Assembly: GCA_949130485.1 (NCBI GenBank)
Contig: OX422183.1
Location: 27,530,816 to 27,594,815 of the forward strand
Reading direction: 5' to 3'
DNA from: Agelas oroides
Taxonomy: Eukaryota; Porifera; Demospongiae; Agelasida; Agelasidae
Length of the DNA: 64,000 bases
Shown here: positions 1 through 64,000 of the stretch, in pieces
Position numbering within the stretch: position 1 is the first letter of the stretch
Layout of the letters: the number at the start of each line of letters is the position of its first letter
Notes under the pieces: model-generated
The model's database searches: none
What the model was told of the DNA's origin: nothing
What the model saw: only the letters and a program-made list of their open reading frames with translations
Translations under genes and position numbers: made by a program

Positions 1-739
1 TTCCCCTATGCATCCCAGAGTTCTCCTTGCCTCCAGTTTTTGATCGCTTTTCGTCAAGGCACACAAACCATGCATAACGGCAGGGTTTGTCACCGTCTGC
101 TGTTCCATGAGCGTGGTAAGTAAAACTTCAATGTAGTCAAGCAGTATAGCTAGTTGTCAGAAGATGTAGATGATCATGCATGCGGACAAATTGCAGTCAT
201 TTCTCCGGTCAAGGAAGCTACTACGGCTACACACAAACTTGGACTAAACTGCACACTGAAGTCGATTATGCATGGCCCTTACCGCCATTAGAAGGACCTT
301 CGTTATGTTAACCCCTTCCGCTCGATGTTGCTACGAGCTCGAGACTGGTTGATACGCGCATGCGCGTTCAACTTCTTAACTTCTGCTTGGAGTTGGCACT
401 GGAAACTTGAGTCAAAGCTTTATTGACACATTCTCTGTGGGTTCATGACCCTGGCCACACCCATTCATTAGCGAGCGTTCAACAGTAGTGATTCCGGAGG
501 GTTTTCCAAACTTTTACGTAAACTATTGTAGTAATACTTATCGGATTCAGCATTCAATTTTGAGTACAACGGTTTTTGTTTCATGCGAATCGGTGCAGTA
601 GAAGCCGAGATGTGCATCATTATTGCAAAGTAGTCGGTACAAAATTTTGGGATACTTTAAATAGACACAATGGTACATTCGGTAATCATCACGTGCGTAC
701 ACGGAAAATACAAACTTGCACATATCTCGGGAACGGTTA
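1..739. other. No gene recognised
   Basis: Mixed-composition DNA with only short frames in all directions. I see no conserved protein, RNA gene or clear repeat unit here. Confidence 0.4.
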
Positions 740-1160
740 GGCCATACCAATTTGATCTTTTGATTCACGAGTAGGGTTCACAGATAAAGTGGGTAGGTAG
801 GTCGAATTATATTCATAAATGTAAATATGAATCTCATTATAAGTATTGCCCTGCTCGAGCTCGATATGGTCACTTTCTCCACAGTTTCACCGCAGAGCTC
901 TTCTGAGACCCCAAAGTGTCCGTAGCCTTCGCAGAAACTACCGTAGAAGGAACCAGGGTTGTTTGTCCTCGTTTAACTTCCCCACCAACCAGTGCAACCC
1001 ACAACTCTGAAGGGATACACGTGTCAGACATCTTGTATACAGTGCCTAGCATCTCACGTGATTAATTGGTGACGTCATAAAATACTTTACGTTTATAAAT
1101 CCTTCTTTCTAAAAATAGAGTCGCTGTACTCGTGAATCAAAAGATCAAATTGGTATGGCC
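740..1160. repeat. MITE-like inverted repeat
   Basis: A 34-bp arm at 740-773 is the exact reverse complement of 1127-1160, with 353 nt between. This is the layout of a small foldback or MITE. No target duplication was recognised, so the true ends may differ. Confidence 0.55.
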
Positions 1161-1354
1161 TTAGGCGTACGAAGATGGAACTTACACCAAACTGTTGCGC
1201 ACAGAGTGGTCTATCTCATGAGAGTGTCATCGTGTACAGAGCCCTATGGCCTTCAGGAACAGCATGCAGAAATCTGAAGATATGAGATCCAAATAAAGCC
1301 TGAGAATGTATAAATCAGTCTGAAGCAACAGCAGTGATCAGCAACGGAGACAAG

Positions 1355-1484
1355 CCGTTAACGACAGTACGTTAGCATCCGTATGCTATACTGTATTTAT
1401 ACCAGCCCTAACCCAACCCTAACCACACCCTAAGCATATAAATCACTGTATAGCATACGGATGCTAACGTACTGTCGTTAATGG
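1355..1484. repeat. Hairpin MITE, copy 1
   Basis: Arms at 1355-1391 and 1448-1484 pair at 36 of 37 positions. The loop carries a degenerate CCCTAA-type string. A related copy at 24819-24948 has the same plan (CCGTTA..CGACAG, variable block, GCTATAC) but a diverged arm sequence, and each copy's two arms still match each other. Confidence 0.7.
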
Positions 1485-1962
1485 AAATACAACGGAGTAT
1501 GGGTATGTTATTGCAAACTGTTTTCACCAATGTACCCCGGGTAGGGTAGACAACAATGAAGTATAGTTGCCTGTCTCCCCCCGGGTCTGTTTGGATGGCA
1601 TAGTTCAATGAATCCAAAGTGCCTACACTAACCTGCAACTGTATGACAGGATACCGTAAATGAGCCTCATTCCCAGGGTTTTGTAGCTGGAGAGAAGAAG
1701 CCTCAGGTGCACATTTATTTTGTGCATGTACGAGGTCTCTTTTGTACTTACATATTAGTGTGAGCTACTCTGGATGGTTTTGAAGTCAGAACTAATGTCC
1801 CTTTGATGATAGAAAGTCTTAATTTTCTTATAATTTTTTGAGGAAATTGTTAGACACTCGAAGTTGTGTGTCGAGTGGGGGAGCACCAACACCGCTGGCA
1901 CATCGATGTTCAAAATTTCACACATACATAAAGTGTGAAGTTAAAACATAAAGGGAGATGGG

Positions 1963-2068
1963 GATGGGGCATTTTATGGCTTAAATGGGTGGGGCATTTA
2001 TGGCTTAAATTGGTGTGGCATTTATGACTTAAATGGGTGGGGCATTTATGGCTCAAATGGATGGGGCG
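1963..2068. repeat. Tandem repeat of about 27 bp
   Basis: About four imperfect units built on TTAAATGGGTGGGGCATTTA. No coding sense is evident. Confidence 0.6.
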
Positions 2069-2695
2069 GTTAGTTACTGTTTTTGGGAGATATGCTCAAA
2101 AAAAAAAAAAATACTGGTTTCCGGTCCTCGCATGACCATGGGTTTCGGTCCCTTTGAACTCCCGACCCGTGGCCTACTGCAGAAAGGGCGGGACCACTCC
2201 CCGCCTAAGGTTTGCTTTGAGGAGCCAGCTTTTGGTTGGCACATAGTGCTATGGGCATTCACAGTGCTATAAATATTCAAATTACTAAACAAATTGGGGG
2301 TGGGGCTCAATGGGTGGAGTTATCATATTAACTAGGGGGATGGGCGAACGGTTAACATACGGGATTCCGGCTCGCTATCGTGTCGTCTTTGGTGGAACGT
2401 CTGGGAGGCTTGTTCTTCGATGGTAGGCGCTCCTGTACCGAAGATTATTCGGGTCTGTACTGCGGCGTCTATCTCACGGTGAGTATTGTGTGTGATACTC
2501 GGTCGACGGGCTTTAAATGGGAGCGTGCTTCTCTTAGTAACGGCGTACCTATCCTAGTAACGGCATTGTTACGCTAGTTATGGCGTGTGCTTTACTATAG
2601 TAACGGTACGCCTCGGGGTGTAGTCGGTTCCATAAGGCTGAGCTAGGGCTAGGGCTGGGTTGGGGCTGCTCTGTGTTATCTGCGAGGCTCTTTCA

Positions 2696-3127
2696 CAGTG
2701 TGAAGCTCATTCACATTAAAAATTACGAGTGTGAGGCTCACTCACAGTTACGTTACGTCATTCACACTTGAGCTACTACTGTGAGGCTCACTCATCGTTA
2801 TGTTACGAGTGTGAAGCTCATTCACACTTGAGCTACTACTGTGAGGCTCACTCATCGTTATGTTACGAGTGTGAAGCTCATTCACACTTGAGCTACTACT
2901 GTGAGGCTCACTCATCGTTATGTTACGAGTGTGAAGCTCATTCACACTTGAGCTACTACTGTGAGGCTCACTCATCGTTATGTTACGAGTGTGAAGCTCA
3001 TTCACACTTTAGTTACTACTGTGAGGTTCACTCACAGTTACGTGACGAGTGTGAAGCTCATTCACACTTGAGTTACTACTGTTACGTTATGGGTGTGAAG
3101 CTCATTCGCATTTTAAATTATGAGTGT
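2696..3127. repeat. 60-bp minisatellite
   Basis: Units of exactly 60 bp; the three units from 2821 to 3000 are identical, and flanking units are diverged. Each unit contains the near-palindrome GTGTGAAGCTCATTCACAC and a related GTGAGGCTCACTCA string. Open frames on both strands are a by-product of the periodicity. Confidence 0.85.
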
Positions 3128-3132
3128 GACGG

Positions 3133-3338
3133 TGTGTTAGGATAAGGGCTTTATACTTCATGACACGTGTATCTATGTGGAGATAGATAAAGACGGGGTC
3201 TTTTTGACTACAGCTGTCCTTCCTCTCGCAATTAAATACACTGTGGTAGCTAAGTAGAGATCCCCTGCGGACGGGGTTGCGGGCCTGGGTGGGTTGACTG
3301 TACAAGCACATTGCCTGAGCGGATACTCTCACTATCCA
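3133..3338. repeat. Dispersed duplicate, copy 1
   Basis: About 205 bp, nearly repeated at 3547-3750 in the same orientation. Both begin TGTGTTAGGATAAGGGC and end CTCTCACTATCCA. The family is not recognised. Confidence 0.7.
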
Positions 3339-3546
3339 CCACCTCAGCCTCCAGCTCAATTATCTATTCACCAAGTGGGTATCCTATGGTTAACTTTGGG
3401 AAATGGGAATGGGGCTGAGGGTTGTAAAGATGTATTCGACTAAGCTGTGGAAGGCTTGCTTGTGACCTAGTTACAACAGTAAGCTCAGATACTAAAACCG
3501 CTCTGTGTGCATGCTGTAGGTTTCTCTACGGGCTGGGTCAGGGGCT

Positions 3547-3750
3547 GTGTTAGGATAAGGGCTTTATACTTTACACACATGTATCTATGTGGAGATGGAT
3601 AAAGACGGGGTCTTTTTGACTACAGCTGTCCTTCCTCTCGCAATTAAATACACTGTGGTAGCTAGGTGGAGATCCCCTGCGGATGGGGTTGCGGGCCTGG
3701 GTGGGTTGACTGTACAAGCACATTGCCTGAGCGGATACTCTCACTATCCA
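3547..3750. repeat. Dispersed duplicate, copy 2
   Basis: Direct copy of 3133-3338 about 414 bp downstream, with a few substitutions and small indels. This suggests a local tandem duplication. Confidence 0.7.
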
Positions 3751-4648
3751 AGTTATTAGCCTCGTAACCAGGCTTTCTCACCCTAGCGTTTTCCATCTGT
3801 AGCACCTACTAACCTTCGTGGTACGGCAAATGGTGTGGCGATAAAACCTGAGTATGAGGTTAAACACGCAAGCACAAGCCGAACGCAGCAACACAGCGCT
3901 TGCCAACCACTAAATTTGACTGCTGAAAATTGAACATGTGTATAGCAGGACAGCCTGGGAATTAGGCATGTGTGCATGTTTGAGAGGGATTGGATGATCT
4001 GATTATGATGGGATTTCATGCAGCCTCTGGCCTAGTGTCTGTCATTTCTGCACGTCATAGTAGAGATTATTGTGTTGTTCTGCTATTTACTGTTTTGTTC
4101 AGCAATTCAAACCTATATGTATATAGAAGACGGGAATACTCGAACTCAGAAGAGTCGAACCCTGTGCAAGTTGCCTTTTGCGATTGAGGTAGCCACAAAG
4201 GGGCACAATCAGGCTTTTTACAAAGCAAACCACAGGGCTATTCCTGCTTAGCAATAACAAATGATGTGGTCCACAACACTTTTCACCTCGTCTTCATTGA
4301 GGCTGAAGATGGCACTTGAAATCTGCGTTAGTAACCGTTGAATTTGTATAGGAATGAAAATGGGTAGCTATTCACATTACGTTGTGTGTTTATCCTTCCT
4401 TACAGGTGATGGTCATCCTGCACCTATGTAAAGTTGCTGCTTTTGACTGGATGTGTTCACATTGCATGCCTTAATTTTCCAAAAGCTTGATGTGTAAGAA
4501 CAGATCATTATTCTCACTAATTACTTTATGATTGGAATTGCAAGCATTACAGTTCACATACACTGTATTACCGCTCCTGTACTGTGAAATATTTAGTTTC
4601 AGCAGCAGTGGTAGAAGGGGTTTCTTGGTGCAAGGAATGCGATTATGT
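3751..4648. other. No gene recognised
   Basis: Only short frames. A TAGCCTCGTAACCAGGC string near 3768 resembles the end of the MITE that starts at 4649. Otherwise featureless to me. Confidence 0.35.
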
Positions 4649-5097
4649 TAGCCTTGTTCCCAGGCCCGTGCCCAGCTTCCCGTCGCTTGCAGTACGGTTA
4701 AGCGGGAGAGGGCCTGGTACATTTCCTCACGTGAGTGACGTCACGGGTAGAAAGGCGGTATAGAAAGACTTTAATTGAACGTGGGCGAGCACGACTAAAT
4801 TGCTCACTGATTGCTGGTGTGTGTCTTCACTGATTTGGCTTGGTAAAACTCTGTCCTCCCGACTGTCTCGTGAAAAGCGACATAAAAGCGCCTTCGTGCG
4901 CTGCTATCTTTCGACTCGGAATAGTCGCGCTCCAGTGCGTGCGTGCGAGCGAAGTTTTTGTGGTTTGCATGACGCCCACGTTCGCATAATTTGCCCTGTC
5001 CGTGACGTCACTCACGTGAGGAAATGTACCAGGCCCTCTCCCGCTTAACCGTACTGCAAGCGACGGGAAGCTGGGCGCGGGCCTGGGAACGAGGCTA
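4649..5097. mobile_element. MITE with 9-bp target duplication
   Basis: Inverted ends of about 95 bp start TAGCCTTGTTCCCAGGCC on the left and read the same, inverted, up to 5097. The 9-bp direct repeat CGATTATGT flanks it at 640-648 of the 4-kb block (4640-4648) and at 5098-5106. A 9-bp duplication fits a Mutator-like source. A worn relative lies at 55800-56165. Confidence 0.85.
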
Positions 5098-5589
5098 CGA
5101 TTATGTCACTTTCGAAGTCGGGCATCTCACCGATCAGCTGGTACACGGAAGTTTTCTCCGGTTTTCACAAAGAAGTACTTCAAAGTTACAGTAAAGTGAA
5201 CGAAAGACCAACCAATCGATTCTACGATCAAAGAGGATTCGAGAAATATATATTTTGTCGGGGTATGTAGCTACCGTGAGAAGCGCCGAGGTGAAAATGT
5301 AAACATGCACGCGATACCATTTCCGTAGTTTAAATTTAACCAGCGGAAATTACGTATGAATACTGAACTTCCGGAATCACTATCAACAGTCAGGGCCCTC
5401 CGACCAGAGAACGCTCCTCCACACTAAAACCTGCCTAAAATGCCAGAAATGGATTCCCTACAAGGTGAAAGGAGCGTTTTCTACGCCCATTTGTGCAAGA
5501 AAGCAGACAAATGGCCCACCCGGCGCTGACCAGGGCTTTTCTACAGACAACTGCAACAGCCGCCATGTGCTGCCACCCAGAGCGGTGCA

Positions 5590-5687
5590 CCCACCCATCT
5601 CCCCCTGTCCCACCCATCTCCCCCTGTCCCACCCATCTCCCCCTGTCCCACCCACCTCCCCCTGTCCCACCTCCCCCTGTCCCACCC
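5590..5687. repeat. 20-bp tandem repeat, pyrimidine rich
   Basis: About five units of CCCACCCATCTCCCCCTGTC. It produces proline-rich and glycine-rich frames on opposite strands, which I do not regard as genes. Confidence 0.75.
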
Positions 5688-6348
5688 TTTCTGCTAGCGT
5701 ATCTACTGATAACATGCGGCCAAAATCAGACGACGCCAAACGGCGTCATTGGTTGGTAAAGGGTTAACGCAGTAGGCTGCAATCATGCCCAAGTCACGGA
5801 GCCTTAGTCTCTGCTCTTCCAGGCGACGAAAGTTGAGTTTTTAGTCGGTTTCCCTTCCACCGGCGCTTCTCCCTGGAATATAAAAACGGGACATAAACCT
5901 TCCTCCTAGGATCAGAAATGGAGCCAATATTTGCTATGTAATTAGTGTGTTGCAGTGCCTCTTCAATCATCCTACTTTTAGAGATGTCTTTGAAGAAGTA
6001 TGTGCCTTTCATGAGAAACAACAGGGCTCAAACTGCTTATCATGCGGTATGATAGTAATATATAAGAGTGCATGACATGAATAATGATTGCCTGCTTACA
6101 CTGCATGACGTTTTGAAAAGAAATGCAAGTATAAAAAAATAATACGTAATGCTTGCACTGTTGCAACCAATTGTTGTAGTTACACTAACATCTACTTGTA
6201 GGTCCAACATGCATACTTCCAGCACTGCAGATACTGTACCAGGTATACTAGGGATGGCTTTGTCCTTTCACTGGCTCCTTTGATAACAGCCCTAAAAGGT
6301 AGTGATGAATTAGTAATCACACTGAGCCAGCAAGAATCCCTGTAAGTC

Positions 6349-9090
6349 ATGGGAGGGGGGGAGGGGAGGGTCGCGCCGGGGGAAGGGGAAAGGGGGGGGG
6401 AAGAGCTAGAGGTAGGTGTAATTCGGTTGGGATTCCTGAATTGTAGAGGGTGGTGGTCAAGAGAAGTTGATGTCAACTTGGTGTTGCAGCAGCTAGATCT
6501 TGACATATTTGGCTTGGCAGAAACATTTCTACGGAAGGGAGAGGAGCCTCAGGTGGGTGGATATAAGTGGTATGGAAACAACAGGAAGGCATGTAAGAGG
6601 GCAAGTGGAGGTGTGGGGTTATTAGTTCGTGATGGTTTGCAAGCTAGAACCTTAAAGGATGAGACTGAAGGGGTTCTTTGGGTAGAAGTAAAACTGGAAG
6701 ATGAGGGGAAGGTAGCTGTTGGAGTGGTCTATGCAAATCCTGAGGGTGTGAGGAGTGAAGAAACTGAAGTACAATTTGAAAAGGTAGGAGCTGATTTGCT
6801 GGAATGGCGTAGATTGGGGTACAAAGTGGTGGTAATGGGGGACTTCAATGCACATATTGGCAGAGGAGAGGAGGAAGTCGCAAACCAGAATGGACGGAGG
6901 TTACTAAATTTAGCATATGTAGGAAATATGGTGATTGGTAACGAGCTGCCTGTATGTAAGGGAAGGTGGACTTGGGAATGTGGAGACAAGAAATCGGTGA
7001 TTGACTATATGTTATTCCCACAAGAGCATAGGCATGAGTTGGTGGAAATGATAGTAGAAGACAGGGGGGTTATCGATACAGGGTCAGATCACAATGTTGT
7101 TTGGGGTCTGTTTAAGGTGGGAAACCCTAAGGAGATGAGGAGAGAAGAAAGGTTCAAGTGGAGGGTTGATGGGAGAAGCAGCTGGGATGAGTTTCAGGAA
7201 GCAATTGAGGAGGAATTTCAAGGATGGGAGGCCTGGGTGAGAGATGTGGAAATCAGGGAAGTAGGAGAAGAACTAGTTGAGAGAGTATGGGGAGAATGGA
7301 AAACAAAGGTGATGTCAGCAGCGGAAAGAGGGATTGGTAAGAAAAGGATTTCAGAGCTGTCTAAGGGTTGGTGGTCGAAGGAAGTGGAGGAAGCAATCCA
7401 AACAAGAAGGGAAGCTTGCAAACGGCTAAGACAGGCTAGGAGGAGAGGAGAGGCAGTTAATGAATGCTGGAAAACATACAGAGAGAAGAGGAGACAGGTG
7501 AAGAAGGTGATTAGAAAGGAGAAAAAGAAAAATAGGAAGAACAAGTTGCAGAAAATCAAAGAACAAGGAGGGCCAAGTTGCAAGTTATTCTGGTCAGACT
7601 TGCGAGGGAAAAAGAAAAACCGGAGGATCACAAGGATGAGAGGGAAGGACGGAGCAGTAGTTGAAGAAACAGAACAGATTCTGGAGGTGTTGGCTAAACA
7701 TTGGGAGGAGCTAGGGAAGAGTCGTAATAGTTTGGATCCAGAGCAGGAACCAGAGCTAGTTCATGAAAGTTCAGACCTGTGCCAAGAGATAGGATGGGAG
7801 GAAGTGGTCAGGGTTTTGAAGACGCTGAAGAGGGGGAAGGCGCCAGGCCCAGATGGAATTCTAAATGAGATGTTAATTTATGGAGGGAGCAGGATGGTGG
7901 AAAGTATGAGGTGCATGTTCAATGTAACGAGGAGAAGCCAAGTATACCCACAGGATTGGAAGAGTAGTTTTGTCATACCCCTGTTTAAGGATGGCAATCC
8001 AGAGAGTGCGAGCAACTACAGAGGCATTGCACTGGGAAGCTGTGTTGCCAAAGTTTGGGCAAAGATTTTGACAGTTCGGCTGGGAGAGTATGCAGAAGAA
8101 AATATATTGACAGATGCCCAGGGAGGTTTCAGGGCAAAACGGAGGTGTGCAGACCAGATTATGATCTTGAGGGGTGCATGTGAGTTGAGGAAGAGAAAGA
8201 AGAAAAGTACCTGGCTGGGTTTTATGGATGTAAGTAAAGCATATGATACAGTGTGGAGGGAAGGGCTGTGGAGGAAAATGCGGGAATACGGTGTGGAAGA
8301 ATCATTTGTTAGTTTGTGTGAGGGGCTGTATGAAGAGGTGCAAGCTAGTGTTCAAGTAGATGGGCAACAGTCAAGGTGGTTTAGAGTAGACGAGGGACTC
8401 CGGCAAGGCTGCCCCCTGTCACCACTCTTGTATAGTGTCTATATTATGGGAATGGTGGAAGAGTTGGAGAGAGAAAACTTAGGGGTAAAAGTGTCTGGGG
8501 TATGGTGTGGAGCATTACTATATGCTGATGACATTGTGCTGATAGCAGAGTCAGGTGAGGAGTTGCAAAAGATGCTGGATATGGTAGGAAGATATGCAGA
8601 AATGTGGAAGTTCAGGTTCAATGCAAGGAAGAGTAAGGTGATGGTGGTAGGTAAAAAGAACAGTGGTGAGAAGTGGAAAATTGGTGATGAAGAGATGGAA
8701 GAAGTAGAGTCCTTCAAATACCTGGGTGTATGGTTTGACCAGAGGATGAGGGGAAATGTGCAGCTGGAGAAGGTGGTGGAACAGGCTGAGGAATGGGCAG
8801 GCAAAGTTGAATGGATGGCAAGGGTGGATGGGGAACTAGCTGCAGAGCGAGGTCGATTGATATGGGACCTAGTAGCAAGGCCTGGCCTGGAACATGCAGC
8901 AGAGGTGTGGTGGCCAGGGGGGAAGACAGTAGGAAAGAGGTTGGAGGCTGTACAGGATAGGTTGGGAAGAAAACTGTTGGGAGCTAGTAGAACAGTGGCA
9001 GGGGAGGCAATCCGTGGGGAAATGGGATGGAGAAAGTTAGAAGAAGAGAGGAGAAGAAGATGTTGTATGGGCGGAGATTCTGGGAGCTAG
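6349..9090 (+). CDS. LINE endonuclease/reverse transcriptase polyprotein
   Basis: A 913-aa frame for the enzyme that nicks target DNA and copies the element RNA into it. Residues about 24-255 form an APE-type endonuclease: N31 in the LGFLNC block, E58 in LAETFL, D165/N167 in MGDFNAHIG, D219, and the SDH triad at about 246-248. The reverse transcriptase follows, with KAPGPDG, YRGIAL, FMDVSKAYD (D627), LRQGCPLSPLL and YADD (residues 725-728). All catalytic residues I can check are present. The frame ends at 9090 while homologous-looking sequence continues in the -1 frame from about 9027, so the natural protein is probably longer and this copy has a one-base indel in a purine-rich run. No separate ORF1 precedes it. 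The start is the first ATG; the true start could be further downstream, since the first ~20 residues are low complexity. Confidence 0.9.
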   Translation: MGGGEGRVAPGEGERGGEELEVGVIRLGFLNCRGWWSREVDVNLVLQQLDLDIFGLAETFLRKGEEPQVGGYKWYGNNRKACKRASGGVGLLVRDGLQARTLKDETEGVLWVEVKLEDEGKVAVGVVYANPEGVRSEETEVQFEKVGADLLEWRRLGYKVVVMGDFNAHIGRGEEEVANQNGRRLLNLAYVGNMVIGNELPVCKGRWTWECGDKKSVIDYMLFPQEHRHELVEMIVEDRGVIDTGSDHNVVWGLFKVGNPKEMRREERFKWRVDGRSSWDEFQEAIEEEFQGWEAWVRDVEIREVGEELVERVWGEWKTKVMSAAERGIGKKRISELSKGWWSKEVEEAIQTRREACKRLRQARRRGEAVNECWKTYREKRRQVKKVIRKEKKKNRKNKLQKIKEQGGPSCKLFWSDLRGKKKNRRITRMRGKDGAVVEETEQILEVLAKHWEELGKSRNSLDPEQEPELVHESSDLCQEIGWEEVVRVLKTLKRGKAPGPDGILNEMLIYGGSRMVESMRCMFNVTRRSQVYPQDWKSSFVIPLFKDGNPESASNYRGIALGSCVAKVWAKILTVRLGEYAEENILTDAQGGFRAKRRCADQIMILRGACELRKRKKKSTWLGFMDVSKAYDTVWREGLWRKMREYGVEESFVSLCEGLYEEVQASVQVDGQQSRWFRVDEGLRQGCPLSPLLYSVYIMGMVEELERENLGVKVSGVWCGALLYADDIVLIAESGEELQKMLDMVGRYAEMWKFRFNARKSKVMVVGKKNSGEKWKIGDEEMEEVESFKYLGVWFDQRMRGNVQLEKVVEQAEEWAGKVEWMARVDGELAAERGRLIWDLVARPGLEHAAEVWWPGGKTVGKRLEAVQDRLGRKLLGASRTVAGEAIRGEMGWRKLEEERRRRCCMGGDSGS

Positions 9091-9746
9091 GTGAAGAGAG
9101 GTTGGTGAAGCTGATAGTAGAAAAATTGAAAGAGTCAGGTGGAGTAGGCTGGAGGGAAGAATATGAGATGTTGCTAAGAAAGTATGGCTTGGAGGAAGCC
9201 GAAGAGGAAGAGTCAGGGTCAGCAGCAGCCTGGAAGAGGAAAATAGAAAAACAGAACTGGGAAGACTGGCAAGAAGAGGTGGACAGGAAAAGTAGCTTGA
9301 AATGGTATAAGAAGGTTAAAGAAGAGTATGGGCCGGAGAAATACGTAGGTTCATGGGAGGGACATGTGGCAGTACGGTTGAAGTTCCGGTTGAGGTCAGG
9401 GTCTGCAGGGTTGTTTGAAGATAAAAAGAGATGCGGGATGGTGGAAGAGGACAGATGTGTGCTGTGTAATGGAGGGAAGGTGGAAGATGTTAAGCATTTT
9501 GTATTGGAGTGTGAGGAGTTTGACCAGGATAGATGTCGGCTTCTGGAAAGGATCAAGGGAATTGTGGGAGCAGAGGAGTGGGTGAAGGGATATGAAGAAG
9601 GTGATGATGATAGTAGAGTGAGTTTACTGCTAGGGAGAAGGGTAGATGTGAATAGGGAGGGGATGGATGACATAGACAGGTGCATAATGAAAGAGATGGT
9701 GACGTGGTGGCAGAGGCGTAAGGTGTTGTTAGGTTGGGTTAACTAG
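9027..9746 (+). CDS. LINE C-terminal region in shifted frame
   Basis: A 239-aa frame that overlaps the end of the reverse transcriptase frame by 64 bp in the -1 frame. It is charged and lysine/glutamate rich, and has a C-x2-C-x9-H-x4-C knuckle (CVLCNGG ... KHFVLEC) of the type found after many LINE reverse transcriptases. It is best read as the original C-terminus, cut off by a frameshift, not as a separate gene with its own start. Programmed frameshifting is possible but I see no obvious slippery heptamer. Confidence 0.75.
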   Translation: MEKVRRREEKKMLYGRRFWELGEERLVKLIVEKLKESGGVGWREEYEMLLRKYGLEEAEEEESGSAAAWKRKIEKQNWEDWQEEVDRKSSLKWYKKVKEEYGPEKYVGSWEGHVAVRLKFRLRSGSAGLFEDKKRCGMVEEDRCVLCNGGKVEDVKHFVLECEEFDQDRCRLLERIKGIVGAEEWVKGYEEGDDDSRVSLLLGRRVDVNREGMDDIDRCIMKEMVTWWQRRKVLLGWVN

Positions 9747-9856
9747 CTCTTACTCCCCCTGATTACCTGGGTACCGGTGTCCCCTCCTCTTTTTCTCTCT
9801 CAGTGAACTGACACTAATAAACTACATGTCATGGTAGCTGTATTTATTTATTTATC

Positions 9857-10264
9857 ATATCACACAGTTGTATAAGTATGTCACTTAAAAATCTGCCATG
9901 TACATGTACTGTGATGGCCCTTACGGGTTCAACTATTCCAATTAAATCATCACACACTATGGTTCAGGGCTGGTTTGTATACTCTATTATACTGATTACC
10001 TCATAAATTACCCCACCAAATCTATAGTTTGTGCTTTATTCCTCGATTGACATGCAAATTTGTTTCTAAAGGCATTCATCCATCATTACAACATGGTGGA
10101 GAACAAGATGCACATGAGTTTCTGACTCACCTGATTGGTTGGCTACTCAAGATGATGCCAGGCAGGTAGGTGAAATCATAACTGCACTAACGACACTTTG
10201 GGAAACATCAAGAAGTACAGGTATAGACAGTGTGGAGATACTTCTAGCTCAGCGTTTATGTAAT
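9857..10264. other. No gene recognised
   Basis: AT-rich spacer downstream of the LINE tail. Only short frames. Confidence 0.35.
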
Positions 10265-10356
10265 ACTTATATCACGTCTACGAAGGATGTATCCGGTTTA
10301 AATCGCGACGCCCGAGGGCGGAGCGATTTAACATCCCGAGTAGGCGTGATATAAGT
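10265..10356. repeat. Short hairpin element
   Basis: ACTTATATCACG at 10265 pairs with CGTGATATAAGT ending at 10356, and the inner TTTAAATCGC / GCGATTTAA parts also pair. The tip holds GACGCCCGAGGGCGGAG. It has the look of a tiny palindromic mobile repeat. Confidence 0.6.
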
Positions 10357-10650
10357 GTTTTGTGTCACCGGTTGCTAAGCAAATGACGTCAAACACGGTT
10401 GTTGCCAAGCGTGACGTCTTGCAAATGTGTTTAGCTGGCTTCTCAATTCAAATCGAGCGTTGCTGCCGTGGCTGAATCTGTAGCGTTATTTACTCACTCC
10501 TAGTCCGTTCAGCTTTCAGCGATGACAAATTCTGCCATCGTAAATCGAAGAACGCAAGCAGGAATAAAGAACTGTACGTTTTATGGCCCAAGCGAGGTAA
10601 AATCACTTTTTTTACGCAGCTCACCGCATGTAAGCGTGAGTAGGCGGATC

Positions 10651-12102
10651 AATCGTACTTGACGGACCAAGCGCGCTACGAAGTCCGGAAGCCATACAAC
10701 TGCTATAGGCCACTCCCACCTACCGTGTGACGTACCCTTGCGCTGCGCCCCTGATGTCATCATGTACATGCGCAATGCATGGTTTTGTCATGGCGGGCGC
10801 GGCACCGCGGGAAAAACAAAGCAATCAAAGCTACGAAGATGAGCATCTTGGATCTTGGCCCATATATGTTCGGAGATGTGGACCAGCAGATTGGTTGGTT
10901 TCAGAGCAAAGGCCTCCTAGCCACGAGCAAGACTTGTCCTGCATGCAGTCAACCAATGAACATGCAAACCCGCAGTGATGTCACTGACAAGTACAGGTAT
11001 GTATGCAATAATTCAGTAAAGCACAACGTACATGATAGTCTTTGGCATGCATTCGTAACAGATGGAGATGTAGTGACACTGCCTGCAGGAAGTCAGCAGG
11101 GCTTAGGGATGGGACCTTCTTTGCAAAGTCCCATTTGACACTGCAGCAATGGATGGTACTGATGTACTGGTGGGCTCGTCAATATCCAGTTACTGATGCT
11201 GCTCAGGAAGCCAAAGTTGAGAAGAATACAGCAGTCCAGGCATACCAGTATTTCAGGGACATTTGCAGCTGGCGGCTCCTGAATCATGATGCACCACTCA
11301 TGCTGGGTGGACCAGGCGTTGTTGTGCACATTGACGAGTCGCTTTTTAGACACAAGCCCAAGGTATGGTACAGCAGTATGGCTTCTAGTCTCAGTGATTA
11401 TCAACATTTTTATCATGATATCCTCCAGAACCATCGTGGGCGTCCACCCCCACGGCAAGTGTGGGGTTTTGGGATATGTGACACAAGCCACACTCCGGCA
11501 CGTGGTGTGATGAGGATAGTTCCTGACAGATCTGCCGCAACTCTACTGCCTATAATACAGCAACATGTTCGCAGTGGGACAATTGTTCACAGCGATGAAT
11601 GGGCAGCATACAACCGCGTCCAACACCTACCATCTGTTGGACAGCATAGAGTTGTGAATCACAGTCTACATTTAGACCCAGCTACTAGTGTTCACACCCA
11701 GCATGCCGAGTCCTACTGGAACCGGGTTAAGACAAAGTTTAAGCGAATGAAGGGTGTCCATGAGACCATGCTACCCTCGTACCTGGACGAGTTCATGTGG
11801 CGGGAACGTCATGGAAGTACCGCTTCCACAGCTCTGGGAAGTCTGTGTCGGGACATTGCTCTCAGGTACCCCGTTTAGGATTCCACGTTGCACCATCTGC
11901 TGGTCCACATCTCCGACAGTCTTTGCTTTTGTGTTCTCGACCGTTTTTTTTAAAAACCACCAACTTTCGAAAATCTGTCACCTGGTACGCACTGCATGTC
12001 AATAATTGGGTCACGTGACACGTCACACGGTAGGTGGGAGTGGCCTATAGCAGTTGTATGGCTTCCGGACTTCGTAGCGCGCTTGGTCCGTCAAGTACGA
12101 TT
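10651..12102 (+). mobile_element. Merlin DNA transposon
   Basis: Perfect 82-bp inverted repeats at 10651-10732 and 12021-12102, beginning AATCGTACTTGACGG, enclose one transposase gene. A further imperfect match (GCGG..CAATCG) continues about 7 nt outward, so the exact termini and the expected 8-9-bp duplication are unresolved. Arm identity and the intact gene suggest recent mobility. Confidence 0.9.
10839..11878 (+). CDS. Merlin transposase (IS1016/ISXO2-like DDE)
   Basis: A two-exon gene: 10839-10996 and 11062-11878, joined across a 65-nt GTATGT...ACAG intron, giving 324 aa. It cuts and pastes its own element. The N-terminus has a zinc ribbon, C33-x2-C36 and C56-x4-C61, whose two halves lie on different exons; only the spliced product restores it. 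The catalytic triad is D144 (VVHIDES), D231 (VHSDEWAAY) and E269 (HAESYW), followed by an ISXO2-type K/R-rich end. The length is normal for Merlin. An in-frame ATG at 10779 could add 20 residues; I chose 10839 because the Merlin-like sequence starts there. Both exons are open, so this copy may be active. Confidence 0.88.
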
Positions 12103-12229
12103 GGACCGCTGTTCTAGGAGTACGCAAGCTGCTTTTTTCTTTTTGTCTTGCTGCTTCGTCCATTCATTCCGTGTCATATAGCTATGTTTCATATATACTG
12201 TACTGTCCAATGCTGGGTTAATTGTACTT

Positions 12230-12292
12230 TTCACACCCAGTTAAAGCACGCTTCACACCTGGTTAAAGCACCTTCACACATGGTTAAAGCAC
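12230..12292. repeat. 22-23-bp tandem repeat
   Basis: Three units of the form CTTCACACCTGGTTAAAGCA. Short and non-coding. Confidence 0.55.
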
Positions 12293-12332
12293 GGTTCTCA
12301 GGCAAGGCGGGATCTTGCTTCCTTAATTAAGG

Positions 12333-13037
12333 TTACGGGATACAGTTTGCTCATTAATATTCATGAGAAAATATTACCTTCCTTTTCTCCGTGCAGGAAC
12401 CAGTTACAGCACGCAATAGAAGCGACATATAACAGAACTATGAGTGCCATTTAACCAGTATAGTATTAATTCTTATGTACAACGTACTAAGGCGAGCAGC
12501 GACGACAAAGTTCGTGACTTTCGGCCGCAAATTCGGCGTCAGATTTTGTCTTCAAAGAGGATTGCAGGTACAATTGTTCAACACCTACGGGTAATACTCA
12601 ACTTACTTGAGGGCGGCTCGGAGCGACTTCGTCGCTGTGTGCCAGGGGAAGCGAGTGAGACGCGTTTCTATCCAAAACCCCGGTGGTTTTTGACCGACCA
12701 AGCGACTGCGTATAACTAAAACGGCAAGTCGCCTCGGCGAAAACTCTTCGAGCCGCCCTGTGTCTGTCTTCGTAGAATTCAAATACAGTGTAATATACGG
12801 TAAGATGTTCTTCCAACAGGAAATAACTGACGCCGAAATCAGTAGTTCGTATGCGGATTGTTAACCGCAGGCACTGCTATCAAATTGCATGCTCCGCCCA
12901 CCCAACCAGCACAGCTGTTACAGACTAATGTAACTTTGTTTAGCGGTAAAGTTAAACGCATGCATGCCTGGATCCTGTACGAAGAAAAGGAAGGCAATAT
13001 TTTATATGAATATTAATGAGCAAACTGTATCCCGTAA
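12333..13037. mobile_element. MITE, 705 bp
   Basis: Inverted ends starting TTACGGGATACAGTTTGCTC match for about 34 bp. An inner palindrome pairs GAGGGCGGCTCG near 12609 with CGAGCCGCCCT near 12755. No gene and no clear target duplication. Confidence 0.7.
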
Positions 13038-13109
13038 GCGAATTTTTATCTGACGCACACTTTTTGGACTTAGTCTCTGCAGTCCATGTACTCGTACTGC
13101 GAATGCGCG

Positions 13110-13701
13110 TTAACCCTTTCCAGCCTATAGCGCGAATGGCAATATTGCGAAGGAAGAACGTGTTGCGTATTGCGTATCATATCGCCAATTGGGAAACAGC
13201 TACAGACTTCTGGTAAAACTATTATAGAGCCTTATAGTTCGCTTAGCATCAGTGGGGTTTTGAAGCTTACCACAAAAAGTACAGGCTGTAAGACAAATGT
13301 AAGTTTTCAGACCGGAAATCGCTACCTTCGGTATATTCTCAAGCTTATAGCTTGGCTGTTTCGTGTTTGTTCTTCTTGAAATCTGCAGCGTAGTTAGTTC
13401 TTTCCTTTAGCTTCACGTAGCTTTTTATTGCATCTTCGTCGCTTGTATACTTTTCGAGATCGGTCGTGACTTACACGTCAACGTCGCCCGTGCGATAAAA
13501 TGCACGCTACGCTACGTTAACTTCCGGTCCGGAAGTAGTTAATTTTCAATTTATCTATGCGATATTAGCTTCCGGTGGGTGTAATGAATACAGTTACTAA
13601 CGCAGAACGTTCGTACTGCACCGCTAACGTGAACGGGAAGACTGAAAAAGGACCTTGTGTGGCCATGACGCTGTAGGCGTCATTGGGCCGGAAAGGGTTA
13701 A
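13110..13701. mobile_element. TTAA-flanked MITE (piggyBac-like ends)
   Basis: TTAA followed by CCCTTTCCAGCC at 13110 mirrors GGCCGGAAAGGG followed by TTAA ending at 13701. TTAA targets and CCCTTT ends are typical of piggyBac-type elements. The interior has no transposase. A similar right end lies at about 5740-5768. Confidence 0.55.
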
Positions 13702-14657
13702 GGCGGAGCTTCATGGGTGAACCTTGAACTCGAGGCAGCCACGGGTGAAAGATCTTTTGTACATTTGGTGAAATGGCTTTTAAAAAAGCCTTTGAGAAAA
13801 AATTTAAGGTAAGTCACTATACGTGTAGCTATATAAAACGCATGTCCATCTTGTAGTTGAAAGTAGAGTTGTGAAAATTTATACGCTTGAAGTACAACAT
13901 AGCTTCCTTTTCTTGTAACGTGCTTACAAGATCATGAGGTTCTTACAAAATCATGCGACTACGAAACATGAGACACTTTGTTTAGACAATGTACAGAATA
14001 ATATAATAGCTAGTGTTAACAGCATCATAACGGATACATTGTAACAAGCAACTGCATGCCTACATTCACTGATCATAAACTTTGTGTGACTGGTGTGAAT
14101 ATTCTTGTAGCAAGGAATGATGTTGATCAGGCTTAGGTAACTATAACCAAGGTAACAGCCATCCATTAAAGGTCCAAAATTGTTGGTACTTTGTTACAGC
14201 ACAGTTGCAGCCCTATACAGTTCAGCGGCAAACATTGGAGGTTTCTGACTCACAGCAATGAGGAAGATGTGCTGTGTAGTCAAAAGGGGAAGCAAAAGTC
14301 TGTTTGGTGGGTGAACAGAAGCACACTATCTCACAAACTGAATCTGTCAGCAAGGTCAGTGTATGAGCCATTTCAATAAAAGTACTGTATACAGGAAACA
14401 CACACCATTTCGAACCAGCTTATGGTGACACAACATTTCTAACATTTTCTTAACTGAGCTGAAGTGAAGAACTTTTGTTACTGCATGTGTTCTTGTGGCT
14501 TGTATTGTTTCATCACCACTGCAACTGGTTTGCACTCAGTATGAGTGCCGTTTACAATAATATATGACTAATTTATAACAAGTTGAGTACATCAAGAAAG
14601 TAAAGCTAAACATTCTCACGTACAAAGTGTTGGGTTGTAAATGGGAGTACGAATATG
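13702..14657. other. No gene recognised
   Basis: Contains a short ATG frame followed by AAGGTAAGT at about 13771-13812, which resembles a tiny first exon, but nothing downstream supports a gene. The rest is downstream of the minus-strand Mutator-like element. Confidence 0.3.
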
Positions 14658-15518
14658 TCAATGTCCCTGTCCATGTTTGAAGGGGTTTGGCTGATTTAAT
14701 TTGACATTCAAACTAAGGCTATGCTTCCTTTTTGTGTGGTCTTGTTTACCACGTTTTGTTTGTGTATGGCAGTCTTCGGCAGAAGCTTTGCGTTTATGGG
14801 GTCTTCCCGAGGGTGCATATTGACTTCCTCTTGCTATGCCTTCTCGGCGCCTTGCAATAGCTGTAGGTTGTACCTTGATACGTCTGGTTCCAGCAATAGT
14901 GGTACTTGCTGGTTGATTTTTCACAAAGTATGAATGTAGTAGAGAGGACAGCTGTGGAGTTGCTGAGGTTACTGGTTCTGATTTCTTGACAGTGTCTGTA
15001 TAGACAGTAAAAAACTTGCAAAGGCCATTAAGGTATTGTGTATCCATTTGTTCAATCCTACTATCAATATCTGATATGAATTCATTTCGCAACTGTATTA
15101 CCCTGTCCTTGAGCTGTTTTATCTCATCATTCTCCTCCAACAATCCTACCATTATATCTAAATTGGCTGCTCCCTCATCATGATGTGAATCCTCATCTTC
15201 ATGTGTATCCATTTTCTCCTCACACCCACCACTAAAATCATTGGATAAGTTTCCATCATTCAAACTACCATAGAACAATTTATCACCAGCGTTTTCAACC
15301 CCCAATGCCAAAACTGCATATCCATACCTTCCCTCTGAGCTGAAATATGGTATGTAGTCTATTGATGACAAGTTATACTTCTTAGCTACCGCAGCCTGGT
15401 GTTTACATGGCTCACCTGTTGGTTTCCTTGTCCAAGCAATAGTGCATGTACAATTCCACCTGCTCGTATCTACTTCATATTCCACTCCATCATGACTGTG
15501 ACTCTTAACTATGTACAC
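14658..15518 (-). pseudogene. Mutator-like transposase, SWIM C-terminus
   Basis: A 286-aa frame that continues the transposase at 15509-16996 in another frame; the two overlap by about 10 nt, so a one-base indel near GGGAATCTG separates them. It opens with a SWIM zinc finger (CTC...EPCKHQAAV, a C-x-C-x(n)-C-x-H motif) that many Mutator-like transposases carry after the catalytic core. Then follow an acidic stretch, a possible coiled coil, and a basic tail with RRKASA- and KRGKQDH-type patches that could be nuclear targeting. It has no start of its own that I trust. Confidence 0.75.
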
Positions 15519-16996
15519 ACCTTCAGAATCAGATTCCCTAATTCACTCATGTTTACTTTTGAAGCTCCTAGTCCCTTAAACCGTAAAGCAATGTATCTGT
15601 CCATTCTATTATGAGCAACAGCAAGAAGACGGCGTTCATAGTAGAGTTCGAAAGTAACTGTCATGAACTCAAACAGCTGCACTAAATTGTATGCTTTAAC
15701 TCTCTTGAATACAATGTCCTTCAATATCCGAATGCCAGACTCTGCATAATTATTGGTATTGTTTCCTCTAAGTAAGGTTTGATCTCTGAAGCATATAGCC
15801 CATTCACCACGGCGCTCCCAGTAACCTTCCAAATGTTTCTTGAAATTGTCATACTTTCGTATAGCTGCCTCCTCCTTCAATTTTCGGTACATTGCTTCCA
15901 GCTTGTCAGTATTTTCAGCATAAACTAGTTTCCTTACACATTCCATTAGGTACTGTTTGTCGTCTTTGTCTATACTATTTTTGCTGTTCCATAACCATCG
16001 CCACATACTTTGTAAAAAATGAAACACGCATAAGAACAATTTGGCAGAAGGCCATGTTTTGTTTAATCCTTCCCTTTCAGGACTGCAGTCATCTGTTAGG
16101 ATGTTATCAGGGTACATTTTGCCCCCAAATGAACAGTTTGGAAATAGTTTCTTTAGCGTAGTCATTGCTTCAAAGATGATGTTTAAACTTTCCCCTGAAG
16201 TGATCACAACCCCTAATGGCAGACCTCCAGCTGCAGATGAAGTAGACAGTATGAACATGGGGTTATTAAAATCATCTAATGAGGATGAGGAATCTACAAA
16301 CATGATTTCGCCCGCCTGCTTTACATCTTCATGCACCCTCGCCATGAGAGGAGTGCATATAGCCAGAACCAGTGGTTGATCAGATCCCACTTCACTTTTA
16401 GAGAATCTCTTCACTACTGCCTTCCCACCAGTACTCTTATTGTCATCATTGTATATAGCAACTCGTCGTTCCAGCTCCTCATAAACATCCTTTCCATTTC
16501 TTGCTCCCAAATTAGTTTTTCGCCATACATTGAATATATTGTAAACATCACTAACTTTAGGATTGATATTTCGATCAGCAAGAGCCTGAGGGTTGTCCAT
16601 TTTTAACATGAGTGTGGTTTCATACTCTAAGTGTGCACTAGCAGGAGAATGTTTCAGTTTGAACAACTCATAATACTTCTTTCTTGTGTCTTCTGCAATA
16701 GGTCTAAATCTCAATGCACCTGCTGCATGAACAGGATGGTTGTGGTCATGTTTGAGGTTTACCAGTACAAGATAGTCCTTATTTAATTTGCCACTTTTGC
16801 CACTAGGAGAGATAATGGTAACATTCATCTGTGCTGGACAGTGAGTGTGCTTACTACTGTGTTCTCTGAATGTTGTTTTGAGTAACCTAGTGCTTTTACT
16901 GTGCTTGCCAGTCTGCCGTTGATTATGATGCCACCGCAAAAATAGTTTTCTAACTACATGCTTTCCACTGCCTTTCCTATTACGTTCATATACCAT
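15509..16996 (-). pseudogene. Mutator-like (MULE) transposase core
   Basis: A 495-aa frame. Residues about 47-90 hold a WRKY/GCM1-like zinc motif (C-x(n)-H-x-H, HDHNHPVH). The MULE DDE core follows: D235 (MFVDSSS), D302/D303 (ILTDDC), the C-x2-H segment CVFHFLQ (H326) and E419 (NNYAESG). Catalytic residues are present. The frame is open upstream of this ATG to about 17160 and then connects, by a second frame change near 17175, to the acidic N-terminal piece at 17169-17399. With two indels this copy should not make a full protein. Length and domain order fit animal MULEs. Confidence 0.85.
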
Positions 16997-17168
16997 TGTC
17001 TCTTTAGTTTTCTCATTGTATTCGTTAACCCATTTTCTAGCCTCCTGTTCTGACTTCAGTTTTATTTTAAATTCACATGAAAAGCTAAATGAGTCAGCAT
17101 TTTTAGACTGAATCTGTGAAAACCTGTAGTCATACCCCTCTGGAAGGAGTTGCCAAATGTTTCCTTCA

Positions 17169-17399
17169 TTAACGATACAATGTACACCTGAATTCAGAGT
17201 CTGATGAATGAAAAAGCGCTGGCATTTTTGTTTTGCTCATTGTTTTGCCACTGTGATTATCTTCAAAATCGTCTGAATCACTGTCTGATATATTACATTT
17301 AGAATCGTCTTTGATACCAAAATCAGTGTCACTTTCGTGTGTTTTGAATGCAGCACTTGTGGCATCATGAATGTTAACTAGCATGGCACCTATTTTCAC
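17169..17399 (-). pseudogene. MULE transposase N-terminal acidic piece
   Basis: A 76-aa frame rich in Asp/Ser (SDSDSDDFEDN) starting with GTG; a more likely ATG is 5 codons inside. It lies directly after the end of the protease frame and ahead of the transposase core in a different frame. I read it as the transposase N-terminus broken by an indel. Confidence 0.5.
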
Positions 17400-19508
17400 T
17401 TAGTATGCCATGTCAACAATTTCCTTCATTATCCAATCCATGATTGTTATTCGCAGGCAATCTGAGTAGTCAGAAGGATATAGCAACCACTCATGTTGTG
17501 GGTGGGATGTAGTTATTCCAGGCCAGCACTCTTGACAGTTACTTAGTATTGCTGCCATGATCATTGTGACTATCCCACATATATTGTTACATGTCTGAAA
17601 AGGGTAGACTTCACAACCACTGCAAACATGAGTTTCTTTTGCGGGCTTATTAAGAACAGCAATACTTCCTAAGCTAAATCAACTTGAAGGTCTTCTTCTA
17701 TCTTGTTAATATTTGGTCTAACCACTTCCTCAAAGTTTGTGGGCAGAGGCCATCCAAGTGAATCTCCATAATAACATTTACACTTCTCTAAATCAGCAAA
17801 TAGCAAAGCCCAATGACATCCATCTCTGTTACCATCAGCCACATAATATCCACTCTCAGGTGAACACCCAACATTGATTGCAACATACAAATGCCTCAAC
17901 TTTATGCCACTTTCCTTTACTAAATGTACGGTGGCGGGGGAAGTCACTCGGCGGAGGTTAACGAAAACATAAACCTGGGTTACAGTCAGGACCAGTGTTA
18001 CTCCTAGTTTCATGGTTAGGGTTTGGTTTAGGGCAATCTTGCTTTCCCTAATTTTAAAAAAGGGTTTTAGTAGCTTATTAATATATTCATGAACCAAAAT
18101 TGCCACTTGATGGACGCATCTACACGCTCACTGTAGGTAGCGTCCTAACCACCAATGCATCTCAAATCAGTCTGTGCCAGCTTTTGTTCAGAGCTACTCC
18201 CAAAGTCAGGCTAGACTCATGTTTGTCACTACTCTTGGAATGGACAACTTTGACTGCACCAAAATGAATGCACGTTTCAAAAAATTCACAGCTTGTCTAC
18301 GGGAGGGGCTCATTCACGAGTGCAAGCAAGCATTACTAGCCCCACCTCTCCCCCTTATGTCGCTAAACAACTCACGGCTCTGTTCCACACACAACCACCG
18401 TTCAGCTCCCTTGGGTACCAGAGTGTAGCACCAACGATAAATTGCGTATTCTAGTTAAAGCCCAGCCCAGCACTCGAAGCACCTGGCCACGGTCACCAAC
18501 TAGGCTAGGCATACGATCGCAAGACCTGGGCCTGCCCAATGAGTACAGTCTTGGCCACTGTGGCCTTTCTGCTGCTTCTAGACACAAGCTTGCTTTCACA
18601 AGCAGGCACTACGTACTACTCACAGCTACTGACACTACAGCACTCTACTAAACTCCTTCTTTTTTTTTTTTTTTTTTTTTTTTTAGTCGATCTAAGCTTA
18701 TCTTCAAAGTTCCGACCACCACATGAAGGGTACCGCCAGGCCACATCTTAACTAACTTAATTATAAACTGATTATTGGATGCCAATGCCGACAGGAAATG
18801 GGGAAAATCCCCAATTTTACGGACAGTGAACGGTTTGAGACTCCTAAAACGGACTGTGCGCTAAAATTTTACCAAGACAAAGAGTTCTATGGGCTTGGAT
18901 TCCAGGTTTGTCGACCTTGAAAATGTAGGGTTACCTGCCACCTTAAGTGCACTGAATGCATAAAGGAACCTGGTTGGTCTAGCAGAAAAGTATAGAGCAT
19001 CACTATGCTGCTTGTTAAGTATGTCAAATACGGCTGTGATTTCTCTATCTGTTGCCCATCGTCTTCCAACTAGATTTCTAAGCTGCCTTCCCTTCTCTGA
19101 GACCGTCTTGGTCCATACTTTATCCTGAAAGTAAGCTTCTAAGGCTTGTAGTTTACTTACATAAACAGGTTTGTGAGAGGAAAATGTGGATCGACAAATC
19201 TTGAACCACTCCATCTCTTCTGTTGTAATATGCTTTTCGTGAACACTTTCATGATGTGCCTGTAATTGCTTTAGGCCTTTGTAGTCCACTAAGCCAAATG
19301 GAAACTGAGCATAGCAAAACTTTGTTCCATTGTTTTCTTTGGCTTTGCACAACTGACTGAGCACTATACGACATTGCTCTGCACAGGGGATCATGCTTAC
19401 CTTGTTGATGTCACACACTGGTGCAGGCTGCAGCAGAGCTACTACCTCACATGGAAAAAAGGTGACTGTTTTGGGTTGGGTTTTGGTGCTTTTTCCACTC
19501 CCTCCTCC
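17400..19508 (-). pseudogene. Ulp1/C48-like cysteine protease of the MULE
   Basis: Exon 19508-18935 ends CAG|GTAACC; exon 17919-17672 begins after TTTAG, and the reading frame is kept across the 1,015-nt intron. The frame then breaks near 17670 and resumes to a stop at 17400-17402. The protease triad is recognisable: H and D in GCHWALLFADLEKC...GDSLG, and Q and C in PFQTCNNICG after the break. The upstream exon carries the RRWATDREITAVFDIL segment that usually precedes this fold. Ulp1-like proteases deconjugate SUMO or similar modifiers, and some Mutator-like elements in other organisms carry one. Position and strand make it a likely partner of the transposase next to it. A host gene with a MULE beside it is the alternative. 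Another possible exon lies at 19662-19583. Confidence 0.6.
18660..18685. repeat. Poly-T tract
   Basis: A run of about 26 T inside the putative intron of the protease gene. On the minus strand it reads poly-A. Confidence 0.8.
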
Positions 19509-19662
19509 CTAAAATGAACAAGTAAATTATAGTTGTTTGTGCTTGCTATGTAATGGAGGGTACAAATTGAGTATGGCAATACCTTTCTGTGTATTTACAT
19601 CATGCTTATCAGTCACCTTGTACACAGGTCGCTCAGCTGCCAGGATGCAGTTCGATGTTTGC

Positions 19663-20324
19663 CTAAAGAAGAAGATATATGGAAACATTCTGCAGTTGTA
19701 GGACCTCTTTTCATCCTCTAGGAAGTGTACTGTGTTCTTTTAGCCATGACATTGCTATCTTGATTACCGCATTATGATACTAAACTAGTTCTGCATGTGA
19801 TATTCAGTTCTACTCTGATACTTTCAAGCTCGACTGTGAGATAGTCAACTTTGTTTCTTTGTTTTTTATATACCGATAATAAACATTGAATTTCAGCGGC
19901 TATACACAGCAACTACAAATTTCATAACATGGACCAACCAATAGAACACTAAAAGACCTGTTTTTGTTAGCAATATTTTTAGTACAGGCACTGTAGTTAG
20001 TAAAATTCACTTCACAATATTTGAAAGTACCAGCACTGGTACTGCGTTTGTGTTTGTTTTTGCAACAGCATAAGGCACAGCCTAACGTAATGGCTATCAT
20101 TTTGTAGCTCTTTTAACGCTCTACTGATACTAGTTGCATTAAAATTGGTGTTTGCTGTCATGAGTTGCCATTCCTAGAATTTAATGTTCATTACTGGGAC
20201 TCTAGACACAGTGTTTTTATTTTATTTTTTTGTTCCTCACACTCCACTCTTCAAGTTTATAGTGTTCCGCTCAAATTTTATACTATTGTCATACCTTTTT
20301 TGTGTCCCACCAGCAGTGACACTC
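19663..20324. other. No gene recognised
   Basis: AT-rich sequence between the MULE protease exons and the candidate exon at 20325. No inverted end of the MULE was found here. Confidence 0.3.
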
Positions 20325-20560
20325 ACTAGCTGTACAATTGCCATTACTCCTCCAAACAGTGGGCCGCTGATCACCACGACTTCCTTCACCACCATTGCAA
20401 TGAGACTCCCTGCATCCAATATCACCCCGGGCTCTGGCAGCAGTTTGCTACCAGAGTGTGCTGAAAAGCACAAGGGGTCACTATTGGATGCCAAGAGCAA
20501 CAACAAGAAGACTCTCCAGGAGAACAAGTGGAGCTTCTGCTTTCTGTAGCTGACAGCCAT
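20325..20560 (-). CDS. Candidate first exon with hydrophobic leader
   Basis: The frame starts MAVSYRKQKLHLFSW and continues with a leucine-rich stretch (RVFLLLLLAS) that looks like a signal peptide or membrane anchor. A plausible donor (A|GTGAGT) falls near 20325. It lies upstream of, and on the same strand as, the MULE protease exons, so it could be either a remnant of a host gene or chance. No family recognised. The evidence is only the leader-like composition and the donor. Confidence 0.25.
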
Positions 20561-23150
20561 CTTCTGGGTCTAATCATATAATTCCCGCCAAACACGCGCT
20601 TGAAATGTAACCTTTGCACTACACATGCTCTTGCCATGCCCCGCCCCTCCACGCATGTGCATTATGGAATATTGACTTGCGTGCGGAGACTAAATCCAAA
20701 AAGTGTGCGTCAGATAAAAATTCGCATCCCGCAACCTTAAAGTGCGTGCGGCTTCTTTGATCCGCCCACGCAAGGTGACACAATCTGATTTACAGCCTTG
20801 CTGATCATTTCCAACAGAGAACTCATGTGCAGCTGACACAAACAGGTAGCAATTATTGTGTGATAGTTTTGAGAAGCACCACACAGGTCTATGAGAGCAA
20901 GGTTGTAATTCTACAGTGATATGTGGGTCTTGTGGTTTCCAGAATACCACAAATGTGAGAGAGCCCCTATACACTACAGTAAGGAAATTAGAGATACTAA
21001 AATTAAAGCCTGAGGGTGAAGTGTTTTTCTGCACATGAATTGAAACAAGTTCTCAAAGCACGTATTTATGTAAACCATGTGTAACTGGAGAAGCATACAA
21101 CCATTAATGCACTACACTTGGCTTATAGGATGTTCGGTCTCTTCAAGACTTGTTCACTGACAGTCTTACAGCCAGAAAAAGTTCCTGACGCTCTATGTGA
21201 AAGGTATATCACGCCGTTTTAATGCTGTTTACTGTAACTGTCATGGGACAATGGTGACACCACAGGTGTGGAAAGAGCGGTCAGATGAGCAAGGTGACCA
21301 CACCTTGTACCCTTCCAAAACTGTTGTGTGTGCAAGTATGGAAGGCACCTGGCAGGGCGAATTATTTTTTTTTGGACGAGGTTTGAGAACTTAGTCGCAA
21401 AACAACGGAAAATTAATGACAGGGTTGTACCCATTCTGGTAGCTGTACGTAATTGGAATGATGTAATTATATGCCTGTCAAGATCCGAGAAAGTCGCTGA
21501 GTTTGCCCAGTGGCAGTGTGTTGTTCCTTGCCGTCTGAAGTTGACAAGACTGTGTCAAAAGTCGTGATTTACCCACACGAAGTGAGAGGTTGAACTTAGA
21601 AGCATTTTCTATCAGCAAAGTACCGCTTTTCAAGGCCTGCTGATAATTTACTTACTAAATACAGCACTGAAACGTTGGGTCCGTTGCCTTTGGCTTCCAT
21701 CCTACTATCTGGCATAGCTACCATTGGCATCAATACTTGATTTTAGCATTGTAATTTTACTCTGCGATCTGAACTCTTGGAATCAACTGTTTTCTAAGCA
21801 TCAGTAATCACACGTTACGATAAAGGTCGGACTAAATCATTCAAGTCATCACAGTGTGTAAGAGAGGAACCAGAAGTATCACAATCTTCTACAGCAAGTG
21901 TTTGTTTTGATCAGCAGAATGATGACGGAAAATGTCTCTAACCTCTCACTTCATAAGGCAAAACAGGATATTCTGATAGTATTTCATGCAAGGGAAATTC
22001 TGATACCAGAGAATAGATCAAATGCTTCTGTGAATCAAGCAGGCCTGCTGACACTAATGTTTTTCCCTTGCTAAACTCCACAGTATCATGGAGACATTAG
22101 CTTGATTGTTGGAATGACACTGCGATTGGAATAGCCCTGCTTTACCTTAATCATGCTTGTGATTACCATGACGTTTTTGCCAAGTTGAGGGCATCATCAC
22201 ATTGAGTTTTTGACAATGTCAAAGTTATGAGTCAATGTGTGTACAGAAAAACTATGAAAAACTTTGCTGTCATACACTGGACACACAGGATATGAAACAA
22301 CTAGTCTTGCTGGGCACGCCTATATATAGTTATACTGATTTCCGTGCTGCTAGGGGGTTTGCTATACATCTCCAATAGCATTCAAGTCACTCCACTCACG
22401 CAGTGGGGACAGCCAGTGACACTATGGAATACCGAGGGGACAAAAGTCAATGGATAAGGTGTTGTCTTTGCATCCATAAGACTAGGGCCCGCAGACTATT
22501 ATTTTTAGACAGGGTTCAAGAACTTAGTCGCCAAAATGATGGAAAGTTAATGACAAAGCAGCTACAATGCTCACTAGCCGCCGCTCCAGCCGCACGCTAC
22601 CACTCACTCACTATGCACTGTCCACGATTGGCTCAACAGTACTACAATGGCTATTTATACTACAAATGGCATGTGCAGTGATTCAGCACTTTTTGGCAGT
22701 AGAATGCACAAAATTAGTACAAAATATTATTGGCATATGTTCTAAATAAGTTAGTAACACACCCTTAGGGTCTATGGCTTTGACTCCCTTGCTGTGTTCG
22801 TAGGTCTAAATTGCATTGATCCCTTGGTCAAGGTTACTAACCTATACATTTCTTAAGGGGTATTGCCAAATGAAATTTGTATGCTTAGCATCATAGAGAC
22901 GTTAGGGTGAGATCCCCCCACCTCCCTTTGTTAGTGGCTTCCCAATTCCAATACACACTGCTTTCACAGTGTGAACATTATACCAAAGCTGGTAGCACAG
23001 CACCACCATCTTTAGCACCAGGTATACTAAAAATAACTAATGCTCTTCATATAGCGTCTCAATCCAAAACTTGAACTGAATCTATGCTCATTAAATAGTA
23101 ACCGTAGACTGTGCAGTCTCATAACAGTACCAAGACAAGACTACACTCTA
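20561..23150. other. No gene recognised
   Basis: No convincing coding region. Two diverged direct repeats, at about 21369-21422 and 22505-22557 (both containing GAACTTAGTCGC), indicate an unassigned interspersed repeat. Confidence 0.35.
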
Positions 23151-23205
23151 GTCTGGAACCCAGATCCTTCTGATCACATGAGACAGAAGGATCTGGGGTA
23201 CAGAC
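23151..23205. repeat. Short hairpin
   Basis: GTCTGGAACCCAGATCCTTCTG pairs, with two or three mismatches, with CAGAAGGATCTGGGGTACAGAC across an 11-nt loop. It is a small palindromic repeat. Confidence 0.6.
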
Positions 23206-24088
23206 AAACTACACCCAACGTGTCAGGCTAAATTTAATGACTGTGTTAGTGCTCACTGGAGTCAAAGTCTCATAATCTGGTGTCATGTGAATATGGGGAC
23301 CACTGATTTTGGGGACCCAGGTTCCCCATAAGTACATAATTATATAGATTTGGAGACTCCATCCGCAGAACTACATAGATACGTATAGGGACCCCCATCC
23401 CATATCTATGGGGACCCCCTTTTAGATATGGGAATCTCTACCTATATCAATTTGTTTTTGTTGTGCCACAGCTATGGTTGTGCTTAGCTAATTGCAAAAA
23501 ATAATGTGAAAGTCAGCACATCTATGTTATCCCCATATCAAAGTGTAATTTAGGTATGGTCACTTGGTTATATATGATTGTGCAAAACTACACTGCTGAT
23601 GACTCTGATAGTCCTGTAATAACAATCATAAATGTGGGGAACCCATGGCATTACCATGCCTATTATTGTGCAAAGCTACATTACTCACGAATCGTGGTCC
23701 CATAAATCAGAGAGTCGGTAGACTCTCTATGTAGGGATGGCGCCAACGCGCAATATATGCAATGCCGTATAACTTCACCACAAACACGCTAAAAGCTTAT
23801 TTAAGCGCCCAGGCTTGTGATCAGCAAGACTCATATAAGTGGCTAAAAGCCACGCGGAAGACAGCTAAACGCAAAAGTGTGCGGTAGCAAAAGTGCCATT
23901 TGTCGTATTCTTCTTTCTTTCTTCGTTACGACTTTTGTTCAAACAACAATAACTCAAAAACGGTTCAAGCACTCACCGTAATTTTAGCACGAAACTGATG
24001 CTCATCACAGGGGACAGCTCCACGACCACTCAGCGTCTTCATAGCTTGAACTGGACCGGTACTAGCTATTCACACCACACCATAGATA

Positions 24089-24721
24089 ACAAGACTTAAA
24101 AAACATTAAAAATGAAAGATGTAGGGATGGCATGCCAAAAAGTAGGCAAACAAGATAGGGATAATGCATGAAAGCAAAGGTCAACATATTGGCAAAGCTC
24201 CATCCCTACATCTTTTTCACACTACAGTTAGACAGTGCATGGGGGTCTTCTTAAAACGTACCACAAGTTCACAACCTTCACTGGCAGTTCATGGCCGTAG
24301 CCTTGTTCTCAGGCCACTTCCTCCTCCCACGTGGTCTGGGAAGGAGGCTAGTATGACCTTGGTAGCATTATGTTATACGGAACCTCTTCAACAACTTAAG
24401 CAGTTAGTTGGAGTTAGACTCGTCCCCAGGCCTGTTCGACCTGGGAACGAGGCTAACTGCAGACTTGTGATAGTGTCTTTAAAGTATATGGCATGGTTCT
24501 AGCCTCGTCCCCAGGCCCTTTTCTTCTCCCACATGCCGGCTCATAACGAGGCTAATATGATCTAGCAGCATTGCATCAGCTGTAGTGTGAAAAAGATGTA
24601 GGGATGGGGCTTTGCCAATATGTTGACCTTTGCTTTCATGCATTATCCCTATCTTGTTTGCCTACTTTTTGGCATGCCATCCCTACATCTTTTTACATTT
24701 TTAATGTTTTTTAAGTCTTGT
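24089..24721. repeat. Central foldback of R1
   Basis: Inverted arms of about 140 bp, starting ACAAGACTTAAAAAACAT, face each other around 24230-24576. Within each arm ATGTAGGGATGG and CCATCCCTACAT bracket about 90 nt. The same foldback occurs at 34307-34901 and 35911-36533. Confidence 0.8.
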
Positions 24722-24818
24722 TTCTGTGATGTTATTCTCAGTTACAGTTAGACCAAGTGTAACCGCAACACCAGAACTTTTGAAACGGCGTTGACAGTTT
24801 AGTAGTGGTTCCAAAAAT

Positions 24819-24948
24819 CCGTTAGCGACAGAAGGTTTCCATCCATAAGCTATACACTAATTTGTATTGGTTAGGGTGTGGTTAGGGTTGGGTTAGGGCT
24901 GTATAAATACAGTATAGGTTATGGATGGAAACATTCTGTCACTAACGG
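24819..24948. repeat. Hairpin MITE, copy 2
   Basis: Arms at 24819-24855 and 24912-24948 match at 34 of 37 positions. Related to 1355-1484 but with about seven arm differences, six of which are changed on both arms so that pairing is kept. Confidence 0.7.
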
Positions 24949-25415
24949 CGTGTGTGGTTCCAGGCATGTAATAATTATGTGTAATACCGGTATAGCAGCT
25001 AGAACCTGATGAAGGGCCAACCACTCTCCCTACCAAACTTTGTGAAACAAATTTCATGATTCAGTTGTCATGATGACTGTCAGCTGTAGCACAGAAAACT
25101 ATCATACTGACAACTGACCATCCTAGCTTTACAGTTCACTAAAGCTGTGAGTAGGCTATTTTAGTGTATAGCTACAAGTAGGTAAGCGCCTTACCTACGT
25201 GGTGTTCATAAGCCTTGCCCAATGCCGCGGGGGGAACCCGGGAAAGACCGTGCCAGCCACGCGTACTGCCCGCTGGCCATTTCGCTTGTGTACTAGTCTC
25301 GCTTCCAGACCAATGACCGTGGTCTTTGGTCTGGGAACGAGACTTTGTGTGCGCATGCGTACAAAATTAGAAAATGGCGTCCTAAGCAACGGACAGCAGC
25401 CTCAGAGTGTTGTGA

Positions 25416-25514
25416 ATGGCTTTTGTTGACCAGGGTGAATTTGAAGCTATGAAGTTGCTGAGTGGTTGGAAAGCTGCACGCTGTGATGAGCATCCGTTTC
25501 GTGCTAAAATCAAG
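25416..25514 (+). other. Repeat-borne first-exon-like frame (R1)
   Basis: A 33-codon frame starting MAFVDQGEFEAMKLLSG and ending AAG|GTGAGT, a consensus splice donor. The same 99-nt unit occurs inverted in R3 (35313-35215, intact donor) and R2 (27925-27827, donor changed to GC). Substitutions between copies leave the frame open. The upstream DNA is CG-rich with AAAATGGCG. I read it as a promoter plus first exon carried in the R family; the protein is not recognised. Confidence 0.45.
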
Positions 25515-26222
25515 GTGAGTGCTTGAACCGTTTTCGAGTTATCGTCGTTTGACAAGTGGTCTGAACAAAGAAGAAAGAAAGAAAGAAAGAATACGAAAAA
25601 TGGCACTTTTGCTACCGCACACTTTTGCGTTTAGCTGTCTTCCGCGTGGGTTTTGGGCAACTATATGAGTCTTGCTGATCACAAAGGCACTCAAAGAGGA
25701 AGCCTGGGCGCTTAAATAAGCTTTTAGTGCGTTTGTGGTGAAGTTATACGGCTTTGTATGTGACATTTGCATACTACTTCTAAGGAAATGGTTGATGTCA
25801 CTGTTATGTCAATTTTATTTGCGGTTCTTGTGTATTGTGCTAGTGGAAAAGTACCCTAAATAACACCACCACATGAAACACTTGTACAGCCTCGTTCCCA
25901 TGCCTCCTCCATTTTCTGGTCTTCGGTCTTACACAGGAACTAAACTAGGGAGGCCTGGGAACGAAGCAACACCATGCATGCAACTCCCTTACGCTCGCCC
26001 CACAATGCACTGCATCCCCCTAGTTATTGGGGCGAGCGTGAGCGAACCCCACACTTGTGGATAAAACGAAAATTTGTCTATATATTTATTTATATATATA
26101 TATATATATGGTACGTGCATATTCCGTATATACACATCCTGCCCCATTTGTGCGCGATGCAATATTTCCACATTGCATGTTGATGCATGTTGACCACTGT
26201 TGTTCAAGAGAGAAGACTAGCA

Positions 26223-26543
26223 TAGTCTCGTGCCCAGACCCCACCCAGCTCACGCGAGGAGAAGGGGTCTGGTGTCACAAGTCCAAATCCTTGGGCTAGC
26301 TCCAGAAGCGTGGAGCGGCCAATCAAATCGCAGAGCAGCGTTTATTGGAATAATGCGGAAGCGAGAACTAGTACTTCAATCGTACCGCTCAAAGCGTGTT
26401 ATGATATTCATTATCCAACACTGAGCAATTTGTAATTCTACACTAACAATTACAAGGCTTCAACACTTCCGCAAGCCCAAGGATTCAGGCTTGTGACACC
26501 AGACCCTTTCCTCGTGAGAGGGTTGGGTCTGGGCACGAGACTA
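26223..26543. mobile_element. MITE with 9-bp target duplication
   Basis: Inverted ends of about 75 bp starting TAGTCTCGTGCCCAGACCC; AGACTAGCA repeated at 26214-26222 and 26544-26552. The same site without insertion can be seen in the related HINE units near 39945 and 41105 (GGACTAGAAAGGC). Confidence 0.88.
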
Positions 26544-27192
26544 AGACTAGCAGGGCAGAAAGGCTGAACAGTGAGAACCAACGTAACCGGGACTTGAAAA
26601 CGGTGAGGAAAGGGAGGCTCGACTAGCAAGACGGAGACTGATTATTAACATGCTGCGTGACACTGCCACCAACGGGGAGTGCTCAGTGTATTAAAGGCAG
26701 AGCGATTAGCTTGTGAGGACCCGAACCAGAGAGGTCTGCGTGACTGGACCAAATAACCTTCGTGAGCAACAGCTACGGAAGAGCTTCTTAAACCCCTTAC
26801 CACAACTCCAGTAATTGTGCTGTGAAAAGGGCTGACAATATTATAGTCTACACCACCCTGACTCCATGCCCCAAAGCTGGGAGAATTCTGATTCCACAGC
26901 TGTATGTGCTCAGCAAATATCCATGCACTATAGACCGTGACTTGAGGAGACAGTGCCAAGATGTGAACAAGTTTGAGACGCAGGAAACCAACGGAATGTA
27001 TTTGTTTGTACCAAGATGTTCAACCCTCACACTTAACTTGCAACTCTGCTTCCAAATGCTTTGAGACCTTGTTGTCTGCAGCAGTATAGCTATCATTCCA
27101 CAGTAATGACACAGAGTGTGTACAATGAACCCAAGATTAGCACATACCCAAGTTATATTGCTCCACGAACACTGGCATACATTTGATATCCT

Positions 27193-27335
27193 ACATAACC
27201 TCATCCCCAGGCGTTCTCCACCTATCCTACGTAGCCTCTTCCCCAGGCGTTCTCCACCTATCCTACGTAGCCTCTTCCCCAGGCATTCTCCACCTATCCT
27301 ACGTAGCCTCTTCCCCAGGTGTTATCCACCTGTAG
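27193..27335. repeat. 36-bp tandem repeat
   Basis: Four units of ACGTAGCCTCTTCCCCAGGC followed by GTTCTCCACCTATCCT, inside HINE unit A1. The unit contains a TAGCCTC..CCCAGG string like the MITE ends. A frame across it is repetitive and not taken as a gene. Confidence 0.75.
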
Positions 27336-27477
27336 TTTTACAGGCTACAGTTGGAGGTGGGGAAGGCCTGGAAATGAGACTATTGTCACAGAAGTGGGAA
27401 AAGGTAGCGTATATGTGGAACACTAATGCACCATACACTCCCTCACGCTCGCCCCACAATGCACTGCATTCCCCTAG

Positions 27478-27537
27478 TTATTGGGGCGAGCGCAGCGAGC
27501 CCCACACTTGTGGTGAAAACGGAAAATTGTCTATATC
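27478..27537 (+). mobile_element. HINE 5' end, split by R2
   Basis: The next tandem HINE starts here (TTATTGGGGCGAGCGCAGC) and is broken after about 60 nt by foldback repeat R2. A HINE 5' end is seen again at 36534-36623. Confidence 0.6.
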
Positions 27538-28213
27538 AGAGAGTCGGTAGACTCTCTATGTAGGGATGGCGCCGACGCGCAATATATGCAATACTTAAGC
27601 AAAAGCCGTACAACTTCACCACAAATACGCTAAAAGCTTATTTAAGCGCCCAGGCCTCCTGTTTGAGTGCCTTTGTGATCAGCAAGACTCATATAAGTGG
27701 CCAAAAACCGCGCGGAAGACAGCTAAACTCAAAAGTGTGCGATAGCAAAAGTGCCATTTTTCGTATTCTTTCTTGTTACGACTTTTGTTCAAACAACGAT
27801 ATCTCGCAAACTGTTGAAGTACTCGCCGTCATTTTAGCACGAAACTGATGGTTATCACAACGCGGAGCTCTACAACCACTCAGCGTCTTCATAGCTTCAA
27901 ATTCACCCTGGTCAATAAAAGCCATTCACAACACTCTGAGGCTGCTGTCCGTTGCTTAGGACGCCATTTTCTAATTTTGTACGCATGCGCACACGAAGTC
28001 TCGTTCCCAGACCAAAGACCACGGTCATTGGTCTGGAAGCGAGAGTACACAAGCGAGCTGGCATGACTGGCACGGTCTTTTCCCCCCGCGGCATTGGGCA
28101 AGGCTTATGAACACCACGTAGGTAAGGCGCTGCATTCAGCTGCCTACTTGCAGCTACACTAAAAATAGCCTACTCACAGCTTTAGTGAACTGTAAAGCTA
28201 GGATGGTCAGTAT

Positions 28214-28219
28214 GATAGT
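28214..28219. other. Target-site duplication, left
   Basis: GATAGT, repeated at 34051-34056. R3 at 35622-35627 and R1 (inverted, 25098-25103) carry this site once, without insertion. Confidence 0.9.
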
Positions 28220-28324
28220 TATGGGGTGCCGTTTGTGTCAAAACTAATAATTCAGTCGATGTACATATTACAAGTCGATGTGCAGTTTCATGGCGACGAT
28301 CCCGTCAAGCAGCGTTAGTTTTGA

Positions 28325-28450
28325 GGCGACGAATTTCAACTGAGGAGACGAATTTTAACTGAAGCGACGAATTTCAACTGAGGAGACGAATTTTAACTGA
28401 AGCGACGAATTTAACTGAAGCGACGAATTTCAACTGAGGAGACGAATTTT
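28325..28450. repeat. Left subterminal 19-bp array
   Basis: Seven units alternating GGAGACGAATTTTAACTGA and AGCGACGAATTTCAACTGA, one with a 1-base deletion. They are candidate transposase binding sites. The mirror array is at 33756-33945. Confidence 0.85.
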
Positions 28451-28566
28451 AGCCTCGCCTCGTTCCCAGGCCGCGTGGGAGAGAGACCCTATTTCGATTA
28501 CGTCATGATCACGTGAAACTACCAGGCGTATACATATTCGCGTTCCAGGAGCCTGGGAACGAGGCT
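28451..28566. repeat. TAGCCTCG-type MITE remnant
   Basis: Sequence between an AGCCTCG..GTTCCCAGGCC left end and a GCCTGGGAACGAGGCTA right end, just upstream of the transposase ATG. It shares TATTCGCGTTCC with the MITE at 33581-33672 at the other end of the element, in the same orientation, so it is an independent insertion and not part of the inverted repeat. Confidence 0.5.
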
Positions 28567-28591
28567 AAACAGAACGTCACCAGCGATCGAG

Positions 28592-29991
28592 ATGGCTACC
28601 TGCCGTGCTCTCGTTGACGAAATTGAGAGTGAACTAGCGTCAGCACTGGTACAAACACTGGTGTCAAGTGGGCTGATTAGCAATAGGGAAGAGAGGTCAG
28701 TCCATAGCTCTATCATGGACATATGACAAAGGGAGTTGACCAGAATGATTTCCGCATAATTTTCTCATAGGTACTGAGTGCATATGCTGAACTCCACAGG
28801 CATCCTAGTTTACTATCTTGACTGTTTTGTTACTCTAGATCACCTGGACGTCCAATGCTGGAGGTTTCTTTTGAGGAGATTGAATATCTTCGTGGTTTAC
28901 GATTTACATGGACCAAAATAGCGGAAATATTGGGGATCAGCAGATCTACCTTATATCGTCGTTTGGAACGGGAAGGTGTTGACCTTACCTGCACTTACTC
29001 AGATATTTCTAATACTGAACTTGACCGCATAGTTGAATCTATCAAGCTAGCACACCCAAATGATGGAGAGAGACTGATGATTGGTCACCTTCATCGTCTC
29101 GGCTACAAAGTTCCTAGATCTAGGGTGAGAGCATCTATCCACCGTGTAGACCCAATCAACACTGTAATTAGGAGAAGTGTTACAATTCGTAGGCGTGTGT
29201 ACTGTGTGGAGGGTCCCAATTCATTGTGGCATATAGATGGCAATCATAAGTTGATTAAATGGCGGCTAGTTATACATGGAGGTGTTGACGGTTTTTCAAG
29301 AACTATAGTCTACCTTCATTGTTCTACTAATAATGAAGTGTCCAGTGTGATGACTTCATATCTTGATGCTGTCAGTATGTATGGCTTACCTGATCAGGTT
29401 AGGTCAGACCAAGGTGGAGAGAACATCGAGGTGTGGCGCTACATGTTGGAGCAGCATCAGTCAGAATCTGCAGTGTTAGTAGGATCCTCAACACATAATG
29501 AAAGAATTGAAAGAATGTGGAGGGATGTGTATAGGTGTGTTGGTGTACTATATGCTGACCTTTTCAGGGAAATGGAAGCTGATGGAAGACTAAGTTGTCT
29601 AAATGAAGTTGATCTCTTCTGTTTACATTCGGTATTCTTACCGAGAATCAATGATTCTTTAAAATCATTTGTAGAATGCTGGAACAATCATCCGCTATCA
29701 ACATCAGAAAACCTGACACCCAACCAGTTGTTCATTGAAGGGGCATTGAGGCAGAATATGACTCCAACATTGCACACTGCAACCCATGCCACTAGTACTA
29801 TATCCCGTCTACCCCACCATCATGATGCAGTTGCTGTCCCCAGATCTACATTCACTCCTTGTGACAATCTACAAGATGAACTTGATCAGCAAGATATGCT
29901 ACGGGTGACAGACGACTTTGGTTATTCAGTTTATCGACAAGTGTGTCGTCTAGTTGGCCATCATCTACAGCAGTGTAATGAATGCAGTTAG
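28592..29991 (+). CDS. IS3/rve-type DDE transposase
   Basis: Two exons, 28592-28695 and 28839-29991, joined across a 143-nt GTCAGT...CTCTAG intron, give 418 aa. The join yields a continuous RSPGRPMLEVSFEE segment. Residues about 57-81 form a helix-turn-helix (WTKIAEILGISRSTLYRRL) for binding the ends. The rve/DDE core has D168 (LWHIDGNH), D225 (RSDQGGEN) and E259 (NERIERMWRDV), spaced D-x56-D-x33-E. It should cut out and insert the element at 6-bp staggered sites. There is no reverse transcriptase, gag or LTR nearby, so it is not a retroelement integrase. The frame has no defect. The promoter is the stretch between the left repeat array and the ATG. Convergent with the HECT gene. Confidence 0.9.
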
Positions 29992-30404
29992 CTTGAATTT
30001 CATTTTCTTACCTTTAAGATTCAAGATCTACTCTTATGTACTTGTGTTATGCACACCCTCCCAGGTTTGTGGTGGGTGGGAACTCTGAAGGGGGTTTGAC
30101 CCCCTTTAGGAGGGGCAATTTTTACAGCACATGCACACATTTGTGTACTCCTAAGTTAATGAAAGAGACTGCTGTAGAAGGGAATTTCATAATTAAATCC
30201 CCTATTACACCTCACTTCCTACCAACCCAGGAGGGTGGGGCATAACAGTGATAGCTGTATTACTAATTACTTATTACTTACACATGCAGGGTAAAAGGTA
30301 TTGATATGTACATACGGAAAACAGACCATGAATGTGAATGTTTATATGTACAGAAATGATTGTCAAGTAATGTAATGTACACATGAATAGAAGAGACAGA
30401 GCAA

Positions 30405-33400
30405 CTAGACATGACCAAATCCAGCAGCATTAAGAATGCCATATGACATGTAGTAAACAAACTGATCTTCTGATAGTAACGGCCTTCCCACAGGAAGGTA
30501 CAACGTGTTAGCACAAGTGTTCGATCTAGGAAATTGGTTCATGTCGTGAAACGCGATAGTTGGCTTCATCATCCCAAATCCTGCAGGTGGTGGAGATGGG
30601 GCACCAGTAGCAAATTCAAGAACTGTCCCAAAATTCAGACTGAATTCTTCCATCTCACCACTGTCATTCAGAAGATGTAACTTTCCATCCCTGGATGCTA
30701 GAGGAAAAGAGCATTCATAACAATGATAAATATTTAACATTGTCACTAGGCCTTTCCCACTTGGGAGTCTTGCTTGTATATTTAAAAAAACAGTGATGAG
30801 AGTTGCAACTGCTCCTTGTCAAATCGCTATGAATAATGTAAGATACATCTAATTATGTAATTAGTAACCCTTACATTCGATCATTTCAAGGAAGTGAACC
30901 CAGAACATCACCACCTGCTCCTCGTCCTCCCTCCTGTTGGAGCCCTCCAGGGAAAATCGTGTTTGAAAGAGGTTGATCATAACATCTGATGTAATTGGTG
31001 CAGGTTTTGAAGTAAACAATTTGTGCATACTGTGTGGATTGGCTTTGATTAAATCATAGATTCCAAGAGCGTTTAGGCCATCTATCATCTGGTCAAGCTG
31101 TGCTTTCACCCTTACAACAGTAAAGTGCTTTGCAAAAAATTGCACAACACAATCACGATCGGAGAGTGTGCTTGGTTGCTGAGTAACACCAAGTTCAAAT
31201 CTAAAGTCAAATGCATCATCATCAAGTACTGTCTTCATTTGTTCCACTGTTTGTGCTCCTTCAAGCTGCAACAATAAGAAATCAGGTCTTCATAAAAGAT
31301 TTAAGTTTGGGAGGGAAAGACAATGACCTGTGTGTCACAGTACGCTTTTCCTTAAGGGAATGTCCAGGAATTTTTTTTTTATTCTCTAAGGTTGGTTTGA
31401 AGCCATTTTAAAATTGATTTATTAAAAAATTTCCAGGGTCACACGTGTTTGAAGTGACAGTGTTAAACTTTAATGGACTAACCTCTTCCAGTTTTCTTCT
31501 AATGTTATCGTCTGGCACCTCTCCTATGGTTGCGGTCACCTTGGTCATACCATGGACAATGTAGTCAACAACTGACGGGGCAAAAAAAGTTGGAGAAGGG
31601 CCACCGTGAATGAGAGATACTGAGATCATTTCCCCAATGTACTGGTATGTGCGCTTCTCTAGTGCTGTGACATTAGGTGTTGGAACACGGCAGTCTTCCC
31701 TTCCATGAAAAAGACAGTTGTTGTTAGCAATTGCCCCCATCAAGCGATGAAGGAATTCCCGCAATGGCCCTCCATCATCCACTGCAGCCTCTCCCACAAA
31801 AGTGATACGAATATATTTTTGAAAGTTGATTCCCGACCTAAAGCGACGAAGTGCATCTTCCCAAAGGTGCTTACGTCGCACCACAATCCGTTGGTACTCT
31901 GACCTGTCAACAGGCAGCATCTTAACCTTCTGTCTATGAAGTATCGTTTCTACAGGGATCCCATCACTAAGAGAGTAAAAAAAACAAAAAACATAAGATG
32001 CCACTTCATGACTACACATCAAAAACCCAGCAGTTGCTAAGCAACCCATAGGGCAGGAACTAGTAGGCAGGTCTTGACAAATTAGTTATCAGAAGCAGCT
32101 ATGCTCTATAAGGTATCTGCAATCAAGACTGCTTCTCTCTCTAGCTTAAACCTCACCATTCATCAGCAGGTGTCAGTGGAGAAATGGGTGGAGATGTGGG
32201 GCTCCCAGGCTCAGTCTCAGGCTCATCATCGCTCACCAAGTTCACATATTCACTGCAAAGACACTGACATGAACTAGTGATGGTTCAAAACACTACTGCA
32301 TCTGGAAACTTACATGTAAGCACTGCTTCCCATCCATGAACACCCAGGCTTGTCCACAGTCGGCAGACCTATAATAAAGGAAATGGACAGTATAGTGCTA
32401 TTATGTTGTCTTGCCACCCTCACCCAATCCTACCTTTGACATCTTTACAAGAGTTTGGTTTCTTTGCCACAACACTAGAGGAGTGTCTAGCCAATCCACC
32501 TATCAGTTAAAAGGCACACCACAGAGCATCAAACATTAACACACAGAGGGAGCATTGTACTCTTTACCTTGTCGTGGATGCTTTTGCTCAAGCTGAATAA
32601 CCGGCAGATCGTCGGGATCACCATCATGCTCACTTCCACCACTCCGCTCATCTTCAAGCTCATCATCCTCCGGAAGAGGCACTGCAAGCTGCAAATGGAC
32701 ATATTTGTTAATTAGGGAAAATATCTTTCAACCACAGTATTTCATACCTCTAATGGTTCATCAGCAATGATATAAATTGGGGTCTTAGCATTTCGGCCAG
32801 CCACAGCACTAGCAGTCCACCGGTAGGAGTGTGACAGTTCTGGAATCATTAAACTCCTGCTGTCACCTCCAGATGGTTGCAAGATCTTGAACGGGAACCC
32901 ACTGTCGCCATCCATTGGGACATGAAAAACTGATCGGATCTCATCAAAAATTTCATCCTCTCCCATGCTTGAATTAAGCTGAATTTTTCCCAGCAGCTTG
33001 TTAACTGCAAGGAAGTGTCTCATTGGCTTTTTTCGGGGTATTTTGATGACATTGCCTCGTTTAGCAAACCATTTAGGAAGGCAAACAATGTCCCTTTCAT
33101 ACGTATAACTCAACTTCCCTTTACCCCTGCGGGTAGTGGCTGCAGCAGACATCGCTTTTTTTGCATGTCGGTGCAGAAAAGCTGAGGGAAAAGCTGTTGA
33201 TCTTTTCCTTAAAAACGAAAACAAAACAAAGCAATAACACAAATGACGACAGCTGCTTATACACCGTGCACAAACTGTCCAAGACTGCATGTTACGTAAA
33301 ACTAACTTACTTGCTCGATTTCAGCTTCTTTTGTGGCGCCAGCTGGACACGGTCGTCACGATCATCTGATGAAGAATCTGAGGAACTCTGACGTACACGA

Positions 33401-33531
33401 CGCCTGTCGGTAGGCGTAGAGCGTTGCTTGTCACGACTGGGCTTGTTCTTCAACTGGGATAGGACTTTTGACACTGCTCCGCTTAGAACGCGTTCTACCG
33501 CCTTGTAAGAGTCATCCCCACCTTGCGCCAT
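30405..33531 (-). CDS. HECT-domain E3 ubiquitin ligase, transposon-borne
   Basis: Nine exons on the minus strand: 33531-33311, 33207-32748, 32688-32568, 32499-32434, 32368-32314, 32252-32157, 31966-31483, 31265-30875, 30697-30405. All junctions have GT and AG, and the total of 2,187 nt is an open frame of 728 aa. The N-terminus is Ser/Arg/Asp rich; exon 2 holds an unrecognised domain (RRGKGKLSYTYERD...); exons 3-6 are acidic linkers. HECT covers exons 7-9: VRRKHLWEDALRRF and ITFVGEAAVDDGGPLREF (N-lobe) and FPRSNTCANTLYLP with catalytic C693 (C-lobe). HECT enzymes take ubiquitin onto this Cys and pass it to substrates. The family resembles proteins often annotated as G2/M-phase-specific E3 ligase-like. 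Its start lies beside the right terminal repeat, convergent with the transposase. Exon boundaries are by inspection. Confidence 0.88.
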
Positions 33532-33580
33532 TCTGCACGCTACAGAGTCTGACAACACGTGGCACGCAACATACAAACTA

Positions 33581-33672
33581 GCCTCGTTCCCAGGCTAGGC
33601 GGGGAGTTTGGGCCGGTATCGGTGAGCAGCGGTATTCGCGTTCCGGAGCGGGAGAGTCTGGGAACGAGGCTA
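33581..33672. repeat. TAGCCTCG-type mini-MITE
   Basis: TAGCCTCGTTCCCAGGCT to CTGGGAACGAGGCTA, about 92 bp, inside the right end of the IS3-type element. A second incomplete one (33685-33754) follows. They sit in what should be the promoter of the HECT gene. Confidence 0.6.
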
Positions 33673-33755
33673 AGTATTCTGTATAGCCTCGTACCCAGGC
33701 CGTTTAGGAACGAGACTAATTACAGCTACGTTCCAAAGCATGGGAACGAGGCTGT

Positions 33756-33945
33756 CAGTTGAAAATTCGTCTCCTCAGTTGAAATTCGTCGCTTCAGCTG
33801 AAATTCGTCTCCTCAGTTGAAATTCGTCGCTTCAGCTGAAATTCGTCTCCTCAGTTGAAATTCGTCGCTTCAGCTGAAATTCGTCTCCTCAGCTGCAATT
33901 CGTTGCCTCATTTGAAATTCGTCGCCTCAGTTGAAATTCGTCGCC
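33756..33945. repeat. Right subterminal 19-bp array
   Basis: Ten units, inverse to those on the left, mostly alternating TCAGTTGAAATTCGTCGCT and TCAGCTGAAATTCGTCTCC. Differs from the left array in copy number and in C/T changes, while the outer 105 bp are identical. Confidence 0.85.
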
Positions 33946-34306
33946 TCAAAACTAACGCTGCTTGACGGGATCGTCGCCATGAAACTGCACATCGACTTGT
34001 AATATGTACATCGACTGAATTATTAGTTTTGACACAAACGGCACCCCATAGATAGTTTTCTGTGCTGCAGCTGGTCAGTCGTCATGTGATTGACAACTGA
34101 ATCATGAAATTGGTTTCACAAAGTTTGGTACGGAGAGTGGTTGGCCCTTCAGCAGGTTCTAGCTGGCTATATTATTACATGCCTGTAACCACTACTATTA
34201 AAACTGTCAACGCCGTTTCAAGTTGTGGTGTTGTGGTTACACTTGAAATATTCTTCTTTGGCTTAGGTCTAACTGTAACTGAGATTAACATCAAAAAAGT
34301 ACAGAA

Positions 34307-34901
34307 ACAAGACTTAAAAAACATAAAAAATGTAAAAATATGTAGGGATGGCATGCCAAAAAGTATGCAAACAAGGTAGGGATAATGCAGGGAAGCAAAG
34401 GTCAACATATTGGCAAAGCCCCATCCCTACATCTTTTTCACACTACAGTTAGACAGTGCATGGGGGTCTTCTGAAAATGTTCACAACCTTTACTGGCAGT
34501 TCATGGCTGTAGCCTTGTTCTCAGGCCACTTCCTTCTCCCACGTGGCCTGGGAACAAGGCTAGTATGACCCTATTGGTAGCATTGTTATACGGAACCTCT
34601 TCAACAACTTAAGCAGTGAGTTAGAGTAGACTGCAGATTTATGATATGTGTCGTTAAAGTACATGGCATGGTTTTAGCCTCATCCCCAGGCCACTTTCCT
34701 TCACCCACATGCCGGCTCAGGAACGAGGCTATAAATATGATCTAGCAGCATTGCATCAGCTGTAGTGTGAAAAAGATGTAGGGATGGGGCTTTGCCAATA
34801 TGTTGACCTTTGCTTTCCTGTGTTATCCCTACCTTGTTTGCATACTTTTTGGCATGCCATCCCTACATATTTTTACATTTTTAATGTTTTTTAAGTCTTG
34901 T
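34307..34901. repeat. Central foldback of R2
   Basis: Inverted arms as in R1 (ACAAGACTTAAAAAACAT outward) with the ATGTAGGGATGG / CCATCCCTACAT bracket. The loop contains several TAGCCTCG-type short hairpins. Confidence 0.75.
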
Positions 34902-34920
34902 ATATATATATATGTATATC

Positions 34921-36533
34921 AGAGAGTCGGTAGACTCTCTATGTAGGGATGGCGCCGACGCGCAATATATGCAATACTTAAGCAAAAGCCGTATAACTTC
35001 ACCACAAACACGCTAAAAGCTTATTTAAGAGCCCAGACATCCTCTTTGAGTGCCTTTGTGATCAGCAAGACTCATATAAGTGGCCAAAAGCCACGCGGAA
35101 GACAGCTAAACGCAAAAGTGTGCGGTAGCAAAAGTACCATTTTTCGTATTCTTTCTTTCTTTGTTCAGACCACTTGTCAAACGACGATAACTCGAAAACG
35201 GCTCAAGTACTCACCTTGATTTTAGCACGAAACGGATGCTCATCACAGCGCTCAGCTTCCCAACCACTCAGCGTCTTCATAGCTTCAAATTCACCCTGGT
35301 CAACAAAAGCCATTCACAACACTCTGAGGCTGCTGTCCGTTGCGAAGGACGCCATTTTCTAATTTTGTGCGCATGCGCACACGAAGTCTCGTTCCCAGAC
35401 CGAAGACCACGGTCATTGGTCTGGAAGCGAGAGTACACAAGCGAGCGGACGCAGAGTGGAGCGGGCGGGCACGGTTTTTTTTCCCCCCGCGGCATTGGGC
35501 AAGGCTTATGAACACCACGTAGGTAAGGCGCTGCATTCAGCTGCCTACTTGTAGCTACACTAAAACTAACCTACTCACAGCTTCAGTGAACTGTAAAGCT
35601 AGGATGGTCTGTTATCAGTATGATAGTTTTCTGTGCTGCAGCTGGTCAGTCGTCATGTGATTTGACAACTGAATCATGAAATTGGTTTCACAAAGTTTGG
35701 TACGGAGAGTGGTTGGCCCTTCATCAGGTTCTAGCTGGCTATATAGCACATAATTATTACACTTTTCTCCAGGGAGGGCAGATATCACACTGGAATCACT
35801 ACTAAACTGTCAACGCCTCTTCAAGTTCTGGTGTTGTGGTTACACTTGAAATATTCTTCTTAGGCTTAGGTCTAACTGTAACTGAGATTAACAACAAAAA
35901 AAGTACAGAAACAAGACTTAAAAAACATTAAAAATGTATAAAGATGTAGGGATGGCATGCCAAAAAGTATGCAAACAAGGTAGAGATGATGCATGAAAGC
36001 AAAGGTCTACATATTGGCAAAGCCCCATCCCTACATCTTTTTCACACTGCAGTTAGACAGTGCTGCATGGGTAGTCTTTACTAGCAGTTCATGGCTGTAG
36101 CCTCATTCTCAGGCCATGCACTTTCTAGCTCCTCCCACATGGCCTGGGAACGAGGCTAATATGAGCATATAGATATGTGTGCCTTGTAGGTGGCTACCAA
36201 GGTTAGTAGTTTTATTGCCAACATACTACTTGTAGTGACAGTGGTACCCTTGTTATATGCCTCTGGTATAACCTAGACAGTGAGCTCGAGTGGGCTGCAG
36301 ACTGGTCATATAGTAATCAGTGTGTAAAACTCAAGCACTCATGCACAGCGTTAATAACTGCATGGATGGGTGCAGATTCAGCTCTTGAGCACACTGTCTA
36401 ACTGCAGTGTGAAAAAGATGTAGGGATGGAGCTTTGCCAATATGTAGACCTTTGCTTTCATGCATCATCTCTACCTTGTTTGCATACTTTTTGGCATGCC
36501 ATCCCTACATCTTTATACATTTTTTAAGTCTTG
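34921..36533 (+). mobile_element. Foldback repeat R3
   Basis: Starts AGAGAGTCGGTAGACTCTCT and ends at the outer edge of the foldback 35911-36533. It is the most complete uninterrupted copy in this orientation and holds the empty insertion site GATAGT at 35622-35627. On the minus strand 35313-35215 carries the 33-codon first-exon-like frame with an intact donor. Confidence 0.75.
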
Positions 36534-36623
36534 TTTTATTGGGGTGAGCGCAGCGAGCCCCACACTTGTGGTGAAAACGGAAAATTGTCTATATATATAT
36601 ATGTATATATATATGTATATATA
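36534..36623 (+). mobile_element. HINE 5' fragment
   Basis: TTTTATTGGGGTGAGCGCAGC through a TA/TG-rich microsatellite; it probably continues the unit begun at 27478 after the R2-R3 block. Cut by the element at 36624. Confidence 0.6.
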
Positions 36624-37696
36624 AAGTCACAAAAAAGTTTTCTCAATGAAAACAAGCACATGTAGGGATGGAACCCTTAAAAACCAACCAAACAAGATAG
36701 GAACAACACCACAATACTTTTACACCATCCCTACATCTTGTGCCATTTTGCCGACTATGCATTGTGTTTGTTACTTGTGTGCACAGAAGGGTTGTCTTGG
36801 GCATGGAAGCCTGTGGAACGAGCAGTACTGGGTGTGTAGTGCATGTTGTTGTGTATGGAGAGTGCGTTGTGTTGTGGGTGGCTGTAACTTTGTTACGGTT
36901 GAGTGTGGCAGGCATGGTTAGCTAGTTTAATATGTACAAGCTGTGGGGTGCAAGATCAGTGCTGAGTCTGTGTGGCATGTTGGAGTGGGTTGCGTATGTT
37001 GTGGGCTTTTGTAGCTGCTGGGAATGGCAGGTAAGGGTTGTCTTGTAAGTGAAGGCTGTGGTGTGAGCAGTACTGGGTCGGTCCGTAGTTAACGACATGG
37101 TGGTGTGTTTGAAGGGTTTGTGGGGTAGGTAGCTAGTTGTAGGGAAAAAGGTTGTTTGTTGGTTTGTGGGTGTAGCTGGTGTGCAGTGTTGTTTTAGTTA
37201 ACTATAACTTTAACTAAATGTATTTTAGTATGGCCTTTTTAAAATTTAGTTAACCAAAAGTGCAACTTAAATTTCTTGCTAACTTGGGGGCTGTAACTAA
37301 AACGTCCAAGGACGTACAAGAAGAAACCGTAACTGTACTAAAATAGAATACAGCCTGTTTTCAACAATAAGTGTAACTAAATACCTTTTAGTAAGGGGTT
37401 TTAGAGTTTCAGTGGTTGAAACTATAACTAACTAAAGATTTTGTAAAACCGGGAAACTAGAACTAAACTAAACCAAAAGTATTTTCTAAATAAAAACTAA
37501 CTATAACTAAACTAAAAGCACAAACCCTAAAAACTTAAATTTGAAGGGTTTTGTGGTGTACGTGGTTGGCAAAATGGCACAAGATGTAGGGATGGCGTAA
37601 AAGTATTGTGGTGTTGTTCCTATCTTGTTTGGTTGGTTTTTAAGGGTTCCATCCCTACATGTGCTTGTTTTCATTGAGAAAACTTTTTTGTGACTT
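36624..37696. mobile_element. Non-autonomous element with 129-bp inverted ends
   Basis: Arms at 36624-36752 and 37568-37696, both 129 bp and nearly identical, starting AAGTCACAAAAAAGTTTTCT. Each arm contains the ATGTAGGGATGG / CCATCCCTACAT bracket also seen in R1-R3, around a shared AAACAAGATAGG. The interior is GT-rich, then a stretch (37190-37510) full of TAACTAAA-type motifs. No transposase. Confidence 0.85.
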
Positions 37697-38519
37697 GTTT
37701 GCTTTGGTTTTTTTTGGTTTAGGAATGGTAAGAGAGAAGTGACATGGGAGGGTAGGCCGAGGGGAAGATGCATGGTGTGTACAGTATGATAGTAGAAAGA
37801 GCTAAGAATTGTAGTAAATTCAAACGCTTTGAAGTGAAATCGTCAATCCAAACATCAAACTTCGGGGGGTTTAGAAGTACAGTCCAAGCAAAGCCTCATA
37901 AAAACCAAGTGAAAAGCAGATGAGTTTAATAAGGCTTCGCATGCAAGCTTATAAATCCTGTGCTCATTTCACGTGGACTACTAATGGGTTCACTGAAAAA
38001 CTCTCCATAGACTGTCACCAGAGTATTGAGTCGTAAGACCCCATTACAGAACTGCTTGATGGTGAGTAGCTATAGTCTAAATGGGTTTGAAACGAACGCA
38101 TAGGGGTCTGTGGAGCTGAACAACCGCCAGTTCTGTGGCCACCTCTAGTGCAGAAGTTTGGAATGAAGCCATGCACTGTTGACTCGGTGCTACTAGAGTT
38201 TGAGTATACCAAGCTACCAATAGGCTGCCACTTGCTTCGTTGGAGGAATATGAAGACTCAGGCACAACACAAAAGGAGGATGTTAAGAAGACACCAGCCA
38301 AAGTGCTACCATCAACTTGCAGTGAACATTGTATGTGTACTATATGCATGTAAATGACTATAACAAGCAAATTTGAAATGTGAAAGTTGACAATAAAACT
38401 TGAAATTGAATATCAGTGGCTAGTGTTCTAAGTCATATGAAGTACTTGATGGTTAAAACACTAGCTGGCATAGTACCATCTATACCACTTGAGCTTGGCT
38501 TTTGCAGCCTTCAAATTAG
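37697..38519. other. No gene recognised
   Basis: Minus-strand frames at 38015-38370 lack recognisable domains. This could hold the downstream exons or intron of the minus-strand frame at 38520-38960, but I cannot support any. Confidence 0.3.
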
Positions 38520-38960
38520 TCATACGAGCTGCTGCCCTTTTTTGTCAGGGTTCCTCCAATAACTACTATGGGAGGATACGCGGGAAGCTGCCCTTCCTTT
38601 CTCAGGGTCCTCCCAATAGCGGGTATGGGAGGATACGCGGGAAGCTGCCCTTCCTTTCTCAGGGTCCTCCCAATAACGGGTATGGGAGGATGCCCTGGAA
38701 GATGCCTTTTTGGTCTCAGGGTCCTCCCAATAACGGGTGTGGGAGGACGTCCTTTTCGTCTCAGGGTCCTTCCAATAACAGGCATGGGAGGACGCCCTTT
38801 TCGTCTCAGGGTCCTTCCAATAACAGGCATGGGAGGACGCCCGGGAAGATGCCCTGTGTTTCTCCGGGTCCTTCCAGTAATTATTACGGGACGCTTGCCT
38901 TTTTTTCCCCTTTGTTTCGCAGGTAGTTCTGCTTGTACTGCGCTTGTTTCTTGCGGACAT
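38520..38960 (-). CDS. Repeat protein, YW[KE]DPE motif; possible first exon
   Basis: Begins MSARNKRSTSRTTCETKGKK and then carries seven copies of YW(K/E/R)(D/N)P(E/D) separated by basic Ser/Arg-rich linkers (about 13-23 residues per unit). It ends at a possible donor (CTC|GTATGA) just before the stop. I recall DPEK-type basic repeats at the N-terminus of some Helitron-like and other transposon proteins of sponges and cnidarians, so this may be the first exon of such a protein; no downstream helicase or Rep exon was found here. The repeats also open the two other frames, so coding sense rests on the motif conservation and the non-repeated basic start. Confidence 0.4.
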   Translation of the reverse strand: MSARNKRSTSRTTCETKGKKRQASRNNYWKDPEKHRASSRASSHACYWKDPETKRASSHACYWKDPETKRTSSHTRYWEDPETKKASSRASSHTRYWEDPEKGRAASRVSSHTRYWEDPEKGRAASRVSSHSSYWRNPDKKGQQLV

Positions 38961-39573
38961 TACGCATATTGCGTTCGATGTAAAGTGCAGCACAACTACG
39001 TCAACTGATCCACGAAATCAGATTTGCAAACTGCAACGCTCAATTCTCACCTTCTCTACGAAGTACTGAACCACGTGCTCAGTTGAACCCTGGTGACGTA
39101 ATTATGAGTAATATTTAATTCGAGCAAAATGGCGTGTAGCAGCTAGCGTAAGTGTGAGATTACCTGAGAATCGCCGACAAGTTTGAGTTCTTTCTTTTAG
39201 ACCGATAAGTGGCAGGTGCAATACCTAGTGATTTATCCTGTTGTTTTGCGTTTGAATCGTTGTAAAAGCTCCAGCCGTTATCGTGCTATCGCGGTGAGAG
39301 GCAGAAGAAGAAGAAGAAGAAGAAAGTCAGAAGATAGACGATTTGTCCGTTTTGGCGACTTGCCGGTCTGGTGCTTAGCGATACTTTCCAGCAAACTTAA
39401 CAGTCTTTTTGCTCATGAAAACACTCGATAATGCCTGATATGGCTCATACAGGCCTTTGACTAATCTAACGAAGACATTTCGAGCGTGTTATTTGTGCAC
39501 TTTTAATGTGGCGGCCATTTTTTTTCGGGGTCATCCCTACATATGGCGTACTACCGTACGCCATGATATGTAG
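38961..39573. promoter_or_regulatory. Possible promoter region upstream of 38960
   Basis: GC-mixed region with CACGTG, TGACGTAA and CAAAATGGCG strings, typical of animal promoters. It lies between the minus-strand frame at 38960 and a MITE. No plus-strand gene was recognised. Contains the palindrome CGTACTACCGTACG near 39547. Confidence 0.25.
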
Positions 39574-39582
39574 GTATGTTTG

Positions 39583-39833
39583 CAGAGGAGGTCGGACACG
39601 GTTGAACTTTACTAATTAAAACGGCTGAGGTCACACTAATTGATCTTGGATATTGCTAGGTAGAAAGCTTTTTAGCTTTTTCTATGACTTGCCCCAGCCT
39701 TGAATCTTGATTTGAAAACTGGGGCCCCCCTCAGTAAAAGTCGAGCGAACTAGTCTGTTGAGATACGAAAAATCAATTAGTGTGACCTCAGCCATTTTAA
39801 TTAGTAAAGTTCAACCGTGTCCGACCTCCTCTG
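39583..39833. mobile_element. MITE with 9-bp target duplication
   Basis: 251 bp, inverted ends of about 65 bp starting CAGAGGAGGTCGGACACGG. GTATGTTTG flanks both sides (39574-39582, 39834-39842). The uninterrupted site is at 40994-41002 in the neighbouring copy of the host repeat. Confidence 0.9.
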
Positions 39834-40930
39834 GTATGTTTGGTACGTGCGTATTCCGTATATGCATTCTGCCCTATTTGTGCGCGATGCAATATTTCCG
39901 CATTGCACATTGGGTTCATGTAATACTGCTTGCTCAAGAAACAGGACTAGAAAGGCTGAACAGTGGGAGTCAACGCAACAGGGATTTGAAAACAGTGAGG
40001 AAAGGGCGGCACTACTAGCGAAACCGAGACTGATTATTGACGGTGTGCTTCGTGACTCTGCCACAAGCGGGGAGTGCTCAGTGTACAGAGCGATCAGCTT
40101 GTAAGAATTCGAATCACAGAGGCCTGCGTGACTCGATCAAATACGAGCAACAGCTAGAGAAGAGCTTGTGGAACTCCATACGACAACTCCAGTAATTGTG
40201 CTCAGGAAATGAGCTGACAATATAGACTACATCAAAAAAGACCTGGCTCCATACTCCATAGCTGAGAGAATCCTGATTCCACAGCTCTATGGGCTCAGCA
40301 AATATCCACTATATAGACATGCACTTGAGGAGACAGTGCCGAAATGTGGAGTCACAGGAAACCAATGGAATATACTTGTTTGTACTAAGCTGTTGAACCC
40401 TCACCCTTGACTTGCAACTCTTCAGGCCAATTGCTTGGAGACTAAATTTGTTGCCTACAGCTGTAGCTACTACCCCACTGTAACGACACAGAATGTGTAC
40501 ACCAGACCAGAGAACGAGTCGTCTCCAGCAAATGAGTTTTGCGCAACAGATGAGACTGACCCATGAGACTCCGGATCAGAGAGAGGCCCGTCTCGAGCAA
40601 ATGAGCATTGAGCAACAGTAATGACACAGAGTGTGTACAACGAACCCAAGATGAGCCCATACCCAAGTTATAATTATTGTTCCTTTGAACACTGACATAC
40701 ATTTGATACCCTAGCCTCTTCCCCAGGCATTTTCTGCCTCCAGTTTTACAGGCTACAGTTGGTGGGGAAGACCTGGGAATGAGACTATTGTTATGTGAGA
40801 CCATAGATAATAGAGACATCTCTATTACCTATGGTGAGATGTATGCAAGTGGGAAAAGGTAGTGCTATGAAACGCTAATGCACCATGCAACTCCCTCACG
40901 CTCGCCCCACAATGCACTGCATTCCCCTAG
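39834..40930 (+). mobile_element. HINE unit A2
   Basis: Body of an A-type HINE ending CTCACGCTCGCCCCA..CTAG at 40930. Nearly the same as the next unit (40994-42096), offset by about 1,160-1,166 bp. The 5' GGGGCGAG end is missing; a MITE and 39540-39573 sequence lie upstream. Frames in it are duplicated and not genes. Confidence 0.65.
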
Positions 40931-42096
40931 TATATATATATATGTATATATATATATGTATATGTATATATATATATGTGTATATATATGTAGGTATGTT
41001 TGGTACGTGCGTATTCCGTATATGCGTTCTGCCCTATTTGTGCGCGATGCAATATTTCCGCATTGCACATTGGGTTCATGTAATACTGCTTGCTCAAGAG
41101 ACAGGACTAGAAAGGCTGAACAGTGGGAGTCAACGCAACAGGGATTTGAAAACAGTGAGGAAAGGGCGGCACTACTAGCGAGACCGAGACTGATTATTGA
41201 CGGCGTGCTTCGTGACTCTGCCACAAGCGGGGAGTGCTAAGTGTACAGAGCGATCAGCTTGTGAGAATTAGAATCACAGAGGCCTGCGTGACTCGATCAA
41301 ATATGAGCAACAGCTAGAGAAGAGCTTGTGGAACTCCATACGACAACTCCAGTAATTGTGCTCAGGAAATGAGCTGACAATATAGACTACATCAAAAAAG
41401 ACCTGGCTCCATACTCCATAGCAGAGAGAATCCTGATTCCACAGCTCTATGGGCTCAGCAAATATCCACTATATAGACATGCACTTGAGGAGACAGTGCC
41501 GAAGTGTGGAGTCACAGGAAACCAAATATTATGGAATATACTTGTTCGTACTAAGCTGTTGAACCCTCACCCTTGACTTGCAACTCTTCAGGCCAATTGC
41601 TTGGAGACTAAATTTGTTGCCTACAGCTGTAGCTACTACCCCACTGTAACGACACAGAGTGTGTACACCAGAACAGAGAACGAGTCGTCTCCAGCAAATG
41701 AGCTTTGCGCAACAGATGAGACTGACCCATGAGACTCCGGATCAGAGAGAGTCCCGTCTCGAGCAAATGAGCATTGAGCAACAGTAATGACACAGAGTGT
41801 GTACAACGAACCCAAGATGAGCCCGTACCCAAGTTATAATTATTGTTCCTTTGAACACTGACATACATTTGATACCCTAGCCTCTTCCCCAGGCATTTTC
41901 TGCCTCCAGTTTTACAGGCTACAGTTGGTGGGGAAGACCTGGGAATGAGACTATTGTTATGTGAGACCATAGATAATAGAGACATCTCTATTACCTATGG
42001 TGAGATGTATGCAAGTGGGAAAAGGTAGTGCTATGAAACGCTAATGCACCATGCAACTCCCTCACGCTCGCCCCACAATGCACTGCATTTCCCTAG
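40931..42096 (+). mobile_element. HINE unit A3
   Basis: Starts in a TA/TG microsatellite (40931-40990) right after the CTAG of unit A2 and lacks the GGGGCGAG start. Ends CTAG at 42096. Very similar to A2, so a recent tandem duplication. Confidence 0.65.
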
Positions 42097-42879
42097 TTAT
42101 TGGGCGAGCGTGAGCGAGCCCCACACTAGTGAGTTGAATCGAGATTTTTCATCGAATATTATTATTATCTGTCGTACGTTGTTCCGTATATTCTTGATGC
42201 TGTAATTTAACGCGATAGCCGCGGGCCGCGTGCGGACCTTAGTAAGATTTTCGTACAACTTGGCAGCCAGCTAGCTCCAAGGTGACTTGGAAAGATGACG
42301 CTTATGAAAGATAGCCAGGGATTGCAGGCGGAGCGTGCGCACTTATTGAAGAAAGGATAGCCTATAGAAGTTGTGTTTGCAGCGACACCCAGGATAGGTA
42401 GCTGGATCGAGCATGAGTGTCTACTAGTATGTAAACAGTTGTGTAGATAGGTTTAAAGCAAAAATCGGCAGAGACCCTCCTTCTATCCATGGCTGATGGA
42501 TGGCGAACCCTCTCTGCTATATCTCTAAGATGCCTCAACTTGAGGCTTCTTAGCATAGTCCTTACTTGAGACCACAAGTAAGGACTATGCGTGACAAGCC
42601 AGGCCGTGTTTAGACTTAGCCTACAGTTAGCCAGAGTAGATGCTTAGGTTGCACTAATGGCATTGTATGGTACCACCCCATGAGAAGCTAGTCTCTGCAG
42701 CCGTCTCCTCTAAGCTGTTAAGCACTTTTATAGAGAGTAGAGTGACAAGCTTTGTTCAGCTACATGCCACGCCACCTGTGTGTGCTGTGATCTGACACTT
42801 CACTGAAAAGCCTTTGATATAAGTTAAAGCTGTGTATTGCTTGCTCACGCTCGCCCAACAATGTTCTACATTCTCCTAG
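42097..42879 (+). mobile_element. HINE unit B1
   Basis: Starts TTATTGGGCGAGCGTGAG, then TTATTATTATC microsatellite, and ends CTCACGCTCGCCCAA..CTCCTAG. The body (CGTACG..CCGTATATTCTTGATG) differs from A units and is shared with B2 and B3. Confidence 0.65.
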
Positions 42880-43840
42880 TTATTATTATTATTATCTGTC
42901 GTACGTCGTTCCGTATATTCTTGATGCTGTAATTTAACGCGATAGCCGCGGGCCGCGTGCGGACCTTAAGTAAGATTTTCGTACAACTTGGCAGCCAGCT
43001 AGCTCCAAGGTGACTTTGAAAGATGGCACTTATGAAAGGCAGCCAGGAATTGCAGCCGGAGCGTGCGCACATATTGAACAAAGGATAGCCTATAGAAGTT
43101 GTGTTTGCAGCGACATCCAGGATAGATGGCTGGAGCGTGAGTATCTACTGTACAGAGGAGCGGTCGGAGATGGTTGACCTTTGCTAATTGAAACAACTGA
43201 GGTCACACTAATTGATCTTGGATATTGCAAGGTAGAAAGCTTTTTTTTAGCTTTTTCTATGACTGGATCCAGCCTTGAATCCTGATTTGAAAACTGGGGC
43301 CCACCTCAGTGAAAGTCTAGAGAGCTGGTCTGTTGAGATACAAAAAACCAATTAGTGTGACCTCAGTCATTTTAATTAGTAAAGTTCAACCATGTCCCAC
43401 CTCCTCCGTCTACTATATGTATGAGGGCTATTAAACAGTTGTGTAGAGAGGCTGAAAGCAGAAAGCGGCAGAGACCCTCCTTCTACCCATGGCTGATGGA
43501 TGGCGAACCCCATCTGCTATACCTCTTAGATGCCTCAAGTAAGGACTATGCGCGACAAGCCAGGCTGTGTTTACACTTAGCCTACAGTTAGCCAGAGTAT
43601 GCTTAGGTTGCACTAATGGCTGCATTGTATGGTACCACCCCATGACAAGCTAGTCTCTGCAACCATCTTCTCTAAGCTGTTAAGCACTTTTGTAGAGAGT
43701 AGAGTGACAAGCTTTGTTCAGCTACATGCCACGCCACCTGTGTGCTGTGATGTGACACTTCACTGATCCAGCCTTTGATATAAGTTAAAGCTGTGTATTG
43801 CTTGCTCACGCTCGCCCCACAATGTTCTACATTCTCCTAG
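42880..43840 (+). mobile_element. HINE unit B2
   Basis: Starts directly in TTATTATT repeats after the previous CTAG; ends CTAG at 43840. Contains the MITE at 43153-43408. Confidence 0.65.
43153..43408. mobile_element. MITE, second copy of the 39583 family
   Basis: CAGAGGAG..GGTCGGAG ends; flanked by TCTACTGTA (43144-43152) and TCTACTATA (43409-43417), a 9-bp duplication with one change. Interior matches 39583-39833. Confidence 0.85.
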
Positions 43841-44752
43841 TTATTATTATTATTATTATTATTATCTGTCATACATCGTTCCGTATGTTTTTGACGCTGT
43901 AATTTAACGCAATAGACGCGGGCCGCGTGCGGACCATAAGTAAGATTTTCGTACAACTTGGCAGCCAGCTTATGCAGCTAGCAACTAAGGCTAGCTCCAG
44001 GGCAAGGGGTAGTCACTTATATGTCCCGTGTAGAAGCGTTTGCGACCGGGATCAAAACTGAATCAAGCGATCAAAGCCCTTTTGGGGGGCCGATCAAAGG
44101 ATCAAGGTGACCTCCGAACTGCTGAAAATCAACAATCAAGAACGCGCGGCTGCAATCTGACCTTTGACCCCTGAAAATCAAGCGATCAAGAGCCTCAGAA
44201 GGGGACGATCAGGCGATCAAGCACACTTTTTGCCGATCAAAAAATTTGATCGCGGTCGCAAACGCTTCTACAGGCGACATATAAGTGACTACCCCTTGCA
44301 GGGTGAGCTTGAATGATGATACTTATGAAAGATAGCCAGGAAGGACAGTCGGAGCTTGCGTACCTGTTTGGCAGTAGCGACATCGGAATAGGCAGCTGGA
44401 GCGTGAGTACCTACCGTATGTTTATGTGTAGCATGCAAGTGGTAGACGGACTGAACACAGAAGGCGGCATGCAGAGACCCTGCTTCACGGCTAATGCATG
44501 GCAACCCCCATCTGCGGTTTCTCTATAAGATGCCTCAAGGACTACGCAATACAAGCCAGGCTGTGTTTAGACATAGCCTAGAGTTAGCCAGACTCAGTAG
44601 CTGCTTATAAGTAGAACAAATAGCTCCATTCTGCTATCCCATTTAACAACTGTAACTGCTATGGATGATTTTCCAGTGTCTGTCCCAGAAGGTATTGACA
44701 CACTAGGATATACCTCCGCATGCTCGCCCCACAATGTTCTACATTCTCCTTG
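43841..44752 (+). mobile_element. HINE unit B3
   Basis: Starts in (TTA)n, ends GCTCGCCCCACAATGTTC..CCTTG (CTTG in place of CTAG) at 44752. Carries the MITE at 44003-44298. Confidence 0.6.
44003..44298. mobile_element. MITE rich in GATCAA motifs
   Basis: 296 bp. Ends of about 54 bp start CAAGGGGTAGTCACTTATAT; CAGGG flanks both sides (43998-44002, 44299-44303). Units B1/B2 keep the unbroken site (GCTAGCTCCAAGGTGAC). The interior has seven GATCAA and several AATCAA strings. Family unknown. Confidence 0.85.
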
Positions 44753-45280
44753 TAATTGGGGCGAGCGCGTGAGTGAGCCCCACACCAGTGAGTTGAACGG
44801 CGGAATTTCTCCGATATATATATATATATATGTATCGTACGTCATACGTCCAGTGCACACGTACGCGCGCCGCGTACGGACACTATGCGTGTGATCTGAT
44901 TGGGAACATGTGCGCACGCTTTTATAGTCAGATTTTATAGTTGTTTTGCTGCTTGTAGTGAACATGTATATTCTGAATACTTCGAGAAGAGCTCTGAAAC
45001 CATCACAAGACAAGGAAAACAAGCTACTGCGCAAACGAGAACGAGAGAGAGCCCGACCTGCGGCGGAAACAACCGAGCAAAGGCAGGAAAGATTAACGAA
45101 GCGGAGATAGGGCTAGGCACTCTACCCAGACTGCCGATGCATAAATTTGTATTCATATATTATTGTGCATTGTCCATATATAGATTGCAAACATGCAGTA
45201 TATACGTAACTACCATGCTGCCTATAAATACACGATACAAGTCACTCACGCTCGCCCCACAATGCACCGCATTCGCCTAG
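44753..45280 (+). mobile_element. HINE unit C1
   Basis: Starts TAATTGGGGCGAGCGCGTGAG, then (TA)n, ends CTCACGCTCGCCCCA..CTAG at 45280. The body at 44961-45100 encodes a degenerate frame MYILNTSRRALKPSQDKEN followed by an R/E-rich stretch ending QRQERLTKRR-stop, shared with the next unit. Confidence 0.65.
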
Positions 45281-45643
45281 TATATATATATATCGTACAT
45301 ACGTCCATTGCACGCGTATGTGCACCGCGAACGGACAATTATGCGCGTGATCTAAAAACACTTGTAGACCTATAGACACTTTTGTAATTCAGTTATTCAG
45401 AATTCCTCGGTTTAGAGTTGTTGTAGTGAACATAGATATTCTGAATACTTCCAGGAGAGCACCAACACCATCGCAAGATAAGGAAGAGAAGCTACGACGA
45501 TGGAGAGAACGGGCTCGATATGCAGCAGAGACAGCTGAGCATAGGCAGGAAAGATTAACGAAGCGCAGGGAGGGAGATAGGGCTGGGTGCTCTACCCTGA
45601 CTGCCGCTGCATGAATTTGTATAAAGCTTAGGTTCTCTTTGTT
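45281..45643 (+). mobile_element. HINE unit C2, left part
   Basis: Starts in (TA)n after CTAG and runs to the insertion point of the 12-kb element. Its right part resumes at 57601-57720. Contains the frame at 45426-45614. Confidence 0.65.
45426..45614 (+). pseudogene. Relic of a Helitron-type N-terminus
   Basis: A 62-aa frame with NTSRRAPTPSQDKEEKLRR, then RERARYAAETAEHRQERLTK and RREGDRAG. The E-T-A-E-x-R-x-x-R-L-x-x-R-R-E pattern is one I associate with the N-terminal part of animal Helitron proteins. Two other C units (44961, 57868) carry the same frame, with stops and indels. It would be a leftover of the autonomous parent within the non-autonomous repeat. Confidence 0.4.
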
Positions 45644-45673
45644 CTCAGCGTACTTAAGGCCTGGGTCAGGCTA

Positions 45674-47861
45674 TTTCTGGTGAAAATTGATATGCTAAAT
45701 TGTTGTCTGCATTTCTCCAACACCCAACAGTGTATTAACACCATATATATTTTATGGATAGAGGTATGCCTGGTCATCAAGAAAAAAGTTGCAACTTTCT
45801 GGAAGACGGTCCACGTGAGCAAGAGAACCGCTAAAGGTGAGCCCCACCCAGCAATCACTTGGGGCCCAAAAGGCGCAACACTTAGACATCACGAATCGCG
45901 GCCTTTCAGGTTGCATACTAAACTACTCACTTAGTTCTAACATTCTACCGGGTAGAATAGCCTAATTCGCTCGGGAACATACCTAACCGAGCTAAACAGT
46001 GAGTTTTGGCCACTCAACCTGTAGCTTCTCCCGCTCTTAGCGATCTTTAACTTTCATGAACGAGAATTCTACGCGGTGAACTAGCGGAGACACACAAACA
46101 ACATCTTATGAGATACACAGAAAGTCGTAAGTCGTTCGGGAAGTGTTGCGCATAAACGAGGACAACTTCTCACTGTCTTCGTGCGGCCATTCTGGCTAAC
46201 AGTCACATGACCTAACAACCACACCCACAAGTTATGGGGGAGGAGCTAGGACGTCCTCACATTTGCCGCAAACTCCCAAGGACAGCTGCGCGCGTCGAGG
46301 GAGACTCGATACTCGATACTACACTAGTTGATTGATCAAGTAAGTATGTAATATAGCTTGTTGAATGGTACATATATCTGGCATGCAAAAGAATGTTTTG
46401 CAAGAGAACAAGAAGCTAGAAAATGTTAGTGAATGTGGCTTGAGAAGTGCAGGTTTAAGGTTGTGGCAGGTGTCTTGATAGGTTTGCAGAACTGCAAGGA
46501 ATAAAGATATACAGTGTATTACTAGGATAATTATCACCAAGTTCAGCCTGAGAATTACATGCTGAGTTAAAAAGTACTGTAAAAATACTTTGTGCGTATA
46601 TATGAAGACATGGCTTTCACCTTTCAGATCTCCGCATATAGTCACTTCAGCAACAGCGTTGAGTGGTGGCCCTAGGGTTGTGGGGAAAGCTCAGGTTAGT
46701 AATGCATCATTACAATCTAGGTGATTAGTAATTGTGTGCAAATACTATTCGGTGAAATACTGCCAACTTGCCACAGCGGAAGAAACACAATTTAACCTAG
46801 TGTACTGTCATTTGTTTGGCATGAAATTCACTTTATACTGCTGCACAAGTTACACTGTTGAACCTTTCTGCTGGTAAATTTTTTGTGACACTTTTGAGCA
46901 TTCTTGTTTGGACTCAACACACACAAGCATTCAAAGTAGGTAATAGTCCTATTGGTCTACAACACATACAGCAGTATCCATTGAACACATTTCACACAAC
47001 ACAAAATAAAAAAAGGACTGGATAGTCTCTTTTTTGTTATACCATTGTCAGTCTCTAACCTCATCTACTCCCATGAATATATATACCTCATTACACAAGT
47101 TAGCATGCAATATCGTGAGTTATTGCATGAGTGGACATGGTATTTTCACGAGCCGAAGGTGAGTGAAAATACAGCTCACGAGTGCAATAATCGCAATATG
47201 CACGCAAACAAGTATAATAAAATGTTTATTATCCATTACCACAGCAGTGTCGCGTAGCCTCATGCCATAACACCCGAGCCGTGAAATATCGTGTGATATT
47301 GCACAGCTGGGGAATAGGAACATACTGTTGTAAAAATATCAATTGGATAATAAATAGCTGTGTACTTCTAATTTATGCTTGCATGTGCAAGCCCTTCAGA
47401 TAATGTAATACAAGCTGCATGCTAGGTTGGGCTAATGAGTGTTTTAAGTGTTTTTAACATCTGGTGCTTAGATAGGTATATATACAGTAAACAGGGGAGG
47501 TATATAGCTATTAACCCACCACTGACGCCCTAGGGGACTGAAGACAGTTTTATACCAGTGAAGTAATTACTTGATTTCAACTCTCTTTGAACACAAGTCC
47601 AGTTCATCTTTCATCGGTCAATTCCACATAAGTGGTGATAATTGAATTAACTACAAGACTTATCAGCCACAAACCTGTCTGTACCACTTGTGAAGTCAAT
47701 GACTATGTCAGCTTCTGTGTTCAAGAGAGCTGAAATACACTTATTCATAAACCAATTTGTCAATTTAGTGGTTACAAGATGCAACTGTAAACCACTAATT
47801 AAGTATGTCAATGCTATCTGTGGGAGAGAAATTTACCCAAGTTTCTTAATATACAGGTGGC
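45674..47861. other. Left non-coding part of the 12-kb element
   Basis: No gene. A palindromic repeat lies at about 47108-47202 (GTATTTTCAC..GTGAGTGAAAATAC nested in TATTGCA..TGCAATA), and TATTGCAC strings follow to 47320. It may hold the promoter of the large frame. Confidence 0.4.
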
Positions 47862-50800
47862 ATGGCACAAAGCTGCCTCAGGCATATCACTCTAGAAGTA
47901 AATTGTGGATTCTGTCGAACAGCTATACGTGAACTAACCGACAGGAACAAAGGAAGCAGGAACGACATTGATGCTCAAACAAGAGCCCTTGAATTTCAAA
48001 AGCTATTCAAGGATTGTCCAAAGTACTGTCAAAATGGGTCATACTTCGACAGTTGTGGATACAATGGTTCACAGTTTGATCGTGACTGTGAAAAAGTCCT
48101 TTTACACTTTCACAAAAAGTGGCATCCCAAAGAATCTCGGCTTGACTATGAAAAACAATTTTCAATCGAAAACTGGAAGGCTCTGCCTATGCACAAAAAG
48201 AAGGGTCACACAATGGCCAAATGTGAAGCATGCCGAGATGAATATTACCACCACCAACAAATGTACCCCCAAGGACCACACTTCGATCCAGTGCCCATAC
48301 TTTCAGTAGATGTACAGGAACTACACCAATTGGGGAAAGCAAAAGGCACAAGGAAAGTGTTAGCTGAAATGAATGCCAGCTTTTCCAACGTTTTCAATGC
48401 TTCATTTACAAGCTCTCTTGTGAAACATGGAAAAGAGCCTATACACATGAAACCAACACCAAATGAGAGGAAGAAAAAGTTGAGATCAGTGTACAGGCAG
48501 TGCCGTGACAAAGAAAATGAAGCCCGGCGAAGTACAGCTGCTATAGCTGCTCTTACTGAGGATCGCTCAATGCGCTCCTATGGGCGAAAGAGGAAGTTAC
48601 AATCGTTTGAAACACCACCTTCAAAACGAACAAAGTCAAAGGCACACTCACCCAATTTCACCAATGTCACATGGGACAAGGACGAAGTGTTAAAAGACTT
48701 GCAATCACATCCACCTGCACCACCACGAATTAACTGGCAAAGTTTTGCAAGACAGCACAACATTCCCGGAAAGAACTGTGGGCAGGTGGTGAAAGAGTTT
48801 GCTGTCAAATCTGGAATTGATGTGCCCAGGCTAGAGGGTGTGTCTGAATCCAAAACTCGCCAACGCTCAATGCTACGAAGACTACCAGGTGGAGAGATCT
48901 CAGCACCAGCTGATCCTCCTTCCCATGTGATAAAAGAGTCAGGCAAGTTGTCACTGGGCATACCATGTGTACCGTTCAAATTGGTCAAATTTATCCCAAC
49001 CAATGGTGAACTGGTCAGAAGAGAAATCAGCATCATAGGGCGCAAATTTCCACTACAAGAAGTTCGCCAAAAGCTCTTGAAAAAGCATGAGATGTATATG
49101 CGTCTGAATCAAGACGACGAAATCAACAAGATGACAGTGGCAGAGATGCAATCCTTCCTAGTCAAATGTAAACATCCAAACAACCCCAATTCCACATCTG
49201 ATCAGCTGTGTGCAACCATGAGAAAGGTTCAGCGAACACGGACCTTAGTTCTGTGGCATGATCATGGTGTACTCCTCGGCTTAGGATGCATTCTCATGAC
49301 CATTCACACTGCCTATGACCCAGCAGTCTTCTATACTCCTCAGGAGTGCAAGGAAAGATTTGGCAAACCTGTTGAAGTGCAGTCAATAATTGAACGTCCT
49401 GAACTCTACATCCTTGCAGCAGGGTCATCAAGCAGTGAAGATCAAGCAGCTCTCATCCAAGACCGGCTTGACTGTTTGCCTGACCTTCCTCTTCCCACAA
49501 CAGCAACCAATGGTGTCTGTGTTGAAGACAAGTTAACGTTCTTCATTGGGGACCATCCAGCCCAGCAATATGAGCGAGGAACACAGCATGGTGGGACATA
49601 CAAGTGCGCCTGTGCCTGCAAGCAGTCCATGTTTGAAGATTTTGCCCACACTGTTCACTGTGAATGGCGGTCTCTGTATGACATCCAAAAGATCGCTACG
49701 TCTGGAAAGTACGGCAAACAAGCAGGGCAGCTAAAGCCACTTGATAGCCTCCTAGTTGCTCAGCTGCGAGAAGAGCTACATGCACGTAGTGTGTACGACA
49801 CTGACTATTGCAAACCAGAGCTACAGAACAAGTTAACCAACATACTGATGGGAATCCAGCGTGTGCCTGCACTGCTCCTTCTAAACCCTTGCCAAAACCT
49901 AAGCAACCTCCATCTCCAGGGTTACACAGTCCTAGACTGTGAACCTTTACATGATATCAAAGGTCACTTTGGAAATCTTTTTAAGGAGTTGCCACATATC
50001 TTGCCTCAAGAACTGAAGAGCTCCTGCAAAGAGGTCATTGAGGCTAACACCAAGGACAACATGACTGGTGCTGCATACCGCCTGATGTCAATTCAGCTTT
50101 TCCTTCATGTTAAGAAAGCCAATGTTGACCCTTCCATCCTCCTCCTTCTTGAAACAGCAGTGAGAATCTCAGAGCTCATCTACTTACCTGATGAAAAGCG
50201 AACCCCACGCCGTGTTCTTGAGCTTTACAACATCACATGGCTTCACCATGAGCTCTGTAGCAAGCTTTTTCAGTCTTTCCATGGAGATCTGAGTCGCAAC
50301 AAGTTCTTTGGCTCATACTTACATTCCCTAGTTGTCCATGCTCCTCTCCAACTTGAAATCATCTCCTTGCGCTCTGTTAACACAGAAAATCAGGAGAGAT
50401 ACTTTAACCAAGCTCGCAGGGCAGCGACTAATGCTAGCAACCGTCAACCTCAAAACGTGATATCTACCATCCTACTGCGACTTCAAGCAAAAGCTGAGTA
50501 CAGAGACATCTTTGGCTCAGTGCAACACGGGGAAAGCATGGTAGCTAAAGCTGCAAGTAATGTTCCCCAGTACAGTGGTACTTACATTACTCGCAACTTC
50601 CTTCAGCATCGTACAAGAAGCTGGCAAGCTCATCTTGAACGGGTTAGCACATATTTAACACCTGGTGAAGGAGTGTGGTGGGAGAAAACTCTCACTGGGT
50701 ACCACTTCTTTGATGGAGATGACGACCCTGAGCAGCACAGTGAAGGACCATCCCTACAGCACTTCAGGTACACTTCAATCCCAGAGGTCATTTCACAACA

Positions 50801-52229
50801 CAAAGAAGCCTGGGAAGTTGTCTTGCAGAAGGAAATTGAATTACCAACTCCTAGACTACATAAATATGGTTCAGATGGAAATCCTGTCACATCACACAAT
50901 TCTAACAACAGCATCCCACTTCCTGGCTATATCACTACCTCAGACAGCAGTGAAGCTTTGACAGACATTACTGATAACCCAGACCATGCCTCCCTTTCTC
51001 TTTCTCTTCCAGACAATAGTCAAGCTCCAGTACCGACCCTCCAAGACAATAGTCAAGCTCCAGTACCGACCCTCCCAGACAACAGTCAAGCTCCAGTACC
51101 GACCCTCCCAGACAACAGTCAAGCTCCAGTACCAACCCTCCCAGATGACAGTCAAGCTCCAGTACCAACCCTCCCAGACAACAGTCAAGCTCCAGTACCA
51201 ACCCTCCCAGACAACAGTCAAGCTCCAGTACCAACCCTCCCAGACAACAGTCAAGCTCCAGTACCAACCCTCCCGGACAACAGTCAAGCTCCAGTACCAA
51301 CCCTCCCAGACAACAGTCAAGCTCCAGTACCAACCCTCCCGGACAACAGTCAAGCTCCAGTACCAACCCTCCCGGACAACAGTCAAGCTCCAGTACCAAC
51401 CCTCCCGGACAACAGTCAAGCTCCAGTACCAACCCTCCCAGACAACAGTCAAGCTCCAGTACCAACCCTCCCGGACAACAGTCAAGCTCCAGTACCAACC
51501 CTCCCGGACAACAGTCAAGCTCCAGTACCAACCCTCCCGGACAACAGTCAAGCTCCAGTACCAACCCTCCCGGACAACAGTCAAGCTCCAGTACCGACCC
51601 TCCCAGACAAAAGTCAAGCTCCAGTACCAACCCTCCCGGACAACAGTCAAGCTCCAGTACCAACCCTCCCGGACAACAGTCAAGCTCCAGTACCAACCCT
51701 CCCGGACAACAGTCAAGAACCAACATGCAGTTATGAACATCCAGTTCCTCACCTACCATCCCTCCTAGATGACAGTCAAACACACAAAGACCCATGCCAC
51801 AACAGCATCAAGGAAAACTCTAGTGAGACTATCACAGAGTTCATTGACTACATTCCAAACCCAACAACAGAGTTACAGCCTTCAATGGATACACACACAT
51901 ACAAAACAAAGCACGCTACAGAAATTTCAAGAGTCATTGGCACCACAGACGAATTGAAGAAATTTGATGAACTTCGTCACAGAATCAAACAAAGCAAAGG
52001 CAAGAGATCACCAGAACTTAGAATTCATGACTGCCTCTTAACAAGTATTAAAACCAAAGTATTAAGAGAGCGATCATTAGCCAGGAAGAAAATTAGTGAG
52101 GTAGAACATCATTACTTTCATGCACATGGGACCCTCCCTTCTGAAGATAATAACACAGACATTGCAGCACTAATGTCTAAGCTTAAAACAGCAAACAAAC
52201 TTCTCAAGTCTTGGAATGTGTCTCTGTAA
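47862..52229 (+). CDS. Large transposase-like protein, CMC-type candidate
   Basis: A 1,455-aa intronless frame. The N-terminus (1-130) is Cys/His rich, including C-x2-C pairs (EVNCGFCRT; KCEACRDEYYHH), followed by a basic KRTK-type region at about 245-265. The candidate catalytic core has TRTLVLWHDHG (D467), FFIGDHPAQQYERG..GGTYKC (D564) and LDCEPLHDIKGHFG (H697-D698), which resembles the G-D-x-P and D-x-x-H-D/N blocks of CMC/EnSpm transposases. Residues about 1050-1285 are 21 copies of the 11-mer DNSQAPVPTLP. A basic C-terminal tail follows. A splice acceptor (ATACAG) sits just before the ATG, so an upstream exon is possible. No internal defect. Its place inside an element with proven inverted ends supports a transposase role; the family assignment is tentative. 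Confidence 0.65.
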   Translation: MAQSCLRHITLEVNCGFCRTAIRELTDRNKGSRNDIDAQTRALEFQKLFKDCPKYCQNGSYFDSCGYNGSQFDRDCEKVLLHFHKKWHPKESRLDYEKQFSIENWKALPMHKKKGHTMAKCEACRDEYYHHQQMYPQGPHFDPVPILSVDVQELHQLGKAKGTRKVLAEMNASFSNVFNASFTSSLVKHGKEPIHMKPTPNERKKKLRSVYRQCRDKENEARRSTAAIAALTEDRSMRSYGRKRKLQSFETPPSKRTKSKAHSPNFTNVTWDKDEVLKDLQSHPPAPPRINWQSFARQHNIPGKNCGQVVKEFAVKSGIDVPRLEGVSESKTRQRSMLRRLPGGEISAPADPPSHVIKESGKLSLGIPCVPFKLVKFIPTNGELVRREISIIGRKFPLQEVRQKLLKKHEMYMRLNQDDEINKMTVAEMQSFLVKCKHPNNPNSTSDQLCATMRKVQRTRTLVLWHDHGVLLGLGCILMTIHTAYDPAVFYTPQECKERFGKPVEVQSIIERPELYILAAGSSSSEDQAALIQDRLDCLPDLPLPTTATNGVCVEDKLTFFIGDHPAQQYERGTQHGGTYKCACACKQSMFEDFAHTVHCEWRSLYDIQKIATSGKYGKQAGQLKPLDSLLVAQLREELHARSVYDTDYCKPELQNKLTNILMGIQRVPALLLLNPCQNLSNLHLQGYTVLDCEPLHDIKGHFGNLFKELPHILPQELKSSCKEVIEANTKDNMTGAAYRLMSIQLFLHVKKANVDPSILLLLETAVRISELIYLPDEKRTPRRVLELYNITWLHHELCSKLFQSFHGDLSRNKFFGSYLHSLVVHAPLQLEIISLRSVNTENQERYFNQARRAATNASNRQPQNVISTILLRLQAKAEYRDIFGSVQHGESMVAKAASNVPQYSGTYITRNFLQHRTRSWQAHLERVSTYLTPGEGVWWEKTLTGYHFFDGDDDPEQHSEGPSLQHFRYTSIPEVISQHKEAWEVVLQKEIELPTPRLHKYGSDGNPVTSHNSNNSIPLPGYITTSDSSEALTDITDNPDHASLSLSLPDNSQAPVPTLQDNSQAPVPTLPDNSQAPVPTLPDNSQAPVPTLPDDSQAPVPTLPDNSQAPVPTLPDNSQAPVPTLPDNSQAPVPTLPDNSQAPVPTLPDNSQAPVPTLPDNSQAPVPTLPDNSQAPVPTLPDNSQAPVPTLPDNSQAPVPTLPDNSQAPVPTLPDNSQAPVPTLPDNSQAPVPTLPDNSQAPVPTLPDKSQAPVPTLPDNSQAPVPTLPDNSQAPVPTLPDNSQEPTCSYEHPVPHLPSLLDDSQTHKDPCHNSIKENSSETITEFIDYIPNPTTELQPSMDTHTYKTKHATEISRVIGTTDELKKFDELRHRIKQSKGKRSPELRIHDCLLTSIKTKVLRERSLARKKISEVEHHYFHAHGTLPSEDNNTDIAALMSKLKTANKLLKSWNVSL
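51011..51720. repeat. 33-bp coding minisatellite
   Basis: About 21 nearly identical 33-bp units (core CAGTCAAGCTCCAGTACC) within the large frame, each encoding DNSQAPVPTLP. Differences are mostly A/G at one or two positions plus rare N-to-D or N-to-K changes. Copies were homogenised recently. Long antisense frames here are by-products. Confidence 0.95.
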
Positions 52230-53304
52230 TCTGCTGTGCAGTATTTTGGATGTTACTGTGGTTACTGATATATTGCTAAGGCTGGTATATTGCTAAGGGT
52301 ACATTTGTGCTTGGGTTCATGTTTACTTTTAACTTGGACAAGTGGAAAATGTGTGGAAATGAAAGTACGAGATGACGTTAACACATTATGCAATGATAAG
52401 TGGGTCAACCATGGGTTTTACACTCCTGTCATGATTCCTCGAAGAGAATGTTTGCCAGTTAGGCTGGTGGATGACCAGTGACAGAAGTACTCCTGAGATA
52501 CTAGCAAATAAAACTGTAGTCTCAACCGTCTCACGCTAACTTATTGGAGTCTGGGATCTCTCTCACAATGCTGGTAAACAGGTACCCTTTGACTACAAGG
52601 CCTCAACATGCACAGTGCAGTCATGAGTCAGTAAGGCACTAGACATTGATTTTCTTCTCACTTCTTTATTTCAGTTTCCATACTTACATTTCCATACTTT
52701 GGTTTCTGTACTTCCAGCATTTCCCACTTGCTCCAATTCCTTAACTGCTATACACCTTTCTTACACAGTGGAAATTTGTCAAAGAAAGTTTTGGTCATAG
52801 CCCTTGGTAGGATAATGTATGTATAAGGGCGTGAGCAAAACCTTCCTGTAATAGCTAAAATTCCACCGTGTTTCCTCCTCACCTTTTCAATATTCACTAT
52901 TCATGCTGCACTGCTGACAGGTAAGGCACTGCATACTCACCAATCTAACAATCTGTCAAAAGAAAACAGGTGTATGAACTACAATGCCAAGGCCACATTC
53001 TTTTATTATCTACTAGGTAAACACATAATTTTGAAGCTTCCTTAGGATCCATGGCATCTCCCAGCCACCAAGATACTTCTTCGTCCTCCCTAGGGATAAA
53101 AAATCACTACCTACTATCGCCCTAGGACACGGAGAAAGTTACTTGCAGCTAGCCAACATAAACGTAAACTCCATTTCCTGAATTTACGCGATTAACTTCC
53201 CTCCCACCGTAACTTGCGGCGACTTACTGTCCTCCGGAGTTCCTTCAAACTCTGCCAACTGTCACGGTCCCTCGTAACTCTTCGACACAAAACTGGCACT
53301 GCGT
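52230..53304. other. No gene recognised
   Basis: Sequence 3' of the large frame. No clear poly-A signal beyond scattered AATAAA (about 52507). No domain found. Confidence 0.4.
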
Positions 53305-54092
53305 GTACCAGTCGAACCGCAACCGTACATTTACGTTGCGATTTATTTTCGCGGAAGTGGGCGTTTTTCTACAAAATGGCCGCGTTTTGCTGCACGTGAA
53401 CCACTTGAAAGAAAATGGCGAGGCAGCTGCTTCTAGACTACTATACCAAGATTTAACCGTTCGAAATGGTGAAAGAGTGGCGATAGATATACACTATGGT
53501 GTTTTGTTTGTAACATGCAAGATGACGGTGGTATTATACGTCAAAACAGCGGGCTGGCAGTCGACCAAGATGAGCTCCTGCTACGACACGGCGGCGCCTA
53601 CTCCGGCACTGGTGAGTGGGACAGTAGATTTTGTTCTGTTGGAGTAAAGTTCAGTAAGTACTCTATTGTTGAATATAGGTATAAACATCATAGCTTTGCA
53701 GAAACGGCAGTGTGCAAACAGAGTTTGAGGGTATGTTGAGAGTGGTAAAATTATGTGTGCTGTGTTGATGTCCAAGCCCCCATCAGTGTACTCTAGATGT
53801 TCAGTAGCCGGTACTTTAGGACTTCCTAGTGCCCAAGAGAGCCTGGTCAGGAGGTCACCTCCAGTTCTGTACAAAATAGTACCGAATTTTCGGTGAATGC
53901 ATCTGTAACTTAGGTGAGCCTGGAGGTATAAGATGAGCTGATGTAGTAGCCATTGAGAGGTGATTTTAATGATGCTATCACTTGCCTCAAGCTGTAGCTG
54001 ATTTGTTGTAGTTGCTGGTGGTAGATAGGCCTTTGTGAAAATTTGCCAAGCTTTTGGTAGGAGGATTGGACGTTGGCATAGGCAGCGGAACC

Positions 54093-54108
54093 GGGGGGGG
54101 GGGGGGGG
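54093..54108. repeat. G-run
   Basis: Sixteen or so consecutive G, followed by further G blocks; a potential G-quadruplex and a likely spot for sequencing error. Confidence 0.8.
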
Positions 54109-54849
54109 AGGGCAGTGGGGGCAGTTGTCCCCACAAAATATAAGGCGTGGGGGCATAGCCCCCACGATTGCCCACAGTCGTGACAGTGACACGGCAAGCC
54201 CCCTTTATTAGATACCGTATACTCACAAATTGACACCACTGCAGCTAGATAGCATAACCATTGTCCAGGCCAACTAGTCTCGAGTCTCACAGCATGTCGC
54301 AGAGATCCCGGCGTACGAGTGTTGAGTCTCGCTACGTTGTGGTCCTGCCCCAAGCTCAGTAGGCCTATTTAGTACTTACCACTGGAAACTCAGAAGTTTG
54401 GACTCTTCACCAACGGCCACTGCATGGCATGTGGACGTCTATACAAATTTGAGTCATACATGCGAAGACATACAGATCACAGTGATAACTGTAGTGCCGC
54501 TTTGGGCCAAAAGTGGCCTCAGAAGCAATCTCGGAGCATCTAATTTGTGAACTTTTCGGTGGGGAGCATGACCCCAGACCCCCCTAGCATGTGCTTGCTT
54601 ACGCACGCACACAAATAGTTCGCCTCCCTCAAATGTCTTCCGCCGCCGTTGGTTGGTGCAGAATTTCATCTGCCACAAACAACACTGTTTTCAAGACTGC
54701 CCTTGTTAGCTCATCTGTGTCATCATCACCCAAAACCATATATCTATATTGCCCTTCAATGCAGTTGCTTCACGAAGATGTTGGCTTACTGTGTGTGCGT
54801 CAGGGCTGTGTCTGTTGTATTGAGTTGGAAACTTAGGTTTAGCCCCACA

Positions 54850-55365
54850 TCATGCACATGGTGTTGGTGCTGTAAATATTTTGTACATTTGCTGGTAATG
54901 TCGTTGACAAACAACATATGGCTGGTCACAAGATGGTTGCATTCTGATTGCTGCCTTGAGTCTGTGTAGGGGTTGAAATGATGGTTTGATCAGTTTCTCC
55001 TCAAGAGATGCCACCTCACAGTCAGGGTGTATACATTGCCTCACTCCTACCATGTCTGTTTGCCTCACCTTTTTCCACTTTGGAATGTAGTTGTAGTCTG
55101 AGAGGTGACGCTTGACCTCCAATTGATCAGCCCTGCAAATGCAGCTGTCAGGCTGTACCTCCTTCTCATAGTGTCGTGTTAGGAAGGGTTTTTCACTTGC
55201 ACTCCATGCTGCAAAGTGTGTGAAATATGCCTGTGACTTACCACATACTAGACAGGGCGTCCACTCTTGATTGGGGTGGTAACGTCTTGGTCTTTGGGTT
55301 GACTGCAGAACAGGCAGTACACATGGTTCACAGTCAAAACACGACCACACTGGAAGAATGGTCAT
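54850..55365 (-). CDS. Cys-rich zinc-binding protein fragment
   Basis: A 171-aa frame with ordered Cys/His: CLVCGK, then a segment AAWSASEKPFLTRHYEK, CICRADQLEVKRHLSD, PKWKK, QCIHPDCE and VVCQRHYQQMY. Such C-x2-C ... C-x-C ... C-x4-C ... C-x2-H spacing implies a multi-zinc domain. I have an impression of similar N-terminal modules in transposon-encoded proteins of sponges and cnidarians but cannot name a family. The frame may be one exon: it stops soon after APTPCA and nothing downstream is recognised. Located within both the 12-kb element and the 53305-57432 inverted repeat. Confidence 0.45.
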   Translation of the reverse strand: MTILPVWSCFDCEPCVLPVLQSTQRPRRYHPNQEWTPCLVCGKSQAYFTHFAAWSASEKPFLTRHYEKEVQPDSCICRADQLEVKRHLSDYNYIPKWKKVRQTDMVGVRQCIHPDCEVASLEEKLIKPSFQPLHRLKAAIRMQPSCDQPYVVCQRHYQQMYKIFTAPTPCA

Positions 55366-55799
55366 TTACCACTGAGGAGCCAACTGTCAATCAGGCTGTG
55401 GAAATAATGAACCATTTCATTTCACAGAAATTTGCTCTCATGCCAGACAATAAAATTTCAAATACAGATGTTGGCCAACTCAGTCATACATATTGTATGA
55501 GAACACCTAATATGTTATCATGCTATCATATTGAGCTTTCTAAATTATGCTGATTTCACTTGTTACAATGAACCTATGTGGGGTGACATCATATTGAACA
55601 CTGAGTGGGTTGACTGTCCAGAGCTTCATTCTGCACTGAGAGTACACATACTGATTTTATTCGACTCCACCCTTTTTTGTGTGAGTTTAGTCTAATACTT
55701 ACTGTAATAGAAATCAAGAAGCTTTGTATTAAACTTTGCATCAAAACTGTCAGTCAGTGTGTAATGCACTATTTACCGGTCCATTGTTCTAGTATGGTA

Positions 55800-56165
55800 T
55801 GTGCATTTGCAGGCCCCGCCTAGCTTTCCATTGCTTGCAGTACAGAAAGTAGGGAAAGGCCTGTTATCTTCCTCGTGTGAGTGATGTCAGGATAGAAAGG
55901 ATGGTAGAAAGGGTTGAATTGTGTGTGGGTGCACAGGGCCCAGAAGAGGTATCAGGTAACCTACTACACATATCTACGTAGCTGGGGGGCAACTGTCGTA
56001 CACACATGTTGAACGTGTAGTCGGTTGAACAGTATGTGAAACACTGCCTGTTTGTTCTGGAAATTTTTGCCATTTTCCGATTACGTCATGCTCACATGAG
56101 GAAAGATACTAGGTTATCATACTGCAAGTGATGTAAAGTTGGGCGGGGCCTGGGAACAAGACTAC
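55800..56165. repeat. Worn copy of the 4649-5097 MITE
   Basis: Left end GCAGGCCCCGCCTAGC with TTGCTTGCAGTAC, right end GGCGGGGCCTGGGAACAAGACTA; interior GAAAGG..GATAGAAAGG matches the 4649-5097 family. Confidence 0.6.
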
Positions 56166-56199
56166 TTGTATAGTTCCAGCAGCAATAACCACATGATAG

Positions 56200-56200
56200 G

Positions 56201-56255
<55 letters not shown>
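56200..56255. repeat. GATA microsatellite
   Basis: About 14 uninterrupted TAGA/GATA units. Confidence 0.95.
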
Positions 56256-56256
<1 letters not shown>

Positions 56257-56706
56257 GCTGGTCCACCTGGGAGTCCTGAACATATACAGTCACACAGTAT
56301 TAGCTATTTTGAGTACAAAATGATTACATGGTAAAAAAGAGTAGCTACAATTTTCATTATTTATCTAACTAAGTTTAGTTCTGAAAACAGCAGATGATCT
56401 CACGGTCCTAATCTCTGATGGAAGACTGTTCCATTCTTGACTCCCCTTGAAAGTGAATGATTTACGGTACCACTCAATACTAACTTGAGGCACAAAACGT
56501 TTGTTGTGATTATGACCTCTCGTCACTCGACTCCCAAACTCAGCAGTTGCTGCCAGCCTTTCATTCAAGCAGTGCGGAGCCTCCTTCAGTAATGCCAACA
56601 TGCTGTTTCAAAAATCCTTCGCAAATATTGTTCTAACACAAGCATTGGTTATTGCTGTTGTAACTCACAAATGGTGTTCATTATTGATATCCCTGGGCCT
56701 TTCCCT

Positions 56707-56709
<3 letters not shown>

Positions 56710-56799
<90 letters not shown>
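56710..56799. repeat. CA microsatellite
   Basis: About 45 CA units with no interruption. Confidence 0.95.
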
Positions 56800-56802
<3 letters not shown>

Positions 56803-57600
56803 AAGAACAGGACTGAATGTATCATGCTGACAGTGATTGAGTGACAAGTGATGATAAAGTTGGCTTGTAGAGAGCTTACGTTCAGTGTCTGTGCTTCCAG
56901 GTTTCAAGACTGTTGTACTGACCCGTGTCTGCATAAATCAGTGCATTTTTGCATCCATGTTGTGTCATTTATTCAATAATTCATGCCTACAGGCAATAAT
57001 ATTGCTACCTACTGTTGTGCTGTATTTCTTGGTGAAAGTTTGCGGGACAAAATCATTCATAGCACGTACGGACACACCCACCTTTGTGCTGTCGGCTGTG
57101 GGTAGCATGACCGCCAAGGTGTACAGAAACGGAAGTGTGCAAACAGTTCACGAAGGCTGTCATTTTGGTACCTGTTGGCTTCGGCTATAATTTGCTACTA
57201 CATTTTGCAGATTTGGTTGCCTTTTGTTTTCATAGTAGTACTCTATACTAAATGAAGTAACAGCATGCTATGTCGAAGGAGTTGAAAAATAATTTGGGAA
57301 GGAGGTAAAGCAAGTTTTGTTGCGATGCGCGAATTGATGAAACGCCGTTTTTTTTTCATAAACGCGGAAGCAATGCGAAAATAAATCTCTCGTTTTAAAC
57401 GTAATACGGTACGGTTGCGGTTCGACTGGTACGTCGACTTGTAAACAACTTTAGTTCTTTAGGGATTCTAGATTCTCGATCTCTAAGTCACACTAGCGTC
57501 ACATGACATCCGCACGTAAAATACGGCGCGCGTAGCAATTATTGGTGGCGCGCGCACTTCCGGGCTGACCTAACCCGACCCTGGCCTTAAGTACACTGAG

Positions 57601-57720
57601 TTGTACATATATATACATTGCAAACATGCAGTATATTGTACGTAGCTGTTATGCTGCCTGTGCAACACCAAGCAACGCAACTCGCTCACGCTCGCCCCAC
57701 AATGCACTGCATTCGCCTAG
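57601..57720 (+). mobile_element. HINE unit C2, right part
   Basis: TTGTACATATATATACATTG through CTCACGCTCGCCCCA..CTAG at 57720. Completes the unit split at 45643. Confidence 0.65.
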
Positions 57721-58158
57721 TTGGGGTGAGCGTGAGCGAGCCCCACACTAGTGAGTTGAATGGCGGAATTTGTCTGATATATATATATATATGTATCGTA
57801 TGTCGTACGTCCGGTGCATGCGTACGCGCGCCACGTATGGACACTATGCGCGTGATCTGATTGGGAACATGTATATTCTGAATACTTCCAGAAGAGCTCT
57901 GAAACCATCGCAAGACAAGGAAAACAGGTTGCTGCGCACACAAGAACGAGAGATCCTGACGTGCGCAAGAAACACCCAAGCAAAAGCAGGAAAGATTAAC
58001 GAAGCGTAGATAGGGCTAGGCGCTCTATCCAGACTGCCAATGCATAAATGTGTATGAATATCCCATTGTGCATTGTGCATATATACGTAACTACCATGCT
58101 GCCTATAACACGATACAACTCGCTCACGCTCACCCCACAATGCACCGCATTTCCCTAG
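57721..58158 (+). mobile_element. HINE unit C3
   Basis: TTGGGGTGAGCGTGAGCGAG start, AGTGAGTTGAA, (TA)n, relic frame near 57868 (MYILNTSRRALKPSQDKEN, then broken), CTAG end at 58158. Confidence 0.7.
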
Positions 58159-58268
58159 TAGTGATACGCGCGAGATAGTTGGGACGAGCGTGAGCAAGCC
58201 CCACACTAGTGAGTTGAACGGCGGAATTTTTCGGATATATGTGTATATATATATATATCGTACGTATG

Positions 58269-58300
58269 TTCAAGGTTCAAGGTTCAAGGTTCAAGGTTCA
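58269..58300 (-). repeat. 7-bp repeat tail of LINE fragment
   Basis: Four and a half TTCAAGG units on the plus strand (CCTTGAA on the LINE sense strand), at the 3' end of the minus-strand LINE. Simple-repeat tails of this kind occur in CR1/L2-type LINEs. Confidence 0.8.
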
Positions 58301-59312
58301 TCGATAAAGCCCTACAAGGGGCACGACAGTGTACATATAAAAAGACTCAGAAAGATAGGAAAAGCTCCCTAAACTTATATATAAATTGGATATTACAGTC
58401 CGCTATCTGCATGTGTCACTAGCTGGTCCAGTGAGTCTACAAGGGTTCTGTCCAAACCAATTTCATACTGATGCACTCTCAAAAGGTGTCCAATGGGGTT
58501 GGGATGAAGGTTGCTCTCGTCACACAGAGGACACGGCTTTGATCCATGACTGTGATGTGCCAGCATCCATGAGAGGGCCTTGAGGCCATCTGTATGCTGT
58601 GTACCCAGATGTAGTGCAGAATCCCATAGTCTGGCCCAACCAACTCCCTCCTTATTCACGACCTCAACTATCAGAGGGGCCCTCTCTCTGCACTTCTCCA
58701 ATTTGCTCACCCTGTCCGCTTGCTTTACCACTCTCTTCACCTCATGCATGCTTACTTCATCACCATCTTCCAGAATAGCATCAGTATAGTTGGTTCCAAT
58801 GTGTTCTTCCAGCTCTCTACATTCACCAACTAGACAAAGCAAGTTAGGATTGTCCAAGAGTGACCTCATCACCACAGCTGCAACACCTATGGCACCCGCA
58901 GCCAGCTGCCTCTTCAAGAACCCAAGCTTACGCAACACTATCCTAGATGTTACAGAATCTAGATCTAAGACAGTCATAGCCGCTGTGTTTGAGAAGTGTC
59001 TGGGCCATTTCAGAGCTCTCTTTGCAAGCTCCCCAAGAAAGTTCTCAAGCTGCTCAAGAATGCCTCAAGAGAATCCAGTTCTCAATGCCGAAGAGAAGAA
59101 TAGGCATGACACATGTCTCAATGATGGATCTTGTTGATAGAGGGCTCAGATCTCCCTGAAAAGCACCCAGACTCCCATAGTGGAAGAAAAACTTGCGTGC
59201 CCTCCTAATACTCTCCTCCACCGACCGCGAGGCCATCATGTCTCCTCTCCACCAGTACCCTAAACACTTGGCTGCATTTCTGACTGGGATTTGAGAACCA
59301 TCAACCTTGGAG
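58269..59312 (-). pseudogene. 5'-truncated LINE, post-RT C-terminal region
   Basis: Two minus-strand frames: 59440-59054 (LINE part from about 59312: PSKVDGSQIPVRN, AKCLGYWWRGDM, FFHYGSLGAFQGDLSPLS, MPILLFGIENWIL) and, after a frame change near 59060, 58977-58393 (RIVLRKLGFLKRQL, CRELEEHIGTNYTD, and a CPLCDE..HLLRVHQ C2H2 knuckle). This block follows the reverse transcriptase in many sponge/cnidarian LINEs. The catalytic domains are absent through 5' truncation. It is unrelated in detail to the LINE at 6349. Confidence 0.75.
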
Positions 59313-59491
59313 GGGGATAGGGCTGGGTGCTCTACCCTGACTGCCGCTGCATGAACCTTAGGTTCTCTTTGTTGTGCATGTACATTGCAAACATGCAGTA
59401 TATTGTGCGTAGCTGTTATGCTGCCTATTTGCAACCCCAACCACTACACAACTCGCTCACGCTCGCCCCACAATGCACTGAATTTGCCTAG

Positions 59492-60379
59492 TATTAGTGC
59501 TACGTGAATGACATGATCGTACCGACTGCTATAGAGGCCCGTAGTGAAAGGTCAACTCCATTTACACAAGCAGGTTTTGTTTGTTTGGGACGAAACTCAC
59601 TCAGTGGATACTGTAGGTGAGCTCTACATCGACTAGTCTCATGCCCAGACCCCTTTCGGAAAAATCGAGAAGGGGTCTAGCAACACGGCCATACATAGCT
59701 TTGACCCGCGCGGACTGTAGAGTACCCGCCAGATTGCAGAGTTCAGTTACGTCACGTTAATCCGTGACCAAATCTATGCACAAGTTGGTGCTGTGCTGTT
59801 TGATAATGCTCTGATGTTGCTGAGAGAAAGAATGGGGTCTAGAAAGTTCTTGCTGAAGTAAAGGGAGGTAGCGGAAGCTTTCGCTTCTAGGAGAGATACC
59901 TTCGTCAGTCTTCTGACCAGCTACGGTAAGAAAATTTGCCATGGTTGCATTTCCACAGCATAGATATTGTTGAGGTCTGTGCACGAGACTATACATCGAC
60001 CACTATATGTTTTGGCGACGACATTCGGAACAGGCAGCTGGAGCGTAGCACCTACTCCGCAAGTGTACAAGGACTAACAATTGTGTAGAAAGGCTCATGC
60101 AGCTTACCGAACGCAGTAGCCTGCAACTGCAACAACCAGAGTAGCTGCGTGCTGGTAGGACAAATGGCTCGGCATGTTGTGCGGTATGTAGTGTGACAAT
60201 TTTTCCAAGCTATTGAGCGCTTTTGTAGACAGCAGAGTTACAAACCTCGTTTTAGCCACATACCATGAATAGCCTGTGTGCTATGATGATACTTCACTGG
60301 TAAAGCCTTAGCTACATAAGTCAATACTGTAGTGGATTGCTTGCTCACACTCGCCCCACAATGTTCTACATTCCCCTAG
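59492..60379 (+). mobile_element. HINE-like unit, last of the array
   Basis: Starts after a CTAG without a GGGGCGAG end, and ends CTCACACTCGCCCCA..CCCTAG at 60379. Its body resembles B units (GCAGCTGGAGCGTAG..CACCTAC). Holds a 358-bp MITE. Confidence 0.5.
59634..59991. mobile_element. MITE with 9-bp target duplication
   Basis: Ends TAGTCTCATGCCCAGACC and, inverted, ..GGTCTGTGCACGAGACTA. TACATCGAC flanks it at 59625-59633 and 59992-60000. Same end family as 26223-26543. Confidence 0.88.
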
Positions 60380-61711
60380 TGTAAAAGGAGGGGGTAACTT
60401 GGAACGGATATTAGATTTGATACCTGGTTCTAAGAAAACCAGAACAGTGTGAGATCTGGGAAGAGGTTGATATGTCTACAGTAAAAGATGACTTGTTCAC
60501 AAAATATAGCGGACTACCACAGTGAAGTTGACAAATTTTATGAAGGTGACAACAATTCCACAAGAGAACAATAAAAGAGGTCATACACATTCAACATTCA
60601 GCAAACTTCAACCAAAGCGAGGGCTTACAATACAACCCAGCCAAATCTGGAACGAAATATGGTACACTAACATTTTATAGTTCTTCCATGTAATGTTGCA
60701 TGAAAAGATCTTGGATAACTGTTACAGTATGATTATGTAATTTTCAGTTCCATTCTGTAAAATAGCACTTAGCACCATTTGCATACTCTGCATTGCCTGA
60801 TGTGGACTAGCAAAGACTATTTTGTCAACTTCACTGTGGTAGTCCATTATCTCGTGAACAGGTTATATCACCCTCCACAGTACCATGGATTTCATTCAAC
60901 ATACTGTACAAAGCTTTCAGCGTATCTTGCACACAGCAGATTAATATTGCCTGCATGTGCAAAAATTGTTGGGTGGTGTAACTTCCTGTTTGGACATGCA
61001 GCAACTCTTATACTGCAAAGCAATTGTGGAAGTGCGAGTACTGAGCTCCTTTTAGATGCTAGGCTGTTTATCTGCCTGTAGTTTATCTGCCTGTAGTATA
61101 TACCTTTGAGGCATGTTCTCTTTGCACTTTCTTGTCTATTAAATTTGTATACAAACAGTAGCTAGCCACAATACTGTTTACTTATGACTTTCATGGCAGC
61201 CAGTACCAAATTTCCACAGCAAGTGTAGAAGACTTTAGAAGACTGACCAGACATCTGTAAATCGTTATTCATTGTGGAGATGGAGTGCCAATGTCAGAAT
61301 TCTACAGCTGTCTGATAAATGAACTTTTGATTAGATAGCAGATACAAAATGCCTACAAAAGATCCTGTAAGAAAATAAGAGATTTGCAACATACAGTAAG
61401 AACGTGCACTAAAATACATTCCAAAACAATCCCACAGATTTTGTTGAACAGTGTTGTTCTGAAATAAGAATGTCATATTCCATGTTACCCTGCGTTTTAA
61501 GCTACCTTACTGAATTGTCTATCGTGAGGTTGAGGAGTAGCTGCAGGAATTCCAAAACGCAAGACTAAAGTGACATTTAACATGAAAATGTGTACACACC
61601 CAGATGGTGAATAAAATATACCCATACAAAAAGGTATACCTTTTCTGTGCACTATCACTGGGAATACCGATGAATACAGACTTAAGAACATGTAGGTACA
61701 AATAGCTACAG
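60380..61711. other. No gene recognised
   Basis: Unique-looking AT-rich sequence. An inverse pair GACTACCACAGTGAAGTTGACAAA (60511) / TTTGTCAACTTCACTGTGGTAGTC (60820) brackets about 285 bp and suggests another MITE. Confidence 0.5.
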
Positions 61712-62143
61712 CTAATTATGCATTGTGTGAAATGTTGGTATTGCAATAGTTGCATGTGTAAGTCTCCAAGGAATTTCACAATGGGCACATGCTAAATGGA
61801 GCCACATGTCACAGGTACTGCACTGCACCCAATCCACTAGCCCATCTTTACTGCAATCATCTTCTTGGAGACAGACACTACAGAAAGTGGTATCTATGCT
61901 AAGCAAGTGTGATTCACATTGTTGTGATTCTGTATAAGACGGTTTGCTGAGATGAGTAGATGTCAGTTTTCTCTTCTTAGTGGAGAAGAAACGTAGTTGT
62001 TTGTTCGCATTCTTATTGGGTGGAAAACATCGCTTCTGAGGTAGAGTGTGTGACCTTGAGTTGGAGTTCTTTTCGATGGCCTTGATCACTGTTATGGCAG
62101 ATGATAAGTGTTGTGTAGAGGCTTTTAGTGCATCTACGTACAT
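61712..62143 (-). pseudogene. MULE C-terminal PHD-like finger
   Basis: The frame has a basic segment (KKRKLTSTHL) and then CSVCLQEDDC..GLVDWVQCSTCDMWLHLACAHCE, a C-x2-C ... C-x2-C-x4-H-x2-C arrangement of a PHD finger. PHD fingers read histone H3 tails, so in a transposase this could direct chromatin targeting. It overlaps the SWIM frame at 62013-62525 in another phase, which implies an indel between them. Confidence 0.6.
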
Positions 62144-62525
62144 GTTGGCATTTCTGAACCAGTGTATTTAATTCATTTATCTGGTGTTGTACTTGTAGGC
62201 GTAATGCAGGGAGTTCACTGTACGTGGAATTGGTGTTTTCTGAAAAGTACTGAAGAGTAATGCAATTTACAGGTGTAGAAGAATCTTTGCAGGCTGTGCT
62301 CATGGTTGTCATTTGAACCAAATGTACATGTTTGCAGACTGTTGCATGGAGTGTTGCATCCACGCATGTGCCGAGTACACATGCATGACAGTGTGTGCAG
62401 GACAGCTTACAATAACAAGTCTTGTTAATTAGACGGATTGTGTACTCGATACTTCCATCCGTCTGAGATGGAACCATCCAGCATGACTCTTTTGTATGGG
62501 TGACAGGTACATCGAGTGACAGCAT
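62013..62525 (-). pseudogene. MULE SWIM-finger region
   Basis: The 170-aa frame contains INKTCYCKLSC..CHACVLGTCVDATL..VCKHVHLV, a SWIM-type C-x-C ... C-x-H zinc finger with extra Cys pairs. It belongs downstream of the catalytic core at 62889-63335 on the same strand. Confidence 0.65.
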
Positions 62526-62888
62526 TAGTACAGCAGACTTGTATCACTTGTGCATTTCTGCTACCTTGTGTGAGTGTTTACCCTTTTCAAACTTGGTAAG
62601 CTGTTCAAACACCTTATCACGTGTGATTTGAGAAGGGTGGATAAAAGGAAATCAATCCTCCTGTTTTGTTTCTGTTGTAGGTACACAACATTTGGTATTC
62701 TATGAAAGGACTCCAGAAACATGTTGGTGTTTACAACTGTCCCAACACTAAAGCACGATGCTCACTGCTCTAAACGATTGCAGTAAGTAGCTTTGAAATA
62801 GGCATAGAAGTCCTTCTCTTCATTGTCAAGGTAAGGTAGGAGTTGCTGTAGAATAACGTTGACTCTTCATTTTCCATAAGGAACACTC

Positions 62889-63335
62889 TTAAATGATGGT
62901 ATAGTTCAAGGCGTGCTTCTGCAGTGTGTATACATGTTCCTTAAGAGCATTTCTCCAAGATCTGTCCACTTGCCAAGCACACAACAATTTCGTTGTACCC
63001 TCTACTCCAAAAACACTCTTCCATGAATTATAGTATTGTTCCGCATCATCGCTCATGAACCATTGAAGAGGTTTTAGTGGTCCAGTTCTGTATTTTATTG
63101 CTCCCAGAAATTCTACCAATATTATAGCATCTTCCCAGTTTGAGATGGCCCAAGCTACAGGTATGCCCTCACCAAAGTCATCCAACACAAGGATTGTGAT
63201 TAACTTAAAATCGTACATGTTTGTTCCGTGTGTAGCATCCATGCAGATACACACATCACCATACTTGCACAACATATCACGTTGAAACTGGGTTTGGATT
63301 CCAAGTATGAAATCATCATTTCCAACATTGTCCAT
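62889..63335 (-). pseudogene. MULE transposase core
   Basis: A 148-aa frame matching the DDE core of a widespread animal MULE group: VCICMDATHGTNMYDFKL (D33), PLQWFMSDDAEQYYNSW (D96/D97) and LLCAWQVDRSWR. In that last block the usual C-x2-H is C-x2-Q (Q122), a likely inactivating change. Upstream the frame is broken by an in-frame stop (WVE-stop-LKS) near 63390, and it ends early at 62889, so this is a dead copy. Confidence 0.8.
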
Positions 63336-63493
63336 ATCATCAGGTTGCGGCTCACCTTGTGCTTTGAACAGAAGGAGAGGGTTGTTTGGAAGCGATTTTA
63401 ATTATTCTACCCATGCACATACTCTGGTAAGATGATTTGAATGCCTCATCACACCCTCTATATGTTGTATCAGTTCTTAATGTTGTGTATGTC

Positions 63494-63700
63494 CTATTTT
63501 GTAACCAAGTGCTCTCCAGTAATGCCTTCTGTGGTGTTTTCATCCATGATACTTTGCATGGTCACTCCCTGCTGCAATTGTGCTACTATTTTCATTTGAG
63601 TTTTGTGTGGCATTCTTATGTGCCCTAGACTCACCTCATGATTGTGGTGTGTGCTACAGTATTGTACCTCGACCAGGCCCGTACATAACTTTTTCCATCT
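63494..63700 (-). pseudogene. MULE N-terminal piece
   Basis: VQYCSTHHNHEVSLGHIRMP and IVAQLQQGVTMQSIMDE resemble the zinc-binding H-x-H region and the following helical part of the MULE whose core is at 62889. The frame before about 63700 belongs to another repeat. Stops after HLVTK. Confidence 0.55.
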
Positions 63701-63745
63701 GGGGGAGCAGTGCAGGGCCATACATAACTTTTTCCATCTAGGGGG
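63680..63745. repeat. Tandem duplicate, about 43 bp
   Basis: Two copies of TACATAACTTTTTCCATCT followed by a G-rich block. The MULE sequence ends at or near this repeat. Confidence 0.6.
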
Positions 63746-64000
63746 GCAATGTCATCAGCTGAAGTAGAGAACATGGGCGCCCTGCAGTCGTTCACTCTAG
63801 GGGCATGCTCCCCCAGGATATTTTGATAATTTTAGGTGTTCTGAGGTGCATTCTGATGCATTCTCAGGCATACAGAGAAACACAGAGAGCTTCTTGAGAA
63901 GAGACTCATCATCATTGCTTGCTGAGCTACTGGAACACTGGAAACTATCTCCATTGGCTAGGGTCTATATATACTATAGGCCTATTATCTATGCCTATAC
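63746..64000. other. No gene recognised
   Basis: Window end. No domain or repeat identified beyond GGGG-rich strings. Confidence 0.3.

Follow-up and report, generated by a model that had tools for sequence, protein, structure and literature searches.

A predicted HECT ubiquitin ligase gene paired with the transposase gene in IS3EU/GingerRoot-like DNA transposons of the sponge Agelas oroides

In the genome of the sponge Agelas oroides, a complete DNA transposon carries a gene for a predicted HECT ubiquitin ligase that faces its transposase gene. Judging from the sequences, a HECT gene seems to be a frequent companion of the transposase gene in transposons of this group, the pair having been kept and having co-diverged over many families. 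The element lies in a window of 64,000 nucleotides (contig OX422183.1, forward-strand positions 27,530,816 to 27,594,815), to which all coordinates below refer. Overall, the observations seem best explained by a two-gene cut-and-paste element of the IS3EU/GingerRoot type with a transposon-borne, SUMO-targeted ubiquitin ligase that acts against silencing, a reading to which we assign a probability of about 0.6. The anatomy of the element and the co-mobility of its genes are close to certain, and the ligase is very probably an active partner and not a passenger. The SUMO-targeted anti-silencing mechanism itself may apply, with somewhat less than even odds.

Anatomy of the element and its two genes

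The transposon spans positions 28220-34050 (5,831 bp), exactly the bounds proposed in an initial annotation of this DNA. Its inverted ends (28220-28345 on the plus strand, 33925-34050 on the minus strand), with the tips TATGG... on the left and ...CCATA on the right, are indeed identical, over 126 bp rather than the 105 bp originally given, and reach 95% complementarity across 193 nt. Inside each end lies a subterminal array of a 19-bp unit, comprising 6.8 copies on the left (28322-28449, plus) and 10.2 copies in the opposite orientation on the right (33755-33948, minus). As annotated, the 6-bp duplication GATAGT is found on either flank (28214-28219 and 34051-34056), and it occurs as a single copy at the empty target site: a query made of the two flanks joined by one GATAGT is matched over 123 of 123 bp at three other places in the genome. 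In this search, 40 matches were scored out of 1,079 first-look candidates, and all 40 cross the junction with an identity of 94-100%, 13 of them over 120-123 bp and 27 over 128-130 bp with a few extra bases. The window element is inserted into repeated sequence.

Because the target site also exists elsewhere without the insert and with just one GATAGT, the ends and the duplication are not due to chance, and both genes must have jumped as one unit, together with everything between the tips. The opposite scenario, in which a transposase-only element would have inserted next to a host HECT locus, is effectively refuted, as both genes lie between the inverted ends and within the duplication and neither is present at the unfilled site. 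Since HECT is missing from the empty site, it is not the unique host locus that the initial annotation had considered as an alternative.

Both genes are open and multi-exonic and face each other, as annotated, with stop codons about 410 bases apart. The transposase gene consists of two exons on the plus strand (28592-28695 and 28839-29991), with splice sites read by eye and an open frame for a predicted protein of 418 aa. Pfam rva_4 (PF24764) matches this protein at 1.3e-72, and rve (PF00665), the type named in the initial annotation, matches at 2.2e-07, just below the profile cut-off. In a profile search with residues 36-418, helix-turn-helix models matched, and no zinc-finger model did so at E<=1. 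Exon 2 holds both the helix-turn-helix region and the core, with D168, D225 and E259 presumably forming the catalytic triad, as assigned by motif. All 10 families compared retain D168 and E259, and nine retain D225, the exception being the decayed L051.

On the minus strand, the predicted HECT protein of 728 aa is encoded by nine exons separated by eight GT-AG introns, from 33531 down to 30405. Its splice sites were chosen by eye; a spliced alignment gave the identical model but used the same protein as query, and so checks the script and not the gene model. Exon 1 (33311-33531) contains the start codon, and exon 3 (32568-32688), which is acidic, exon 4 (32434-32499) and exon 5 (32314-32368) form a linker. 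The HECT domain begins in exon 7 (31483-31966), as judged from a structure-database match; exon 8 (30875-31265) follows, and exon 9 (30405-30697) encodes the C-lobe, where the catalytic Cys, C693, lies in NTCANTLYLP. The HECT assignment of the initial annotation was borne out by the PF00632 profile (3e-14, 53.8 bits versus a cut-off of 23.9), and solved HECT domains match the protein, E6AP first. C693 is kept in 8 of 8 families readable there, two further rows being gapped, and is invariant in a six-sequence HECT alignment. The protein has an apparently complete enzyme domain and is predicted to be a ubiquitin ligase.

Further copies and pairing across families

Matches to the end motif TATGGGGTGCC number 207 across the genome, compared to 24 for a reversed-pattern control. 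We read the ends of 12 elements, namely the window copy, eight from the first 100 of the 207 motif matches, and three (L039, L049, L050) reached via HECT hits. All 12 begin with TATGGGG and finish with CCCCATA, and the 6-bp duplication is perfect in 11, with five of six bases in L038. Six of the 12, which represent three families, contain the transposase and the HECT gene between matching ends and are flanked by perfect 6-bp duplications. Within the window's family, L037 is 98.8% identical to the window copy and L039 96.5% with an insert, and each has a perfect duplication of its own, GTGTCA and CGGAGC, respectively. L037 is without HECT residues 1-44, and in L039 a stop lies close to the insert, so that of the three copies of this family the one in the window is alone in having both genes open. 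L040, L049 and L050, which belong to two other families, have both genes in the same layout, matching ends and perfect 6-bp duplications, with transposases 50-52% identical to that of the window. The outcome that would have spoken against the initial annotation, other copies with the same ends consistently devoid of HECT, was therefore not what we found. The subterminal arrays of these three copies consist of 20-bp units that differ in sequence from the window's 19-bp unit; such family-specific arrays would suit transposase binding or a VANDAL-like anti-silencing factor. Five further elements (L038, L042, L045, L046, L047), in which neither protein found a match at E 1e-3, look non-autonomous, and the last of the 12 is the deletion derivative L041, described below. 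Several copies are broken.

Relatives were also sought outside this genome. When bacterial and archaeal genomes were scanned with a transposase alignment, two loci were returned, both in sponge-symbiont bins; scans of viral contigs with the transposase found no relative. One locus, L059, is a contig from a Methylococcales symbiont bin of Iophon, which we take to be sponge host DNA. Its transposase gene is interrupted and is faced, about 200 bp further on, by an open frame of 371 aa with a HECT match above the cut-off (1.5e-6); upstream of this frame lies a piece resembling the N-terminal domain of the window's HECT protein (profile comparison E 1.5e-5, probability 80). BLASTP of this N-terminal piece against P0001 gave no meaningful match. 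In the window's genome, the Iophon HECT has relatives of 43% identity that are likewise convergent with transposases; one of them is free of stops and another contains a single stop. The second locus, L060, breaks off within the transposase. Protein database searches, in which word-sharing candidates were scored, yielded a Dysidea avara protein of 696 aa that is 40% identical across 98% of the queried part and, in a second search, five HERC-type matches and one fragment. Taken from these sequences, the pairing is probably present in at least two sponges.

Across the 259-Mb genome, 116 transposase matches form 77 clusters and the HECT matches form 67, these counts being lower bounds. Among the HECT clusters from element-type queries, 28 of 38 have a transposase no more than 5 kb away, versus 0.16 expected from the simple length fraction of the genome covered; for clusters found by Pfam alone, the figure is 3 of 29. 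One HECT search entered this primary count with 36 of its 63 rows, the 27 omitted rows lying in clusters already covered; the transposase search and the two other HECT searches entered it with every row. The 33 transposase clusters with HECT are convergent with it in 30 cases, tandem in three and divergent in none. A one-off capture of HECT was dropped as an explanation, since 28 of the 38 clusters are paired; the annotated HECT cargo on a complete transposon is real, but instead of being a singular cargo it appears to be a common companion in this group.

When queries from the Iophon contig were added, HECT was found beside 38 of 95 transposase clusters (33 convergent, 5 tandem), a count whose HECT side is biased by the use of six hand-picked Pfam rows. 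Here, recognisable HECT within 5 kb was absent in 36 of 47 shorter transposase clusters and in 21 of 48 longer ones (800 bp or more), and the expectation that intact copies always hold both genes was not borne out. Four of these 21 were looked into. L041, a 3-kb copy, was considered as a transposase-only origin and rejected: it retains remnants of a HECT gene of the L040 type, from either end of that gene, with 98% identity over 53 C-terminal residues, and because of these remains we regard it as an internal deletion derivative with transposase. L058 (transposase at C2:9277703) contains weak HECT-like pieces (hhalign E 0.0015, probability 17, and E 0.23, probability 0.3), which we did not count as HECT. 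In L064, an apparent N-terminal domain of the HECT protein was seen (E 0.001, probability 22) and no HECT was recognised, and in L065 a HECT match was not found.

HECT and transposase appear to have diverged together. Between families, their protein distances correlate with r 0.44 (permutation p 0.0006) in a test on 10 families, each represented by one pair out of the 14 retrieved. All 14 rows gave r 0.71, eight families r 0.58 (p 0.0016), and a second alignment with 14 families, in which L061 and L063 are near-identical, r 0.24 (p 0.02). In both trees, L040 joins L049 and the Iophon element groups with L061, L062 and L063, each with a support of 1.00, while the remaining branches of the HECT tree are long and partly at odds with the transposase tree.

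In the window's family, substitution patterns point to purifying selection on the HECT gene. Of the changes between the window copy and L039, 20 are synonymous and 8 are non-synonymous (dN/dS 0.11, Fisher p 4e-8), and L037 versus L039 gives a dN/dS of 0.19 (p 9e-6); for the window copy versus L037, the ratio of 0.29 is based on four changes of each kind only. Elsewhere, no clear constraint was seen, with a dN/dS of 0.93 for L049 versus L050 and 0.46 for the C6/C13 pair. These data bear on the possibility that HECT is a captured host gene, carried passively and without function for the element. Such a passenger would agree with the longer transposase clusters without HECT, with the broken copies and with the near-neutral ratio of L049 versus L050. 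It is, however, quite improbable in view of a HECT architecture that is conserved between families down to 30-39% identity, the retained catalytic Cys, the low ratios in the window's family, the co-divergence with the transposase, and the recurrence of the layout in the symbiont bin of a second sponge.

Predicted domains and proposed role of the ligase

Two features lie ahead of the HECT domain. Near the start of exon 6 (32157-32252), the predicted protein contains the SUMO-interacting-like motif YVNLVSDDE. Such a motif is present in 7 of 8 readable linkers, 54-63 residues ahead of HECT, according to a pattern that was chosen afterwards, and it also occurs in one family held out when the pattern was written. 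The L052 linker, whose model is too short there, was left out of this count and failed when tested apart, and a looser motif scan reached no significance per individual linker. The motif is a candidate for SUMO binding; some families additionally have a ubiquitin-interacting-like motif. Exon 2 (32748-33207) encodes a conserved N-terminal domain, which structure modelling suggests, with low confidence, to be a ubiquitin-like beta-grasp.

In the mechanism we propose, the transposase would bind the ends, perhaps via the family-specific 19-20-bp subterminal arrays, and move the element. The second protein would combine a possible ubiquitin-like domain, a SUMO-interacting-like motif, in some families with the ubiquitin-interacting-like one, and HECT. 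It could thereby bind host proteins that are conjugated to SUMO and have accumulated at the silenced element, and ubiquitinate them, and their removal would render the transposase gene transcribable. RNF4-type and viral ICP0-type SUMO-targeted ubiquitin ligases join a SUMO-interacting motif to a ubiquitin-ligase domain of the RING type, whereas the window protein is a HECT, is transposon-borne and has putative SUMO targeting. In C. elegans, SUMO on HDAC1 is reported to be required for Argonaute-directed silencing (PMC8131101); given this need for SUMO, a SUMO-reading ubiquitin ligase would be a fitting anti-silencing tool. In a wider and more tentative form, a whole branch of animal DNA transposons would encode a SUMO-targeted ubiquitin ligase that clears SUMO-marked silencing complexes, as a counterpart of herpesvirus ICP0, with the N-terminal domain and the subterminal arrays confining it to its own family and with an exchangeable effector end.

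Alternatively, the ligase could act on its own transposase, either limiting its level or removing it from the strand-transfer complex to allow the completion of repair, much as unfoldases strip some bacterial transposition complexes. The convergent arrangement and co-divergence of the two genes are as expected of mutually binding proteins, but self-regulation of this kind needs no conserved SUMO-binding-like motif, and we consider it somewhat unlikely.

Relation to known transposons and significance

By its ends, its 6-bp duplication and its transposase type, the window element fits the IS3EU/GingerRoot type, in agreement with the IS3EU link drawn in the initial annotation. IS3EU elements are described as having TA..TA ends and usually 6-bp duplications (PMC10045372). 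The IS3EU/GingerRoot group further shares with the window element a DDE transposase without HHCC zinc finger, whose first catalytic D lies 100-300 residues from the start (D168 in the window transposase); unlike here, HECT and ubiquitin are absent from the main text of the paper describing that group. Fungal IS3EU elements have TAYGG..CCRTA ends and carry TET and alpha-kinase genes, the alpha-kinase gene opposite to the transposase (PMC12730594). They resemble the window element in their ends and in having a further gene of opposite orientation to the transposase, but their companions are alpha-kinase and TET/JBP, and HECT is absent from the main text of that paper (PMC12730594). As for an exchangeable effector end, these fungal relatives with an opposite alpha-kinase gene may be mentioned alongside L064, which seems to keep the N-terminal domain without recognisable HECT.

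Ginger1 transposons carry Ulp1 or OTU proteases and, like the window element, are integrase-like transposons bearing an enzyme of the SUMO/ubiquitin system; in Ginger1, however, the transposase itself contains this enzyme as a protease domain and a zinc finger is present, whereas the window element has a separate ligase gene (PMC2836005). Ginger1 duplications are given as 4 bp (PMC10045372). We rejected membership in Ginger1, as the window transposase matches no zinc-finger model and the duplications are of 6 bp. Break repair is governed by SUMO and ubiquitin, and the ligase could recruit or tune host DNA repair at donor and target sites after a jump. A repair role has been suggested for the Ulp1/OTU domains of transposases in Ginger1, a related superfamily (PMC2836005), but nothing here singles out repair factors, and we regard this as unlikely.

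For the anti-silencing role that we favour, plant VANDAL elements offer a parallel, although their transposase and second protein are unrelated to those of the window element. VANDALs likewise have a second gene besides the transposase (VANC or the Ulp1 gene of KIU) and short family-specific noncoding motifs, and an anti-silencing role has been reported for VANC (PMC13317346). Literature searches returned neither a DNA transposon described as carrying HECT nor a paper that treats IS3EU together with HECT; a record that is unpublished or confined to a database may exist.

The usual picture of a DNA transposon is that of a transposase and its ends. The elements described here have a second gene, its enzyme domain apparently complete, that seems to have been kept, and to have diverged alongside the transposase, over many families and probably in at least two sponges, and some sponge 'HECT' gene models may be transposon genes. 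If the ligase targets SUMO-marked silencers, it would be an animal counterpart of the anti-silencing by plant VANC, and an arms race between a DNA transposon and SUMO-dependent silencing would become directly testable with one small gene.

Flanks and insertion site of the element

The sequences bordering the element (28155-28219 and 34051-34114) are part of a high-copy repeat, and the unfilled junction, in which these flanks are joined across a single GATAGT, was found at 40 scored places with 94-100% identity, 27 of these matches being a few bases longer. Directly to the right of the element lie 41-nt perfect inverted repeats (34408-34448 and 34760-34800) separated by 311 nt, a pair that perhaps represents a small non-autonomous transposon.

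Further mobile-element genes and a repeat-rich frame

The window also carries an open frame of a non-LTR-type retroelement, comprising endonuclease and reverse transcriptase (6346-9090; RVT_1, 3.5e-37), an open frame with an ISXO2/IS1595-type transposase domain (11039-11878; 3.7e-20) and pieces of MULE-type transposases at 15509-17236 and 62889-63401 (MULE, 0.00032, under its cut-off; ZSWIM1-3 RNaseH-like, 1.5e-10). An open frame of 1,459 aa (47850-52229), which has no Pfam match at E 0.01, contains a long tandem array of the 11-residue unit DNSQAPVPTLP.

Related transposases and their neighbouring genes

Two contigs from sponge-symbiont MAGs, QPIL01000069.1 and LWTN01000127.1, resemble host transposon DNA, from which we infer contamination of the bacterial bins. 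In the window's own genome, two open transposase frames of 416 and 408 aa (C1:16254674-16255531 and C21:4497033-4497962) share only 27-29% identity with the window transposase and have no HECT match within 5 kb; they possibly constitute a separate lineage or domesticated genes. At another locus (C2:9278600-9283600), next to an open transposase frame of 472 aa, HECT-like pieces on the minus strand (655-1473 of this interval) have the correct order and orientation, at E-values of 0.0015 and 0.23 that are too weak to claim. A further transposase cluster without HECT (C2:8050000-8054100), one of four such clusters of equal length, is adjoined by an open frame (2-280 of this interval) resembling the N-terminal domain of the HECT protein (hhalign E 0.001, probability 22), which continues into proline-rich repeats; the effector part may have been swapped here.
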